Assembly: GCA_018902385.1 (NCBI GenBank)
Contig: JABSSW010000025.1
Coordinates: 434,001-498,000 of the forward strand
Length of the DNA stretch: 64,000 nucleotides
Direction of reading: 5' to 3'
Source of the DNA: Physcia stellaris
Taxonomy: Eukaryota > Ascomycota > Lecanoromycetes > Caliciales > Physciaceae
The notes under the pieces were generated by a model, which was given only the letters and a program-made list of their open reading frames with translations, ran no database searches and had not been told where the DNA came from. This document shows, one piece after another, positions 1-64,000 of the stretch. Each line of letters starts with the position of its first letter. Positions within the stretch are counted from its first letter, which is position 1. A program made the translations under genes and the position numbers.

Positions 1-137
1 TAACGAGTACAGTCTGCTCAAACAATCTCCCTGTCAACTCTCGGCGCCCTCACCTCGCCCTCACCTTAATGCCGTCTTCGAGTTCGAGCTCTGCTGAAGC
101 GAGAAGGAACGCGTACTCGAGGCGCCGTTGACGTCCT

Positions 138-2148
138 TCAAGGCCGTTTTGGAGGTACTATTTCTCGATTGTATCGAGATTTTCGTACAGGCGGCGGAGG
201 CGGCGGAGGCGGCGAGGATTTCTTGTCAGGCTCTCTCGTCGCCGTGGTGTTTGTCAGCTTCTTCGATCTCGGCTTTCTCGCTTTTGGTGCGTGTTTGGTG
301 GGCGATTCTTTCGTTGGTGATAATGGAGGCTCTAGTCGTACAGGACTCCATGGAAACATTACTGGTGAGGAGGCAGATCTCTCCGGAGGGGGTAAAACAA
401 CATCTGTATGCAACGTTGGTGGTTTCTTTTTGGGCGACTGCTTTCTACTCCTCTTCTTCGTTTCGGGTTCTATATCACCCATGCATCAATTCGTCGTTTG
501 TTCAACGATTTGAAAATCTGTAAATCAATTTTTCATCGCTTTAAAAATCGCGTAAATAACACGTTGATTAACGATTTCGAAATTCATTTTTTGAGCATCG
601 TCATAATGATTTTTCGCTTTTTTTTTTGTTTTGTTTAATTTTCAACTTCATCATATCTTTGTTGATTATCTTGTGCAATTGAATTTCCGTTTGAGCTGCA
701 ATCGTGGCCTTAGTGAGTTTGTCAATAGCCGCAGAACGTTGAGCAGTAGATATTTCCGGATGCTTCAACCGCTCAGCCAGAAGAGTGGTATCTGAAGCGT
801 TGTGAGGAGTAAACACAGTTGGAAGAGCAACACGACCGTGCTCCGTTACCAACTGCAGTTGAGGCGGTGTAGATGTCCCCTTCGGTATATCTGACTCCGA
901 AGATGTCTTCGGGAGTTTTGCTAATACAATTTCAGGATCAAATGGTACTAATCCAGCTTCGCGCCAAGCGGAGGCGATATTTCCTGGCGTCATTCCTTGA
1001 TGCCTGGCTGGCTGTACGAGTTCTAGAAAATCGACGACATCAACGTTGTAATATTTTTCGTATCGAATGAGTTCGCGAAAAAATTTTCGATAATAATGAG
1101 CGAAAAAATCGAAAATGTTCACATCGAGAAATTGTAAAAAATCAATAAAATGAGAAAACAGACAAAAAAATACTATTTTATGAACAACGCAAAAACGAAT
1201 GATTTCGTTCGTAATGTGCGAATCATGATCGTCAACGATGAACATACGATATTCACTCGTGATTTTAATAAAAAATTCAAAAAATTGTTGAAATCATTTA
1301 AAATTTATGACGTTGTTCGTTCAATCATTTTCGCTCATAACGATGTTGTTTTTTTGTTTCAATACCTCCACCCATGCTTTCTGTATTTGCTTGCCCTTGA
1401 ATATGAACCAACCAGGAAGTTTCTTTCCTGTTGCAGACACGCATTCGATAAGCGATACCCATTCTCTACTGCCGTTCTGTATCATAGTAACAATCTGATC
1501 CCTGCGGCAATAAACGCGTTGTTTACCCTGAAGCCCTCGGGCGAAGCCCTTCTCGTCCATGTTCCAAGTATCCTTCAACTGAATGTTGTACTCTTTCACC
1601 TTGGAGTCGTAGAACTCGAACCAATCAGACAATCGTTGTGGACTGTGCATCAAAGCCCTTTCTTTGTCTAGACACGCAATGATTCGAGACTCCAGTATGG
1701 GATGCCGCCTAACGAACTTCTGCTGCCAATTTTTGCCTAGTGGTTTCGTGTCCCCTTTGGATACTAGTATTTCTTTAACGCTGAAGCGGATTTGATCTGC
1801 TACTGGTGGCCAGCCCCAAGCGGCTAATTGCATTATCCAATTGACAAGCTCCAGCTCCTCGGCCGGGGTCAGCCGTTGTTCATGTCGGTGAGCGTGCCTC
1901 CGAGTCTGCCGAGGATTTTCTGGACGTAAATGATTTTGTAAAGTAATATTATTGATATTTGTTCGCAACGCATAATTTCGAATAGTGAGTTTTCGCATAT
2001 GAAAATCTCTCGCATTTTGAAAAACAATCATATCGTTATTGTAATTTTTAACGATTTCGGTTATACGTTTTTCGCGAAACATCTCATTTTGATATTGTGA
2101 TTCGTCGATATTCGAAACATCGAAATCTCAAGTATCGATGTTAGTCAT
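138..2148 (-). pseudogene. Fot1/pogo transposase, broken
   Basis: The N-terminal part (from about 2148) carries the CENP-B-like helix-turn-helix region (LTPAEELELVNWI, then KNWQQKFVRRHP). The DDE_1 catalytic core follows, with the first Asp in TWNMDEKGF near 1570 and the second in the FIVDDHDSH block near 1235, where most relatives read DGHGSH. The motif PGNIASAWREAGLVPFDP near 950-1000 is typical of the family. Between 1245 and 1321 the same frame continues (TNN, FQQFFEFF, ITSEYRM) but holds two TGA stops of the kind produced from CGA and TGG, and another TGA sits a few codons after the ATG at 2148. The open stretch at 138-482, ending VRKSRYNREIVPPKRP, resembles the basic proline-rich tail of such transposases, in a shifted frame; that link is inference. 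Confidence 0.8.
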
Positions 2149-2229
2149 AATGCGTTGATTTAATAATAGTGAAATTGAGAAACAAGGAGGATTGGTGAAA
2201 AGTTCGAATGAGATTTTCAGATGTGAACC

Positions 2230-2299
2230 CTGACTAATCCTAACCAACCCTAACCCGTGACCCATTACTAGGTTTGACCCACTTCCGGGTGTAAACGAG
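2230..2299 (-). repeat. Terminal inverted repeat of the Fot1-like element
   Basis: Read on the minus strand from 2299 inward, it begins CTCGTTTACACCCGGAAGTG and continues with GGGTCA and GTAATGGGTCACGGGTTAGG. It is flanked outside by TA. About 44 of 46 bases in its core equal the arms of the MITE at 60412-60570. It contains isolated CCCTAAC units but is not telomeric. Confidence 0.75.
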
Positions 2300-4266
2300 T
2301 AGTATGTTTCATCCAGCTTGGAGTCTGACGTCGATCACGAAGTCCTTCGTGTGCGCCGCAATCTAGCTTCGACGTACATGCACAGTGCTGCACTTGTTTC
2401 ATCCCACTCCTCCTTCGGGACATCTCTTACGCCGACTGGCGTCATCCTGATTGAACATATGTCACATTGCGGCGTGCAAAGAGTCAAGGAGAACTGTGAT
2501 ACTACGGGGTCTGAGAATCAGCCCCACGAAGGGTCGAAGGAATGGCTGATGCCCCGTGCCTCTCAGGTTTAAGCGATCAGGCAAAACGAAAATGGAATGA
2601 ACAAGGGTTCCTCGTTCATCTACGGAGTGCACATCCATATTGTTGGCTATGCGCCTACAATAAACGAAACTTACCCCACCCTTTCTGGATATTAATTCAC
2701 TCCACTTGACAGCTATGCCGTACAGCCGTAGGAATAACATACGGGGTATTCTATTACGGCTACAAAGTGGCGCGCAAACAGACGTGCCGGTCGCTTTCTT
2801 CTGCCTGCGGTAATTCTTTTGCATCGCCCAGAGACCGTTAGTCTACTGTCCCTCAGCGTTTCCCTCAGAAGTTTCGGGTGGCGAGCATCGTGGATAAACG
2901 TTGGATTTACCATAACCTGGATAAACGTTGGATTTACCATATTGGCATCCAATCCCTCGAAAATGGCTCTGTTATTTTTCGAAGATAGGTATATAAGTAG
3001 GCTAGTGAAAAGGTGATATTGCACGAGCCCCTCTAATTCTTAGTATACAACAAGTTACTTGGCTTGATTGGTAGGAGCTGAACGACTTTCAATTCGATTC
3101 TCTACACATCTGTCAGCGAAGCTCAACATACATGAAACGCCATCAATCATTTTTGTGATCCAAAAGACACCTCCAGTAGCAAGTTCGACTGGTTGCATGT
3201 TATGGCAGTCGATAACCGCTAGGGGTGCTGGTTCAGCATTGAAAGTTCATAAGTAACCCAGATTCTGGCGGAGCTTGATTCGCTCAGAGACGGCTTCGCT
3301 GCCTCTACCGGTCCACGCTTGATCAAGATCACCTGAACGGAAATGATTCACACACTGGATCCTGTGGCTCTGGATATTACCAGTCTCGAGGAGCCTCAAG
3401 GAACTTTTGAGTATTTCCATTCATCACATTTGTTGTTATCGCTCCACCGACGATTTGTTATCGCTGCACCGACGGTTTTGAAGAACGAATATCGTCCACA
3501 GCTGGCGGAAAATGTTATTCCAGAGAAGCTAACCTTTTCCTTAGCACAGCTTCTGTATAGAGAGATAAGCGTGCGTTGCAGTATCGGTGATTCCGATACC
3601 TCGTTGGTATGTCTGCCATCTATTTGAGAACGCAAATACTATTGTTAGTCATGCTGGCGGTGCCGGCCACGTGAAGATTGCGGGCTTCTCCGGTTCTCGG
3701 GAAGCCAATTCTTCTTGATCGCCTGAAGAAACGTGGAGTGCCGTGGACTGCCAATTAGAGATTCTACGTTGCGGCAATTTTTCTTTGACCCGTACACCAT
3801 AAAAGGCATGGGCCAGTCCAGAATCCCTCGGGAACTTGCCGTGGTTGGCTCCAAGCCCTAGCTTCGCTTACCGTGCATGCATTAGTCGAATGCCTCTGTA
3901 TTCGTCAGAGCCTCGGCAGAGAAGTACTTCAGATACAATTGGTAGAGTTTCGGTTAGCAGACCTAGCTGCTGGACGAAAAAGAAATGACAAAGGTTCAGC
4001 TGTCCTTATGAGCCCCTCCAAAGGCTGACATCCAGGTGATGGCTTACCGTTGACTAACTTCTTAACGCATGATTTTCAAGTAGGCGACACGCTCTGGACG
4101 GCCTTGATGTATACGAATACCCAATGGGGCCAAGTGCTCGGCCGCCTACAATCATCCATCGCTACATTAAAGAGGGGCTCCTTCAAAGACGGCCACGCTG
4201 TTCCTCGCTTTACTTTCGTCCAACTGAGACTTTGTTGAATGAACAACGTTATAATATTTTTCGAGA
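2300..4266. other. Long region without a recognised gene
   Basis: Open frames here (for example 2462-2824 minus and 3343-3627 plus) match no family I recognise and lack a convincing start and splice pattern. At 3343-3710 a plus-strand frame could continue through a GTATGT...TTAG intron into HAGGAGHVKIAGFSG, which could be a small relic, but I cannot name it. A 25-bp tandem duplication lies at 2891-2940. The last few hundred bases should hold the promoter of the oxidase gene. Confidence 0.5.
2891..2940. repeat. 25-bp unit, two tandem copies
   Basis: TGGATAAACGTTGGATTTAC followed by CATA occurs twice head to tail, nearly identical. It lies in non-coding sequence. Confidence 0.8.
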
Positions 4267-6076
4267 ATGTATAGAATATTAAACGCAATAGTCTTCGTCG
4301 CCTGCCTGTTCGTACAGATCGCAGCGCCGGTACCACTCACGTTAAAGAGGTTTCCCTCGGCGGATCAGTCGTCTTCAATTTCTACCAGTGTATCACTGGT
4401 CCAGGGGCAACTAGGCCCGCGCTTGTCCAAGCATGCGGCGCTCTACTTTCCTAACAGCCCGAAATATGCAAACCTGACTGAGCGATTCAGCTTATCAGCC
4501 AAATCAGACTTCGCTGTTGTGATGGTGCCTGGCGTGGAAAATGATGTAGCAGCTACGGTCTGATATCCTTGGCAACATGAGCAAGTCGATATTGACAGAT
4601 GACAACTAGGTTCGATTCGCGAGCAGACACAACATCCCATTTCTCGCTGTTAACAAGGCTCATGGTACCGCGCTGGACCTTTCGAATGTCCATCATGGTA
4701 TTTCCATTTACGTCAATGCACTGGATAGCATTTCCATCGATAAAAGCGGCAACACTGCGACTCTAGGCGGTGGTACTTTCCAAGATCAAGTCGTAAGGTT
4801 TTTGGATTCGCATGGAAAAGCCTCCTGTAATGACCTTCTCATCAATCAAGCACAACTTCTTCCAGCTAATCTCTTTCAGCAAGCGGCGCCTGTGCTTGTG
4901 TCGGTATGATGGGCCCGGGGCTCGGCGGGGGGTTCGGACGCTACCAAGGGTTCTTTGGCCTTGTCCTGGACAACATTGTCGAGATGGATGTTGTCTTGGC
5001 CGATGGTTCTTTGGTAAAGGTTTCGGATTCTTCTCACGCTGACTTGTATTGGGGCATGCGAGGTGCTGGGCACAACTTTGGCATCGTAACCAAATTCAAA
5101 TACAGGATATACGACAACCCGGCTCCCAGTTGGACGATCGTGACGCTCATCCTGACACAAGAAAACCTTGAAGAATTCTTCACACGGATAAACAAGCTCA
5201 GTACGGACCAGCCCAGAGCTTTGACAGCTTACGCTGCAATTGCTGTCAATCCCCAGATCAGCACGACCGAGGTACATCTGCCAACATGAAAAGCTCGCAA
5301 GATACTGACTCTTATCACAGCCGGTCATCATTTCCGTCTTTGAATACGGGGGGCCTGCCTCCGATCTTGCACCCATCCTTGAACCATTTCGAGCGCTCGG
5401 GCCCGTGCTTGATACGAACACCACGGTGTCTACCAGTGAGAGCGCGCATGCCGCCGGTTCAGGTCTCACAGACGACGTCTGCAAGCATACTGGCTCGTGG
5501 AAACTATTCCCTGCTGGGCTCCTGAGATACAACATAACTACCATGCGGGCAGTGTACAACCTGCACAAGGATCTAGTCACGAAGCATCCCGAGTTCAGCA
5601 GGTCTATTGTGCAATGTGAAAATTATCCGATGCAGGGTGTTCAGTCCATCGATAGTGCTAGTACGGCGTACGCACATCGTGATGATAATATCCTCGTGTA
5701 AGCACCACCTGTTTGCGGAGTTTATTGACTCGCTCGTCTTTCTCTGCTCTGCTGTGCTGTATTCAACATTGACCATACGCACACCGTGAGCCAGCGAACA
5801 AACTTGCTGACCGTTCTTAGATCAATGAGTGCGGTCTACCCGGACCCATCCGGCGATACTATCGCAACGACCTACGGACGACAGGCCAGAGCGTTGTTCC
5901 ATGGTGGAGATTTCGCGGGCAAACCCTTGAATACTTACGTCAATTATGCTTCCGACACTGAGAGCCCGGAACAGTTGTACGGGTACGAGCTCTGGAGGCA
6001 ACAGCGATTGAAGGCGCTGAAGCGAAAGTATGATCCACAGAACAATTTTGGCTTTTATAACCCGATCATCCAATAA
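4267..6076 (+). CDS. Secreted berberine-bridge-enzyme-like FAD-linked oxidoreductase
   Basis: Five exons: 4267-4557, 4610-4826, 4880-5271, 5321-5697, 5821-6076. All junctions are GT...AG and in phase, giving about 510 residues, normal for the family. The N-terminus MYRILNAIVFVACLFVQIA is a signal peptide. The FAD_binding_4 (PP-loop) domain follows: FASRHNIPFLAVNKAHGTA, whose His is in the place of the covalent FAD-binding His, then GGGTFQDQV, then GACACVGMMGPGLGGGFGR, with the second FAD-linking Cys region. The C-terminal BBE domain ends KRKYDPQNNFGFYNPI, as is standard. Such enzymes oxidise alcohols, sugars or alkaloid/terpenoid intermediates outside the cell or in vesicles, and in fungi often sit in secondary-metabolite clusters. 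The substrate here is unknown. The fourth intron (5698-5820, 123 bp) is longer than the others. Confidence 0.9.
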
Positions 6077-7037
6077 GAGGTTGAACTGGATTTGATGATA
6101 AGGTTGTTCAAGGGTCTCGAGACCGATGCACTTGAAATGAGAAGAATTGAAACAGAGACCATTCGTTGACACCTATTTCGAATTTCCTTCTATTCGCGTG
6201 AGGAGGTGTGAGGAGATTGAGAGAAGCGGTCGTAGATCTGGCGAAAGGTGGCTAAAGCGAAACACTGAACTCGCGTGGCTGGAGAAAGTGGCTGGAGATA
6301 TTTGCGATTCGTTCGGCTAGGAAGTAGAATGCAAGGAGTACCCGAATACCTACATGTATCTTCCCCTCACGTAGTACTATCGTACCTGTGTCGGTCATGG
6401 TTGAGTCCATAAACTGAAGCCCAAGACATTCTTCGATACAGGGTGATGCATCAAAGATTGGGAGTCTATTTGACGTGCAACTGGTGTGTGCCACTTCCCT
6501 ACATTCACTTTTTGCAACCTCACAGGATATTGCAGCCGGTCTAGATCCCAAGGAACGAGACCTGTGTTGGCATCCCGTGGTTTACATCATACCAATCGAA
6601 GTTTTCAAGCCTAGTACCTAGCACGACGATGACTAGATAGTACTCTTCCAGACTCAAGCTTCAGGGTTTTTCCAATGCTTTCACCTATATCAAAGGGTCT
6701 CTCCGCCGTACTGAACACTGGGATATACAAAACCATTCTCAGTCGTCCCATACTTGTTTGAAGAGGAACAATTTTCAGCTTCGTTGGCATGGACCCCCAA
6801 CCTGTCTCCATGTGCCAAGACAATCCAATAAGCCACATACTCCATTTGGGGTGATGCGTGACCATTGTCCATGAGCATCGGCAACAGGAGATGCACTCGC
6901 TTCTCACAGTAGCGGGTGATAGAAGAGCGTGAAAGTTGATAAATACCGGTCACGCTCAAATCGTGTACAAAATCTTGCGACATCCCCAGCCCAGCATAAT
7001 CAGGCCTCAATTTTTCCCTTCGATTGAAGATCTCACA
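6077..7037. other. Intergenic region, no gene supported
   Basis: Minus-strand open stretches at 6252-6551 and 6611-7010 lie in different frames and match no family I know. They could be remains of one decayed minus-strand gene, but I see no motif. The last 200 bases should carry the promoter of the secreted protein that follows. Confidence 0.45.
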
Positions 7038-7918
7038 ATGAAGTTCATACCAACACTTTCGCTCTTAAGTCTTTGTCCAAGTATAGCCTGGAGTGCAAGA
7101 TGTAACGCGGACAACGTACTCCGCGCTCTTCGTGCCAATCAGGCTAAAGCCTCGCCATTTTGCAGTACATACACGTCAGCACCGACAAGTCAACCTCTGC
7201 CAACTTACGTCTCGCAATACCCGGCTTCCCGCGTTGCGTCTGCCTGTTCGTGCCTGATTACAAGTAGTATAAGCTCAAGCACACCCCCGAGCACGTGCCT
7301 GAGCACCTCATCAGCAACATCGACGGTCTCTTCAACGGCGACTGCTGATGCGTGCAAGAGTGAACGGATCATCAATGGAAACTTTCAAACCCTAGACGGC
7401 AATCAGCCCGCATCATGGTTCTTCGCGCCCAAGGTGCAGAGCCCGGGTAGTTCTTCAGTCACTAACTCTTCCATCTCATGCAATAACGTGGTCGCGTAAG
7501 TTTCCATGCTCTCTCTCTGTTTGAGATAGTCATTCAAACACCAGCCATACTGATGCTGTCTAGAAATCTTTATGTCCTCGAAAACAGCCCTAACAACTTT
7601 GTGGGTACCACCACCTACATCCAGCAGACTACACGTCCCCTCTGTCTATATACGACCTACAAACTCACCTACACCTCGCGAATCTCTATTATAAACGATG
7701 GTTCATTTCGCAGGGCCTGCTCGGTGCGTATATCCATTGACGGTCAGACATTGGTATTCATTGGGCCACCGAATGGGGATAGGCCCCCTTTTGAGACGGA
7801 AACACGGGAGACTACCTTCGCGGGCATGAGTGGACAAACGTTCAGGGTGGATTTCCAATGCTTTGCTCCCGGTGGCTCCTATACCATTGATGATATCAGC
7901 ATTGTTGGGATATCTTAG
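7038..7918 (+). CDS. Secreted Ser/Thr-rich protein with C-terminal beta-sandwich-like domain
   Basis: Two exons, 7038-7495 and 7564-7918; the 68-bp intron GTAAGT...TAG keeps phase, giving 270 residues. The start ATG at 7038 opens a clean signal peptide (MKFIPTLSLLSLCPSIAWSA). A conserved Cys-containing head follows (CNADNVLRALRA ... FCSTYT ... ASACSC), then a Ser/Thr-rich linker around residues 80-110, then a domain from about residue 115 (IINGNFQTLDGNQPASWFF ... SYTIDDISIVGIS). The phrase NGNFE/Q...W and the ending YxIDDISI recall carbohydrate-binding modules of the CBM4/9 fold, seen in many fungal extracellular proteins of unknown role. Wall or substrate binding is inference. Confidence 0.85.
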
Positions 7919-9969
7919 GATGAGTTTGAGAGCTCAGAGTTGTGATCAATCAGTCCAGGTAGATTTCTGACCGTCGTTGCGAGAGAAAAGAAGAATATGA
8001 AGAGTCTCAGTCAAAAATATCGTGTAGTACTGAGCAATGTGTGTCTTCTTGTGTATCATTTCGTGCAATTGTCAAACAATGCCATGTCCACCCCGACAAC
8101 CGATTGCTGACAAAATGAAGCTTTTCAAACCTTTGACCGAATGAACATTTGCAGTGCTTGTTGTTCTTCAGAGGTATACCAGGGAACTTTAGAGAAATAC
8201 CATACCTAGCCGCTTGATCTACCGGCAGTCACCTGCTTGGTGCTTGTGATGACCTTCAATGACTATGACATAGCGCGGCACCAGTCAGGTCGACCCAGTA
8301 GTATCATCCAAATCTTTTGGCGCTGGCCTTTGCATCTCATTGAAATCAATGAGCTCATCATTGTTGGCGTCAACACTAGTAGTCGTGATGGTATGTCAGC
8401 ATCAGCATTTCCAATCATAGTGTTCCACTTAGCTATGTGCTAATTCTCGCTTTCGAAGCTCCAATTTTTTTTTGGTTTGGTATTATCGTTTTACCAGTGG
8501 GTTTCATGGCTACTGCTAAATTCCCACACCTTTTCCTGCGTATTCGCTGGTTTTCTCAATGGTTCAAGTGGCTCAAAAGTCAATATGGCCACGACCCTGA
8601 TATTAGTGCTATCTCTCCAAAAAGTGTGATCGCACGAGTCAAAAAAAAGATATTAGGCCAAGGGTTCGATTCCAGCTTTGTCCTCACACACTATATCAAC
8701 TCATTCTGTTGAGATAGCATGGTTGCATTATTGTCTCATTATGTCTCAAGGGGGACGTGCTAAGAGTGCGAGGAGTGCTTTCTACATGTGGGCCTGGAAC
8801 GTGCCAAGCCTCGCTTAGCTCTCCACGTCAGGCTTAGCGTATCATTCTAACACAGTTCAAAGAACCCTAAGCGGGGCTGTCTGCTGTCAGCTCAACTCCA
8901 TCTCGTCGTGATATATCCGAATATCCTAACTCCATTGGTCCTCGCCTCGAAACATTGTCCCTCCAAGAGCACGCCTCGGCAAATCTACCCCACTCCCAGA
9001 ATCGACAATCGTAGAGCCCGCCCACTTCGGGACCAACGGCCATTGTGTCTTTCCGCCACAACATGAACGAGGAGTAGCTGGCTTGAAGGAGAGCAATGGT
9101 CATCTCAAATAACAAAATGCAGTGCATATTCCGAGCATCATGAGTCTTCTACTGCTAGGTGAACCTGCTTGTACTGTCATCTAAGCCTTTCTGAACTTGG
9201 CAGTCGGAAGCCTTCTTCGTTTCAGGCAAGAGAGCCGATAGCGAGCATGCTGCATATGAACAACACCTCGGTACTGCTTGTTATGAATTACAGCTCTCTG
9301 CTACCTTGCGAGATGGAACCCATCCTCGGTGAATCAGCTAAATTCCAAACATCGAAGACTGACATGTTACAGGATGTACGAAGAGTTTGTGGCTGTCTCA
9401 CTCCCCTTTTATAGGACAATGGGCTACGCAGAGGAGTCGATAAGACCATGGCGGTCAAGTGATGATGAGATGTGGGTGGATTCAGGGCACTTGAATCCCA
9501 CGCTTCGTACATGTTCCTTCCGCCTCTCGGCTTGTGAAGTTCTTACGCAAGTCACATACGGTGAACATCCTCGGTTTAATCATTCGGGCCATAATTGGAC
9601 GAGACTCTCGATAAATTACGACGGGATGTGCTCTCTGACGTGAGGTTGCGAAGATTTGAAATCGATTGGTACCAGAATTCCGACCCGCAGGGAAAGTCAC
9701 TCTTGCATGATGACTTGCATGATGACTTGCATGATGACTTGCATGCCGCCGTTGAATCCCTCTACAGCTTATACCCACTGCGTATGTTCGTGCATCAGCT
9801 GTAAGCTGCTTTCGATCTCTAGTCCATAAGGCTGCGTCACCTGTCTCGTCCATCGACCTGATAGCCGTCCTCTCCACCATAATGAGCTCAGAGCTCCTTG
9901 CCAAACGCCTGTTTGATTTTTCATAAAGAACTTCATCGAAGACGGGCTGATTCTTGAGTAATCTTCTAC
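7919..9969. other. Gene-poor region
   Basis: No gene I can support. The plus-strand frame at 8437-8712 is hydrophobic at its start (ILAFEAPIFFWFGIIVLPVG) and might be a scrap of a membrane protein. Around 8567-8675 there is a weak A-box/B-box-like pair (GTGGCTCAAAAG and GGTTCGATTCC) without a foldable tRNA. A 12-bp tandem repeat lies at 9702-9745. Confidence 0.5.
9702..9745. repeat. 12-bp tandem repeat, about 3.7 copies
   Basis: CTTGCATGATGA is repeated three times plus a partial copy (CTTGCATG). Copies are identical, which suggests recent slippage. Confidence 0.9.
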
Positions 9970-11160
9970 ATGCTCCTATCGTACCTGTTGCACGAAAAGA
10001 CACGGAGCACCATGATACTGCCTCGAGAGGCAGGCGGTATCCTCCGTGGGCCGCTGCCGGAGAATACAGCGCGAACTTCGATACTTGTGGCCATGCTTAC
10101 CCTCGCAATCTACATGTCCATCCTTGTCGACCTCAAAACTCTTACGACTTTCAAGCGGCGCAACACGTTATACTTTTGGTCCTTGCTGATAACCTCATGG
10201 GGTATCATAAGCCACTCGCTGGGAATCATCCTCAAATGGTTCGTAGGGAGCTGTCCTTGGGAGGTCCACACAGCTTTCGCATCATTCGGATGGTGGGGAA
10301 TGGTTACCGGACAGAGCTTGGTGCTCTATTCCCGACTACATCTTGTCGTCAGAGACGAACGCATACTACGCGCAGTGCTTGCAATGATCATTGCAGACTT
10401 CTGCATTTTCCAGGTGCCGACCACGATCCAGACATTCGGTAGCAATCAGTCCAATCCTGGCATGTGGCTCACAGTTTACAATGTCTATGAGCGCATTCAG
10501 CTTATCGTCTTCACCCTCCAGGAATCCATCATCTCGGTAATCTACATCCATGCTGCAGTCAATCTCCTCAGCCCTAGCGACCCCGATGAGACGCGCCATA
10601 CGAAGAAATTCCTTATATACCTGAACCTTCTCTGCATTGGGTTAGACATTGCATTTGTCGGTGAGGTCTTCAGTGGAGAATGGGTCTACAAAACAGGCAC
10701 TCAATCGCTGGCGTATGCAATCAAACTGACGATCGAGTTCGTGGTGCTGAACAAGCTGATGGAGGTTTATCGACTAGGCCCAGGCTCTTGCACCTCTTGT
10801 CGGCGCAGGTTCAGCCAGCCAGGTATCTCTGGCGGTCGGTCAAGACTCGAAGCAACCGGACGTGCTGCAAGACCTGCATTGAAGAGGAATGGGAGTTCGT
10901 CACAATCGGGGGTCATGACGCATGGCTGGCCTAGAAAGAGTAGGGGCTTGGAGAGGCTGGGGCCTTTCGAGGAGGAAGAGTTGATTGGGTGTTCATCGCC
11001 GCGAGATACAGGCGCTGATATGGATCTGACAGCGTCGCCGACGTCAGTCAGGTTCGCGAAGAACGAGAGGGATATTGTCGTAACGACTAAGATTACTACG
11101 TTGAGCCACAATGCAGATCGTGGCCAGGGTAGCCAATCATTTACCATGGCTGCACCTTAG
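9970..11160 (+). CDS. DUF7703-type integral membrane protein
   Basis: A single exon of 396 codons. The core holds about seven hydrophobic segments: ILVAMLTLAIYMSIL, LYFWSLLITSWGIISHSLGI, GWWGMVTGQSLVLYSRLHLV, AVLAMIIADFCIF, IVFTLQESIISVIYI, FLIYLNLLCIGLDIAFV and LAYAIKLTIEFVVLN. The phrase GWWGMVTGQSLVLYSRLHLV with a later ERIQ...QESIIS is characteristic of the fungal DUF7703 family, whose function is unknown. The last ~130 residues are polar, Ser/Arg-rich and probably cytosolic. The second ATG at 10012 (context CACCATGA, protein beginning MILPREAGG) is a better start than the one at 9970. No intron is needed. Confidence 0.85.
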   Translation: MLLSYLLHEKTRSTMILPREAGGILRGPLPENTARTSILVAMLTLAIYMSILVDLKTLTTFKRRNTLYFWSLLITSWGIISHSLGIILKWFVGSCPWEVHTAFASFGWWGMVTGQSLVLYSRLHLVVRDERILRAVLAMIIADFCIFQVPTTIQTFGSNQSNPGMWLTVYNVYERIQLIVFTLQESIISVIYIHAAVNLLSPSDPDETRHTKKFLIYLNLLCIGLDIAFVGEVFSGEWVYKTGTQSLAYAIKLTIEFVVLNKLMEVYRLGPGSCTSCRRRFSQPGISGGRSRLEATGRAARPALKRNGSSSQSGVMTHGWPRKSRGLERLGPFEEEELIGCSSPRDTGADMDLTASPTSVRFAKNERDIVVTTKITTLSHNADRGQGSQSFTMAAP

Positions 11161-13676
11161 AAGGAAGTCCTGCTCTAGATCAGCATTCCTATAGCGGCAG
11201 CAATATGATGGGCTTTACAGCATCAATGCCTCTCAGATCATTACATGATTGATATGGCGAGTGCCACTTCCATCTCCTGTATCTCCTTTTTGTGGATGCA
11301 TCAAAATCACTATGTGATCATCCACTGCGGATACTTTTCATCCCATCCAATAACGGGCAATCCTATGGATAACGATGAAGACGTCGAACTACTGGAATAG
11401 TCTGATCTACCTGCCCTATGGTTGAGTGGCGATGTCTACGGCGGACGAGGTAATGCTCTATGGATGACAACCACTTACCGACTGAATAAAAAACAATACT
11501 TGACACGAGGTGATTTGAAGCTCTATACTTTCCGAATCGACTAATCTCTCAAAGTTAAAATCTTTGAGTACACACCATTGCTACCTCGCTGACATTGAGC
11601 AGTCTAAAAGCCATTTACCTGCCCGGATCTGATCTTTAGGGGTGATACACACCACAATGAGCGCTACCTGTGGATGTTCAGGACTCATGAGAATCCTTCT
11701 GGGACCGCGCATAGGCGGCTCTCTACTGGGTCGTCAGACCACGGCAGCCGGAGTGCCATTTACCATGGGGAGGCTACAGTTGTCAGTCTGTTTGGTAGCA
11801 GCCAAAAAAGCTAGGCTAAGCCGAGACGGCCCCAGCCCCCTCTTGTTCATTGGCGTCTACCCCGTTGGGTGAAATCAACATGTATAATACCCTCCTTGAA
11901 TCTAAATTTCGACGAAGAGCCCCTAACCTGCTATATCTCTTGGGTCCATCTATACTACAGCAGCAGCTGCAACAACTATCACACTCAAGATGCACGAGTG
12001 CAGTCAACGAGTGTGACACGGGGCATTGAGCCATTGTCAGGCCTTGGGTGTAAAACAGGATGCCTCTTAGAACACGAAGATACAAGTCGAAGCTATGTTA
12101 AAGCTGCTTTAACGAGACGCCGCTCTGGCATCCTGAGCCTACACAAGACAATGCCTTCCCATGGATCAATAGGAATCGCCGACAACGCTAGCGTCTTTCA
12201 ATGGCAAACGTGTTCCAAGAATCACCAGTGAGTCCGTGCCGCTCCTTGTCAAGAAACAGTGAGACATTAGTCTTGCATTTGTATCAAGAAAGGAGTCGTT
12301 TGCGCGATAAACGCCGATAATGCATAATCCATCAATTAATGCAATCTGTATTCAAACTGTCAGATTCATTAAGGTGTTTATCGCTTAACGAGGAATCCAT
12401 TATATCCATTGAGACATTAAAGAAGCGGATCCAAACAGACCCTAAAATAGCATTAGGGATGCTTGAGTAGGAGGTCTTTTCATCAATACAAATTCTCGAA
12501 CAATTGTTGCCTGAATGTAAGTATTTCGACATAATGGGGCACAACATACATGTATGATGATACATATCTGTTCAAATTGCTTAAAGCGAATATACGATCG
12601 GGAGATCGAGATTCTCATCAATTCCGAAGATGGATTTCTAAATCCGGTGACTCCCACCAAATGAGAATTCACGTTGCTGAAAAGGAAAGGGAACCGAGAT
12701 TCGCATTTGATGTTTGCTTGTTGCTTTGGTCAAAATATTTGACGCATAGAAGACTTTTCTTCAAACATTTCGATAACTCACGGCAAAGCATGATTGGAGA
12801 AAGACTTTTAGGGAAAAGATGATACCAAAATACTTGACCGTATGGGAAGTCCCTCGGTATAATGGGTCGGTACACAATGTCGTCGATACCATCTGTAAAA
12901 GTTCCCAGGCACCCTTAAAGTAATCCGGCTAATACCAAGGAAATCGGCTACCGTCGGTCCCTATTTCTTCACAGATCACCGGGGCACATAATCAAGCCAC
13001 TGTTGATCCCCCAGCTCGTCAACCACAGGCTAATGAGCAATCCCTTCGCTTGCTCGGAAGCATTCATACCCAACACCAAGAGAAGGATCGACCCCCACCT
13101 GCCATATACGACTACTCGTATTGCTCAACAGCAAATAGGCTTTGATCTTGTAGTGCGATCGGCTAATTCGTCTACACACCACTCCGCGCCAGCATCTCGA
13201 TAGAATACGAATGGCCGAATGTCTCCGGCGTTAGGAACGGTCTCGTCCAGCCACGATGTGCAACGGACAAGCGACGACAATAGCGCAGCGGTACCACCTC
13301 TGCAGTGACATTTTTTCGTCTGCTTGAATGTATTGGACGGCTGCGGTGACGCACTGGTATGAAAAGGTGTAACCGCCCAATGACCGTGCATTGCGACCGC
13401 GTATGCACCGGTATGTGCGAATTATCGGCCTATCCTTGACAATGCTAGTAGAATTTACCAGATCGATCTCCTCTAGGCGTCGTCTTCATATATGTCTCTA
13501 CCTTGATCGACACTCGCTCATGAGCTTCAAAGTGGCAGTTGGAGTATAAGTTATCGTCAAATGATAATCACGGCCCTCCCAAGGCGTGAAAGAATCCTCA
13601 AAATTTCCTGTTTCCTGTCTAAGCAAATACAGTCTTTGTCATAAAATAAGTCGCCAGTCCTGGTTTCCCGTTGGTA
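11161..13676. other. Long gene-poor region
   Basis: Short frames on both strands, none with a recognisable domain, a matched intron pattern or a supported start. Minus-strand stretches around 12332-12875 alternate frames and could be a worn gene, but I see no family motif. No repeats of note. Confidence 0.45.
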
Positions 13677-14889
13677 ATGGAATACAAGTACTCAAACGTC
13701 GTTGATCCATCCACATACAACGATTTTGGCCTCTGCTGTTCGATCCCGCTGAGGGTTAGCAATTTTGATCATCTAGCAAATAAGGGAAGTTGGAGAGCCC
13801 GCGATGACTGGAGACTGTTTATGGGCAAGGTCCCAGAAAGGGACAGGGGGCTTGTGTCCCCATTTCAAGTTTATATCGGCGACAATATCCAATTATCGCT
13901 TCAAGCGTATCGAGGTGCTTGCCTACCTGAGCGAATATGCTTTCTTTCATGACGTTGTAATAGGACTGCAATAAACGGGAGTACGATCTTAAAGACACTC
14001 GCCAGACGTGGAAGACAGTGATAGCCAGAAAGACGTTGGCTCACCTCTTGATGTGATGGTATTAGGCTTACAGTCTACGGCGCAGATTAACAAGGAGAAC
14101 ATTAAGCTCTTGAATGGCTTACGGGTCGACGCTGAAACATTACTTACCGCGCCAACGTCGGGCAAACATCAGATGCTAGCCAAAATTCTCCTCGAGCTGA
14201 TGACAATCGATCGCGAGCGTCCCTCGGAAGTGGTCAAAACCTGGCAGCAACATAACATGACGACTATTGGCATTTCAAGCAATCGCGGATTCTCCAGCTT
14301 GGAAGAGTACGTCCCTTGGAGGATCGAAAATGTTGGCGGACCGTATGCTCTTCTGGTTTTCATGAAGTCACTAGAATATACATTGACTTGTATTAGAATG
14401 ATGATCCGACTCATGACGTACGGAATGACTTTGGAAATTAGTGAGAGCGAGTGGAATCTTATAATGCCAATTGCTACGCCACTTTTGGCGGATTTGGCAA
14501 CGGCAGATGATTACTTCTCCTGGCAAAAGAAGTATGACCAACTCAGGCTAGGTCCCGAAGATCCATGTATCACCAATGCCTTATAGGTCTTAATGCAGGA
14601 ACATAGAACGACCGCAGAAGAAGCTAAGCAGATGTTGAAGGGTATTATTGTAGGCTATTCTCAAGAATATATACGCCTAAAGACGGACTTACTGCACTCG
14701 ACGGTAGTACCATTGGATGTGCGTAAAGGCCTTTCCGACCTTGAGTTGATGATTCCAGGTAATTTGGCATGGAGTCAATTCACCCCACGCTACGAATACT
14801 CTAGGACTGCATCTGATAGCCATTCAAAGACGGTGGTATATGGCTCTCAGCATAGTCTGCATGGTGCACATATTGAAACGAATGGGTAA
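13677..14889 (+). pseudogene. Relic of the cyclase domain of a bifunctional di/sesterterpene synthase
   Basis: The start MEYKYSNVVDPSTYNDFGLC and IPLRVS...RARDDW resembles the N-terminus of fungal fusicoccadiene/ophiobolin-type synthases. Further on, YLSEYAFFHDVV sits where the aspartate-rich metal motif should be. DDYFSWQKKYD occupies the NSE/DTE metal-binding position, and EEAKQMLKGIIVGYSQEY and GNLAWSQFTPRY match the end of the class I cyclase fold. The prenyltransferase half that normally follows is absent downstream. The copy is broken, with roughly three breaks plus the loss of the C-terminal half, so no product is expected. A Zn2Cys6 regulator and an FAD oxidase within 10 kb make a decayed terpenoid cluster possible, but that is inference. 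Confidence 0.75.
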
Positions 14890-17193
14890 CAGCTAATCTA
14901 AGAGTCCCATATGATCAAGCATACGCAAAACCATGCTGGAATCCTGCTCTTTGCTTCCTCAAATTCTTCCGACACCTTAACATCTCGAGTCCAAGCGCTT
15001 CCAAGTTCTAACAATCACGTAAAACATCTCCGTTTAAGCCGTGAGAGGACCGCTCTTGTGAAGGGGTGGAGCTTACTCACAATGTTCCACGCATGGATAT
15101 AGGCGAGAACGCAGCGGTTCTGACACGTCACTCTCTGCCAAGATTGGACGAAGAAGCAAGTCCACGCACCCGGACGCTTTTGACTGGACTGTGGCTGACG
15201 CGATCAAACATTCTGCTTGCGCCTCTGTGAACAACTGTCTTCGATTCTTGTCGCACAGGTAGAAGTATGGGTCTGTATAACAAATGCAAAGAAACAAAAT
15301 CAACGAAACCTCATCAAACCATTAGAATTCAATCTCTGAAACGTATTAAACTAGTATGCGAACAAGTAATAACAATCGCCGGAAACAGGACTCCGACGTA
15401 AGACTTGGGAAAAGCCTAGATCTCGATAAGCCATGGCATTTCCAATATATCAGTCGGAAGATCCCCATGTCAAGGCCAGCGGTGGCACGGGAATAAATCA
15501 CCTGACCGAAATATGATGTACTCTGAGACGTTCAGACTAGTAAGAATCCTAATTCCACCTCGCAAATCCACCTCCTACACAAACAAACAAACAAAAAAGC
15601 CCCCTCCTCCATCGTTACTTCATATCATGCTATACTTGTCACCAACATCCCCTCATTCTCATCCCCGATTCCTAGTTTCGAAAAGCCTGCATCCGTCCAG
15701 GACATTCAAAAATCTCGACTTCAACTACCCAGCATGATCCCCATCAAAATCCTCCCCATCCATCCTCCCTTTCAAACCAACCCCACCCAAATTCTCTCTC
15801 CCTCCCTCTCTCCCTCTCTCCCTCCCTCCCTCCCTCATCCCAGAACCCATCTCCGCCCCCAACCCAAAGACGACGCACAAAACCAAATCCACCCACACCT
15901 CCCACCATCTCGATCCTCACTGTCCTAGACTCAATCCCAAACCCATATACCATTTCCAAACATCTCGCAACCCAACAAACGACCTCAAACCGAAACCCCC
16001 CACACCTGGTATCTAATCTCGGCGATCGATCTCATCATCAGAGAAGCCACCCTCAGTCAGCGCAAACCGTGATGATTCTGGAATACCATGCTGCCGACAC
16101 GTCCTCCCCCATGAACGGAGTTGAAATATAGCTAGGTTTGGAGCTATGATAAGCGCACTTACTTCGATGCTTGTATTAAGGTGCTTGGCCATATTACTAG
16201 GATGATTTAACAAGACATTGTTGGCAATCCTTGATAAGTTTTTCTGCAATGAAGAAAGGGGGGTTGGGGATGGTGTGTTTCTGCTCTACAGATCTCCTGT
16301 TTCTGGGACATGGTTTGGAAGGAGGAGGGCGTAGTCTTCCATAAGACTCTATTTCCTTTCCTTTTTCTGGAGAGGGGGAGGAAGCATTGATTCAGTCTCC
16401 TGCAAAGTTCCTGCAATGAGAAAAAAAATTAAAGACATAGCTGTGTTGTTGCCTGATAAATTTCGTATCTGTACGTAAATTTCTGAGCCTTTTCTTCCAT
16501 TCTCGTGATGTCGCTTGGGTTTCGCGCCGTGCTCTTGAAGCAGAGGACGCATTTGGCTCCAGGAACATGTTGCACCCCCAGCCAAACGCAGCTTAGATTG
16601 GTAATACTGACTCCGAGATCTCCATATCCGAAATTCTTTCTGGGGGATTTTGTTTTTCTCGAAGGGGAAATCGAGATAGAAAAAGCGAAAAAGAAGAAAA
16701 AAACGAGATTGACAGACTGTACTTCAGCAATAAGGTGATTTGAGAGAAGAGTAAAAATACAATACATTACCCAGTGAACATAATTTACACAGTTCTGTAC
16801 GGGTAGAAAGTAGTACCATCATTGGGACATGTTGAGATTTTATGTGTCCATCCATCCGTAATCCAGCTGAAGTGCTTCCGCTGTACCCAAGCTCAAGGCC
16901 GTGCCTTAGTCTGGAAACACCGTATGAGCTCTGCATATTGGTCATTGAAGGAGGGGCTTGCGACTCGGATGATCTGCAAGCTACCATGGTCAGAACATCC
17001 ATTGCCCGAGGGGTGGTGTGGCTTGGGGCATGGATGGCGGGTATGAGGAGTTCGCAGATTTCCTAGATAGTAGAGAGTTTAGTAACAGATAATCTTTAGG
17101 TCAGCCCCAAAATCTCATAGTCAGTCTCCTGAGCCAACGCCAGAAGTCTTACGTGCGAAGTTCGAAAGTACTTCCAAGATCACGACTGGCGCC
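14890..17193. other. Gene-poor region with a CT-rich microsatellite
   Basis: No gene supported. At 15793-15837 the plus strand is a run of CTCTC/CCTCC repeats inside a broader pyrimidine-rich stretch (15560-16010). Minus-strand frames around 16349-17002 show no family I recognise. Confidence 0.5.
15793..15837. repeat. CT/CCT-rich microsatellite
   Basis: Tandem CTCTCCCT-type units on the plus strand. It lies within a longer C-rich, G-poor tract (about 15560-16010). Confidence 0.8.
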
Positions 17194-19198
17194 TTACGAC
17201 TCCAACATATCCGGAATAAGGGGGTGAATGAAACTCACTTTGAACTCCTCCCCAAAAAATCTCTCACACCAGTAGAACCGCTTGAGCAGAGGTTTGACCG
17301 TCTCCCACCCCCAGTGCCAGCCTCCACCTAGCTGACCGCTTTGCCCCTTTCTTTCCCGAACGCCGTCAACTAGCTCTTTTGTAAACCAAACCTCCTTCTC
17401 TGACGAAACACCATGAGCGATATAGATGCCGAACATGAGCGCCCAAACCATGACGTCGGCGTACATTGCCCAGCATGCCTCGCGATCGATTTCCTCTGAT
17501 AGTGTGTTGTAAAGTCGTCCTGTCAAGGCGGTGGTGAATATCGAACGACGATACGGTAAAAACTGATCTTGTAATGCCACGATGGGAATTATAACCCGGC
17601 AAATGGACTGGATGGGACTCAGCGTTGCAGAATCTTGGTAGATGTCGTTGGCATGAGAGACGTCCCAGGCACTATATCCACCCAGGAATATTAGGATATG
17701 ATGCATTGTTGAAAATCCGAGTGAATCGTAGCAGGCTATGGCGCTGGGAGACAAAGTGCCAGATTTGGAATCCAACGAAGTTCCAAGAGCACGCTCCTGA
17801 CAGGTGAGTACAACGCTGAGGTTATAGTAGGTCCTTAGCATACGTGGGTTCAGTTGGCACCGGTATTTCTGTGTCAAGAATGCAGGGCTTAGGTATTGTG
17901 CGGAGGCATCGAGTAGTCTGCCTGCCGGCTCAGGTGATACCAAAAAAGTTTCTGGTGGGAAAATGAGAGGGAAGTGGCACATTGTTGCGTACCCAAGGTC
18001 GATGCTGCGTTTACACATCTCGTTAGGAAAAATCTGTATCTTTTTGGACTAATCCATGCAAGTCTGATGTAGAAAGCAAAGTGCAGGGTTCCTTACATAA
18101 GCAATTTCCTTATTAAAGGTAGAGGCAGTCCTTCCGTCCCACCACGAAGTCTGATAATATCTCGTAGACCTAGCAGATGTGCACGAGAAGCCCGGGCATC
18201 TCTGTTGAACGCCATCTTTCAATCCACTTCATTAGTGAACAGTCGTCCCTGCGCCACCATCATCGGTAAGGGGTTTTACCTCCTGCATGGCTAACACCCA
18301 AATCGCAATAATGACAGACGTTTGCATTGCACCCCCAACGTCATTTATCTTTTCATTTATGAGCCGTATCGCAGCCACTTTATGCGAGTTGACTAAGGCG
18401 AGACAGTCGTTGAGCGGCACCTTTCGCACGGACGTCAAATGGCTTGAAGTAAATGCCAGAATAGCGTGTAAAAGCGGAGGTTCAGCAAAAGCCAGAGGTA
18501 TTATTGACTGGTTCCAGGCCTGGCGGACAGCCTTCATAGGCAACCCTAGAGAGGCTACTTCTTCAAGATCTGCAAACTTGTCAATGATATAAAAGTAGGG
18601 GTAACGGTAACACCAAAAATATCCGTAAAAGAGCACCTAGCTACAACTTTAATCAACACACAAGAGAATAATGAGGGGCAATGTTATAGCGAAGGTTTAT
18701 ATCGTCGTGGAGCGCAAAAAGCTACACCAATCATAAAAAGATTTTGGTTGACTCACAAAAACTAAGTAGTTCGCGTCTTGTCGCGGTCATGGAAACCATT
18801 GAGCTGAAATATGGATCGAGACTACGGAAACTTAGTTCTACCGGGCTTGACTCGGCATCGGAACCGTCGGTTGTAGACGGTGTGGTTTCAGCATCACCAG
18901 CATTTATCGCACTTGCCTTGGTCTCGTAGCCTCCCCTACTCGGTGGAATGAATCTGGTATCCTCTGGAGTGGGAGGTTTGACAGCGGAGCTAGTCCAAAA
19001 ATGCGCTTCTGGATAGCTACATGTGCTCCGGTGAGTAATGCAGTTCTGACATTGCGGATCCCGTTCGTCGCAGCGTATGTGTCTTCTCTTGCAGGTCGTA
19101 CATCCCCTTCTAGACTTCTGGTGCTTCTTACGCGGGAAATAGGTCGTTTTTCGGGGAATTTCGTGGGACAAGAATTCATTCAGGAATGGTGGAGCCAT
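17194..19198 (-). CDS. Zn2Cys6 fungal transcription factor
   Basis: Exon 1 (19198-18757) encodes the zinc cluster: CTTCKRRHIRC, then six residues to CQNC and a last Cys in THRSTC, the C-x2-C-x6-C-x6-C-x2-C-x6-C pattern. It is followed by Ser/Thr/Pro-rich sequence and ends at a GTGAGT donor. Exon 2 probably runs 18569-18280 (AFAEPPLLHAILAFTSSHL) and exon 3 from 18215 (NRDARASRAHLLGLRDIIRL...GGTEGLP). The last exon (about 18018-17194) holds the typical DLGYATMCHFPLIFP and LQDQFLPYRRSIFTTALTGRL of the fungal TF_II middle-homology region. I could not phase the junction near 18060-18105, so a frameshift or an unusual site is possible there. The nearest neighbours are the terpene cyclase relic and a TLC membrane protein. 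Target genes are unknown. Confidence 0.75.
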
Positions 19199-20278
19199 TT
19201 GACCGCTTTCCGCATAGCATGAACCGATAGTTTCCCTAAGCCTTAATCTCGATAAGAAATACTGCCGCGTTGTAGCAAAATCTGAGAAGCCCGATATTAA
19301 GAGATAATTTGAGCGATGTTCTTCTCGAGTTCGCCACAGCTCAAAAAGCAGACGCGTTGTCGGACCGACGGTAGAAGTAGCACAGGCCAGGTCTTAAGGC
19401 TTATGTCCGGCTTATATTGGCATATCTGACCTCGAACCATCGACATCCATGATGGGAAGGCAGTGTCCAATACTTATGTCTGGGGTAGCAACTTCGCTGG
19501 ACATGGTGGAATCCATTGGCCTCCAAACTCCACCTTCAGGGTAATAACAATCTAAAATAGATACTTGTCGGATGGGATTCAGTAGACTCGAATCGAATCG
19601 TCATGTTGGAGACCAGTAAAGGAAGCAGGCGTATCATGGCGTATGCAGCTAGTATCAAGGGTGCTCAAGGGACAGGCGCCGGAGATGCCCGGTCCCATGG
19701 ACCTATAGGCGCAACTGAGCATGGCAATGGGTCAAGAAGATGCTTTCTAAAAAGGCTGCTGTTAGTCGATGACTTGGCGATGCGGCCTCGGTAATGTTAC
19801 CTTACAGTTAGCGTATAAGAAGGGAGCAAGAAGCATAAAGTTAAGATCTACGACTCCATACTTGATGAAGAGGAAGATGGAGGGTGCAAGATGGGAGGAT
19901 TGGAATTGGCTTCCAGGGGAGCAAACGCGAGGAAGCACATCGGCCCGCATGGCCTGCCTAGATTGATTGGCTGTGCTTTCATGACGCTCGTATATCGAAT
20001 CGAGCTAGCACGTCGCTAATAGAGCTTCGCTCGCTTGACAATGCCTGCGTGAGGCACTGGGGCGTCGAGACTCTGGACTGAGAGTCTGAGACTAATCAGT
20101 AGGGATCGTCGCAAAAGCACTGGTAAGTTGAGTAACGGAGAATGCCCCGATTGCCGAACTGTCAGAGTACAGTATCGGTACCTAGGTACTCCGCTGCGCC
20201 AAGGCCTAAGATTAGATAACGTCCTCATTGATCTGGCAGCAAAAGCTACATCGCTCTCGATACCATCCCAAACATGCC
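19199..20278. other. Intergenic region, no gene supported
   Basis: Between the divergently transcribed regulator and the TLC-domain gene. It should hold both promoters. I see no open frame with family similarity and no marked repeat. Confidence 0.5.
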
Positions 20279-21112
20279 ATGTTATTATTGCGGCCCTCAC
20301 AATGCGCCCTTCTCGCTTCTCTGATAGCCTACCCTGTCCTCTTACGTGTATTCACTGGCTCATCCCCCTCTCCACAGCGTTTCTCGAAAGCTGTCAAAGC
20401 TACCTCAACCATACACTCTTCACTCGTCACAGTCCTCGCCCTCTACGCCCTCCGGCAAAAACCATGGCGCTCTTCGTTACCCTCAAAGAAGCTCTCGGGT
20501 ACATCGAAAGAGAACATTGCCGGAAGTGGAGGCTATCCAGATGATAGCAGTAACCCTTTCATTACCGCGCGATCCGAGTTCGCAAACTCCATCACGGCAA
20601 TTGAAGCTGGATACCTGATCCAGGATATTGCGGCATTGCTCATTGAAGCACATCTACATGACGGCGGTGGCAAGACATTAGACAAAACACTCATGATACA
20701 CCACTTCGGCATTGGATCTGCTCTACTGCTCCTCCACTACTATATCGCCCGTGGTCGCGAAGTAGGCATCTACGTCATCGTCATGTTCCTGCTCATGAAT
20801 TCTTCAACCCCGATCCTGAATCTGCGCTGGTATCTTCGCACCTTCGCACCGCAGCGACGTGCCGCGGTACTGGTGGCAGATGGGGCATTCGTGATCAGCT
20901 TCTTCACGGCAAGAGTATGGCTAGTGTGGAAGATATTGGCAGTTTACGGGGCGCATCACGGCTGGAGTGCCTTCGAAGCGTACAGAAGTGGACTACGTAT
21001 ACCATGCAAGCTTGGAACCGGCGCGCTATGGACGGCGAATATGGGATGGTGGACGATGCTGGTGATGAATACAATGAGTCGTGCAAAGAGGTTCACACTT
21101 GGGGGACAATGA
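20279..21112 (+). CDS. TLC-domain (TRAM/LAG1/CLN8) membrane protein
   Basis: A single exon. I take the ATG at 20279 (MLLLRPSQCALLASLIAYPV), which opens directly into a membrane segment; an ATG 17 codons upstream is in frame but adds a basic, less likely leader. About six membrane spans are visible. The signature is the run from IEAGYLIQDIAALL through MIHHFGIGSALLLLHYYIA to MFLLMNSSTPILNLRWYL: the HH pair plus the STP...R stretch is what TLC-domain proteins of the TMEM56/TLCD4 type show. Members act in lipid sensing or ceramide-type lipid metabolism in ER or plasma membrane; the exact role here is unknown. Length (about 277 residues) is usual. Confidence 0.8.
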   Translation: MLLLRPSQCALLASLIAYPVLLRVFTGSSPSPQRFSKAVKATSTIHSSLVTVLALYALRQKPWRSSLPSKKLSGTSKENIAGSGGYPDDSSNPFITARSEFANSITAIEAGYLIQDIAALLIEAHLHDGGGKTLDKTLMIHHFGIGSALLLLHYYIARGREVGIYVIVMFLLMNSSTPILNLRWYLRTFAPQRRAAVLVADGAFVISFFTARVWLVWKILAVYGAHHGWSAFEAYRSGLRIPCKLGTGALWTANMGWWTMLVMNTMSRAKRFTLGGQ

Positions 21113-21341
21113 GACACAGTCGTCAATTCCCTACAATCAGAGTACCCGACCCTCTGTCTCCCTATTAGGACACAATATCTGGACCTTCGACCTTCGCTCT
21201 CCTCGTCTTCTTTTAGTGGGCAGCGACTGGGGAGCGAAAGTGGACCTTTCTAATAACCTCCTCAATGGGTATTAAAGCCCACCATTACGACATCCATGTC
21301 GACACGGAACATCTAGCGTGATCTCATACGCTCTCCAGACG

Positions 21342-21887
21342 TTACGCCGTTTCCATCAGCCGGAACGGGCCCCCTCGCCCAAACACCGTAACCCAAAATT
21401 CCATCCTCGGGCCAACCGCAATTTGCCCCCCAAGCCAACCAGTGTCTTCCTTCACGCACTTCACGATCGTCTTGGCACTCGCCTTGGCCACCTGCAATTC
21501 CGAGAACACGTCCCACGACTCTGGCCTCCGCTTCTCAAAGCTAATCATGCATGAACCCCATGTCCACAGCTTTGGGGTAGGATAAGCTGGGGTGTTCCAT
21601 GGGACAGGAGAAGCGGAGAACCGAGCGATGAGATGTGTGAGGAGCTGATAGCAGTGGCCTATGCTAATCGGTTGCATCCGGTGGCTGATCCGTCCTTGGT
21701 GAAGGCATTCTGGTTCTTCTGGATCGCTGTTTGCAGAACCGTTGAATGATGAAATGACGGAGGTGAGTAGAGTGGAATCATATCTGTCCATGGATTCGAC
21801 ATACGACGAGGGAGATTCAGGCGCTGGAGCAATGGCATTTATGAGCAGTGCGTTGAAACATGCGACCAAGTATAGAGATCGATGCAT
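21342..21887 (-). CDS. Small secreted protein, unknown function
   Basis: I choose the internal ATG at 21887, because the protein then begins MHRSLYLVACFNALLINAIA, a good signal peptide. An upstream in-frame ATG at 21962 would bury it. The mature part (about 160 residues) has GHCYQLLTHLIARF, LWTWGSCMISFEKR, DVFSELQVAKASAKTIVKCV and GGQIAVGP...FWVTVFG. This pattern, with a CY near the start, GSC in the middle and a late single Cys, recurs in a family of fungal secreted proteins without assigned function. No intron is seen. Confidence 0.7.
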   Translation of the reverse strand: MHRSLYLVACFNALLINAIAPAPESPSSYVESMDRYDSTLLTSVISSFNGSANSDPEEPECLHQGRISHRMQPISIGHCYQLLTHLIARFSASPVPWNTPAYPTPKLWTWGSCMISFEKRRPESWDVFSELQVAKASAKTIVKCVKEDTGWLGGQIAVGPRMEFWVTVFGRGGPFRLMETA

Positions 21888-22844
21888 ATCCCTTCGCACT
21901 AATATCGCTCCAAGAGCGGACCGGGACTTGTGCAGGTACGCGGAATTGATAGGCTTCAACACTATTCAGGAATCCTTGCTCACAAGAAGCAGCTGGGCAC
22001 CAAAAATTCTTATATTCCGCGGAGGTGCCTTTTGACAACGCCTAAGGTGTGCTTGAGGCGCATCTCCAGATTCGGACTCTCGTACACTTGCAAGTTGCGA
22101 TTCAAGATGCACCAGATAAGGTCGCTCAGACCTCCCCCTGCTCCAAGTTTGTAGAGGCTATCCCGCTAGAACTATCCGATTTGGCGCATCGATTCTCCTT
22201 CCTCAGAAGCTCAGACGGGTGCCAATGGCGCATAGTGCGCATAAATCTCAAGAACCGAAGGGATCGTAAGCACCTAGACAGCTCCTTATATCTGCAAACA
22301 ACATCACGAAATAGGGATTATCGGGTCATGCTCATGTTCCTACCCTATTTGTTCGGAGGATAGCAGATCCATGACTTTAGTTGCTGAATCCATGAAGGCA
22401 AGGATGACATATCCTGCTCAAAGGCAACGATAAAAAGCCTGTACAAATCAACTGGAGTCAGCGAGGAGAGCAAGGGCGATACAGACGAACGACAGGGAAG
22501 GATGATGAAGAATCCGAAGCAGCAAAAACCAAAAGACGTCACTAGCTCATCGAAAAACACGAGCAACTGATAATTGTTTTCCTCCTGCTTTCCCACATCA
22601 TGGTTCTCCAGCATACTCCAAAGTGTTATCTTATTGATTTAGAATCTTTCCGACGAAGTCGTAAGCGCTTTCAGTGCCTGTTTGACTATTCCTACAACAT
22701 CTAATAAGACTTCAAAATGGCTCTAGTACGCACGAGGCATCCCGTTTACAAGAGACTGGTATGAGATGCCACAAAGAGTGTAATTAGCTACAACAATAAC
22801 CAAATCTTCCAGTCCAACCCCGTCGTACTTTAGTCCTCTCCGCA
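21888..22844. other. Intergenic region, no gene supported
   Basis: No open frame with a recognisable domain. It separates two minus-strand genes. Short plus-strand frames at 21930-22363 look fortuitous. Confidence 0.5.
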
Positions 22845-23245
22845 TCAACCCCCAGCAGCAATCTTCGGCCCCAAAACCACAACCTCCACACATCCCATCG
22901 GAATCTCCCTCTCAAGCCTCTCAACCTCGTCCTCCTCATCCACCCCCTCCTCGCCTAACGTGATCCGAAACCCCTCCCTCACAAGAACAAGGCGGAATCC
23001 ATTCTGCGGCCCATGGCGCGTGGTCTGATAGACGAGAAACAGCATCGATTTGCGCAACCTGTTGTTGGATGGATTGCGGCTGCCGTGCCAGTAGATGTGG
23101 TGCCGGACGGCGCCGGACGCCTTGGAGATCTCGGGCAGGGTGCCTGAGTTGGCGAGTTGTTGCAGGATGGCTGGGGGAGGGGGTGAGATGCGGAGAGGAT
23201 GTGCGATTCCATGAGACCGGAGAGGTCACTTGAAGCATTCGCCAT
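22845..23245 (-). CDS. Small conserved-looking protein, unrecognised
   Basis: Best model has two exons: 23245-23230 (ATG and 13 more bases) and 23170-22845, with a 59-bp intron GTGACC...CCCAG, giving 113 residues. The second exon is a clean frame with strong protein character: ILQQLANSGTLPEISKASG, AVRHHIYWHGSRNPSNN, LRKSMLFLVYQTTRHGPQNG, then an acidic stretch (GEEGVDEEDEVERLEREIP) and VEVVVLGPKIAAGG. I do not recognise the family. The short first exon and its weak donor are inference; the start could lie further upstream. Confidence 0.55.
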
Positions 23246-25480
23246 TTTCAAGCCCGGCAGCCTTGGCTTGGCGGATCGTCTATGTGTTCATGTCAGCTGT
23301 GTTGCGCTTGTGGGAGGCGCCTTGGCGCAGGAATGACAGTTCACCTACCAAGCAATGAGCCACACGGCACAGGACACAGAGACAAAGAACTGTGGTTTCC
23401 GTTCGCACAGTTGGGAGCGCTCCTCCAGCCTACGCTGTCCGAGTGTTGACAAAGGGTGCCGTACTTGGCTTTATCGCTTGCAAATGAGTGCAAGATTGTT
23501 GCAGTTTCCGCTCTTCTGACTAGTACTGTTGCAGTGTTGGAGGGGAGTACATGTTGTCACAGTCACCTATCACATGGTAGGTGACTGTCGGTAGGTGACT
23601 GTCGGTTACGAGTTACTTATCACGAAAAAAAGACAAACAGGCCAATCAGAGCTCGCTTATGTAATCGGCGTCCTGGCTTGGCATTGGGCCTTCTGTCTTT
23701 CTGCACCGATAGCATACCACAATTAAGACCCCCATACATCGACTTGGTTCTACCCATTCCATAGGCCATCGGGGTCTCGATTTCGGCCTCGTGCCCATGC
23801 GTTAATTACCCTCTTTTCTGGCAGTCGTGATCAACTTAGTGGATTTCTTGGTCTTGACGTCTGCATTTCCCCAACGATGCTGTACTTTGGGATGGATTCT
23901 TCAATGTAGCTTGAGTAGCAAAATATCTATGGACGGTGAGGCCCCATAAACTGTTGCTTAGACGAAGCTGCGTTCCGGCCCTGTCAGTCGCCGTGCGGCA
24001 AATACAGTCCGCTCCGATCTAAACGTACCTTGGACGAGCGAAAATCACTGGTCAACCCGGGGGACGTAGGTCTTATCTCATGTGCTGGCATGGTCTACTC
24101 TGCATGCTTTGGTCGCGTACTGCCGTTATGCTGCCACCCAACTTTCCAAACGGGCAGATCTCCATCCCAAAACGATCTGGTGTTCCGATCGACCAGATCC
24201 CGCGAGGTAGATCGAATGCAGCTCGAACGACACGCAGGGAGCAATTCCCTTTGCTCCAAGTCATGGAGAGCAGCTACGGGTGAGTGAAATGGCGAAAAGG
24301 TCAATCTATGCATCTCAAACTGGTGAACATTCGACGAGGGAATGCTCCAGATTCATCTTGTGTTGCTAAGAGTCCTATGCTCTTCCTCTCGGGATCGACG
24401 ATCGCCGTTCAGCAAACGTTTCGATGAAAGGAAGTCGAACTCTTTGCTTATACGTTTGGATGGTCGGTAATTGCTGCCTCATGGTGAGCGCCAGCGAGCC
24501 CATTACCCGTCACCTTGTATCGGAGGGGGCCGAGTACTGAGTAAGGGGAATACCCCAACAGGCGTATTTGAGTAAGGTCAGTAGGACTCATCAGCCCCTG
24601 CTGGGTACAAACTTGCTAGCGCCGACTCCGTGTGTTGTGGGCGTAAGCGCTCACGTCAGTAACCGCTCTTTCTTCTCGTAATCCTAGAATGTGACCGGCA
24701 GGTTCCAGCTAAGTTGAAAAGATTGGGCGTACTCTCTGGACTCCATGCCTTGCCATTAGGCTTGTATGCGATGAAACCTTGATTTCGGCCACGGAGTCCC
24801 GAATTGCGTTGGTAAGATTACCTCCAGGGTAAGTTCGAACCAAGCCTCAGGCACCCCCTATCTGCGCCTGCTCACAGTAACTCTGCGGGGCTAGAGATTG
24901 ATCTCCAGGAAGTCACTACTCATATAGTCGCGTTATCCCATGGTCTGGTGTGGTGCTATCTTGCCTCCGATGCATCGCCACCAGTACATCCATAATGACA
25001 AAACACGTACGCGTAGTTGGCACAAAGCATATGAAGACGACTTGAAGGTGATATCATTTTCTGTTTTCGTCGTACCGCTTACTACCAGACCATGGGATAG
25101 ACGCAATGCAATAATATTGCAATTGATGTCATATAATTCTCGTCGAAGATCGATTCCACTACTAGCGTACCTTCTGCATTTTCGATATCCCTGGCCTCTT
25201 CTTGTTCAGCATCTTTGATGGGGATCTTGAGCCCCACTTGTATAGAAGCATAGCGCAGGGTTCGAATTGACTTGAGAGTAAAGAATGAATGTTCGAATAT
25301 GATTCGCGTTAATCCTTGTGCTTGAGCTGTTTCTTTCTGTTCGTTACCGGTTTCCTTAAATTTTACAAACAATGTAGCTGCTCGATCGACATGGTCACTT
25401 CGTGACGGAGTAGCAGCATCGGACCACAGCTGCGGAACGAGACTTCCCGCCTTGAGACGGGAAAGTTACTCACTCGTCAT
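23246..25480. other. Gene-poor region
   Basis: Mostly no supported gene. At 23561-23588 AGTCACCTATC and GTAGGTGACT form a short hairpin, and GTAGGTGACTGTCG follows twice in tandem. The minus-strand stretch 25430-25082 is open and protein-like (FVKFKETGNEQKETAQAQG, FFTLKSIRTLRYASIQVGL) and could be a further exon of the F-box-like gene to its right or a separate fragment; I could not phase it to that gene. Confidence 0.45.
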
Positions 25481-26885
25481 CTAAAATTGATTGTCGGCTG
25501 CGGATTCTGAATTGGTCTTGATAGTCCAGCTCTGTTGCAACAGCCCGAGAGTCTGTCAATGTTGTTCGTCAGCTCTATTAGCAAGTCATGTCAAAGTGGC
25601 AGGCAATCATTAATTTACCTCTGCAGAAGCGGTGGGAACCTGGTCTTTCCGGTCTGTATCCGCCTTTGCAGCATCGAATCCGGTCTCGGCGTTAGCGAGA
25701 TGCTCTCCGAGACTTCTCGGCATCCGCAGGCCTGGGTGCAATACTGGACTTTCGTCCGGCTGCAGTAGTTGGGGCTCGAGGGAGCGTATTGAGAGGAACC
25801 TTGTTACGTCTTTCTCTTTGGCGGGCATTACGTGCAGCTGAATGTTATCGACCATTATATTGGAGGCCATACGAAGCTTGAAGTCTCCTCTCGAGTATGC
25901 TGACATTCCTCATAGAAGCTATACCAGCATTGCAAGCCATCCTTAAGTGGGATCGGAAGTCCCGATCTGCCTTCAATAATGTAGTGGCAAACTTTCTGCC
26001 ATGCGTACGCAATTCTACCAAGTTCGCCAGTCCCCTCGTTTGTGATAGGCTTGATCAGGGTCCATAGATCACACAGAATCCCAGAGTCTAATCTTTTTGA
26101 CCAGTTAGCGAGCCGAAACATGGGGTAGTAAACCTCAAATGGAAGCTTCTCCAAGCAGAGGTCCGCGGGACGTGAGGTCTGTGGTATTATCAGAGCATAT
26201 CTCCACATGTGATAGAAAGCCAACGTGAAGCGGAGCTGCCCCGTTTGAGACATTGAGGTGTTCTCCCGGCCTGCAAATCCGTGGATGCAGACGGGTAGAG
26301 CTTTCATCGAACAACGTTGGGACTCCATGCTTTGGACAAACAACTCGCACGCTCGAGAGGCTACACGTGCGTTGAAAAGAAGCCTTTTATTGAAACCAAG
26401 CAATCTCGTTTTCGAGTCCTGCTCTCTTTCCCCTTTCGTTTCTTGACGCTCCGCAAGCATTACAGCCTGACCAATTATGAAAATTAGTAATTCCGATGCA
26501 AGGAAGCTTTAGAGGTTTATGACAACTTTTTCAACGACGCTTCGGTGAAAAGCTGGTATGAAATATCGACGAGATAGGGTTCAATGCTTGGGAAGTTTAC
26601 CTCGGGATAGCACATTAAGGAGCGCTTCGAGACTGCCCCACAGATAGCTCGAACATGCCTTTTCCAGCATTCATTGAAGACATGCGCCGTCAGAGCAAAG
26701 GCTTTGACGTCTGTGAAAGAAAGTGCTGCCTCGAAAATAAGAATTAGTAATTCAGAAGGAAGAAACGGCAGGCTAGCTTCGGGTTCCGACGGTGGTAGTA
26801 ATGAATTGTCCATTTCAGCTTGTATCACGCCAATGATGAGGAGAAGAGAGATTGTGGAGCTTCTGTAGACGTTGAAAAGTTTCAA
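25481..26885 (-). CDS. F-box-like protein, possibly decaying
   Basis: The right-hand exon (26885-26517) contains an F-box-like helix set: PFLPSELLILIFEAALSFTD then VKAFALTAHVFNECWKRHVR, preceded by a hydrophobic or mis-started leader. The best start is the internal MDNSLLPPSEPEASLP. The second part (about 26460-25855) reads LLGFNKRLLFNARVASRACE, FYHMWRYALIIPQ, FEVYYPMFRLANWSKRL, DLWTLIKPITNEG and WYSFYEECQ, a pattern common in fungal F-box-like proteins of unknown substrate. A third exon may cover 25890-25481. The first junction (near 26465-26525) has a plausible branch site and YAG but does not keep phase, so the gene may be damaged or mis-sequenced. F-box proteins would recruit targets to an SCF ubiquitin ligase. 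Confidence 0.6.
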
Positions 26886-27914
26886 GTGTCATCTAGAGAG
26901 GGAGTTCTCAAATACTCTGGATAAATGGATAAACGGGTTTGTAGTCTGTCAGTGCCCAATCAAGGCCCATTACAGAACCGTGCGGGGAAAGGTCTTCGGT
27001 CATGCTGCCCTCGGTCATATACAACCTCGGGTGACGCATCCGCACAAATAACACAATTGTGTAACGTCACATGTCAGACTTCTGCTACACAAAGTCTTGC
27101 ATTCACTCACACACCCTCAGTTGGCACTCGGGAAACAGTTGCCTGATTCGGTAGACACATCTTCCCTTCCTGGAACCACCTGAAAGCACTCACAATAGGC
27201 ATTCAGGACGACGTTAAATGGCTCCCTATTATGGTCAGCACTCGTTGAACGTTTAGCTGGATCGACCGGGTACAAGATCGCGTGAGAAGTTCGCAAAACT
27301 TTAGCACGAACACACGACGCATCCAATAGTCAGGCAAATCAGCCGGGCGAATCCAGATGAGAATGCCAAGACGTTGAAATTAATAGATCGTATGTCTCAG
27401 GGCTCGTGTCGGATTTCCGCGGAAAGCTGAAAAGGCCACCGGTGGTGTCGGTAGAATGCTGTTCCAGGTAGGGTCTCGGACATATCTCCGAGCTGCTCCA
27501 TGGGTAGGGAGCGTGTTTAATAATGGCGATTGTAGTCTATGGGAAACCAGGACGACAATACCTATAGATAGTGTGTCTACCCAGGATGCCGATTGTTGGG
27601 CTGGTAAACTACTTGGGACTCTCACTCCCCCCAGTCGAGATTTGGGAAGGAAGAAAGTGGATAAGAGCGAAAAGATGATAGCGACTTTTGGGACAATAAT
27701 AAACGACCGTACATGACTAACCTTATGAAAGGTTTTTTGAAAATGAAGTCGTTCCCAAGTCGGGCTCCCACCTGTTCAGCGGGAGATCCCGGCTCAGCCC
27801 TACCGAGCCACAAGCGCCTCCGACGTCAAACCGCGAAACCCCAAACCCCAACCCCAAACCAAAAAAAAATCCTCACACCAAACCCGCTCACCAAACAGAA
27901 TATTCCACACAGCA
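26886..27914. other. Intergenic region, no gene supported
   Basis: No recognised gene. It should contain the promoter of the F-box-like gene on the left and that of the H-protein gene on the right. The sequence just before 27915 is A- and C-rich, as in many fungal 5' leaders. Confidence 0.5.
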
Positions 27915-28608
27915 ATGGCAGCAATAGCCCGCGTCCGCATCCCCCTGCGCTCCTCCGTAACCAGCAAGCCCTCCACCCCAGCCCTCTCCCTCCCCACACC
28001 GTCACTATGGACCTGGAGAAGGGCCCGAGCGCCAAAACCGCAACAACCACAGAGTGCGCGCACATTCACGACTTCCCAAGCCCGTGAGTTACTCCGCAGA
28101 GCAAGATACGCGAGTATAAAGTTCAATTGAGCTAATAGCATCACAGTAACCGAGAAGAAATTCACAGTAGACCACGAATGGATCGAGCTCTCCGATGACG
28201 GGAAGACCGGTATTCCCTCCCCTCTCCCCCCAGCCACCCCCTCTCCCCACCCACCCACTAACCCCCCCAGGCACAATCGGCATAACAACCTACGCCTCCC
28301 GCGCCCTCGGCGACGTCGTCTACGTCGAACTCCCAACGCTGGACCTGTCCGTCAGCGCAGGCGACACCATCGGCGCAGTGGAGAGCGTGAAATCCGCGTC
28401 CGACATCCTGACGCCTGTGAGCGGCACCATCGTCGCTGCCAACGACGTCCTGGAGGAGAAGCCGGGGGTTATCAATAAGGGGCCTGAGGGCGAGGGGTGG
28501 GTTGCGCGGATCGAGTTGGCGGAGGGCGCGGGGGAGGAGGTGGGGAGGTTGATGGATAGGGGGTATGAGGCTATGTTGGGGGATACGAGGGAGGAGGTGA
28601 AGGAGTGA
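27915..28608 (+). CDS. GCV3: Glycine cleavage system H protein, mitochondrial
   Basis: Three exons, 27915-28083, 28147-28209 and 28271-28608, with introns of 63 and 61 bp in phase; 189 residues. The N-terminus is an Arg/Ser-rich mitochondrial presequence (MAAIARVRIPLRSSV ... ARTFTTS). The lipoyl domain follows: KKFTVDHEWIEL, GTIGITTYASRALGDVVYVE, and VESVKSASDILTPVSG, in which the Lys is the lipoyl attachment site. The protein shuttles the aminomethyl group between P, T and L proteins in glycine breakdown and also serves lipoate metabolism. At the 3' end, the stop TGA at 28606 overlaps a perfect GTGAGT donor; splicing to TTAG at about 28689 would replace the last residue by FWRTWVDAQA and more, so the C-terminus has two possible forms. 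Confidence 0.93.
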
Positions 28609-28944
28609 GTAATGGGGGAGGGGGGATGGGGGAATGAATGGGTTTGTGGGTTTGTTCGACCTGCTGATACTGATGTGGATTGGCTTAGGTTTTGGCGGAC
28701 TTGGGTGGATGCGCAGGCGGTGAGTCATTCATCATGGCTGAGGGAGATGGCTTGAGTTTTGTCGATATCACAATATGAAATCGAGATAATGGATATCATT
28801 GTCTTTGCAGGGTATGAGTGGTTTTTCAACGGAAAACGCCTCGGGCTCTCCGCCCGTCCAACAACCGCGACACCTCGCTATAAAGCATCAATCTCCAATC
28901 ACCCAGAGCGGACCTTGCTTGAACGCCGACCCGATGACAGTGTT
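28609..28944. other. Short region between convergent genes
   Basis: Between the 3' ends of the H-protein gene (plus) and Mgm1 (minus). It may contain an extra 3' exon of the H-protein gene (about 28690-28755). No terminator structure stands out. Confidence 0.5.
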
Positions 28945-31865
28945 CTAGAACAGCCAGCCTTTCCTTTCCCCGCTGCGCTCCCTCTCCGCCGCTTTCTTCC
29001 CTCGCTGACTGTTTTCCCTTTTCTTTTCTCTGCTTTCCAGCACTCTGAGACTTTCCATCTTCTCTAGTACCAGTTCTAGCATCTCCTTCCTCTTGATGAC
29101 GTCTAAATGCCGTCGGATCTTTGGATCTTCTCTTGCGAATCGCTCAACTTCGCTCTCCGACAACTGTCTGCCCAGCCGAGCATCTAGTTCACGGGGAAAG
29201 TTGTAGTAAAATTCCGACAGTAACTCGACATTGAGAAAGAGCACAGCCGTGGATGTCAACTTATCTGCAACGACGTCAAGGAAGATTTCGGGGCAATAGT
29301 ACTTGTTAGTAGACGAGGCGCATTGCTTGGATTTCAGGGCCATTAGGCGCATTTGTAGGATGGATGAACGGTCACGCAGGAAAAGAGCTTCACGACCTGT
29401 CGAAAATATCAGCGTCTTGATTCTTCAGCCTCGTGTCCGAATTTGGAGCATATTTACCTTTTGACAGCAGGGCGGCGCTGTAGCCGCCAGCACCGCCAAC
29501 GCCATCCCCTTCCAAGACAACTTCGCCCTTACGGACACGGTCGATGAAGCTCGTTACGTCTTTCAGCTTTCGCTTACCGCCCACGGCTTCCTCCACGCGC
29601 TTCACTGCTGCATCACAGGCATTGAGCTCTTGCTTGAGGACTGAGGTTACATTTTGTCTTGATTTGCTCCATTCTCCACTTTCAACCTCGATCTCGTATT
29701 TATAGGGCTTGATGCAATTTTCAACCTGATCGCTAGTACTGTAGAATCGATCATTGAGAATACCGGATGAAGCGCTGGTGATGGCGCTTTGAGCAAATGG
29801 GTGAGAGGAAAAAGTAGACTGGGAAAGGAGGCGGTCGATCTCTGATTGTAGGGCATTAGCAACTACAGTGGTTGCCAACCGTCCAATACCAAGTTTGGTA
29901 AGCGAGGAGGTAGAAGCATCAAGTTTCCGATGCCAATAGAGATTCTCGGGGTCGGCTTTTGGAAGATCACTCAAGGGATCTGGTTCAGCTAAAGGGGGAG
30001 TAAGGTCGCTTATTGGTTTGTTCCAATACCGTTGGGCAAGTAAATCAAGAACGCGCTGGTTCAGTTCAGCTTTCAACAGCTCTCGTACCTGAGGCCTCCC
30101 GAAAGACTCCGCGAATTCTTTGAAGGAGTGCTTGAAGGCGTCGAGACTCTCAGCTAGATATGACTCTGCGCTAAGGGGTCGATCATTGTATTGAACTTTG
30201 AACTCATAAGTAGCTTCTTCCAACTCTTGATGGATCGCATCACTTGTGCCTTGCAGGCTCGAAGCCATTGTTTGCTCTAGAACGTGCATGAGCTTCTTCC
30301 GTAACGTCGTGGTGCCGACAGCGAGGTCTGATTGTGGTCCAAATTCTAGTGGATGCGCTGAAAAGAAAGCATTCTCATTCTTCGTTATCGCGCTGGTAAT
30401 GTTGCCACTGCCTCTCGAGAAAAGGCCGCCCGATGTTTGTGGTACTCGACTGACCACGCCGACATAACCAAGCCTTAGTGGATACTTACGATCTCCCAGT
30501 ATGCTAGCTCCTCGGGCAGGCTCTACAAGGTCCATTTTCGTAACAACACCAATTGTACGTTCTCCTCGTGGATCGACTCGGCGACTAGCTCGGAGTGCTG
30601 TCGAGTTTGCGAGATCAACATCCGCTGCAGATATGGCAAGAATTACGTTCGGAGGCTGAATGTATTTGTCACAAAGATCAGCGATCTTTTGTTTCAATTC
30701 CTCCGGCTGGTCTAAGCCCGAGACCTGTATGTAACCTGGAAGATCGATCAAAGACAAATCCGGAACGTTAGGAGAATATATTGAGAGCTGGATTGGATCA
30801 TCGGACACGCAGTCTGCGGCAGGGACAGCAAGATTCAGGTCTGTTAAGGTCTTTTGTATGTGAGAAAAGTCTGTGATTTTTCCCAGACCCAAAGCTGGGA
30901 ACTCTCCATACTCTGCCTGCGCATCAGGCGTATTTACCAGTGTAAGCTCGATGGGTCTTCGAGTTATCATGTTGGATCCCTTCGGCAAGAATTCGTGTCC
31001 AACGACCGCTTCGAGAACCGAGCTCTTGCCGGATGACTGTGATCCAATGACAACGATGGACGGCAAAATCAGAGCGTTGGACTGCCCAACGACCTGTAGC
31101 ATACTCCGGATCTCAATCATTTTTTTGTCAGCATCATCATTTGATCGTCTCGTGCGCTCTCCTTCCCAGACCGATCGTCGTCCTCGGGCGATTGTGTATA
31201 ACCAAAAGCTGCCCCAGTGCCCGCTACGGCTGCTACTCCAACTTTACTTTTCTTTGGAGGCTCTCCTCCTCCGTTACCGGAAGATCCATCACCGGATGAC
31301 GTAGCTTCGGTGGGCAACAATCCTCGTAACCATTCGGGTAGGTCAATATTTTCTTTTGTCCTATCCCATCCAGCTTTAGTCTGCTCTGCTACATCTTTCG
31401 CGCCGCCAAAGAAGCTTCCCGCAGCCCCACTGACCACGTCTCCCCCTTTGCGAACACCTTCCATAACCCAGTTCCCGGCCTCTAGTCCAATTATTAGTAA
31501 ATGCAATCTCTCTATCCCATTGATTACTCACGCGTTGCCTGGTATTGCATGTACGCTAGTCCGCTGACGGTCGCAGCACCAATCATAGCAGGTAACCTGA
31601 CAAGCTTCAAGGCCAGATTGGGGAGAACTCTTGCGAATGAAATTGCCCGCACCGCAGGAACATTGTGAAGCGCGTTGGTACCGAATGGCCATGGTCTCTG
31701 CCGGGCTTGACGAATGCTAAGAGGAGCTTGGGTACGTAGCAGTCCTCCGGCGCTCAGAGCTGGCCGGTGTATCTGACGACGGGATATGAGGAGCTGTTTG
31801 GGTGCTGTACGCCCAAGGCGGGTGGAAATCATGGCGACACTCATGGTAGGGTGATGTCTACTCAC
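28945..31865 (-). CDS. MGM1: Mitochondrial inner-membrane dynamin-like GTPase Mgm1 (OPA1 homologue)
   Basis: Exons: 31865-31532, 31481-31117 or beyond, 31120-29458, 29396-28945; about 936 residues if read through. Exon 1 gives an Arg-rich presequence and a membrane segment (KLVRLPAMIGAATVSGLAYM). Exon 2 gives the linker with DLPEWLRGLLP, where rhomboid cleavage occurs in the family. The GTPase has the P-loop GSQSSGKSSV, switch II DLPGYIQVSG and TKMD. The last exon is the effector domain (GREALFLRDRSSILQMRL). It drives inner-membrane fusion and cristae shape. Oddity: the join DDQMMMLTKK to MIEIRSMLQVVG needs a one-base shift at a run of seven A on the coding strand (31120-31126), where the family reads through without a break. 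The zero frame ends at a TGA right there. No intron explains it. Confidence 0.93.
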
Positions 31866-32768
31866 GGTACAAAATGAGTCCTCGGATGGATCTGTATGTC
31901 ATGCATGTTGACGGTGTACGAGTAAGTGCTTGAGCTTCTCAGTTGGGGAACGAACGGAGCTTCAACAAAGATTCGCATGGGTCCTTTTAGGTGACTACGC
32001 CAAGAATGGACCCCTGTCAGCCCTACAGACGCAGAAGGCTAAAAGTATGCAAATACTTGTCTCAGTTAATCAGACCCCTGGCTAGCCTAAAAGCCAGCAT
32101 TTCTCGCCAGAGGGTCTGAGCCAAAAATCGGGTAAACCTTTGTTTTGAACGTTCCCGACTGCAATATTACACAAAAACAGCACGATAAACTGATAACTAG
32201 CGTTTTTATCAAGTATTATTGATTTAGTTCAATACAGTTTAAATTCATTATATCCGACTCGAGAACAATCAGAATTATTTCAGAATTGAGCAGCATAATC
32301 AGAATTATCTCAAAATTGAAATTTTCGAAATCACACAATTGAACGTTTTCAATGCGCAATGCAATTGCGTAATAAACATTACATATTATACAATTATTTC
32401 GTTAAAACATTGTAATTTCGTATCGAATTAACAATTTTATCGCTTTACATTGTTAAAATTCGAAATATTCGTTGTAATAATGAATTGTGCAATGTGTTTG
32501 ATTTGACAATTTTTGAATTTGAAAATGTAAAAAAATATGCGTTCACAAAACGATTGCATTGTTGCACAATTCAATTGCACAACAATTATGATGTATTATA
32601 CAATTATTTCGTTAGAGCGTTGTAGCTCGATATCGAATTAACAATTTTGTCGCTTTTACATTGTCAAAATTCGCAATATTCGTGTGAATAATGAGCTTCG
32701 CAAAATGTTTGATTTGAATGATGTCACGAAGTCAAATACGAATAAAAAATCGATTTTTGAATTCAGAT
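31866..32768. other. Mgm1 upstream region grading into AT-rich repeat flank
   Basis: 31866-32150 has normal composition and should hold the Mgm1 promoter. 32070-32119 is an imperfect hairpin (TCAGACCCCTGGC with GCCAGAGGGTCTGA). From about 32150 the sequence becomes AT-rich up to the hAT end. Here a stretch of about 90 bases (ATTATACAATTATTTCGTTA onward) occurs twice, near 32386 and 32592, about 206 bases apart. No gene is seen. Confidence 0.6.
32386..32730. repeat. Direct repeat, two copies about 206 bp apart
   Basis: Copy 1 starts near 32386 and copy 2 near 32592. Shared landmarks in order are ATTATACAATTATTTCGTTA, ATCGAATTAACAATTTT, TCGCTTT and ATATTCGT. Differences are mostly transitions. 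The host element is unknown; it lies just outside the hAT boundary. Confidence 0.7.
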
Positions 32769-33072
32769 TAGTGTTGCGAACTTCGTAAAATCTCTATTCG
32801 TTAACGCGTAGTTACGAAATAATTACCGAAAAGCAGATGATTGCTTTTCGTAAAATTCTATTTATAATATGAGAAAGTAGAATGTTGAATAAATAAATCA
32901 AAATATGATGTTTTGATTGAATGTAAAAATTGATAAAAAAAACAAATTTCTAATTTTGAGCGAAAAAAAATATTTTACTTTTGATGAATTTCACACGAAA
33001 ACAATATGTATTTTTTTTTTCAATTTTAGAAAACATTTTTATAATTTCAAACATATAATTTGCAAATATTCA

Positions 33073-33345
33073 AATTATGCATCGATACGAAAAATGCAAA
33101 AATCAAAGAATTGATTTTTAACAAAATCAAATTACGTCATATTTATATCGAGATTTTGTATGAAATTTCATACATCGATGCAAAAAATGCAAAAATCAAC
33201 GAATTGATTTTTAACAAAATCAAATTACGTCATATTTATCGAAATTTTGTATGAAATTTCATATTTCGATGCAAAAATTGCAAAAATCGACGAATTGATT
33301 TTTATCAAAATCAGATTACGTCATATATTTATCGAGATCGCATTT
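33073..33345. repeat. About 88-bp repeat, three copies
   Basis: The unit containing ATGCAAAAATCAACGAATTG, then ACAAAATCAAATTACGTCAT, then TTGTATGAAATTTCAT occurs three times head to tail, starting near 33085, 33176 and 33265. It lies beyond the 3' end of the hAT transposase, inside the element. Confidence 0.8.
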
Positions 33346-34328
33346 GATGTTTCAAATGAAATTTTTTTAATATTTCATATGATTTCATTGTTGTATTTAA
33401 TCATGAAACGAAATTGATCGTCGTAAATTGAATATCAAGCGTATTATCGTCGTCGTCGTTTTTTTCACGTGAATGTTTATTCAATGTGACGATTTCGTGA
33501 AATTTATTTATATTTTCGAATCGTAATTCATCGTCGTCATTCAAAATCAACATATTTTTCGACGAAATTTTATTTTTGTTGACATACAAAGTTTCGTCGT
33601 TCATGAAAATGAATTGAAACATATCGAATCGTTCAACGATCAAACGATTGCGATGTTTGTTGTGTATGAAATTCATGATCGAAAATGTTTTTTTCGAAAA
33701 TATCGAATTGACAAAAATATCGAATACACGTTTAATCAATCGAAAAAAATTTGTGATTTCAAATATAATCATGATCATGAATCAAAACAATTTCGTTTTT
33801 TTTTTCGATTCAAATATCGTTGTTGTTCGTTCAATCATGTTGTTGAAATTTCATGTAAAAAAATTGTTTGCGAATTTGTTTGAAAATTTTTGTTTCATCG
33901 ATGTATTTTTTCATGAATCGTAAAACGACGATTTGTTTTAATTGCGTCATTTGTATATGTTGATTGACGAAATTCAAATGAAACGTCGCATGATGAAAAT
34001 CGATAATTTGTTTGATATAACGATCATGTCAAATGCGTATTTTTTGATTTTTATCGTTGAGTCGAAATTCGAATATCGTTCGAATTTTATCGACATGTGA
34101 ATAATCAAATTTAATCATTAAATTTTTCAAATGATCGTATATTTTGTTTTAACGACGAATCACATAATCGAAATGTGTTCGATTAAATTTTGACATTTTT
34201 TGAATTTCGTGTATGAATTTCATTATTTCGTTCAAATTTTCGATATTTTTTCAAACGCGATAATTCAACAAAATGTTTTGTAATCGACGATTGATTTTCA
34301 AATTTTTTTCACGATGTGATTCATAAAC

Positions 34329-34513
34329 TGTTGAGAAGTACAGCCCCCGCAGTAGTAGGTGCGCAAGAGTCAGTTGGTATAACCTGACGAAAGGAGGACT
34401 AGTGCGTCCCTATTGGGCCTAGTGCCTTGGCACCGCACACATCAGAGCCTTCGGCCTGCCTGTACTTAGAAACTACAGGCAATCCATGCAGTCATTGCCC
34501 ATGCCTTTCAATA
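34329..34513 (+). repeat. 5' LTR of element A
   Basis: Starts TGTTGAGAAGTACAGCC. It is directly preceded by TAAAC and followed by the primer-binding site. Confidence 0.85.
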
Positions 34514-37210
34514 GGTTATGAGCCCGGGTTTAGCGTATGCTGCCCGTGGCAATGATGTTGCAACTGCCTGGCAAGCAGTCCGGCTTGGCAAGCCGTGGGG
34601 CGTGTCCTTAGGGGTATTAGGTGGCCCTTCGTAAGCGGACTCGTACCCACCTACCGCACGGGATTGACCACCGTCTCCACGAGGGAGTAAACGACATGTG
34701 AAGAGGATTCACCGTTCGACCGCGTTAAGGCTGTAGAGAGGATCTACATGGGCTCGACCACCAGCTCTGCGAGTGAGCAAACGGCTGTAGAGGTTCGACC
34801 ACCAACTCAACGAGTGAGTAAACGGCAGTAGGGAGGACCTACACGGCCCTGCGTTGGAGGCAGAAAGACTGGAGGATGCCAGTTCAACCTCACATCTATC
34901 GACAATCGGTCACCTAGTCATGTACCAAACGACTCCATACGTGACCACTCGTCAATCGCCAGTCAGCTTTGTACGAAACAGCTACCTCACTGGCACTCGC
35001 TAATTGCCACTCGGCCGAAGCACCTAGTCGGCCGCCACACGTGGCATTTCACTCCACCCTTCGACCCTCGCTATTCAACACCTTGTCCGGTTACATGTCA
35101 AAGAAAGAGCTAGGAACAAGGGCATACAACAAGAGGTAGAAGCGGTGGATTACATGTCAAGAAGCCGAAGCCTGCATCAGGAATTGCCGGCTCGCTCGCT
35201 CCACCTACCCCCAGAACTTCAATCAGGACCTCATCTGACCGTGGATGACCTACACCGCATGTTACTTGAGAAGCCGAGACCAATAGGCCTGCAGCAGCAC
35301 CAATTGCGCTCGTTCTCTCCGCGCAGTTCTGGCAAATGCAGTCCCGAAAGCATTTACCTCTCCTTTGGCCTCATACAAAATCGCATTACGTCATGCCTCA
35401 ATGCGACGACCAGATCTGCTCTCGAAACGGCCGAATTCGAGATCTTCAGACCTACACATGCTCGCGGAAATCTTCCGCGCCAATTCTCAGTCCCGGTCCA
35501 CTCTCGATCCACGTTTCTTGATTCTCGGAGGTCTCTTACTCGACTCCAATCTGCAGGCGCTGCCAAGGGCATCTCGCCACCTATTTGTTTAGCAGTTGGT
35601 CCACATCGACCGCTTCGAGAACCGGAAGCAGTGGGATATTCATGGGGATCTCTATCTTGGGGGAGTATTGGCCTGGAGGAGCCACAAAAGTTATTTGTTT
35701 TCGAACCCAGGAGTTCTGGATCGTGTTAATTTGCTTTGTTTAGTCCCCACCACCCACCCTGTCACTCATTTACCTTTGGGGGAGTCTAACTTGTTGTTTG
35801 TTGTTGTTTTATTGATCTGTAGGGACATGGTTGTTCTTCTTTGTGGTTGTTCGTCTTGATCTAGCACGAAACTCACCTACTCCCTACCACCCTGCGGCTT
35901 CGTTATCGAACGATAAATACGAGGGGGAGAGGGCGAGAAGAACGATCAGACGTGACAGTACTGCTTCGGGGAGCGTACTGTACAGTTACAGCAGTGAGCC
36001 TGCTTCAATGGTGTACCTCTAGTGAGCCTGCTACAACGGCGTACCTTTAGTGAGCCTGCTACAACGGTGTACCTCTAGTGAACCTGCTACAATGGTGTAC
36101 AGCTTCGTGGGAGTATACAGTCATTGGTACGAGTTGAAGTCAGATAGTACCGCTTCGGGGGAGCGTACTATGCAGTCACGAGTACGCCTAGGAGTCAGAT
36201 CAATACCGCTTCGGAGCGTATTGAGTCTGTTACAATAAGAGTCAGATCAATACCGCTTCGAGGGAGCGTATTGAGCCTGCTACAATAAGGGCTTGATGCC
36301 AGACAGTACCGCTCCGGGGGAGCGTACTATGCAGTCATTACACCTGGGCCTTGCAGAGCAGGAACTCGGTCAAGGACAAGAACTCGATCAAGAAGGACAA
36401 ATAGCGTTGGAGATATCTGACCTTTTCGCATACTAATCGACCTGTTTCTCTGACAGGGTTTAGTCAGGTCAGATGCACCACCTTCCTCATCGATTTCTCG
36501 ACCATCTCCCACCTTTCTCACTTCGTTGGCACATCCTGTGGATCTCCCATAGCCAAATTACATATGGATTTGGCCAATGAGATCGCAATGAGAGATGGGA
36601 GATCTGAGGCATTTGCGAGACGTCAATGATGCCATCAAGTGGATCCAAGTGTTAGCCGCCAATGCATTCGACTCTCGCCTCTGCGGCAAACTCAGGCAAA
36701 AGATACTTGTTCCACCGTGTACCTTCTGGCCAATTCTAGGTAGCAGCTGCCATATCGATGCATCACCTCATGGAGAAACGCAGAACGCCTTCAGTTACTC
36801 GGTCGCACGTCTTACAAATCGGCCTTACGTCATATCTGAAGCCAATAGGTCATCGGACCTCTATTCGTTCGTTTCTGCAGTCTTCGCATCGGTGTATGGC
36901 CTGGCCCTAGGACCTACTGCGTTGGGGGAGCTTGCTCGGAAGTCCTAGGCAATACATCGCGGGGGAGCTCCAGGAGTCACTTCGTTGGGGGAGTTAGCCT
37001 GCAGCAATGACAGTCACCCGTTTCAATAGGTCAAGATATACCGGGCTGGGGGAGCTTGCTCTGAAGCTCCAGGACACGCATCGCTGGGGAAGCTCCAGGA
37101 CTCACCCCTGAGGGGGCTAGGATCAGCATCGCTGGGGGAGCTTGCACGGAAGCTCCAGGCATCATGGTATCTGCTCTAGGCAGGAGGTACAGGCGGATGC
37201 TGTGGGGGAA
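34514..37210 (+). repeat. Interior of element A: several reiterated motif families
   Basis: Three repeat families are visible. (1) A GACCACC...CGAG-GAG-AAACG block occurs three times near 34669, 34755 and 34797. (2) A 28-bp unit starting AGTGAGCCTGCTACAACG occurs four times in perfect tandem at 35993-36104. (3) Purine blocks containing TTCGGGGGAGCGTACT (35960-36330) and then CTGGGGGAGCTTGC (36915-37150) occur about five times each, the last just before the 3' LTR, where a polypurine tract belongs. Confidence 0.75.
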
Positions 37211-37397
37211 TGTTGAAAAGACAGCCTCCGCAGTGGTGGATGCGCAAGGGTCCAGTTGGTATAACCTGACGAAAGAAGGACTAGTGCGTCCTTGTTGAGA
37301 CTACTCGCCTTGACATCGCACACATCAAAGCTTTCTGCCTGCCTGTACTTAGAAACTACACGCAATCCATGCAGTCATTGCCCATGCCTGTTTAACA
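37211..37397 (+). repeat. 3' LTR of element A
   Basis: Starts TGTTGAAAAGACAGCC after a polypurine tract (TGTGGGGGAA) and is followed by the TAAAC duplication. Confidence 0.85.
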
Positions 37398-37865
37398 TAA
37401 ACGAAAAAAGCGTTTTTATTTCGTATAAAAAAATTGAAAAAATCGATTTGCACGAATTAATTGTTGATAAAAAAACGACGAAAAATTACACATTTGAATA
37501 TTTCAACGCGTCAAAATCGATAACATAATAAAATAATGACGTTCGTAAATTTGTTTTTGACAATTTCGAAAATGAATGAATTGTTTGTTGTTGAAATTGA
37601 AATAAAACACGATTTCGAAAATTTTTTTGAACATTTTTTTGAATCAAAACAATTTCGATATATTTTTCATCAATAATTGAAAATCGTGATTATCGCAAAA
37701 AATTCAAAAAATGTGTTTGAATTTTTTTTGAACGTTGAATACGTGATAAATGTTTTTCATTTTGAATTCGATATCAATAACATAAAAATTGATTTTCGAA
37801 AAATTTTCGTTGATGTAAAATTTCATTTTATCATTCAATCATTTGATCAATACATCAGTTTCGTG

Positions 37866-38039
37866 TGTTACGAACGTGTTTCGAAAACATTGTCGCAAAG
37901 TTAGAAAAAACACGTGACTAAAATTTGATTTTCGCAAATTTTACACATATTTTTCGATTTTCATCTGTACATATCTTTTTTCTTTTTAGTTTTAGAATTT
38001 TCGTTTAATGAATATCGACTATCATGCACGACTGTAACA
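37866..38039 (+). repeat. 5' LTR of element B
   Basis: Begins TGTTACGAACGTG and ends GACTGTAACA, a perfect terminal inverted hexamer. It is preceded by TCGTG. Confidence 0.9.
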
Positions 38040-38051
38040 TTATTCTAAAAC

Positions 38052-38247
38052 TGTTGAAAAGTACGATGACAAAAGATTGAAATATGAACACGAATAGAAT
38101 CAGAATTTCTGATTGATCGATTAAACGAAACGTGTCAAAATCGATCATTATTAAAAACATTTGCGCAATCAAATTGTATTTATTTCTGTACGTAATTTCG
38201 ATAGTATTGCATGCAATGCAATGACAATCATTCATATTCGTTCAATA
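38052..38247 (+). repeat. 5' LTR of element C
   Basis: Starts TGTTGAAAAGTACGATG. The primer-binding site that follows (AATTATGAAATTCG) is an eroded form of the one in element A. Confidence 0.9.
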
Positions 38248-41200
38248 AATTATGAAATTCGAATTAACATAAATTTTTTGTGATTGTCAACGTCAATCGT
38301 TCGATCACGAAATCACGAAAATCAAACAACAATGAAAATGTTTCATCGATTCGATCGCGTCAAAATTGTAAAAATGTTTTACATATTCGAATTCGATCAT
38401 CAATTCAACGAATAAACGAACGATTGTGAAAATGTTTCACGCAATACAACAAATAAAAAAATTTACATATTTATATATTATATCACGCATCATGAACGAT
38501 TTCGAATTCAACAAATTTAACGCGCGTCAAATTTGCGATATTTTTATTCGTCAAAATTGCGAAAAATGATTCAAATTAATGAAACAATAATTTATCGACG
38601 AAAAAATTTGAATAATCGTCGATTCAAATTATGTGTCGAAATTGTTGTCGAATAATTTTCGAAAATCAAAATGAAATGTCGATTTGAATTTTGATAAAAA
38701 AAAAATTGAAAAAAAAAATTTCGACGTAAAAACACAATATCAATTTATCGAATATATCGATGACGATAATCAAAAATTGATGACGAAATTGAAAATTGTC
38801 AAAAAAATTTGAAAAATTTTTGTCAACAAATACAAACAAAAACTTGTTACAACTGAACGACAATTGTTGCAAAAATTCATGAATTACAAAAAATTTTCAA
38901 ACGTGATTATTGAAATCGTTTATATCGATATCATCAAAAAAAATCGCAAAATTGCAAACATGCAATCAAACATAATGAGTTTGTTCAAATCAAAACGTCG
39001 TTTTCAAACATTTTTAACATTTTTGTTTGTCGAATACGATGTTATTCGTGATGCAATCGACGCACAAAACAATTTCGATATCGATAAATTTATTCAAAAA
39101 TTGCAAAAAAAAAACACAATTAATTGCGAACAAAATCGTCGAATCGACGTTGATGATCAAAAACAATCGTCGTCAATCGTATCGCATATTTCAACGACGA
39201 TTTTTTAATTTTGATAAAAATTTTCGTCGTCGTTTCAAAATCATGACGAAAAAAATTAAAAATTGTTTTTTTTGTGACGATTCACACAAAATCGTCGAAT
39301 GCAATTTTTTGAAAACATTAAAAAAATGAACAAAAAAACAACAAATCAAAAAATTGTTCACAATCAAAAATAAAAATAAAAACAAAAAACATAAAACGTA
39401 TAACGTCGCAAATTTTTTTTCGTTTAATAACAATTTCAATTTCGACATCGACATCGATTCAAACAATAAAAACGATATAAAAAAAATCGTCGTTTTGTCA
39501 AAAAAATTGATCAATAAATTTTTCAAATTCGTATGAATTGCAAATATCGACGTTTCGTCACACATGATTGACGATTTTCGATTTTTTAATGAATTTTTCA
39601 AATCGATTAAAAAACGCACGATCAAAATCGAAAAAAAAAAATTGTATTCAAATTAATGTAATTCAATAACCATACGCGTCAAAAATAATAAAAACACGTT
39701 AACGAAAATGTTTTATATATTTGATTTCGACGTCAATTTTTTATTCGACAAACATTTTATCAAAAAAAATTTGATAAAAAATTTCAATGACGATAATTTG
39801 TTCATGCGTAATAAACAAAACGTTGAAATATTTCGAGCATTCGTTCAAAAAAATGTTTACATAATAAACAAAATCACATCAGAATTTAAAAAATACGCAT
39901 TGTTAACGAGCAACACGATATTTGCAATTGAATTTTTTAAAATTTTGTTTGTTTCATTTGCAATGTCAACAATCGTGAATTCGAACGAAATTTTGTTCGA
40001 TGCAAATATTGATTTTCGAAATAATATCGAAATCGATTTTCAATTATCGAATGTTGATTCAAATATTGATTCAAATGTTGATTCAAATATTGATTCAAAT
40101 GTTAATAAAAAAACGTGATTTATACGAATTATAATATCGACGTTTTGATCATATGAAATTTGCAAAATTTCGAAATTTGCACAAAATCACAATTTTACGC
40201 AAATCGATTTTCATCGTCGAAAATCGCAACGATTCATGTAAAATATGTGCGATTACGAAAATGATTAATGCATATAATCGTCGTTTAATCGAACGCAAAA
40301 TTCATATATTGAAATTGATGTTTATTAACATTTGCGAATTTTTATTTGTTTCAAAATTCGATTACGAATATTTTTAAAAATCGTGAATAATCATTTTCGA
40401 CGAACGTGAATTCTATTTTTCGCAAACGAATCGATGTTTTTGAAATTTTCAACAAATGGAAATTGAAAATGAAATTAGAAACTCAACGAAAATTACAAAC
40501 AATACGTTGTGACAACGTCAAAAAATTAAAATTTATATTCGATTTTTGATGCGAATTTATCGACATTGTTTCACAGTATATCGTTTCGTATAATTTCATT
40601 CAGAACGATGTAATAAAACGTGTCATAAAAACATTCGAAAATCAAATTCGAACAATGATTCAAAATGCAAAATTGTTTATAAAATTTTGACTTGAAACAA
40701 AAAAACAAATGTATATGTTCGCAATCGTATGAACACGAAATCAATAATCGACGACAATTCAACAAATTTTATTGAAATTTGAACAAATATTAAATCGTCG
40801 ATAAATCACATACGAATTTGAAAATGCAAATGTTATTCGTTTGTTGATATCAAATCATTGTTTGAAAAAAATAAAAAAAACAAATTCGTCAATACAGAAA
40901 AATCGAACGTGTTCATGAATTATGACGAAAACATCACGATTCAATACAAAATATAAATTTTCGATCGTCGTGATGTCATCAAACATCACAAAATAATGTT
41001 TTTTGAACATGAAAAATGAAAAAATGAATCGTTGAATTTGTTCACGATTACGATAAACGAATTATTTGAAAAACGATTTGTCGAAAAATCACGCAAAATA
41101 ATTATTGCATTTGCAATCGTTTCGATAACATCAACGTTTACATCAATTTTTGTTGCATCAATTTTTGTGAAAATTTCGATTTTTGTTGCGTTCATGATTT

Positions 41201-43731
41201 CGAAAAACAAAAAACAAAATTCAATCAATGCACACAAAAAAAAACGATGATAAATTCATCGATACATCGAATGAAAAAAATGAAATCAACGAATTTACGA
41301 CAAAATCGACAATTCAAACGCGCGTTAAATTAACATTTTTTATCAAATTTTCACGCATGATACAACAATTTTTTCACGTGACAATTTTCAAGCGCAAACG
41401 AAATATCACGAATGAAAAAAAACGAAATGAACATCGTAACAAAATTGCACGCGTTATGATGATTTTTTTGATCGAAAATTTCGATACGTGCGAACATGAT
41501 GAATGAATTTTGTTTGCAACAACAAAAAAAACAAATCGACAATTCGTTGAAAAATTAATCATATTTGTATTCGAAAATTATCAGAAAATCGTCAATGATT
41601 TTATTTGAAACAAATTTTGATTTGAAATCATTCAAATCGAATTGACAACGTTAATAATCAATGAAATTTGAAACGTCGTCATTTCATCGAAAAACGTCAA
41701 TATCGTTATCAATAAATGAATATTCAAAATCAAAATGCATGTGAATGATACATTGAACAAATTGAAAATCAGACTCGTTGCAAAAAATTTCTCGCAAATG
41801 TATGAAATCGATTATACAAATATTTTTGTTTCAATTGTCAAATTCGATATTTTTCGTCTGTTTTTTGTCATCGTTGCGTTGAAAAATTTCGAATGTCATC
41901 AAATGAACGTCAACAATGCTTTCACGAAATCATTTTTAAAAAAAATAATTTACATGAAATCGTCATTCGACGTGAATTTATTTTCAAAACAAACATTTCT
42001 GATTCGTCGAAATTTTTATGAATTGAAACAAGCAATTAAAAACTGACACGAGCGTTGCGTGAAAAAATTGCATAAATTGAATTTCGAACAGATTTCGATT
42101 GATTTTTGCATGTTTCGTCATAAAAAACGAAAAATCATATTGTTTTTTTACGTGAACGACATTTTTGTTGTCGTCAAATTCAACGAGCAAGTCAATTGAT
42201 TCAAAAATGAATTCAAAAAAATATTCAAAGTCAAAAATTTGAAAAAAATGAAAAAAATTTTTGACATTAGAATCACTCGCGATCGTAAAAGACGAATTAT
42301 TCGATTGAATCAAACTCATTATTTGAACGAAATATTGAATGAATTGCATATGAATATCGATAAACACGAACGCACGAAACTATTCATGAACGATTACGAT
42401 TCATTCAAATCAACTGAATCGAACGACGAGCGAATTGATTCAAAAAATTATCAACACAAAATTGAAAAACTCATGTATGTTGTTATACACATTCGTTCAA
42501 ATATCGTTTTCGCATTAAAACGATTAAATCAATATTTCAATGATTTTGCGAAACATCACGATAAAACAATGAAAATTTTGTTTCGTTATATTCGATCGAT
42601 CATCGATTTAAATTTTGTATACGATTTGAAATTGAACAACAATGAAAATTTCAAAATCAAAATTTATTCGAATTCTGATTACGCAATCGATAAATTAAAC
42701 AAAAAATCGATTTTCGAATACGTTTACATGTTCGCTGAAAAATCAATATCGTGAATGAATCGTAAACAAAAATCGATCGCTATTTCAATCATTGAAATCG
42801 AATATATGATTTTATCGACATGCGTTAAAAAAAAATTATGAATAACACAACTTTTTCGTGATTTGAATTTCATCAAATATTTTAAAATCGAATTGAATCA
42901 AATAATATTCATTCAAAACGATAAACATGAAATTTGTTCATCAATGCAATTTTGAAAAATAATTAAATCGTTAATTTGTTGATCAAAAACGCATATATTC
43001 ATAAACGATCAAAACACATTGATGTGATTTATCACAACATCAAAAATTTGCATCAAAAAAATTTGATTCAATTGAATTACGTTTCAAATGCAAACATGAT
43101 AATCGATAATTTGATTAAATTATTGTCAAAAAATAAATTCAAAAAATTCGTGAAACAATTGAAATTGAAAAAATCGAAAATCAATTAAATTTTTTCAATA
43201 ATCAGAATTGTTTTTTTCATGTTGACGTGTTGATGATTCAATCGTACACATTTGACGAATCATGATCGAAAACGAAAATTCGTTGATCGTGCTCGAACTC
43301 GAATTGCATGATAATTCAAAATGATTTTTTTTGAAATCGTTCGAATTTAATTTTCTGATCAAAAAAAATCAATGTTTTTCTCGTCAATATTAAGAAAGTT
43401 CGAGCTTAATGAAAATTACGTCATTTTTTTCATTTTGAAACGATGATGATTCGATTGTACGAATTTGACAAATTATAATTGAAAACAAAAATTCGTTGAT
43501 CGTGTTCAAATTCGAATTGCATAATGATTCAAAATGATTTTTTCGAAATCAATTTTTTGATCAGAAAAATTCAATGTTTTTTTCATCAATGAACGTAAAA
43601 ATTGAAATTCAATGAAAATTACGTCGTTGCACGAATTAACATTCAATGAAAATCACAATCAATGCAAAAATTGAAATTCAATGAAAATCGCATTCACGAA
43701 TGCAATGAACATGATTGTCATCGAATGAAAA

Positions 43732-43927
43732 TGTTGAAAAATACGATGACAAAAAATTGAAATATGAACACGAATAAAATCAAAATTTCTGATTGATCGA
43801 TTAAACGAAACGTGTCAAAATCGATTATTATTAAAAACATTTGCGCAATCAAATTGTACTTATTTCTGTACGTAATTTCGATAATATTGCATGCAATGCA
43901 ATGACAGTCATTCACATTCGTTCAATA
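43732..43927 (+). repeat. 3' LTR of element C
   Basis: The partner of the copy at 38052, with nine differences by eye, all transitions. It is followed by AAAAC. Confidence 0.9.
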
Positions 43928-46283
43928 AAAACTTCATTTTTATTCAATGAGAAACGTATACATGTATTTGTATGCGTTTTTCTAACAAATCATCAATGAT
44001 CGAAAAAAGACAACGAGACTGAATAACGCATCATAAACAGTGTTACTGAATCAGTCAATCAAGATTCAAATATTTAATTTATCAATTGCAAAATCAACTG
44101 TTTATCAATACGATCTTATTCAACAAATCGTACAATTTCATTGATCGTTTTTATTTATTTATCTGTTCGACATATCTTTTCGATAATTGCACGAATTAAC
44201 ATTTATTTACTCGACAACTCTTTCAACGATTGCACGAATATTTTACTCATTACAGCTCGAGAAAAATTCTGAAATATACGAATTTGCAAATCAAATTAAC
44301 GTATTCTTTTCAATTTCGTTCGAAACAACTTATCGATTCGTTCGTTCGTATCAACATTTATTTATCATTTGTTCGACAATTTTCTTCAGAAATTGCACGA
44401 GCGTCATTTTCATTACAATTTGAAATATTTGATCAAAACATACGCGTTTGCAAATCAAATCGATTCGTTTTTTCTGTTTTCGATCGAGAATGCACGTCAT
44501 GAATTTGTATCGAAAATTTTTATTCAAAACAATTTTCAATCCGCTCGTCATGAATTTTCTTACGAAATTTTCGTCGAAAACAATTCTCATCTCATCGTGA
44601 AAACGTCGAAATTCAGACACATACGAAAAGAAATTAGCGAATTTGAAAAATTCGCGTTGATTTTCTAGTTATCATAATAAAGAAACGATAATCGTTGCTG
44701 AATTTGACATCATTGATTTTTCAAATTTCGCAGAATGTACTCGTTGTGGGTATTGGTTTATGCAAAGCGATTGCGAAAAATCATTGACAAAGATTCATTT
44801 CATTGTTTGTTTTCGCAAGAATTTCATAAAGAAATCGCGAAACGAATTGAGTTGAAAAGATTGAAGAATTGAAAACTATGAAATTCATTTTTGTTGTTGT
44901 CGATATCGATTATTTCGATTCAATTTTGTTGTGCGATATTCAAAAATTCGATTTACATCACGAAACGATTATTTTTTGTCAACATTTGCAGAATATTCGA
45001 ATCAATTATCGCGAAATCGATTTGATTCAATTGTTTCATATTTGTTTACGTAATTTTGTTTTCGTATAATATCAAAAACAAAACGAAATCGTTAAACAAA
45101 ATTTAAACAAATGATTAAAAATCATTATTATTACATTTTTTGCGAATTTTTTTGCAAATTTTTTCTTTTCGAAATTCGATATTTTTGTTTTTTTCTTATC
45201 GCAATATTATTTTTGTTTTAATTGTTTCGCATTTTTTTCGTCGTTGACACGTTTGTTACAACATATTCAAATTGTTTGTCAGAAAGTCGTTTGCAAACAA
45301 TGCGACGAGATTTTCGAATCGAACAATAAATTGCACGAACATTTTCGTCAACATCATACAGCGAAAAAAATAATTAACGCTTCGAAACGAAATTTCAATA
45401 AAAAATAAATAAAAATTCAACAATTTTATCAACAATTTCAAAATCAATTTCATCAACAACAATAACAAAATTTTCGATATTTAAATTTGTCACATTTTCA
45501 AAACGATCGAAAAATTTATTTATTTCGTTCGTCATTTTTGCAACAATTGCATCAACAACGTCAAAACGTTCGCATTTTTCATTATTTACATTCAAATTTA
45601 CATCAAAGTTCGCGAAAATTGTATCAATTAATTTGTTTATTTCGTTCGCAACATTTTCATTAAAATTTCGAAAATCGATTTCGAAATTCTATTTTACAAT
45701 CGATAATTTGATTCGCATGTTTGTTGAAAAATTCAAATCATTTGATTTGCAATAGCATCAAAATTGTCGTCTTTTTTCGCAAAGTTTTGACGTTCGTCGA
45801 TTTGTTTATCAGTCACGAATTATCGTCTATTTTTTGTTTGCAGTCAATCAGAAAACATCGATTAATCAAAATCTGAAAAGCTCGAATTCGAAGAGTTTTC
45901 AGCAACATACGTTCGCGAAATCGATATCGTTTTGTCGTTTTGCTTTTGTTTTGTCAGAGAAATCGACTTTTTCATCATACAAAAAGTCAAATTTTTTTAC
46001 ATTTCGTTGCAATCAAGATTTTCATTTTTGCAATCAAAATTCTCGTCAAGATTTTCATTCGCATGATTTCGACTCATTTTTTCGTTTACGTTTTCGTCGT
46101 TTTTTCGATTTTCGTTTTCAGATTTTCATGTTTGTTGCATTTGCTTTGATCGTTTCAACTTTCGCAATGATTCGTTCGATTATTCATGATTCAATCATCG
46201 ATATTTTTCGAATCGTCGATCGTTGAAAAAGATATGAGAAAAATAATCGTTTCGAAACGAAATTTGCAAAAAAAAAAAAATAG

Positions 46284-46456
46284 TGTTACGAACGTGTCTC
46301 GAAGACATTGTCGCAAGATTAGAAAAAGCACGTGATTAGAATTTGATTTTCGCAAATTTTACACATATTTTTCGATTTTCATCTGTACATATCTTTTTCT
46401 TTTTAGTTTTAAAATTTTCGTTTAATGAATATCGACTATCATGCACGACTGTAACA
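46284..46456 (+). repeat. 3' LTR of element B
   Basis: Same ends as the 5' copy. It follows an A-rich tract (46267-46280) and is followed by TCGTG. Confidence 0.9.
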
Positions 46457-47510
46457 TCGTGTTTGACGTTTGATATATTTTCGTTGCAAAAATAATAAAA
46501 AATGTCGTTCAAATTGCAAAACAAATTGATGATGCGATTTTGATTAATGTTGTTCGAATCGTTTGTAACGAAATTAATACGATTGTTTTTGCGAAAAATA
46601 TTTAACATTTCATTTGACATTGTTTCATAAATTTTGTTCAGCAAAAATTCGTCAAATACATTTCGATCGAACATTTGATAAACGAAATTGAACAATTGAA
46701 TTTTTCGTACGAAATGACGATTTTGCAACAAATTTAATCGATTTTTTGTAAAATACAATTTCATGACAAAACAATCATCGATTTCGATTTGAAATTGAAA
46801 TGTAAATTTGAAATATTGCAAAATCGATTGACGAACATGAAATGTAAACGAAATATCGAATTCAACAAACGAAACAACATTATCAACATTTGAATTCGAA
46901 AATGTCGACGTGTTTGTTGATTGTTTTTTTGCTCGTCGTTTGACATTTTGAACGATTTGTTCATGTTCGTTAATCGAATTGTTCAAATAAATTTTGCAAT
47001 TTTCGAAATGATTTTTCATTTTCGTCGCATTGATCGTTTTCGTTCAATTCAAACAATGTCGACATTCAATTTTAAATAAAATCAAATTGAAATTTCGAGA
47101 AACAACATTGAACGTTCGTCAAAATTGTGCGTCAATCATCGTGTTGATGATGAAATATTGAAATAGAAAATAATATTGTAAAATGAAATTGCATCGAAAT
47201 CAAAATTTTCGAACATGTTGTCAACTGTAATTTTAATTAATTCTAATTTTACGCTTCGTAAAGCAAATGGGTTCTATTTACGTAATTACCGTAAAGTCTC
47301 GATTTTTCGCGTAATTCAGCACCACTAGTCCAGACGTGTAGAAGAGAAGCCCGAGCCCTACGACGCTTCGGCTACACGGCCCGAGACAAGCAAATACGTA
47401 TGTACATTATTGTACTTGTCCTCACTCTCAGTCTTGAAGCCCGTCTTCACCCCGGGAGCGAGGGGAGACAAGCGTTGACCGTTCAGTCGTGTCCAGTCTG
47501 TTGCGTCACG

Positions 47511-48030
47511 ATGTTGTACGAAATGATAGCCGTAGTAAGCCAAGTCTGTCTTTTCGATCTCTGTTCTCACTAATCAATTACAGGTGCGGCCAGGAAATAT
47601 CGCCGAAGTCAAAGAGTAATTCGCTCCATCTTCCCTTCCGTTCTTCTTGCTAATGTCTGCTAGCATTGCACGTACAGCTGGCTCCCTAGTCCTCGCTTCT
47701 GGCGGCGTGGTTCGTGGTATCACCAATTGGGGTCCCTACCTCTTGACCAAGCCTGTCAGACGGCATGCTTTAAAACATGACTCTGGGCATCATTTCATCA
47801 TGCGCTTTGACGCTTCTCCTGAAACACAAAGATTGGTGTATAAGACAGTGGCAATCGACCCACGAATGATAAGAACAGGAATGGTTCGCATCGGAGAGAA
47901 ACTTGGGGAAATCAGCAGAGTCGGTGGCAGAGCGGATTGGGTCAGCCAAGAGACGAGAACCATGGAAGCAAGGATAGACGCATTGAAAGCCGGACAACCG
48001 ATACAGACAAAGGGCAGTATTGCGACGTAG
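47511..48030 (+). CDS. MRP17: Mitochondrial small-subunit ribosomal protein bS6m
   Basis: Three exons: 47511-47534, 47584-47615 and 47664-48030, in phase, 140 residues. The first two exons are tiny (24 and 32 bases) and give MLYEMIAVV and RPGNIAEVKD. The third begins IARTAGSLVLASGGVVRGIT and continues NWGPYLLTKPVRRH, HHFIMRFDASPETQ and DPRMIRTGMVRIGEKL, the conserved S6 fold of fungal Mrp17. It binds 18S-type rRNA in the mitochondrial small subunit with bS18m. The gene starts only 170 bases from the right end of the hAT element. Confidence 0.92.
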
Positions 48031-48928
48031 ATTCCCAAAGGGATGGGCTCCATCTTGTGTGGTCGAGGTCCGAGGATACCGCTCACATATTCACTCTTCG
48101 TAACTGGAAGAAGGAAAACAGAGACCAAGTCTCCGAGGACAACAGTATACTGCTACGGCAAGCTGCGTGGACATAGATGCCGGTCATGTCGTTAAAGGCC
48201 GCAGCGTTGTACCAGTACGAGAACGAGGTATGGAGTCTCCACGTCGGGATCAGAAAGAAGTCGAGGATTGCATAGCTACGAAGCCGTCTCAGTGACAAGA
48301 TTTTATCGTACTAAAGCTTTACAAAGCTCAGACGGGATCCAGGGGTATCTACGTTCTTGGGACTGTTCGACGAATCGATGCGTCGAGCTCAATCTTGAAC
48401 ATTGCGCTTAGATACACAGATCCCTGTAATCACAACTCTACTCGGGTCTTGAAGGTCTTGTAGGTGCTCATCAAGCATCTGTCCGAGGAGCTGGTGGCAG
48501 TGATTGGGCTCGGTCTTCTTCGGCCAGTCCTAGGTCACGCTGAAAAGTCCGCAAGCACGCAGACCCCACTCCGGCGCCCCTCAAACCATTCATCATTCAT
48601 CATCCAGACGGTTCCCCAAATACCATTGCGCTGGAGACGAGACCTTAAAAAGTGTCACCAGTAAAGCCCAGCACAAATCAAACTGCCCTCCCCCGTTAGC
48701 CCCTAAATGAACCCCTGCGACCTCGGCACCTTAGCTCCGCTGTAGCGCGTGCGACGAACAACAAACACTCCCTTCCATTGCGAACTCTCCGCTCTCCGCA
48801 ATTATTGATGAACCTGCCTTAACGACTGTGACCTTCACATATGGCTGACTGACTTGATGCGAGAGTGACTTCTGACACACAAGCCCCCTCCATAGGACAC
48901 TGCATGACCGCAAGCCATTCCTGCAAGA
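48031..48928. other. Intergenic region, no gene supported
   Basis: Between two plus-strand genes. Short frames (for example 48083-48298 minus) show no family similarity. The right end should be the promoter of the Mpv17-type gene. Confidence 0.5.
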
Positions 48929-49833
48929 ATGTCGGTCAAATTCGAGAAAGAGACCATTCGGGAAGCTCCTATTGCAGGAGGACGCAAAGTGGATTTCGCA
49001 CATGAAGTCGGCGAGAAGCTGACGGGAGGCGAAAGCCAGACCGGCTACCTGGCTGTAAGATGCAATCGAACCCACTGCGATCAATGAGATACTGATGACG
49101 TCTACTCCGTAGGCATACCTCAAGCAACTTCAATCCAATCCTCTGCGTACGAAAATGCTCACCTCTGGCTCACTGGCAGCACTTCAGGAAGTTCTCGCAT
49201 CTTGGATCGCTCATGATCGCAGCAAGCATGGACACTACGTTAGCTCGCGAGTACCTAAGATGGCGGTGTACGGTGCCTTCGTTAGTGCGCCGTTGGGACA
49301 CGTCCTGATTAGTATCCTACAAAGACTATTCTCTGGCCGAACTAGCTTGAGGGCGAAGATATTGCAGATTCTCGTCAGCAACCTTATTGTATGTGGGCGA
49401 AATCAGTGATATGAAGGCTTATCGCAAACTAATCCCACCGGTGTTTGTAGTTATCGCCGATACAGAATACTGTCTATCTGGCGTCGATGGCCGTGATTGC
49501 TGGCGCTAGGACCTTCCACCAAGTCCGAGCCACGGTCAAAGCTGGCTTCATGCCCGTTATGAAAGTCAGCTGGATTACATCGCCCCTGGCACTGGCGTTC
49601 GCCCAGAAATTCCTGCCTGAACAGACTTGGGTTCCGTTCTTCAACATTATTTCCTTTATTATCGGCACCTATATCAACGCTCATACTAAGAAGAAGCGGC
49701 TGGCAGCTTTGAGGAAGAAGGTGAGACCCCCAAATCGGTAGCCCAGACCTTCCGCTAACGAGACGACAAGCACTATGGAGACGGACGAAGCGAGTCTGGC
49801 AGGGCCGGTGACTATTCAAGACGCGATTATTAG
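48929..49833 (+). CDS. Mpv17/PMP22-family membrane protein
   Basis: Four exons: 48929-49054, 49113-49388, 49451-49720, 49771-49833. All introns are 50-62 bp and in phase; 244 residues. The first exon is polar (MSVKFEKETIREAPIAGG). The family core begins AYLKQLQSNPLRTKMLTSGS and has about four membrane spans, with KMAVYGAFVSAPLGHVL, NTVYLASMAVIAGA, the conserved WITSPLALAFAQKFLPEQTW (family W...P...NF/P region) and FFNIISFIIGTYINAHTKKK. The tail KKHYGDG...RRDY matches peroxisomal PMP22-type members. Such proteins sit in peroxisomal or inner mitochondrial membrane and may form channels; which compartment applies here is not decided by the sequence. Confidence 0.88.
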
Positions 49834-50412
49834 TTTTTTTGGCGCAAAGGGCGCTACAAGTTTCGAGGGATATATTCGGTCTGAGGACCAGGGTAATGTA
49901 CGAATCAGTTGCAAGAATGCTGAAAGTCCTAGCTTTGTTACTCTAGTATCGCTGAGTTCGTTTACCGGAACAGCCTCCTTTGCGATTGAGTAACTCTCAT
50001 TATCTCTGAATTCGTTTACCGGAGCTGCCTCCTTCGCGATTGTGTGATTGTCAAGCTTAAGCGAGTCTGTATTGGTCGCGAATAACTATTCTGCCGGACT
50101 ATGCGTCCCACCACTTACGACGGGATCCCACCCACACGGATAGAGGCGCGTTCTCACAAGCTTTACCAACGCGGATAACCTTGACAAGCGAGTCTGTGTA
50201 CTAAGTATGTTGACGTCGACGTCCAGATAACATTGCAGTTATCAGCTTGCATTTCTTGTGGCTGTTGGTAATCAAATACACACTTTGATCCTCATCCAAA
50301 GTAGGTTCTTGTCGATTGTATCCCCGTTCATTCTAGCAGCGGAGTTGCTCTCTCCATCTCCTCATCACTACTATCCTACAGAGCCTCGATAGCCATCTCG
50401 TGCAGTATAATT
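49834..50412. other. Intergenic region with a 53-bp tandem duplication
   Basis: 49941-49993 and 49994-50046 are two diverged copies of a unit containing TTCGTTTACCGGA and GCCTCCTT-GCGATTG. Otherwise nothing recognisable. The right end is the promoter of the secreted protein. Confidence 0.6.
49941..50046. repeat. 53-bp unit, two tandem copies
   Basis: Both copies contain TTCGTTTACCGGA, then GCCTCCTT and GCGATTG, at a spacing of exactly 53 bases, with about ten differences. Confidence 0.75.
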
Positions 50413-51084
50413 ATGTTACCTTTCCTTCTGCTACAAATTTTGCTATTCATTCAACCTATCAGTTCGATTCCTGGTACTAGACCTCACTGTCGGATGCCTG
50501 CACCTCGTCAGCTCCCGGAAATCACCGATTGCCTCCATGTTATCCGTGACATCCGTATCCAGGCTCGCCAGACTCATAACCGTCTATTCACCATTTCTCG
50601 ACGAAGACAGTCCAACTTCCATGTGCCAACCACATGGTGGGATCATGTACCGCACAGTACATGCGCCATCCATTTAGATATGATCAACGATAGACCTGAT
50701 GCAAGCGATGAGTTGAGGTTGGATGATGTGCTGAAGACGGCCGAAGAGGTCATTGAGGAGTGTTTGGTCCCAAGGGGAAAAGACAGGTGGCCAGGTACTG
50801 ATGGCGTAAGTCAATCCCCGCGGCGCCACTATCACATTCGAGACGACCACAGGCACAAGAATAGGCATGAAGGCATGTACTGGCTTTGGCTTGGGCTGAC
50901 TTGATAAACACAGTGGATGATAGTGGGGAACCATGGGTTTGTGAACGTCTCCGTTGAGAAACTCTGGTTTGATCCGAACAGTCTTGGCTCACCAGCGTTG
51001 CTACCAAATGAGAGAGGAAGTTCGGGAAGTTTAGCGCTACCGAATGGATCGATTGTGAGCGTGAATGGAACGGATACATCGTGA
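50413..51084 (+). CDS. Small secreted protein, unknown function
   Basis: Two exons, 50413-50805 and 50914-51084; the 108-bp intron GTAAGT...ACAG keeps phase, giving 187 residues. The N-terminus MLPFLLLQILLFIQPISSIP is a signal peptide. The body has PEITDCLHVIRDIRIQAR, TWWDHVPHSTCAIHLDM and DVLKTAEEVIEECLVPRGKD. The second exon opens WMIVGNHGFVNVSVEKLWF. The three Cys, the conserved VPHSTCAI and the VGNHGFVNVSV stretch put it in a widespread but unnamed family of fungal extracellular proteins. No enzyme motif is seen. Confidence 0.82.
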
Positions 51085-52141
51085 TGGTGCGAGCAGAGCG
51101 GAACATTGAGCTAGTAGTTCTTCCCTCCACGCCAACGTTACACCGAAGACAATGATAGCCTGAAAATTGTATTTGATTGAGTATAGACAGTATTTTGACA
51201 TAGAGGTCTAGAAGGAAAGCCATCACTACTCCTCAGGACTGCACCTCTCTTTCCCTTCTCTGGCAATTCTGAGCCCAGTTGACTTGGTGCACGTGATTAG
51301 CTGTCCGAAGTTAGGTGAGTACTTGCTGTCGAATACTTGACCTTGACCAATTCAACCACCTCAGATCAGCCATTCCGGTACAATGAGCTAGCATGTAAGT
51401 AAGACACGCTCACAGAGCGAAAACAATGGGTTTACTTGGCTTACCTGAACTGAAGCGTCTACTTGTTGACAAAATCTCCCAACTTGGCTTACCAAATCCC
51501 ATCTGCTAACCAAAGGCTGCATTGTGAGATGTGGCTTGCAGCATCTAGAGAGAATGAGCATGTCGCTTACACCATTAATCATAAACCCCGATCCCGGGTT
51601 TCATCACTGATAGGGTTGTTCAAGGACACGCAGCGCATTCGTCAATAATCATCGAGGCACGGTTGGATGCAGGGTACCAGGTTTCCTTAAAGACATGGTC
51701 ATACTAATCAAATCGTCGCATTCGCGATCGACGATACTGTCGCTTGTTGCCATCCTCAGATCCACCCCTCGGTTGCACAATAATCCTGTCCTATCAAACA
51801 TCGAGCAAACAAGGCATGTGGCCGTGCTCAGAGGTTGTTCAAAGGTTGGGCAAAGCTTGATTCTAATTGTCCTATTTTTGAATTCTACTAATCTTCCGTG
51901 TTTGATATTCTGTCCTTGTGCCAGTGCTGGTGCAAACATGGCAAGGTGCGGACGTGTTCGACTGGCGTGTGCCAGGAAAACGTTTGAAGCGTGGCATTAC
52001 GGAAAGATGGCTGCCAGCTCAGCTAGGTCGTCTCTTGATCTGGTATATAAAGGATCTTGGAGGTTGGATGGGACCTTGGTCTGGTCATACCTGAGGTTGA
52101 ATCCCCTTGAATTTTGACTGCTCTTACATTGACCGATTGAA
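51085..52141. other. Intergenic region, no gene supported
   Basis: Frames on both strands are short and unrecognised. It presumably includes the promoter of the SprT-like gene. Confidence 0.5.
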
Positions 52142-54253
52142 ATGGCGCAGATGTATCTGGGCCCACCAGTTGCTCGTCGAGATTACCGTGATCCATATGG
52201 ACATCGCAGGCTTAGGAGATCTACGCAGGTTCCTCGGACTAAGCCATGTGCATCGCCCTGGGATAGCAATAGCGCCCAACCACCGAAAGGCAGCTGGATC
52301 TTGGAAACCGCCGATGAATCCACGCAAGATATAGACGATCTTGAGAAGTTACGGGATGGAAAAGCCTCTCCAGCCCAGACCAATAGCCAGCTTGAGGCAT
52401 ATGAAGCCTTCGCTTTAGTATCGAAAGCTTTAACCGACGTAAAGCTTACCAAAGCACCTTGTCTAGACCGCAAGAAGAAGAATCGTTACGACCCACGGTT
52501 CCTGCCTCTGATGGCCTTTAATGACCTTGATACAACCTTATTCCGCTCGGTCCTAAAAGATAACGTATTTCTCGTCTTAGCAAAGCTTCCGCGCGGCGTA
52601 GATGCAAGGACATACCGGCCAGGCTTTCATGGGCGGCCACGTATTTCAATTGAACTTTCTCCCGCCATTTTCAAATACGGAAAGCTCTATGTGCTCGGAG
52701 TTCTTCTGCACCAAATGATCCAGTAAGTCCCATACATAACAGCTTGTTGAGTGCTCCATTTGGGGAACTTTTGCATCGGTCCTTTTGTATATCAAGTATT
52801 TTACCTATTTCGCTGTACAACCTTCATTCGCTGGAATCCCTACTCTGCAGACTTGCGCTGAATGGTATTACGACAACAGTGCCTATTATCTGCAGTGCTG
52901 TGGGCACCGTAGTCGTGGATTTGATAGCAAAGGTCATGACCTCAGACATGGGCCTGAATTTGCGGCTCTACTTCAGACGATTAGGAAGAGTTTTCTCCCA
53001 GGAGAGATGGATTTATGGCGCGCAGAAAGGCTGTCCCTCCAGCATTTTCGGATGGCCTCCCGCTCTCCAGTCCATGAGGCTGGAAGTAGTGACTGCTACT
53101 GCTTGAGAAAAATCCCTGCGGAACAGGCAGATGCTGAAGAATGGCAAATGGCAGCACTGGCACTTAGCAAAGCAGATCAAGCAGATCGGAGGGCTGAAGA
53201 GTAAGTCATCCAAGAATCTCCCGCTCCCGACTTTGCTAAATCATGATTGAAGGGCGGCTGCTCAACGACGTTACTTGCCAGTGAACAACGTACTTCAGCA
53301 CATTCCGGGCTCATTTCAGCAGGTCTCATATCCAAACATCCCGTTCGAGCTATATCCAAACAACTCGTTCGAGCTTCGATATCAAGGCAAATCTTACTGT
53401 CTTCCGAAAAGCGGCTGCCCTTACTATGAAGCCCTTTCAAAGTCCCAGTATTTCGAGAATGGCGGATATAATGTTCCTTCAACTGTCCATCAGGACGAGT
53501 TCCAACTCCTCCAGCAATTCCTCTTCAGCAGGAGCCATGCACCAGATCTGGAGTACACACTACAGGACATGACCCGCCAACTCAAAGCCACGTCGGATTT
53601 GGCATCTTATCTAGACGGCGGCCCGCCGTACATCCTCTCCTTCGGTTTCGGCTCACCCCCCTACTTGCTCAACTCAATCGTGTCCTACAATCTCGCCACG
53701 TACCTCCAGCTCGAGCCATTAGCGAAATACGCCATGCAAAGACTCGAGAGCCTGCCATTTACCTTCGAGAACCCGATCCAGATCCTGGAGCTCATCTATC
53801 AACAAACCTCCCTGCCCCATCCAACCCCAGAAATCCGATCCTGGGTCCGCCGCTGGCTTTCTCTCCGATTGGATCTCCCCCCGCTACCTGGGATATGTAT
53901 AGCGCAACCTACCCGACGAACTTCAGTGTCCTTGAAAACAGCCCCGCTTCAGCCGCCCGGTTCTTGGAACTGCATGGCAATTCCACCGATTTCGTTGCCG
54001 ATGTCGCCTATGTGCTCCACAACCCCGGGGCAAGCCAAGGGAAACGGCAGATCGATACTGACAACATGCATCCAGCGAGTCAAGTGAGCCGGCGTATGTG
54101 GATTCCGCGTGGTGGTCGACGGCGGCGCAGAATCCGGAGGCTTGGAAGGATGTCAAGTTCGATCAGCAGGCGCTGTTGCAGGATCATCTGCGGCAGAAAG
54201 GGGTGATCAATGATCTCAGGGAACAGTTGGCGAGTTTCCACTTTCGGCCTTGA
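52142..54253 (+). CDS. SprT-like domain protein
   Basis: Exons 52142-52722, 52880-53200, 53253-54083 and probably 54131-54253. The SprT-like part spans the first junction: RISIELSPAIFKYGKLYVLG, then HQMI joined to HAYYLQCCGHR. The zinc motif thus reads HQMIH and is completed by splicing; the usual motif is HExxH, so the catalytic Glu is replaced by Gln. KGHDLRHGPEFAALL supplies the later metal-ligand region. The remainder (FELRYQGKSYCLPKSGCPYY, HQDEFQLLQQFLFS) looks like a BTB-like C-terminal domain found attached in fungi. Near 53880 the frame moves by one at a run of six C, after which ATWDMYSATYPTNFSVLENS continues the protein; this may be a sequencing error. The last intron (47 bp, GC-rich) is uncertain. 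Role unknown; SprT relatives act on DNA-protein crosslinks. Confidence 0.78.
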
Positions 54254-55597
54254 GGGCTACTAGCTGGAGGGCTAGTCGCTATGATGATTTGGCTTTTGTT
54301 CGGGGGTGTGGATCTTGCGTAGCGTCGCTTGCTGTGTGTTTTGCCTTAATTTATGGATCTACTCTTCCGGTTTTTTTTGTGGGGTTTGCTGAGTGGCCTT
54401 GCATGTAATTTAAATTTTTATGATCGGTGTTTGAACACACTACCTGTATCGCAGACTCGGGATTCCATTGCTTTGGGACGTCGATCCTCGAATATAAGAC
54501 ATATCTCCTACCTACGCTCAGCCCTGGACTTACCTAACAGAGCGCAGCCTTCCAGCAGATGTTAGCATCGTTCTAACGATTCAACTTTCTCCATCTATCA
54601 CCACGTATGAATAACCTGGATTTCGTTGTACTCGGTTCTTCCATTACCGTCATCGTGTCTCAGCTCCCTTACATCTCAAACAGAGCCAAAGTAAGACAAG
54701 CAGAAAGATCATAAATCGAGAGGAGCTTAGAACTTGGAAATTGCGGTAGGCTTCGTGGAAGGGATGGAGGGGTGGGGTGTTAGGAGGGTATAAGGAGGAA
54801 GAGAAAGGGTATAGAGATGTAACTATGTACTAGTAGAGAGGGGAAACCGGGAAAGACGAGCTTCGGGCTTTGATGGAGGGAAGGGTGGAGGGTAAGGGAG
54901 AGAGTAAGATATGTGTGAGAGGGAAGGGGGGGATTAGGCGCTCCTAGTCGAAGTGATTCCACTTGTTTCTCATGAACCGTCGAGACGATCCAATATGAAG
55001 ACTCTCGATGACTCGTGAATAAACAAAACCCCACTCCGAACGAAGATCTGCGAATGCGGTTTTCGATTGATAGTAAAGTGAAGAGCAGCGTCTCCTACTC
55101 TGAATAATGCTACTCTAAGCATTAACGAGAACGAAAAAAAGCGCTTTCGGTTCTCTGGAGTATGAACAAGGCAGTCTGATCAATCTCGATCGATGGCTTA
55201 GCTATCGGGAAGTAATCTACAGTAAAGAGCGCTTCTCCCATGTAAGGTAAGTGAGTCGAGAGAGAGGGCAAATAACGTAGCGAAATCATTAGGGCATGGT
55301 ACTCCCCGCGGCGCAGCAGATAACTTAAAGGACGTCGTGGGTATCTTCGTCACCTATTCCGTCAAGTCCATATCCCGTCATTTCCATACCTCGTCATGTT
55401 CCATATCCCGTTATGTCCATAGCACGCCATGACGCCACCACTACCAGCCAGTCTCGAGTAGCGAATCGTAAGTCATTAATCCAGCAATTTACCAGTGTTC
55501 CGTCACCTTTCGTGATTCTTGTGCCTCCATAAGATGTGCAGTCCATTCATCGTATTACCATAACGCCGAAAACTGATCGTAGACCGTAGAACGCAGC
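54254..55597. other. Intergenic region with short repeats
   Basis: No gene seen. 54750-54940 is purine-rich on the plus strand. A degenerate 16-bp repeat lies at 55367-55430. It separates two genes that converge here. Confidence 0.55.
55367..55430. repeat. Degenerate 16-bp tandem repeat, four copies
   Basis: Units of the form TCCATATCCCGTCATG follow one another four times with a few changes each. Confidence 0.75.
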
Positions 55598-58500
55598 TTA
55601 GTACTCCAGGAAGTTCCCCCTCCTCAACTTGTTTCTGAACTTCTCCACCTCCCTCAGGCAAACACTCGCAGCGATCCACGCGAAGCTCACGAGCCTACCC
55701 ACTTTCTTGTGCTTTTTAATCTCTTGATGGCCAACCCAGAGGCACGCGATACTTCGCTCCAAAGCTTCACTGGTCTCGGCCATGTCCTCGCCTTGCAAGA
55801 TATACTTGATGGTGTACTCGACGTTACGTTCATGGCGCTCTTTCATCGTGGTAGAGAAGTCGCGCTGGCGTTTGGATTGCGCCCCGTTCTTGCCAATGAT
55901 ATTGCCGCTAAAGACCTCGACTTCTGACACAAAGTGATGAGGCTGCGAGGAGTAGTCGAACATTATGTGCACTAGGTTATCCTCGTAACTGTGCAGTACT
56001 GTCAGCTTCGTAGATACGGATTGGTTGGAGTATAATGCTCACTCTTCCTTCATATTTCTTGCAAAATCAAGATAGTGCTCGTACTGGATCAATGCCGCCT
56101 TCTCCTTGACATATCTCCATATCGCATCTAAATGATTTCCCCAAGGGTTTAAATGACTATCTAAACGCTGTGGTTGCTGTATCTCCTTAAATAGTTGATG
56201 TTCGTCGATGGCGCGATAGAGCTTGCCCAGTACTTTTTGACTTGGATAGTACTTTGTAATTGGCGGAGCGTACTCATCCAACTCCTCGATCTCCTCTGTA
56301 TTCGCAAACTCGTCTACTTCTTCGATGCGAATAATGTTGTCCATGAGCACTCGAGGACCAGGTGCTTGAAAGTCAGGTTTGACCTTAGGGGCTCTTGGAA
56401 TAGCATCCAGATCGACCTATGTAATTGAGTAGAGCGCCCTTGCTTGTGTCATTAGAGCAGAACTTACTGAATTACCTGTCTTGGAAAAGTCTACGGCGGT
56501 AGAGTGAAGCTCTGCAAGCTTGATACAGTCTGGATGGAAAACTCCCTCATCATGGATATCGGCCAGGGTTTGGTGCAAAGATGCGATGCGACCCAACGCG
56601 TCATTCTCCATGAATTGAATAAAGAAATCCGACATGTCGCTGGGAACAACTTGTCGTCCAATATCGACTGGTTGTACGATAGGATAGTCTGCTGGCTCGG
56701 ACAGCTTCTGTGGGTACAGAGTATCATCATAGATGATGTTATATAGATCCCCTACTCGTGGTCAACACAGTGCCTCTGGTCTCAACAGAGTATGAAGAAA
56801 TGCAGTCCGCCCAATGTAATATACGGTTCCTCCAATGATAACAACTGCGACAACTGTGTTGGAAACTATGACGGATAGTAACTAATGCTGCATTTCGATA
56901 GTGACGAAAATTGCTTACCGTCAAGGTCTCCACCGCTTAATTGTGAGGGTAGATCTATATGTAGTCAGTCAGTGGTCGGGCCAAGAGTCGCTCAATTGCC
57001 TCAGGAAGTCATTACCTCTTTCTCCATGTTGACTAAACACGATACAGTTGTGTAATGCTCTCAACGGTGAGTCTTGTGGAACATCTATTGCATCAACGCA
57101 CTGTACGTCGCCGGGATGCAAAGCCGGACACCTCGTTACGACAACGCTTCCAGTGAGAATCAAAGTCCCTTCCGGGTTTTCTACACAGCAGTAGACCTGA
57201 CCCTCTTGAAGAAGTCCTGTCTCATCCATTATACCTGCGTTGCTCAAGTCAGAGGGTCCTCAAAGGCTTTGAAAAGACGTACCATAAACAGTCATCCCTT
57301 GGTCGACTCGGATACGCGAGCGATGCTTCAGTTCACGTAGTTCCACTAAGACACAGACTTCCAGAATATGTCTCAGAAAGTCATCTTCCGAGTATATGAT
57401 ACCTATGTCCTGAAGTTCGCGAACTAACCACGGCAGTTTGACGGATTGACCGACGTTGTTCCGTCGAAGAAAGCTTGCTGCATTCACGGGAGACAAGGTT
57501 GCGATGCGTAGTTGCTCTACGGCATGGTTCTGTAGCGCAAGGAATGATTCGTCGGGAACACCAAGGTCCTCAAGTATTTTTATCAACTGGCGGTTTAGAT
57601 ACATCGTCAGAGGTTTGAAGGCTGCACCACAGATCTCTATGTCCAATGCTGTGGATCCTTCGAATTTGATCATCGAAGGACGTAAATACATTGCATGGTC
57701 ATTGAGCCGGTTATCTAGCGAAATCATGCCCTTTGCACCTGACGCCTGTCAATGGTGAATGGACCGTTATGAGAGAGAGATTGACATACCTTGGAATCTA
57801 ATCTGGAGTAACGCAGGCTTCAACAAGCGAGATTGGCCGTACGCTTGATGAATGACTGCTAAAACGGAAGGTGAGCATGTGCCTACGCCGTCGCTGAATA
57901 CGCGGCCATTCCTCTTGATATCAGGCATCTTCCTGATCGCATCACTTGGTAAGGTGACAGAACTAAAGGTCTGGGAGAATGCTTGGCCGATCCTGGCGGC
58001 ACACCTTGCTGGCCATTGAATTGTGCTAAAGTCTCCAAGCCTGGCAATTACACCTCTCGCATACAGAAGCTGATTATCAATCACAAATGGAGCCATAAAC
58101 CAGCAGGTTTGGGCTCGAAGAGAAGAATGAGAGAACCCGAGGAACTGTGCAATATGTACGTTAGTTGTGGTGTCTTCAATATGCCTCGTTTGAACGAGTA
58201 TATCATAAATTGGAATATAGCTGATACAAGCGCGAGCCTAGGAGAATTTCCGATGTGTTTAGTCATTGCGAGTATACAAATAAGATCACGATTGGAGTGC
58301 TGTGTTAGTATACTATCTGCCGTTCGAGGTAGATTGCAAAGAGAGGTTTGTGCGCTGAATTTATATCTTGTACTAGATTAATGGAGCAAGCTAGGAGGGA
58401 AGCAGGAGGAACATATCGTGCTTGTAGAGATACTTTAATAGATCTGAAACATACCTCAAACCCCCGGCCTGCGATATTGATGTTCCCGTGCAGAACTCCC

Positions 58501-59990
58501 TTGAACCTTACATGATAGATCTTTTCTTGCGATGTTACTCTTTCGTACCAGATCTGTTCAGAGTTCTCATCTGAAAATCTGACTTGTAGAAAATAATCCG
58601 TATGTGAGCGGTACTTCCGAAGTACACGGTTCTTCATTTCAGGCTCGGGGCCATAGAGATAAATCCCCGTTGGAGTGACAACTGCTTTGTAGATTTGAGC
58701 AATATGCTCAGGTTGCTCTGAAAGTCCTTTGGAGTAAGATTGTTCTTTCACAATAGAAGCAACATTTTCCACCAGCTGATCGGAAAGCGTCTGAAGACTC
58801 AATTCAGAAGCATCGGTTGCTGGACCGGCATAAGGGATTTGCTCGGACAGCCTTTGGATAGCCTTTGCCACGACAGGCCAGCTGCTTTGTGTGGAAAGCT
58901 GTGATACAGCCTCCATAAGATCAACTACCCTTGATGGAGGAAGATAGCCGTTCTGAGCTAGCCTTTGGAGTTGGAATTTGGTACCAAAGGAGAGCTGCGC
59001 ATATTTGCCACCTGTGAGAGCATTGTTCAGTTTCGTCATTTGAACTGGGAAGGAATGGGTAGGATCAAATTCAACGGTTGTGTTATAGGCTACGCTCTGC
59101 GGTATCTCCTGTACTCGGTTGAGAGCTCTTACAGCTCTCATATCGCGGTTATCCGAGAGGGTGACCCGGTAACAGAGGCAGCTAGCGACGACCCTCCCGT
59201 GCGCTCCGTTGAGTGCGGATGTGCGCTTTCTCTTTACAGGGTTGTATGGTATTCGTGAACCAGGACGTTGTAAAGATAGCGCCAGCAGATCTTGCGCTAG
59301 CATCCCATCTTCAGTGGACGGCGAGGTCTTCTCGTAAATCCTAGGAGCTTCTGCTAGAGAAAATGATATCGACGGATTGTTTCGCTCTATATCTCCAGTC
59401 GCCATGGACTCGACGCTATCATATCGGATTATTAATTGTTGCTCGGGGGCCTCGATACCTGCGAGGTTCAATTTCATTACGACCGCACCGCGACCGAACA
59501 GTATACGCCCTTGGACGGCGGTCCGGAAATGGGTTCTAAAGACGGGTTTTCTGCTCGAGTAGCCCCATTGGCCGCAAGAAACCGTGTTAATTAGAAAAGC
59601 CCTTTGCGCGTTGGTTGAGTAGTCTAGCGCAGGAGGGTGTAGCCCTTTGATATGTATTCTCGCTAACCGACGAAGCTCTTGATTAGCTAGACTTGCTATC
59701 ACAAATCTATCGGGTATGTTGTAGCTTTTGCTACAGTAGACCGGTCTACCTAGATGGTAGAGCTTGACCTTAATGCGGGAGACTTGGCCGCCTAGCTGCA
59801 GTTGCCCGTGGACATCAAGGAACCGGTCACCCACGGCGGTATCAATAAATGTGAGAAGCGCAAACGCTTTGTTCTGGTGCTTTTCGACTCGAAAGGTAAA
59901 GATTCCAAGTTTGTTCAGATGAGGTTCGAAGAACTTCTTAGTCTGCCGCTCAGTCATAGCATGTTGGAGGTTTCGTACCATGACCTCCAT
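55598..59990 (-). CDS. Cellular RNA-dependent RNA polymerase (RNA silencing)
   Basis: Eight exons in phase: 59990-58455, 58144-57790, 57738-57283, 57234-57016, 56954-56919, 56751-56468, 56416-56043, 55988-55598; about 1216 residues. An RRM-like start (VMVRNLQHAMTERQTKKFF) precedes the RdRP domain: FLGFSHSSLRAQTCWFMAPF, DIKRNGRVFSDGVGTCS, QGAKGMISLD, MIKFEGSTALDIEICGAA, GLLQEGQVYCCVENP, and the catalytic loop LPSQLSGGDLDGDLYNIIYD. That loop is split by an intron, with a 36-base exon carrying most of it. Members (QDE-1, SAD-1 and RRP-3 groups) copy aberrant RNA to double strands for Dicer, in quelling or meiotic silencing. I cannot tell which subgroup this is. The first intron (310 bp) is unusually long. 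Confidence 0.93.
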
Positions 59991-60992
59991 AATGCCAGTA
60001 GCCTGAAGGACAAGCTAGAAAGCGCAAGCTTAGTATGAAGAGGGGCTGTAACAGTCGCAGGAATAGGATAAATGAGAAATAGGGAAGGCCGCGAGGACAG
60101 ATGCAACAAAAGAGAAGGTCGTGTCGGTGGATTGAGGCTGCAACAGAAGTGAGTGATTGGTACCAGCAGTCAAGCTCAGGAGCAGCCGCTGCAGGACCCC
60201 ATTAATGCGGCTCGCGTCAATTGGGTGATCAGAATCGCACAGCACTCAGCCGTTGAAACGACTCTTGCATACAGGAGATCGTTCCTCGACTCGCAAGTTC
60301 GCAGGGAACGTTTTTTCGTGCCATGTATTCGGTACTACGAACTGAAATGAAAGATTATGGTGAGGATAAGGATATCAATAAAACCCTAGCGGACGCGTCT
60401 GCCAAGACTTACTCGTAGTCACCTGGAAGTGGGTCACACCCAGTAATGGGTCACGGGTTAGGGTTACCCGCAAAAATAAAAATCCGCCAGGGTTAGGTTT
60501 TGGCTTTTTAGCCGGTAACCCTAACCCGTGACCCATTACTGGGTGTGACCCACTCCCAGGTGACTACGATTATACTTGGCATTCTCGTCTAGGGTTAAAG
60601 CACCTCATTTGTTTGCTACTCCTTGCCATCTACAGCACGAAGAACCGATCTACGACGTACATAAGAGTGTCAATTCGATGGGACAGTAGTAGCACTGCAT
60701 GCAGCAGGTCTCGGAAAGGTTGATGTCGCCATGTCTTGGGGCTTAGTCAGAGCAAGGCTGAGATGATAAATGCCGACTACCCCATTTTCTATCTGTCGCG
60801 AAAACTGGTAGAGATCACTACTATCTGAAAAGCTGTCAATGTGTCTTTCTCAATGACATTAGCACGGTAGAAATTTGCAGGTTGACCAGGATTGAAGCAT
60901 ATCTTGAGAAGCGCTGAACATTGAGGACAAAAGACGCGTGCTGCTTACAGCACTTCCAGAATTTCAAAGTTCAGAAGCTGAGTTGCAATAGA
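59991..60992. other. Divergent promoter region between RdRP and Dug3, with a MITE
   Basis: About 1 kb between two genes transcribed away from each other. It holds the MITE at 60412-60570. No other gene is seen. Confidence 0.6.
60412..60570. mobile_element. Pogo/Fot1-type MITE
   Basis: 159 bp, of which the outer 57 bases on each side are inverted repeats differing at about two positions. The arms begin CTCGTAGTCACCTGGAAGTG and ATCGTAGTCACCTGGGAGTG (the latter read on the minus strand). TA flanks both sides (60410-60411 and 60571-60572), the target of pogo-like elements. Weaker symmetry (GCCAAG...CTTGGC) extends about ten bases further out. There is no coding capacity. The arms match the right end of the Fot1-like element at 2230-2299. 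Confidence 0.88.
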
Positions 60993-62313
60993 ATGTGCCG
61001 TTTTCTGGTGAACTCAGGCCATTGTAGCCTCCCCCAACAATGACTGATACAAACTCAGGTCTACAAAGGTGCTTCCCCCATCCTCCTCTCCTCCCTGATA
61101 CTCGAGCCCCAACACTCAATCCTGACGCAATCCTACGACTCTCGTCTCCGCCTCGATACCCGTCGTCCTCACAATGGAGATGGTTTTGGCGTTGGCTATT
61201 ATACACCACCTTCGCTTGGACCTACTCCATGCATCTTCACTTCGACCATTCCAGCTTGGAATTGCATCAACCTGGAGCGTCTGGCCACCAAAACCACATC
61301 GTCTTTGATTTTCGCGCACGTTCGGGCAACAACCGAGGGATCCTTGTCGGACAGCAACTGCCACCCCTTCCGCAATGGAAGATTGATGTGGATGCACAAT
61401 GGCAACATTGGGTGCTGGAACCACGTAAAGCGGGCTGTCGCGATGGACGTCGACGCGAAGTGGTTCAACGGCGTCCAGGGTAACACGGACAGCGAATGGG
61501 CGTTTGCTTTGTTCCTTGACAGCCTGCAAAGAGCAGGCTGTGATCCCGACTCGCTTGGTCAGGAGGGAGACAGCGGGTTCGGGCATAAAGTGCTTAGAGA
61601 AGCCGTTTTGACGACCATACGGAGGATTAACGCCTTCATCAAGACTATTCCCGAGAAAATGAGAAATGACGAGGATACACGAAGCCTGCTGAACTTTGCA
61701 GTAACGGACGGGCAGAGTGTGATCTGCACGAGGTACGTGACTAGTGCTACTGATGAGGCTGCTAGCCTCTACTTCTCGAGTGGAACGAGTTGGAAGGAGG
61801 AGGGAAAAGGAACCTTCAAGATGGAACGCAGAGATAAAGGTGCCGACATAGTCCTGGTCGCAAGTGAGCCGTTGACTTTTGAACGAGGTAAATTATTTCT
61901 CCCTTCTCCAGGAGCAGTGAACCTGGAGATATCCATTTTTATGTGATTGGGGTCCTCGATTGCTGATTCTCGATCACCGCGCAGACAACTGGGTAACAGT
62001 GCCCACCAATTCGGTTTTGACGGTTCACAAACAAACTGTGATGATCCACCCCATTATCGACGAGTATTATAATCACAGTCCCTCATACAGTCGCTCTTCT
62101 GGGTTCGCCGTCTCTAAAGGCCTGGTCAGTACTGCTCCGGGAGCAACGGCGCCACCAGCTAAAGCAAGTGCACTGAGCCCAGCGACTGGAGGCCTGACAC
62201 CGATCACTGCGGGAGATGCTAAGATTATACCGAGCATCGATGGTCAAGGGAAAGAGCTACGAGAGAGGCTCGACGCGGTACAGAGGAAGGTGGCGAATGT
62301 TGGTGTATCGTGA
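60993..62313 (+). CDS. DUG3: Class II glutamine amidotransferase Dug3 (glutathione degradation)
   Basis: Exons 60993-61007, 61059-61887 and 61985-62313; introns 51 and 97 bp, in phase; 390 residues. The first exon is only 15 bases and encodes MCRFL. Cys2 is the N-terminal nucleophile of this Ntn-hydrolase class, exposed after Met removal. Exon 2 continues VYKGASPILLSSLILEPQHS, RRPHNGDGFGVGYY, SLIFAHVRATTEGSLSDSNC, HPFRNGRLMWMHNGNIGCW and GNTDSEWAFALFLD, all standard GATase_4/Dug3 blocks. In yeast Dug3 works with Dug2 to cleave the gamma-glutamyl bond of glutathione in the cytosol. The C-terminal 90 residues are Ala/Pro/Ser-rich and variable. Confidence 0.93.
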
Positions 62314-63652
62314 CATGCAACGCGGAAGTTGGCCCCGGAATCGGGGAGTCGTAAAAGTCAAATCTGGTGGATTCATCAAATGATCAGCATACATGGCGAA
62401 GATATCTTGATGGCCAAGACAGCTCATTCGAAGGCTCGCCAACGTATCTAGAATTATTGGGTTGCGCTCACACAAGCGCTCCGTAAATTTGACAATTTCC
62501 TAACCTAGGTGGAGGATTCCAAAAAACAGATAACAGATTCTTTAATACCTAAAGAAATAGGAGGACCGCTTCATAAATAAGCTGCATTTGCGGTGCAAAT
62601 CCGCCCAATTTTGCTGAAATTAAAAGCTTGTCAGGCCCAATGGTTCATTGAACACGGAGCGCGCGAGCACAGATGCTACCATTGAGGAGACGATTTATTA
62701 CAGGAGCGTGTCTTTATTATCGTGGAGTGCCACAAAGGGTAGTATCAGTCCAAATGCATAATCGCCATTGTTAAATCAATCCCGAATAGAAGCGGTATTT
62801 GCCAACTGTCTCGCTCTGGATGCGTTGTACATGCTAAGAGGTGACGGGCGATTAGATGTAGAAAGGAACGGTCGTACATTGAAAGATGAGTTTCACATGA
62901 TATTCAGCGTTGACGCAGGGGGCAACGTTCAAGCCATTCCTTCCATTTCCGTAAAGTGACTTGAGAAGATGACGACAGGGGACTGGGATTGTCGGATATT
63001 GGACGTATGAACGAGCGCGAGCAGATCCACGGACAGGTGCGCCTACTGATACTGAAGTATTATTTGTGTTGCCACATATTTGCCTGTGACAACTGACAAA
63101 GGGAGGAGTCACAGGATTGGTATTGATGCAAGGTGCTGGCGGTCGCCATGTGAAGATGAAATTTGTTGAAAGCAATACTTGGCGTATATGACGTAGCGCG
63201 ACCAGATGGACCCTTGAATTACGCGGATGGCTCCAAGCGGTTTAGCGGTCGCTGTACACGAAACGAAATGAAATGAGTCGCATATTTGACCAATGGGAGC
63301 TGGGGAGTGATGAGATCATGCCTCTGGAAGTTTGCTAGTGACCGCCCTGGCCTAGTTTCAATTATCTCAATCGCTCCTGCCACACCCCCCCTGGACGAAC
63401 CTGTTTTTGGCTGGCCGTCTCCCTGTAATCAAAAACCCACCCGCCTGTCAACAACATCAAATTTCTTCTTCTTCACTCAACGCCACATCTTCTTCCCCTT
63501 TCCCTCCATCACCCCTTTGATACCCAAACCCTCATCCATTCCTCACATCTTCTATTCTACCGCTGGCTTGATTAACCCAGTAGACTTACTTCCTGTGATT
63601 CCCTTTTCTTGCATTTGATACCCAGTGGCCTCGCAAGTCACATCACGCCATC
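62314..63652. other. Intergenic region, no gene supported
   Basis: No recognised gene. From about 63400 the plus strand is rich in C and T (TTCTTCTTC, CCTTTCCCTCC), a common fungal core-promoter/leader composition ahead of the gene starting at 63653. Confidence 0.55.
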
Positions 63653-64000
63653 ATGACCACCGTCAACCGCCCGACGAATGTGAAGCAAAAGGAGGAGGAC
63701 GTCAATCAGAAACTCCAGCTCTACGGCATCTATTCAGGTAAGTTATCGCCACATCATATGTCGAGGCCTCATCGTCGCCGTCCGTCATCCTACTGCGACT
63801 TACCATTAGGCCGTCAAACTGCGAGCGCAATCTATCGTCCATAACTAATCAATGGCTTTCTACAGCTTTTGCCAATGGCAAAGTACCATCAGTAAGTTGT
63901 ATCCTTGACCGGCTTACTCGGCCATCCTTGCTAACTATCGGGTTGCAGAACAAACAAATCGACATCGCTCTGAGCTCGGCCCTCAAAACAAAGCCTTTGG
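63653..64000 (+). CDS. DUF5923-like protein, N-terminal part (cut by window end)
   Basis: Three exons so far: 63653-63737, 63866-63891 and 63949 to the window edge. Joined they read MTTVNRPTNVKQKEEDVNQK, LQLYGIYSAFANGKVPSNKQ and IDIALSSALKTKPL. This start is one I associate with a large conserved fungal protein family carrying DUF5923 (possibly lipid-binding, BPI-like). I am moderately sure of the family and know no function. The second exon is just 26 bases. Both introns have clear GTAAGT donors and CTAAC/CTAAT branch sites. Confidence 0.65.

Follow-up and report, generated by a model that had tools for sequence, protein, structure and literature searches.

In its textbook form, RIP is a fungal mutation process directed against transposons that favours C before A. 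The reported site order is CpA>CpT>CpG>CpC in N. crassa and CpA~CpG, then CpT, then CpC in T. reesei (PMC5496416; this and the other PMC sources are cited from partial text), so a preference for CpA alone is typical of RIP and is not required. Transposons of Magnaporthe, Botrytis and Sclerotinia show targeting of CpT, which is predominant in Magnaporthe, and for Botrytis B05.10 and Sclerotinia the RID-class genes apparently number two (Amselem et al. 2015, PMC4352252). CpT>TpT is also the commonest change in repeat alignments from fungi capable of RIP (van Wyk et al. 2021, PMC7882544), is likewise dominant in N. crassa Tad1 (PMC2621366), and is the bias of copia and gypsy LTR families in Colletotrichum truncatum (PMC6180176). 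In Monilinia, CpC>TpT double changes stand beside classical CpA>TpA (PMC8959702), and in repeats of Monacrosporium haptotylum CpA is not decreased, a pattern for which the authors suggested a different dinucleotide preference (PMC3828140). Strong CpT targeting and differences between species are thus already published; the variant described here is a lead of CpC with CpA spared.

The window analysed here is a stretch of 64,000 nucleotides from Physcia stellaris (contig JABSSW010000025.1). An earlier note had described 32150-47337 as AT-rich DNA in which C before T or C is nearly gone while C before A or G is kept. Most of this range is indeed depleted of CpY (C before a pyrimidine), but it also contains an unmutated element at 34329-37389, which leaves about 32250-34328 and 37398-47200 as mutated DNA (Table 1). 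The unmutated element has at least 154 matches in the genome, its own locus counted in, and the copia element has 29 more, at 86-96% identity and some not full length. Among the sequences related to 32769-34328, the six longest are 67-79% identical. The copia element starts just behind the left LTR of the second decayed element. A Pfam search with the open stretch on the minus strand gave no match.

Table 1. Features in and around the CpY-depleted DNA of the window.
Feature	Position	Strand	Details
AT-rich stretch depleted of CpY, first of two, GC about 0.25	32250-34328		Dinucleotide counts
Left edge of the first CpY-depleted stretch	about 32150-32350		Gradual
Unmutated LTR element, GC 0.525	34329-37389	+	LTR-like ends 34329-34506 and 37211-37389
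Main CpY-depleted block	37398-47200		Per-kb counts taken over 37398-47337
Second decayed element	37865-46457		LTRs 37865-38040 and 46283-46457; copia element nested within
Decayed Ty1-copia-type LTR element	38048-43929	+	LTRs 38048-38249 and 43728-43929
Open fragment, copia-type reverse transcriptase	41720-42046	+	RVT_2, PF07727, E 1.6e-14; lies within the main block
235-codon open stretch within mutated DNA	46336-47043	-	Maximum 212 codons among 200 Markov-1 simulated blocks

Dinucleotide tables agree with the earlier description, and the effect is stronger than had been claimed. Over 37398-47337, CpC falls to about 1 per kb per strand, as against 57 in 1-32000, and CpT to 10, as against 63, while CpA (65) and CpG (59) stay close to their flank values and TpT rises to 178. 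Observed/expected ratios over both strands are 0.03 for CpC, 0.19 for CpT, 1.33 for CpA and 3.27 for CpG in this block, and 0.02, 0.16, 1.30 and 3.56 in 32769-34328, against 0.97, 1.01, 1.09 and 0.92 in 1-32000; CpC and CpT are therefore lowest in both. Hand counts made earlier on the plus strand of 38881-39000 and 45601-45720 (20 CpA, 15 CpG, 1 CpT, 0 CpC) proved exact. The earlier note had left CpT and CpC unsplit; both are depleted, but CpC is struck harder. As RIP criteria, surveys use TpA/ApT of at least 0.89 and (CpA+TpG)/(ApC+GpT) of at most 1.03 (PMC3828140). TpA/ApT is 0.39 in 37398-47337 and 0.44 in 32769-34328, compared to 0.69 in 1-32000, and (CpA+TpG)/(ApC+GpT) is 1.45 and 1.48, compared to 1.24. 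With the first index low and the second high in both blocks, the CpA loss and TpA gain named beforehand as the refuting outcome are absent: in 37398-47337 the classical indices indicate neither CpA preference nor TpA gain, and the dinucleotide table shows no rise in TpA.

The two LTR pairs point the same way. About 17 differences had been claimed, about 15 of them before T and about two before A; our recount gives 10 sites in the copia pair (7 C/T before T, 2 before A and 1 transversion) and 8 in the outer pair (7 before T and 1 before C/T, plus one gap), again mostly before T. The corresponding claim for the primer site was confirmed by eye only, with CCCGGG behind the left LTR of the unmutated element and TTCGAA behind the LTR at 38048-38249.

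To establish the direction of change we used the unmutated element as an internal reference and scored other loci against it after removing overlapping alignments. Clear CpY mutation was seen in 5 of the 19 loci compared. The three most decayed had changed 61-86% of CpC and 24-54% of CpT, but 2-9% of CpA or CpG: L008 at 322/374 CpC, 220/407 CpT, 29/402 CpA and 18/317 CpG; L009 at 217/357, 102/387, 34/391 and 19/293; and L011 at 124/177, 52/214, 14/207 and 3/146. From such counts we infer a C>T rate at CpC about 2.5 to 4.3 times that at CpT. As to a threshold of length and identity for the duplication, relatives at 71-77% identity (L014, L017, L023) show little mutation where they align, and so do L007 and L012 at 76-82%. 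Six aligned copia copies, with 40 transversion sites in 5413 columns, are close to saturation: T stands in all six copies at 599 of the 600 sites that precede an invariant C, and at the remaining site a single copy has C. The sparing of CpA that had been claimed stands as near immunity rather than full immunity, since each of the six copies carries 7-32 CpA>TpA changes of its own among 544-568 sites (1-6%); CpA change exceeds CpG change in five of them. The changes are C:G to T:A on both strands, reach nearly every CpC and most CpT in the most decayed copies, and leave CpA and CpG close to untouched. The site order is CpC > CpT >> CpA > CpG.

Both strands are mutated within single alignments, as in L008 from 467 to 3061 (234/316 on the plus and 215/326 on the minus strand), with p values for the difference in strand share of 0.031, 0.0011, 0.051, 0.25, 0.011, 1.0 and 0.0003 across seven alignments. 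Strand patches are a hallmark of RIP and do not stand out clearly here; in a window-by-window test the observed patchiness was reached by 6 of 500 shuffles in L013, while each of the remaining six alignments had 54 to 470 such shuffles out of 500.

Neighbouring bases other than the one 3' of the target have little effect. Mutated fractions are 0.82, 0.80, 0.73 and 0.79 for ACC, CCC, GCC and TCC, and 0.46, 0.45, 0.33 and 0.40 for ACT, CCT, GCT and TCT, and the +2 base has little influence. This weak 5' effect speaks against an APOBEC-like cytidine deaminase acting on single-stranded DNA, or hypermutation during reverse transcription. Clustered changes that are C-to-T only would suit such a source, but the context lies in the 3' base, both strands are mutated and an rDNA copy is mutated too; we know of no fungal APOBEC enzymes and consider this origin very improbable. 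Ultraviolet or other dipyrimidine damage is hardly credible: CpC and CpT are dipyrimidines, but TpC before a purine shows no increase (TCA 31/283 and TCG 18/309, compared with ACA 20/265 and ACG 20/219), and the affected DNA is largely repeated.

That rDNA copy, a displaced unit, gives a second view of the direction of change, and the only 5.8S match found belongs to it. Its conserved letters have changed at 34/37 CpC, 21/46 CpT, 1/38 CpA and 0/34 CpG sites, as well as at 5/282 A/U letters, in a main count that covers 5.8S, six of eight LSU blocks and four of eight SSU blocks from the alignment. All 56 changes among the 155 conserved C:G sites are C>T. Two further SSU blocks, counted later with their elided parts omitted, add 2/2 CpC, 2/5 CpT, 0/2 CpA, 0/4 CpG and 1/34 A/U; one SSU block and three blocks with only a lower-case consensus lie outside both counts. 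Fisher tests on the rDNA give p 2e-19 for CpY against CpA and CpG, and p 7e-6 for CpC against CpT. CpG is kept here as in the block, and we reject CpG-type methylation decay on that ground.

We also took counts from a genome sample of eight 10-kb stretches picked by coordinate (160 bins), in which 37 bins are affected, with a mean CpA of 65 per kb as against 69 otherwise. A search of this sample for a classical CpA-type layer found both survey thresholds passed by none of the 37 affected bins and by 3 of the 123 unaffected ones. Across the sample and the window, sorted into GC classes falling from 0.55 to 0.25, CpC runs 73, 58, 49, 25, 9, 1 and 0 per kb and CpT 66, 68, 65, 54, 41, 19 and 6, whereas CpA holds at 64-69. 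An account that needs no mutator, by base composition or by selection on AT-rich DNA, has only the low GC in its favour; this constancy of CpA as CpC drops from 73 to 0, together with the direction seen at rRNA sites, refutes a plain AT bias and leaves it next to no probability. CpY depletion is absent from most gene-rich DNA. The mutated DNA is largely repeats, comprising dispersed repeats and the displaced rDNA unit: a 1.2-kb part of the affected sample L036 has 38 further genome matches of 531-1215 bases, and an unaffected single-copy control shows neither CpY depletion nor a second match in the genome. Dependence on repetition is seen for part of the affected DNA only, because the affected sample L035 has just two short partial relatives and the genome contains no other complete copy of the patched transposase at 301-2700.

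The closest described systems share parts of this pattern. With RIP of N. crassa and T. reesei it shares C:G to T:A change on both strands, transposon and displaced rDNA targets and RID/DIM-2 homologues; in contrast, CpC comes last there and first here, and TpA/ApT rises there and falls here. The signature of Amselem et al. is alike in CpT targeting and a RID-class gene, but there CpT and CpA are hit together and CpC goes unmentioned in the paper, while here CpC leads, CpA is nearly spared and no accompanying CpA loss was found from GC 0.25 to 0.55. The van Wyk and Tad1 counts compare copies within CpA-RIP species, where CpA may already be exhausted; here it is still present. TpA/ApT is about 1.6 and (CpA+TpG)/(ApC+GpT) about 0.1 in the Colletotrichum families, and M. 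haptotylum has a TpA/ApT of 1.12 with high TpA, unlike the main block. LTR families of Anisogramma show CpT>TpT as here, but with CpA hit alongside (PMC10998396). The dim2-dependent mitotic mutation of Zymoseptoria tritici also ties C-to-T change in repeats to a methyltransferase (PMC8016269), yet its CA context is the favoured one in neither the copia copies, the rDNA copy nor the reference-scored loci. Microbotryum and rusts have context-specific C-to-T change in transposons, but with CpG as target and a Masc2-type enzyme (PMC4352252), whereas CpG is kept here. MIP in Ascobolus is methylation without mutation, in contrast to the sequence changes seen here. In the passages of the RIP literature covered, no case was found in which CpC leads and CpA is spared; the 2011 survey of RIP in filamentous ascomycetes by Clutterbuck, which these papers cite, may hold an earlier description.

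Inspection of the RID and DIM-2 methyltransferases, as the earlier note had proposed, revealed two class I genes with complete catalytic domains, L001 (C6) and L003 (C5), which we take to be RID-like from domain content and motifs, and one DIM-2 gene, also with a complete catalytic domain. L001 and L003 share 40% identity across a catalytic stretch of 174 residues. The DIM-2 protein matches PDB 9bap at E 2e-181; the DIM2 structure paper lets us identify this entry as N. crassa DIM2, and reports that N1170 contacts the +1 position and that R1175 intercalates (PMC11315935). In our alignment (DIM2 numbering matched as 9bap chain position minus 2), N1170 is replaced by A and R1175 by I, K1143 and T1144 differ too, and R1145, T1164, T1166, T1167 and D1173 are kept; as the comparison is with N. 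crassa DIM2 alone, these substitutions may be ordinary variation. It is tempting to assign the mutation to DIM-2 itself, methylating heterochromatic repeats at CpY with vegetative loss of the cytosines and no RID or premeiotic step. The orthologue and its substitutions are consistent with this, as are the CpT preference of N. crassa DIM-2 (PMC13297926) and the CA-to-TA change driven by dim2 in Z. tritici. We nevertheless think it unlikely, given that CpC is lost before CpT and that L011 combines heavy CpC loss (0.70-0.73) with few other substitutions (0.018 transversions per site), which fits a burst better than slow decay. RID catalysis in vitro is tabulated as not detected (PMC13297926).

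The block is probably transposon DNA mutated by RIP or a RIP-like process that targets C before a pyrimidine. The earlier suggestion of a different mutator specificity or a different process gains support from the element copies, the rDNA copy and the eight sampled stretches, and of the two we think a changed specificity the likelier, because the changes are C:G to T:A, fall on both strands and mostly in repeats, and RID- and DIM-2-type genes are present. Under such a changed specificity, the mutator would belong to the DNMT1 class and would most likely be one of the two RID-type proteins. It would detect duplicated DNA during the sexual phase and promote C-to-T change there; on the 3' side of the target cytosine, where known species favour A and sometimes G, it would now recognise a pyrimidine. 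What is deaminated could be 5-methylcytosine or an enzyme intermediate, as in RIP generally. The fuller reading, to which we give an even chance, is a fungal lineage with RID-type RIP whose +1 recognition has moved from purine to pyrimidine, with CpC best, and whose defence acts mainly by missense and is invisible to the usual indices.

With index values of 0.39 and 1.45 in saturated DNA, genomes of this kind would count as RIP-free in surveys; if our reading is true, genomes recorded as lacking RIP may carry RIP of the CpY type. Indices that would follow CpC and CpT loss, (CpC+GpG)/(TpC+GpA) and (CpT+ApG)/(TpT+ApA), are defined in PMC2621366. For the questions of how RID-type proteins pick their targets and whether they are enzymes at all, this genome offers a natural variant in specificity. 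The consequences for genes would differ as well. In four open gene stretches (1884 codons), possible stops arise through CpA at 5.8% of codons, through CpG at 1.5%, through CpC at 1.5% and through CpT at none; with CAA/CAG and CGA hardly mutated, the sole single-step route to a stop is TGG to TGA. RIP of the CpY type, if true, would be a genome defence that works mainly by missense.

In the main CpY-depleted block (37398-47337; CpY is C followed by a pyrimidine), we count 65 CpA, 1 CpC, 59 CpG and 10 CpT per kb and strand, together with 53 TpA, 71 TpC, 65 TpG and 178 TpT. The same dinucleotides in the 1-32000 comparison stand at 68, 57, 55 and 63, and at 48, 71, 68 and 70. TpT and TpC thus stand in for CpC and CpT, and CpA, CpG, TpA and TpG are near normal. 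CpY is absent on both strands in several 200-bp bins, for example the three bins of 39001-39600. The hand dinucleotide counts of the earlier note, which had C nearly missing before T or C, proved exact on recount. Over most of the window, which lies on contig C25 of the searched assembly (44 Mb, 147 contigs), GC is 0.41-0.58 in 1-kb bins.

Features in the window, and the rDNA copy on contig C41.
Feature	Position	Strand	Remarks
Transposase gene, presumably of pogo/Tigger type	301-2700		HTH_Tnp_Tc5, DDE_1
AT-rich stretch, left	about 32250-34328		flanks unmutated LTR element
Unmutated LTR element	34329-37389		between two AT-rich stretches
AT-rich stretch, right	37398-47200		other side of unmutated LTR element
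Second element	37865-46457		its left LTR directly precedes the copia element
Ty1-copia-type element	38048-43929		in right AT-rich stretch; reverse transcriptase piece PF07727
Displaced 45S rDNA unit (L026)	C41:42001-50000	-	SSU, 5.8S, LSU parts; nearly without CpC

Within the unmutated element, 36100-37180 is rich in short, nearly palindromic modules, among them repeats around GTACCGCTTCGGGGGAGCGTAC and GGGGGAGCTTGCTCGGAAGCTCC (by eye; two pairs also computed). Behind its left LTR lies GGTTATGAGCCCGGG (34507-34530), whose complement appears to resemble the initiator-tRNA anticodon region, presumably as in copia-type half-tRNA priming. Mutated DNA at 33048-33338 contains a 91-base unit three times in near tandem; two of the copies are 90% alike and the third is 68%. 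A small dispersed element at 2245-2302 and 60410-60562 has matches of about 46-61 bases at many genome places (C15, C67, C47, C13, C37 and C2, among others), mostly as opposite-orientation pairs about 50 bases apart, like a short hairpin repeat. Part of a gene for an RNA-dependent RNA polymerase, including a fungal PH-like domain (PF25358, PF05183), lies at 58305-60014, so RNA silencing may also be present.

The signature extends beyond the window. Eight 10-kb stretches, picked by coordinate prior to reading, gave 160 bins of 500 bp, and 37 of these, spread over five stretches, were affected (GC under 0.38 or CpY share under 0.3). Mean CpA per kb was 64.9 in affected bins versus 68.8 in the 123 others. 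TpA/ApT ranged from 0.26 to 0.68 across the affected bins, none of which combined the two classical RIP values (TpA/ApT ≥ 0.89 and (CpA+TpG)/(ApC+GpT) ≤ 1.03), versus three of the 123 unaffected bins. When sample and window are sorted into GC classes from 0.55 down to 0.25, CpA stays at 64-69 per kb, CpC runs 73, 58, 49, 25, 9, 1, 0 and CpT 66, 68, 65, 54, 41, 19, 6; with falling GC, CpC is lost first and CpT second.

The direction of change was read against the unmutated element, which has at least 154 genome matches listed, itself among them. Five of 19 aligned loci (L008-L011 and L013) are clearly mutated. The other 14 show 7-18% CpC>T and 6-14% CpA>T in their aligned parts, and because local alignment favours unmutated parts, the low CpC>T is no proof of clean whole copies. 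In the three most mutated loci, the T share is 0.86, 0.61 and 0.70 at CpC, 0.54, 0.26 and 0.24 at CpT, 0.07, 0.09 and 0.07 at CpA, and 0.06, 0.06 and 0.02 at CpG. Taken as the minus logarithm of the unmutated share, the CpC rate is about 2.5, 3.1 and 4.3 times that of CpT, with little effect from the 5' or +2 base.

The rDNA unit served as an independent reference, its 5.8S, six LSU blocks and four SSU blocks being compared with strongly conserved Rfam letters. C>T occurred at 34/37 CpC, 21/46 CpT, 1/38 CpA and 0/34 CpG sites (CpC over CpT rate, 4.1); these 155 sites had no other change, and 5/282 conserved A/U sites were changed. Two extra SSU blocks gave 2/2, 2/5, 0/2 and 0/4, with 1/34 for A/U. 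No 5.8S match other than that of this mutated copy is listed for the assembly, which may therefore lack the working rDNA array.

CpA is a weak secondary target. The copia element has at least 29 further matches (86-96% identity), and we compared six copies, that of the window and five others. At 599 of 600 sites preceding an invariant C, all six have T, and one copy has C at the remaining site; 398 sites preceding an invariant T differ between copies. Before A, a lone copy has T at 124 sites versus C at 19, which indicates that CpA is also mutated here, with 7-32 private changes per copy among 544-568 sites. L040 and L042 carry 13/535 and 16/539 private CpG>TpG changes; in each of the other four copies the count is 1-2 of about 525.

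Repeats seem to account for much of the affected DNA that was tested. A 1.2-kb part of affected sample L036 has 38 further matches of 531-1215 bases, affected sample L035 has two partial relatives only, and an unaffected 2.5-kb control is single copy. The transposase gene alternates between CpY-depleted patches (about 451-750, 1051-1350 and 1951-2250) and normal ones, and no full second copy of it was found in the genome; frame 601-1293 runs open across one depleted patch. The partners of L035 and of this gene may have been lost or have decayed past recognition.

In the available excerpts of the RIP literature, the order is CpA>CpT>CpG>CpC in N. crassa and CpA~CpG, then CpT, then CpC in T. reesei (PMC5496416). 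Strong CpT targeting is already known in Magnaporthe, Botrytis and Sclerotinia, there together with CpA (PMC4352252), in Colletotrichum (PMC6180176), in Anisogramma (PMC10998396) and in Tad1 of N. crassa (PMC2621366), and van Wyk et al. 2021 found CpT change to dominate their alignments (PMC7882544). In M. haptotylum CpA is not decreased, as here, but TpA is raised, unlike here (PMC3828140). None of these excerpts, among which Clutterbuck 2011 does not figure, describes mutation led by CpC in which CpA is spared and TpA stays unraised, so this pattern may be new. Judged from sequence, the process is most likely RIP or a close relative whose 3' preference has shifted to pyrimidine.

Selection by the 3' base, weak influence of the 5' base, hits on both strands and the mutation load set against that of other substitutions are all consistent with a methyltransferase-type enzyme. 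The alignments tested gave no clear pattern of the distinct strand patches expected of recent RIP. The PF00145 profile finds three genes, on C3, C6 and C5, with no CpY depletion seen at their loci. The C3 gene encodes the orthologue of DIM-2, matching PDB 9bap at E 2e-181. The C6 and C5 proteins have no Pfam match to a BAH domain, are 40% identical across 174 residues and each carry QIGNAVPP near the end. On RID motifs and the class features in the excerpt of PMC4352252, we call both genes RID-like, and they and DIM-2 would be the candidates. The presence of RID-like and DIM-2 genes also suggests that the assembly is that of a filamentous ascomycete. In N. crassa DIM2, N1170 touches the +1 position and R1175 intercalates, according to the excerpt of PMC11315935. 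The C3 protein aligns A and I there, which we regard as a lead only because N. crassa DIM2 is the sole DIM-2 compared. In the rDNA copy and in all five mutated relatives, CpC is lost ahead of CpT; either a single enzyme with a graded preference or a pair of enzymes could produce this.

Single hits within a codon create stops at CpA through CAA, CAG and TGG, at CpG through CGA and at CpC solely through TGG to TGA; CpT yields none. Among 1884 codons in four open stretches, 5.8% are stop-capable through CpA, 1.5% through CpG, 1.5% through CpC and 0 through CpT. In the block, TGA rises from 18.9 to 32.5 and TAG falls from 10.7 to 1.6 per kb per strand. Its longest open stretch spans 235 codons, more than any of 200 Markov-1 simulations reached. 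A CpY-targeted defence would act chiefly through missense change.
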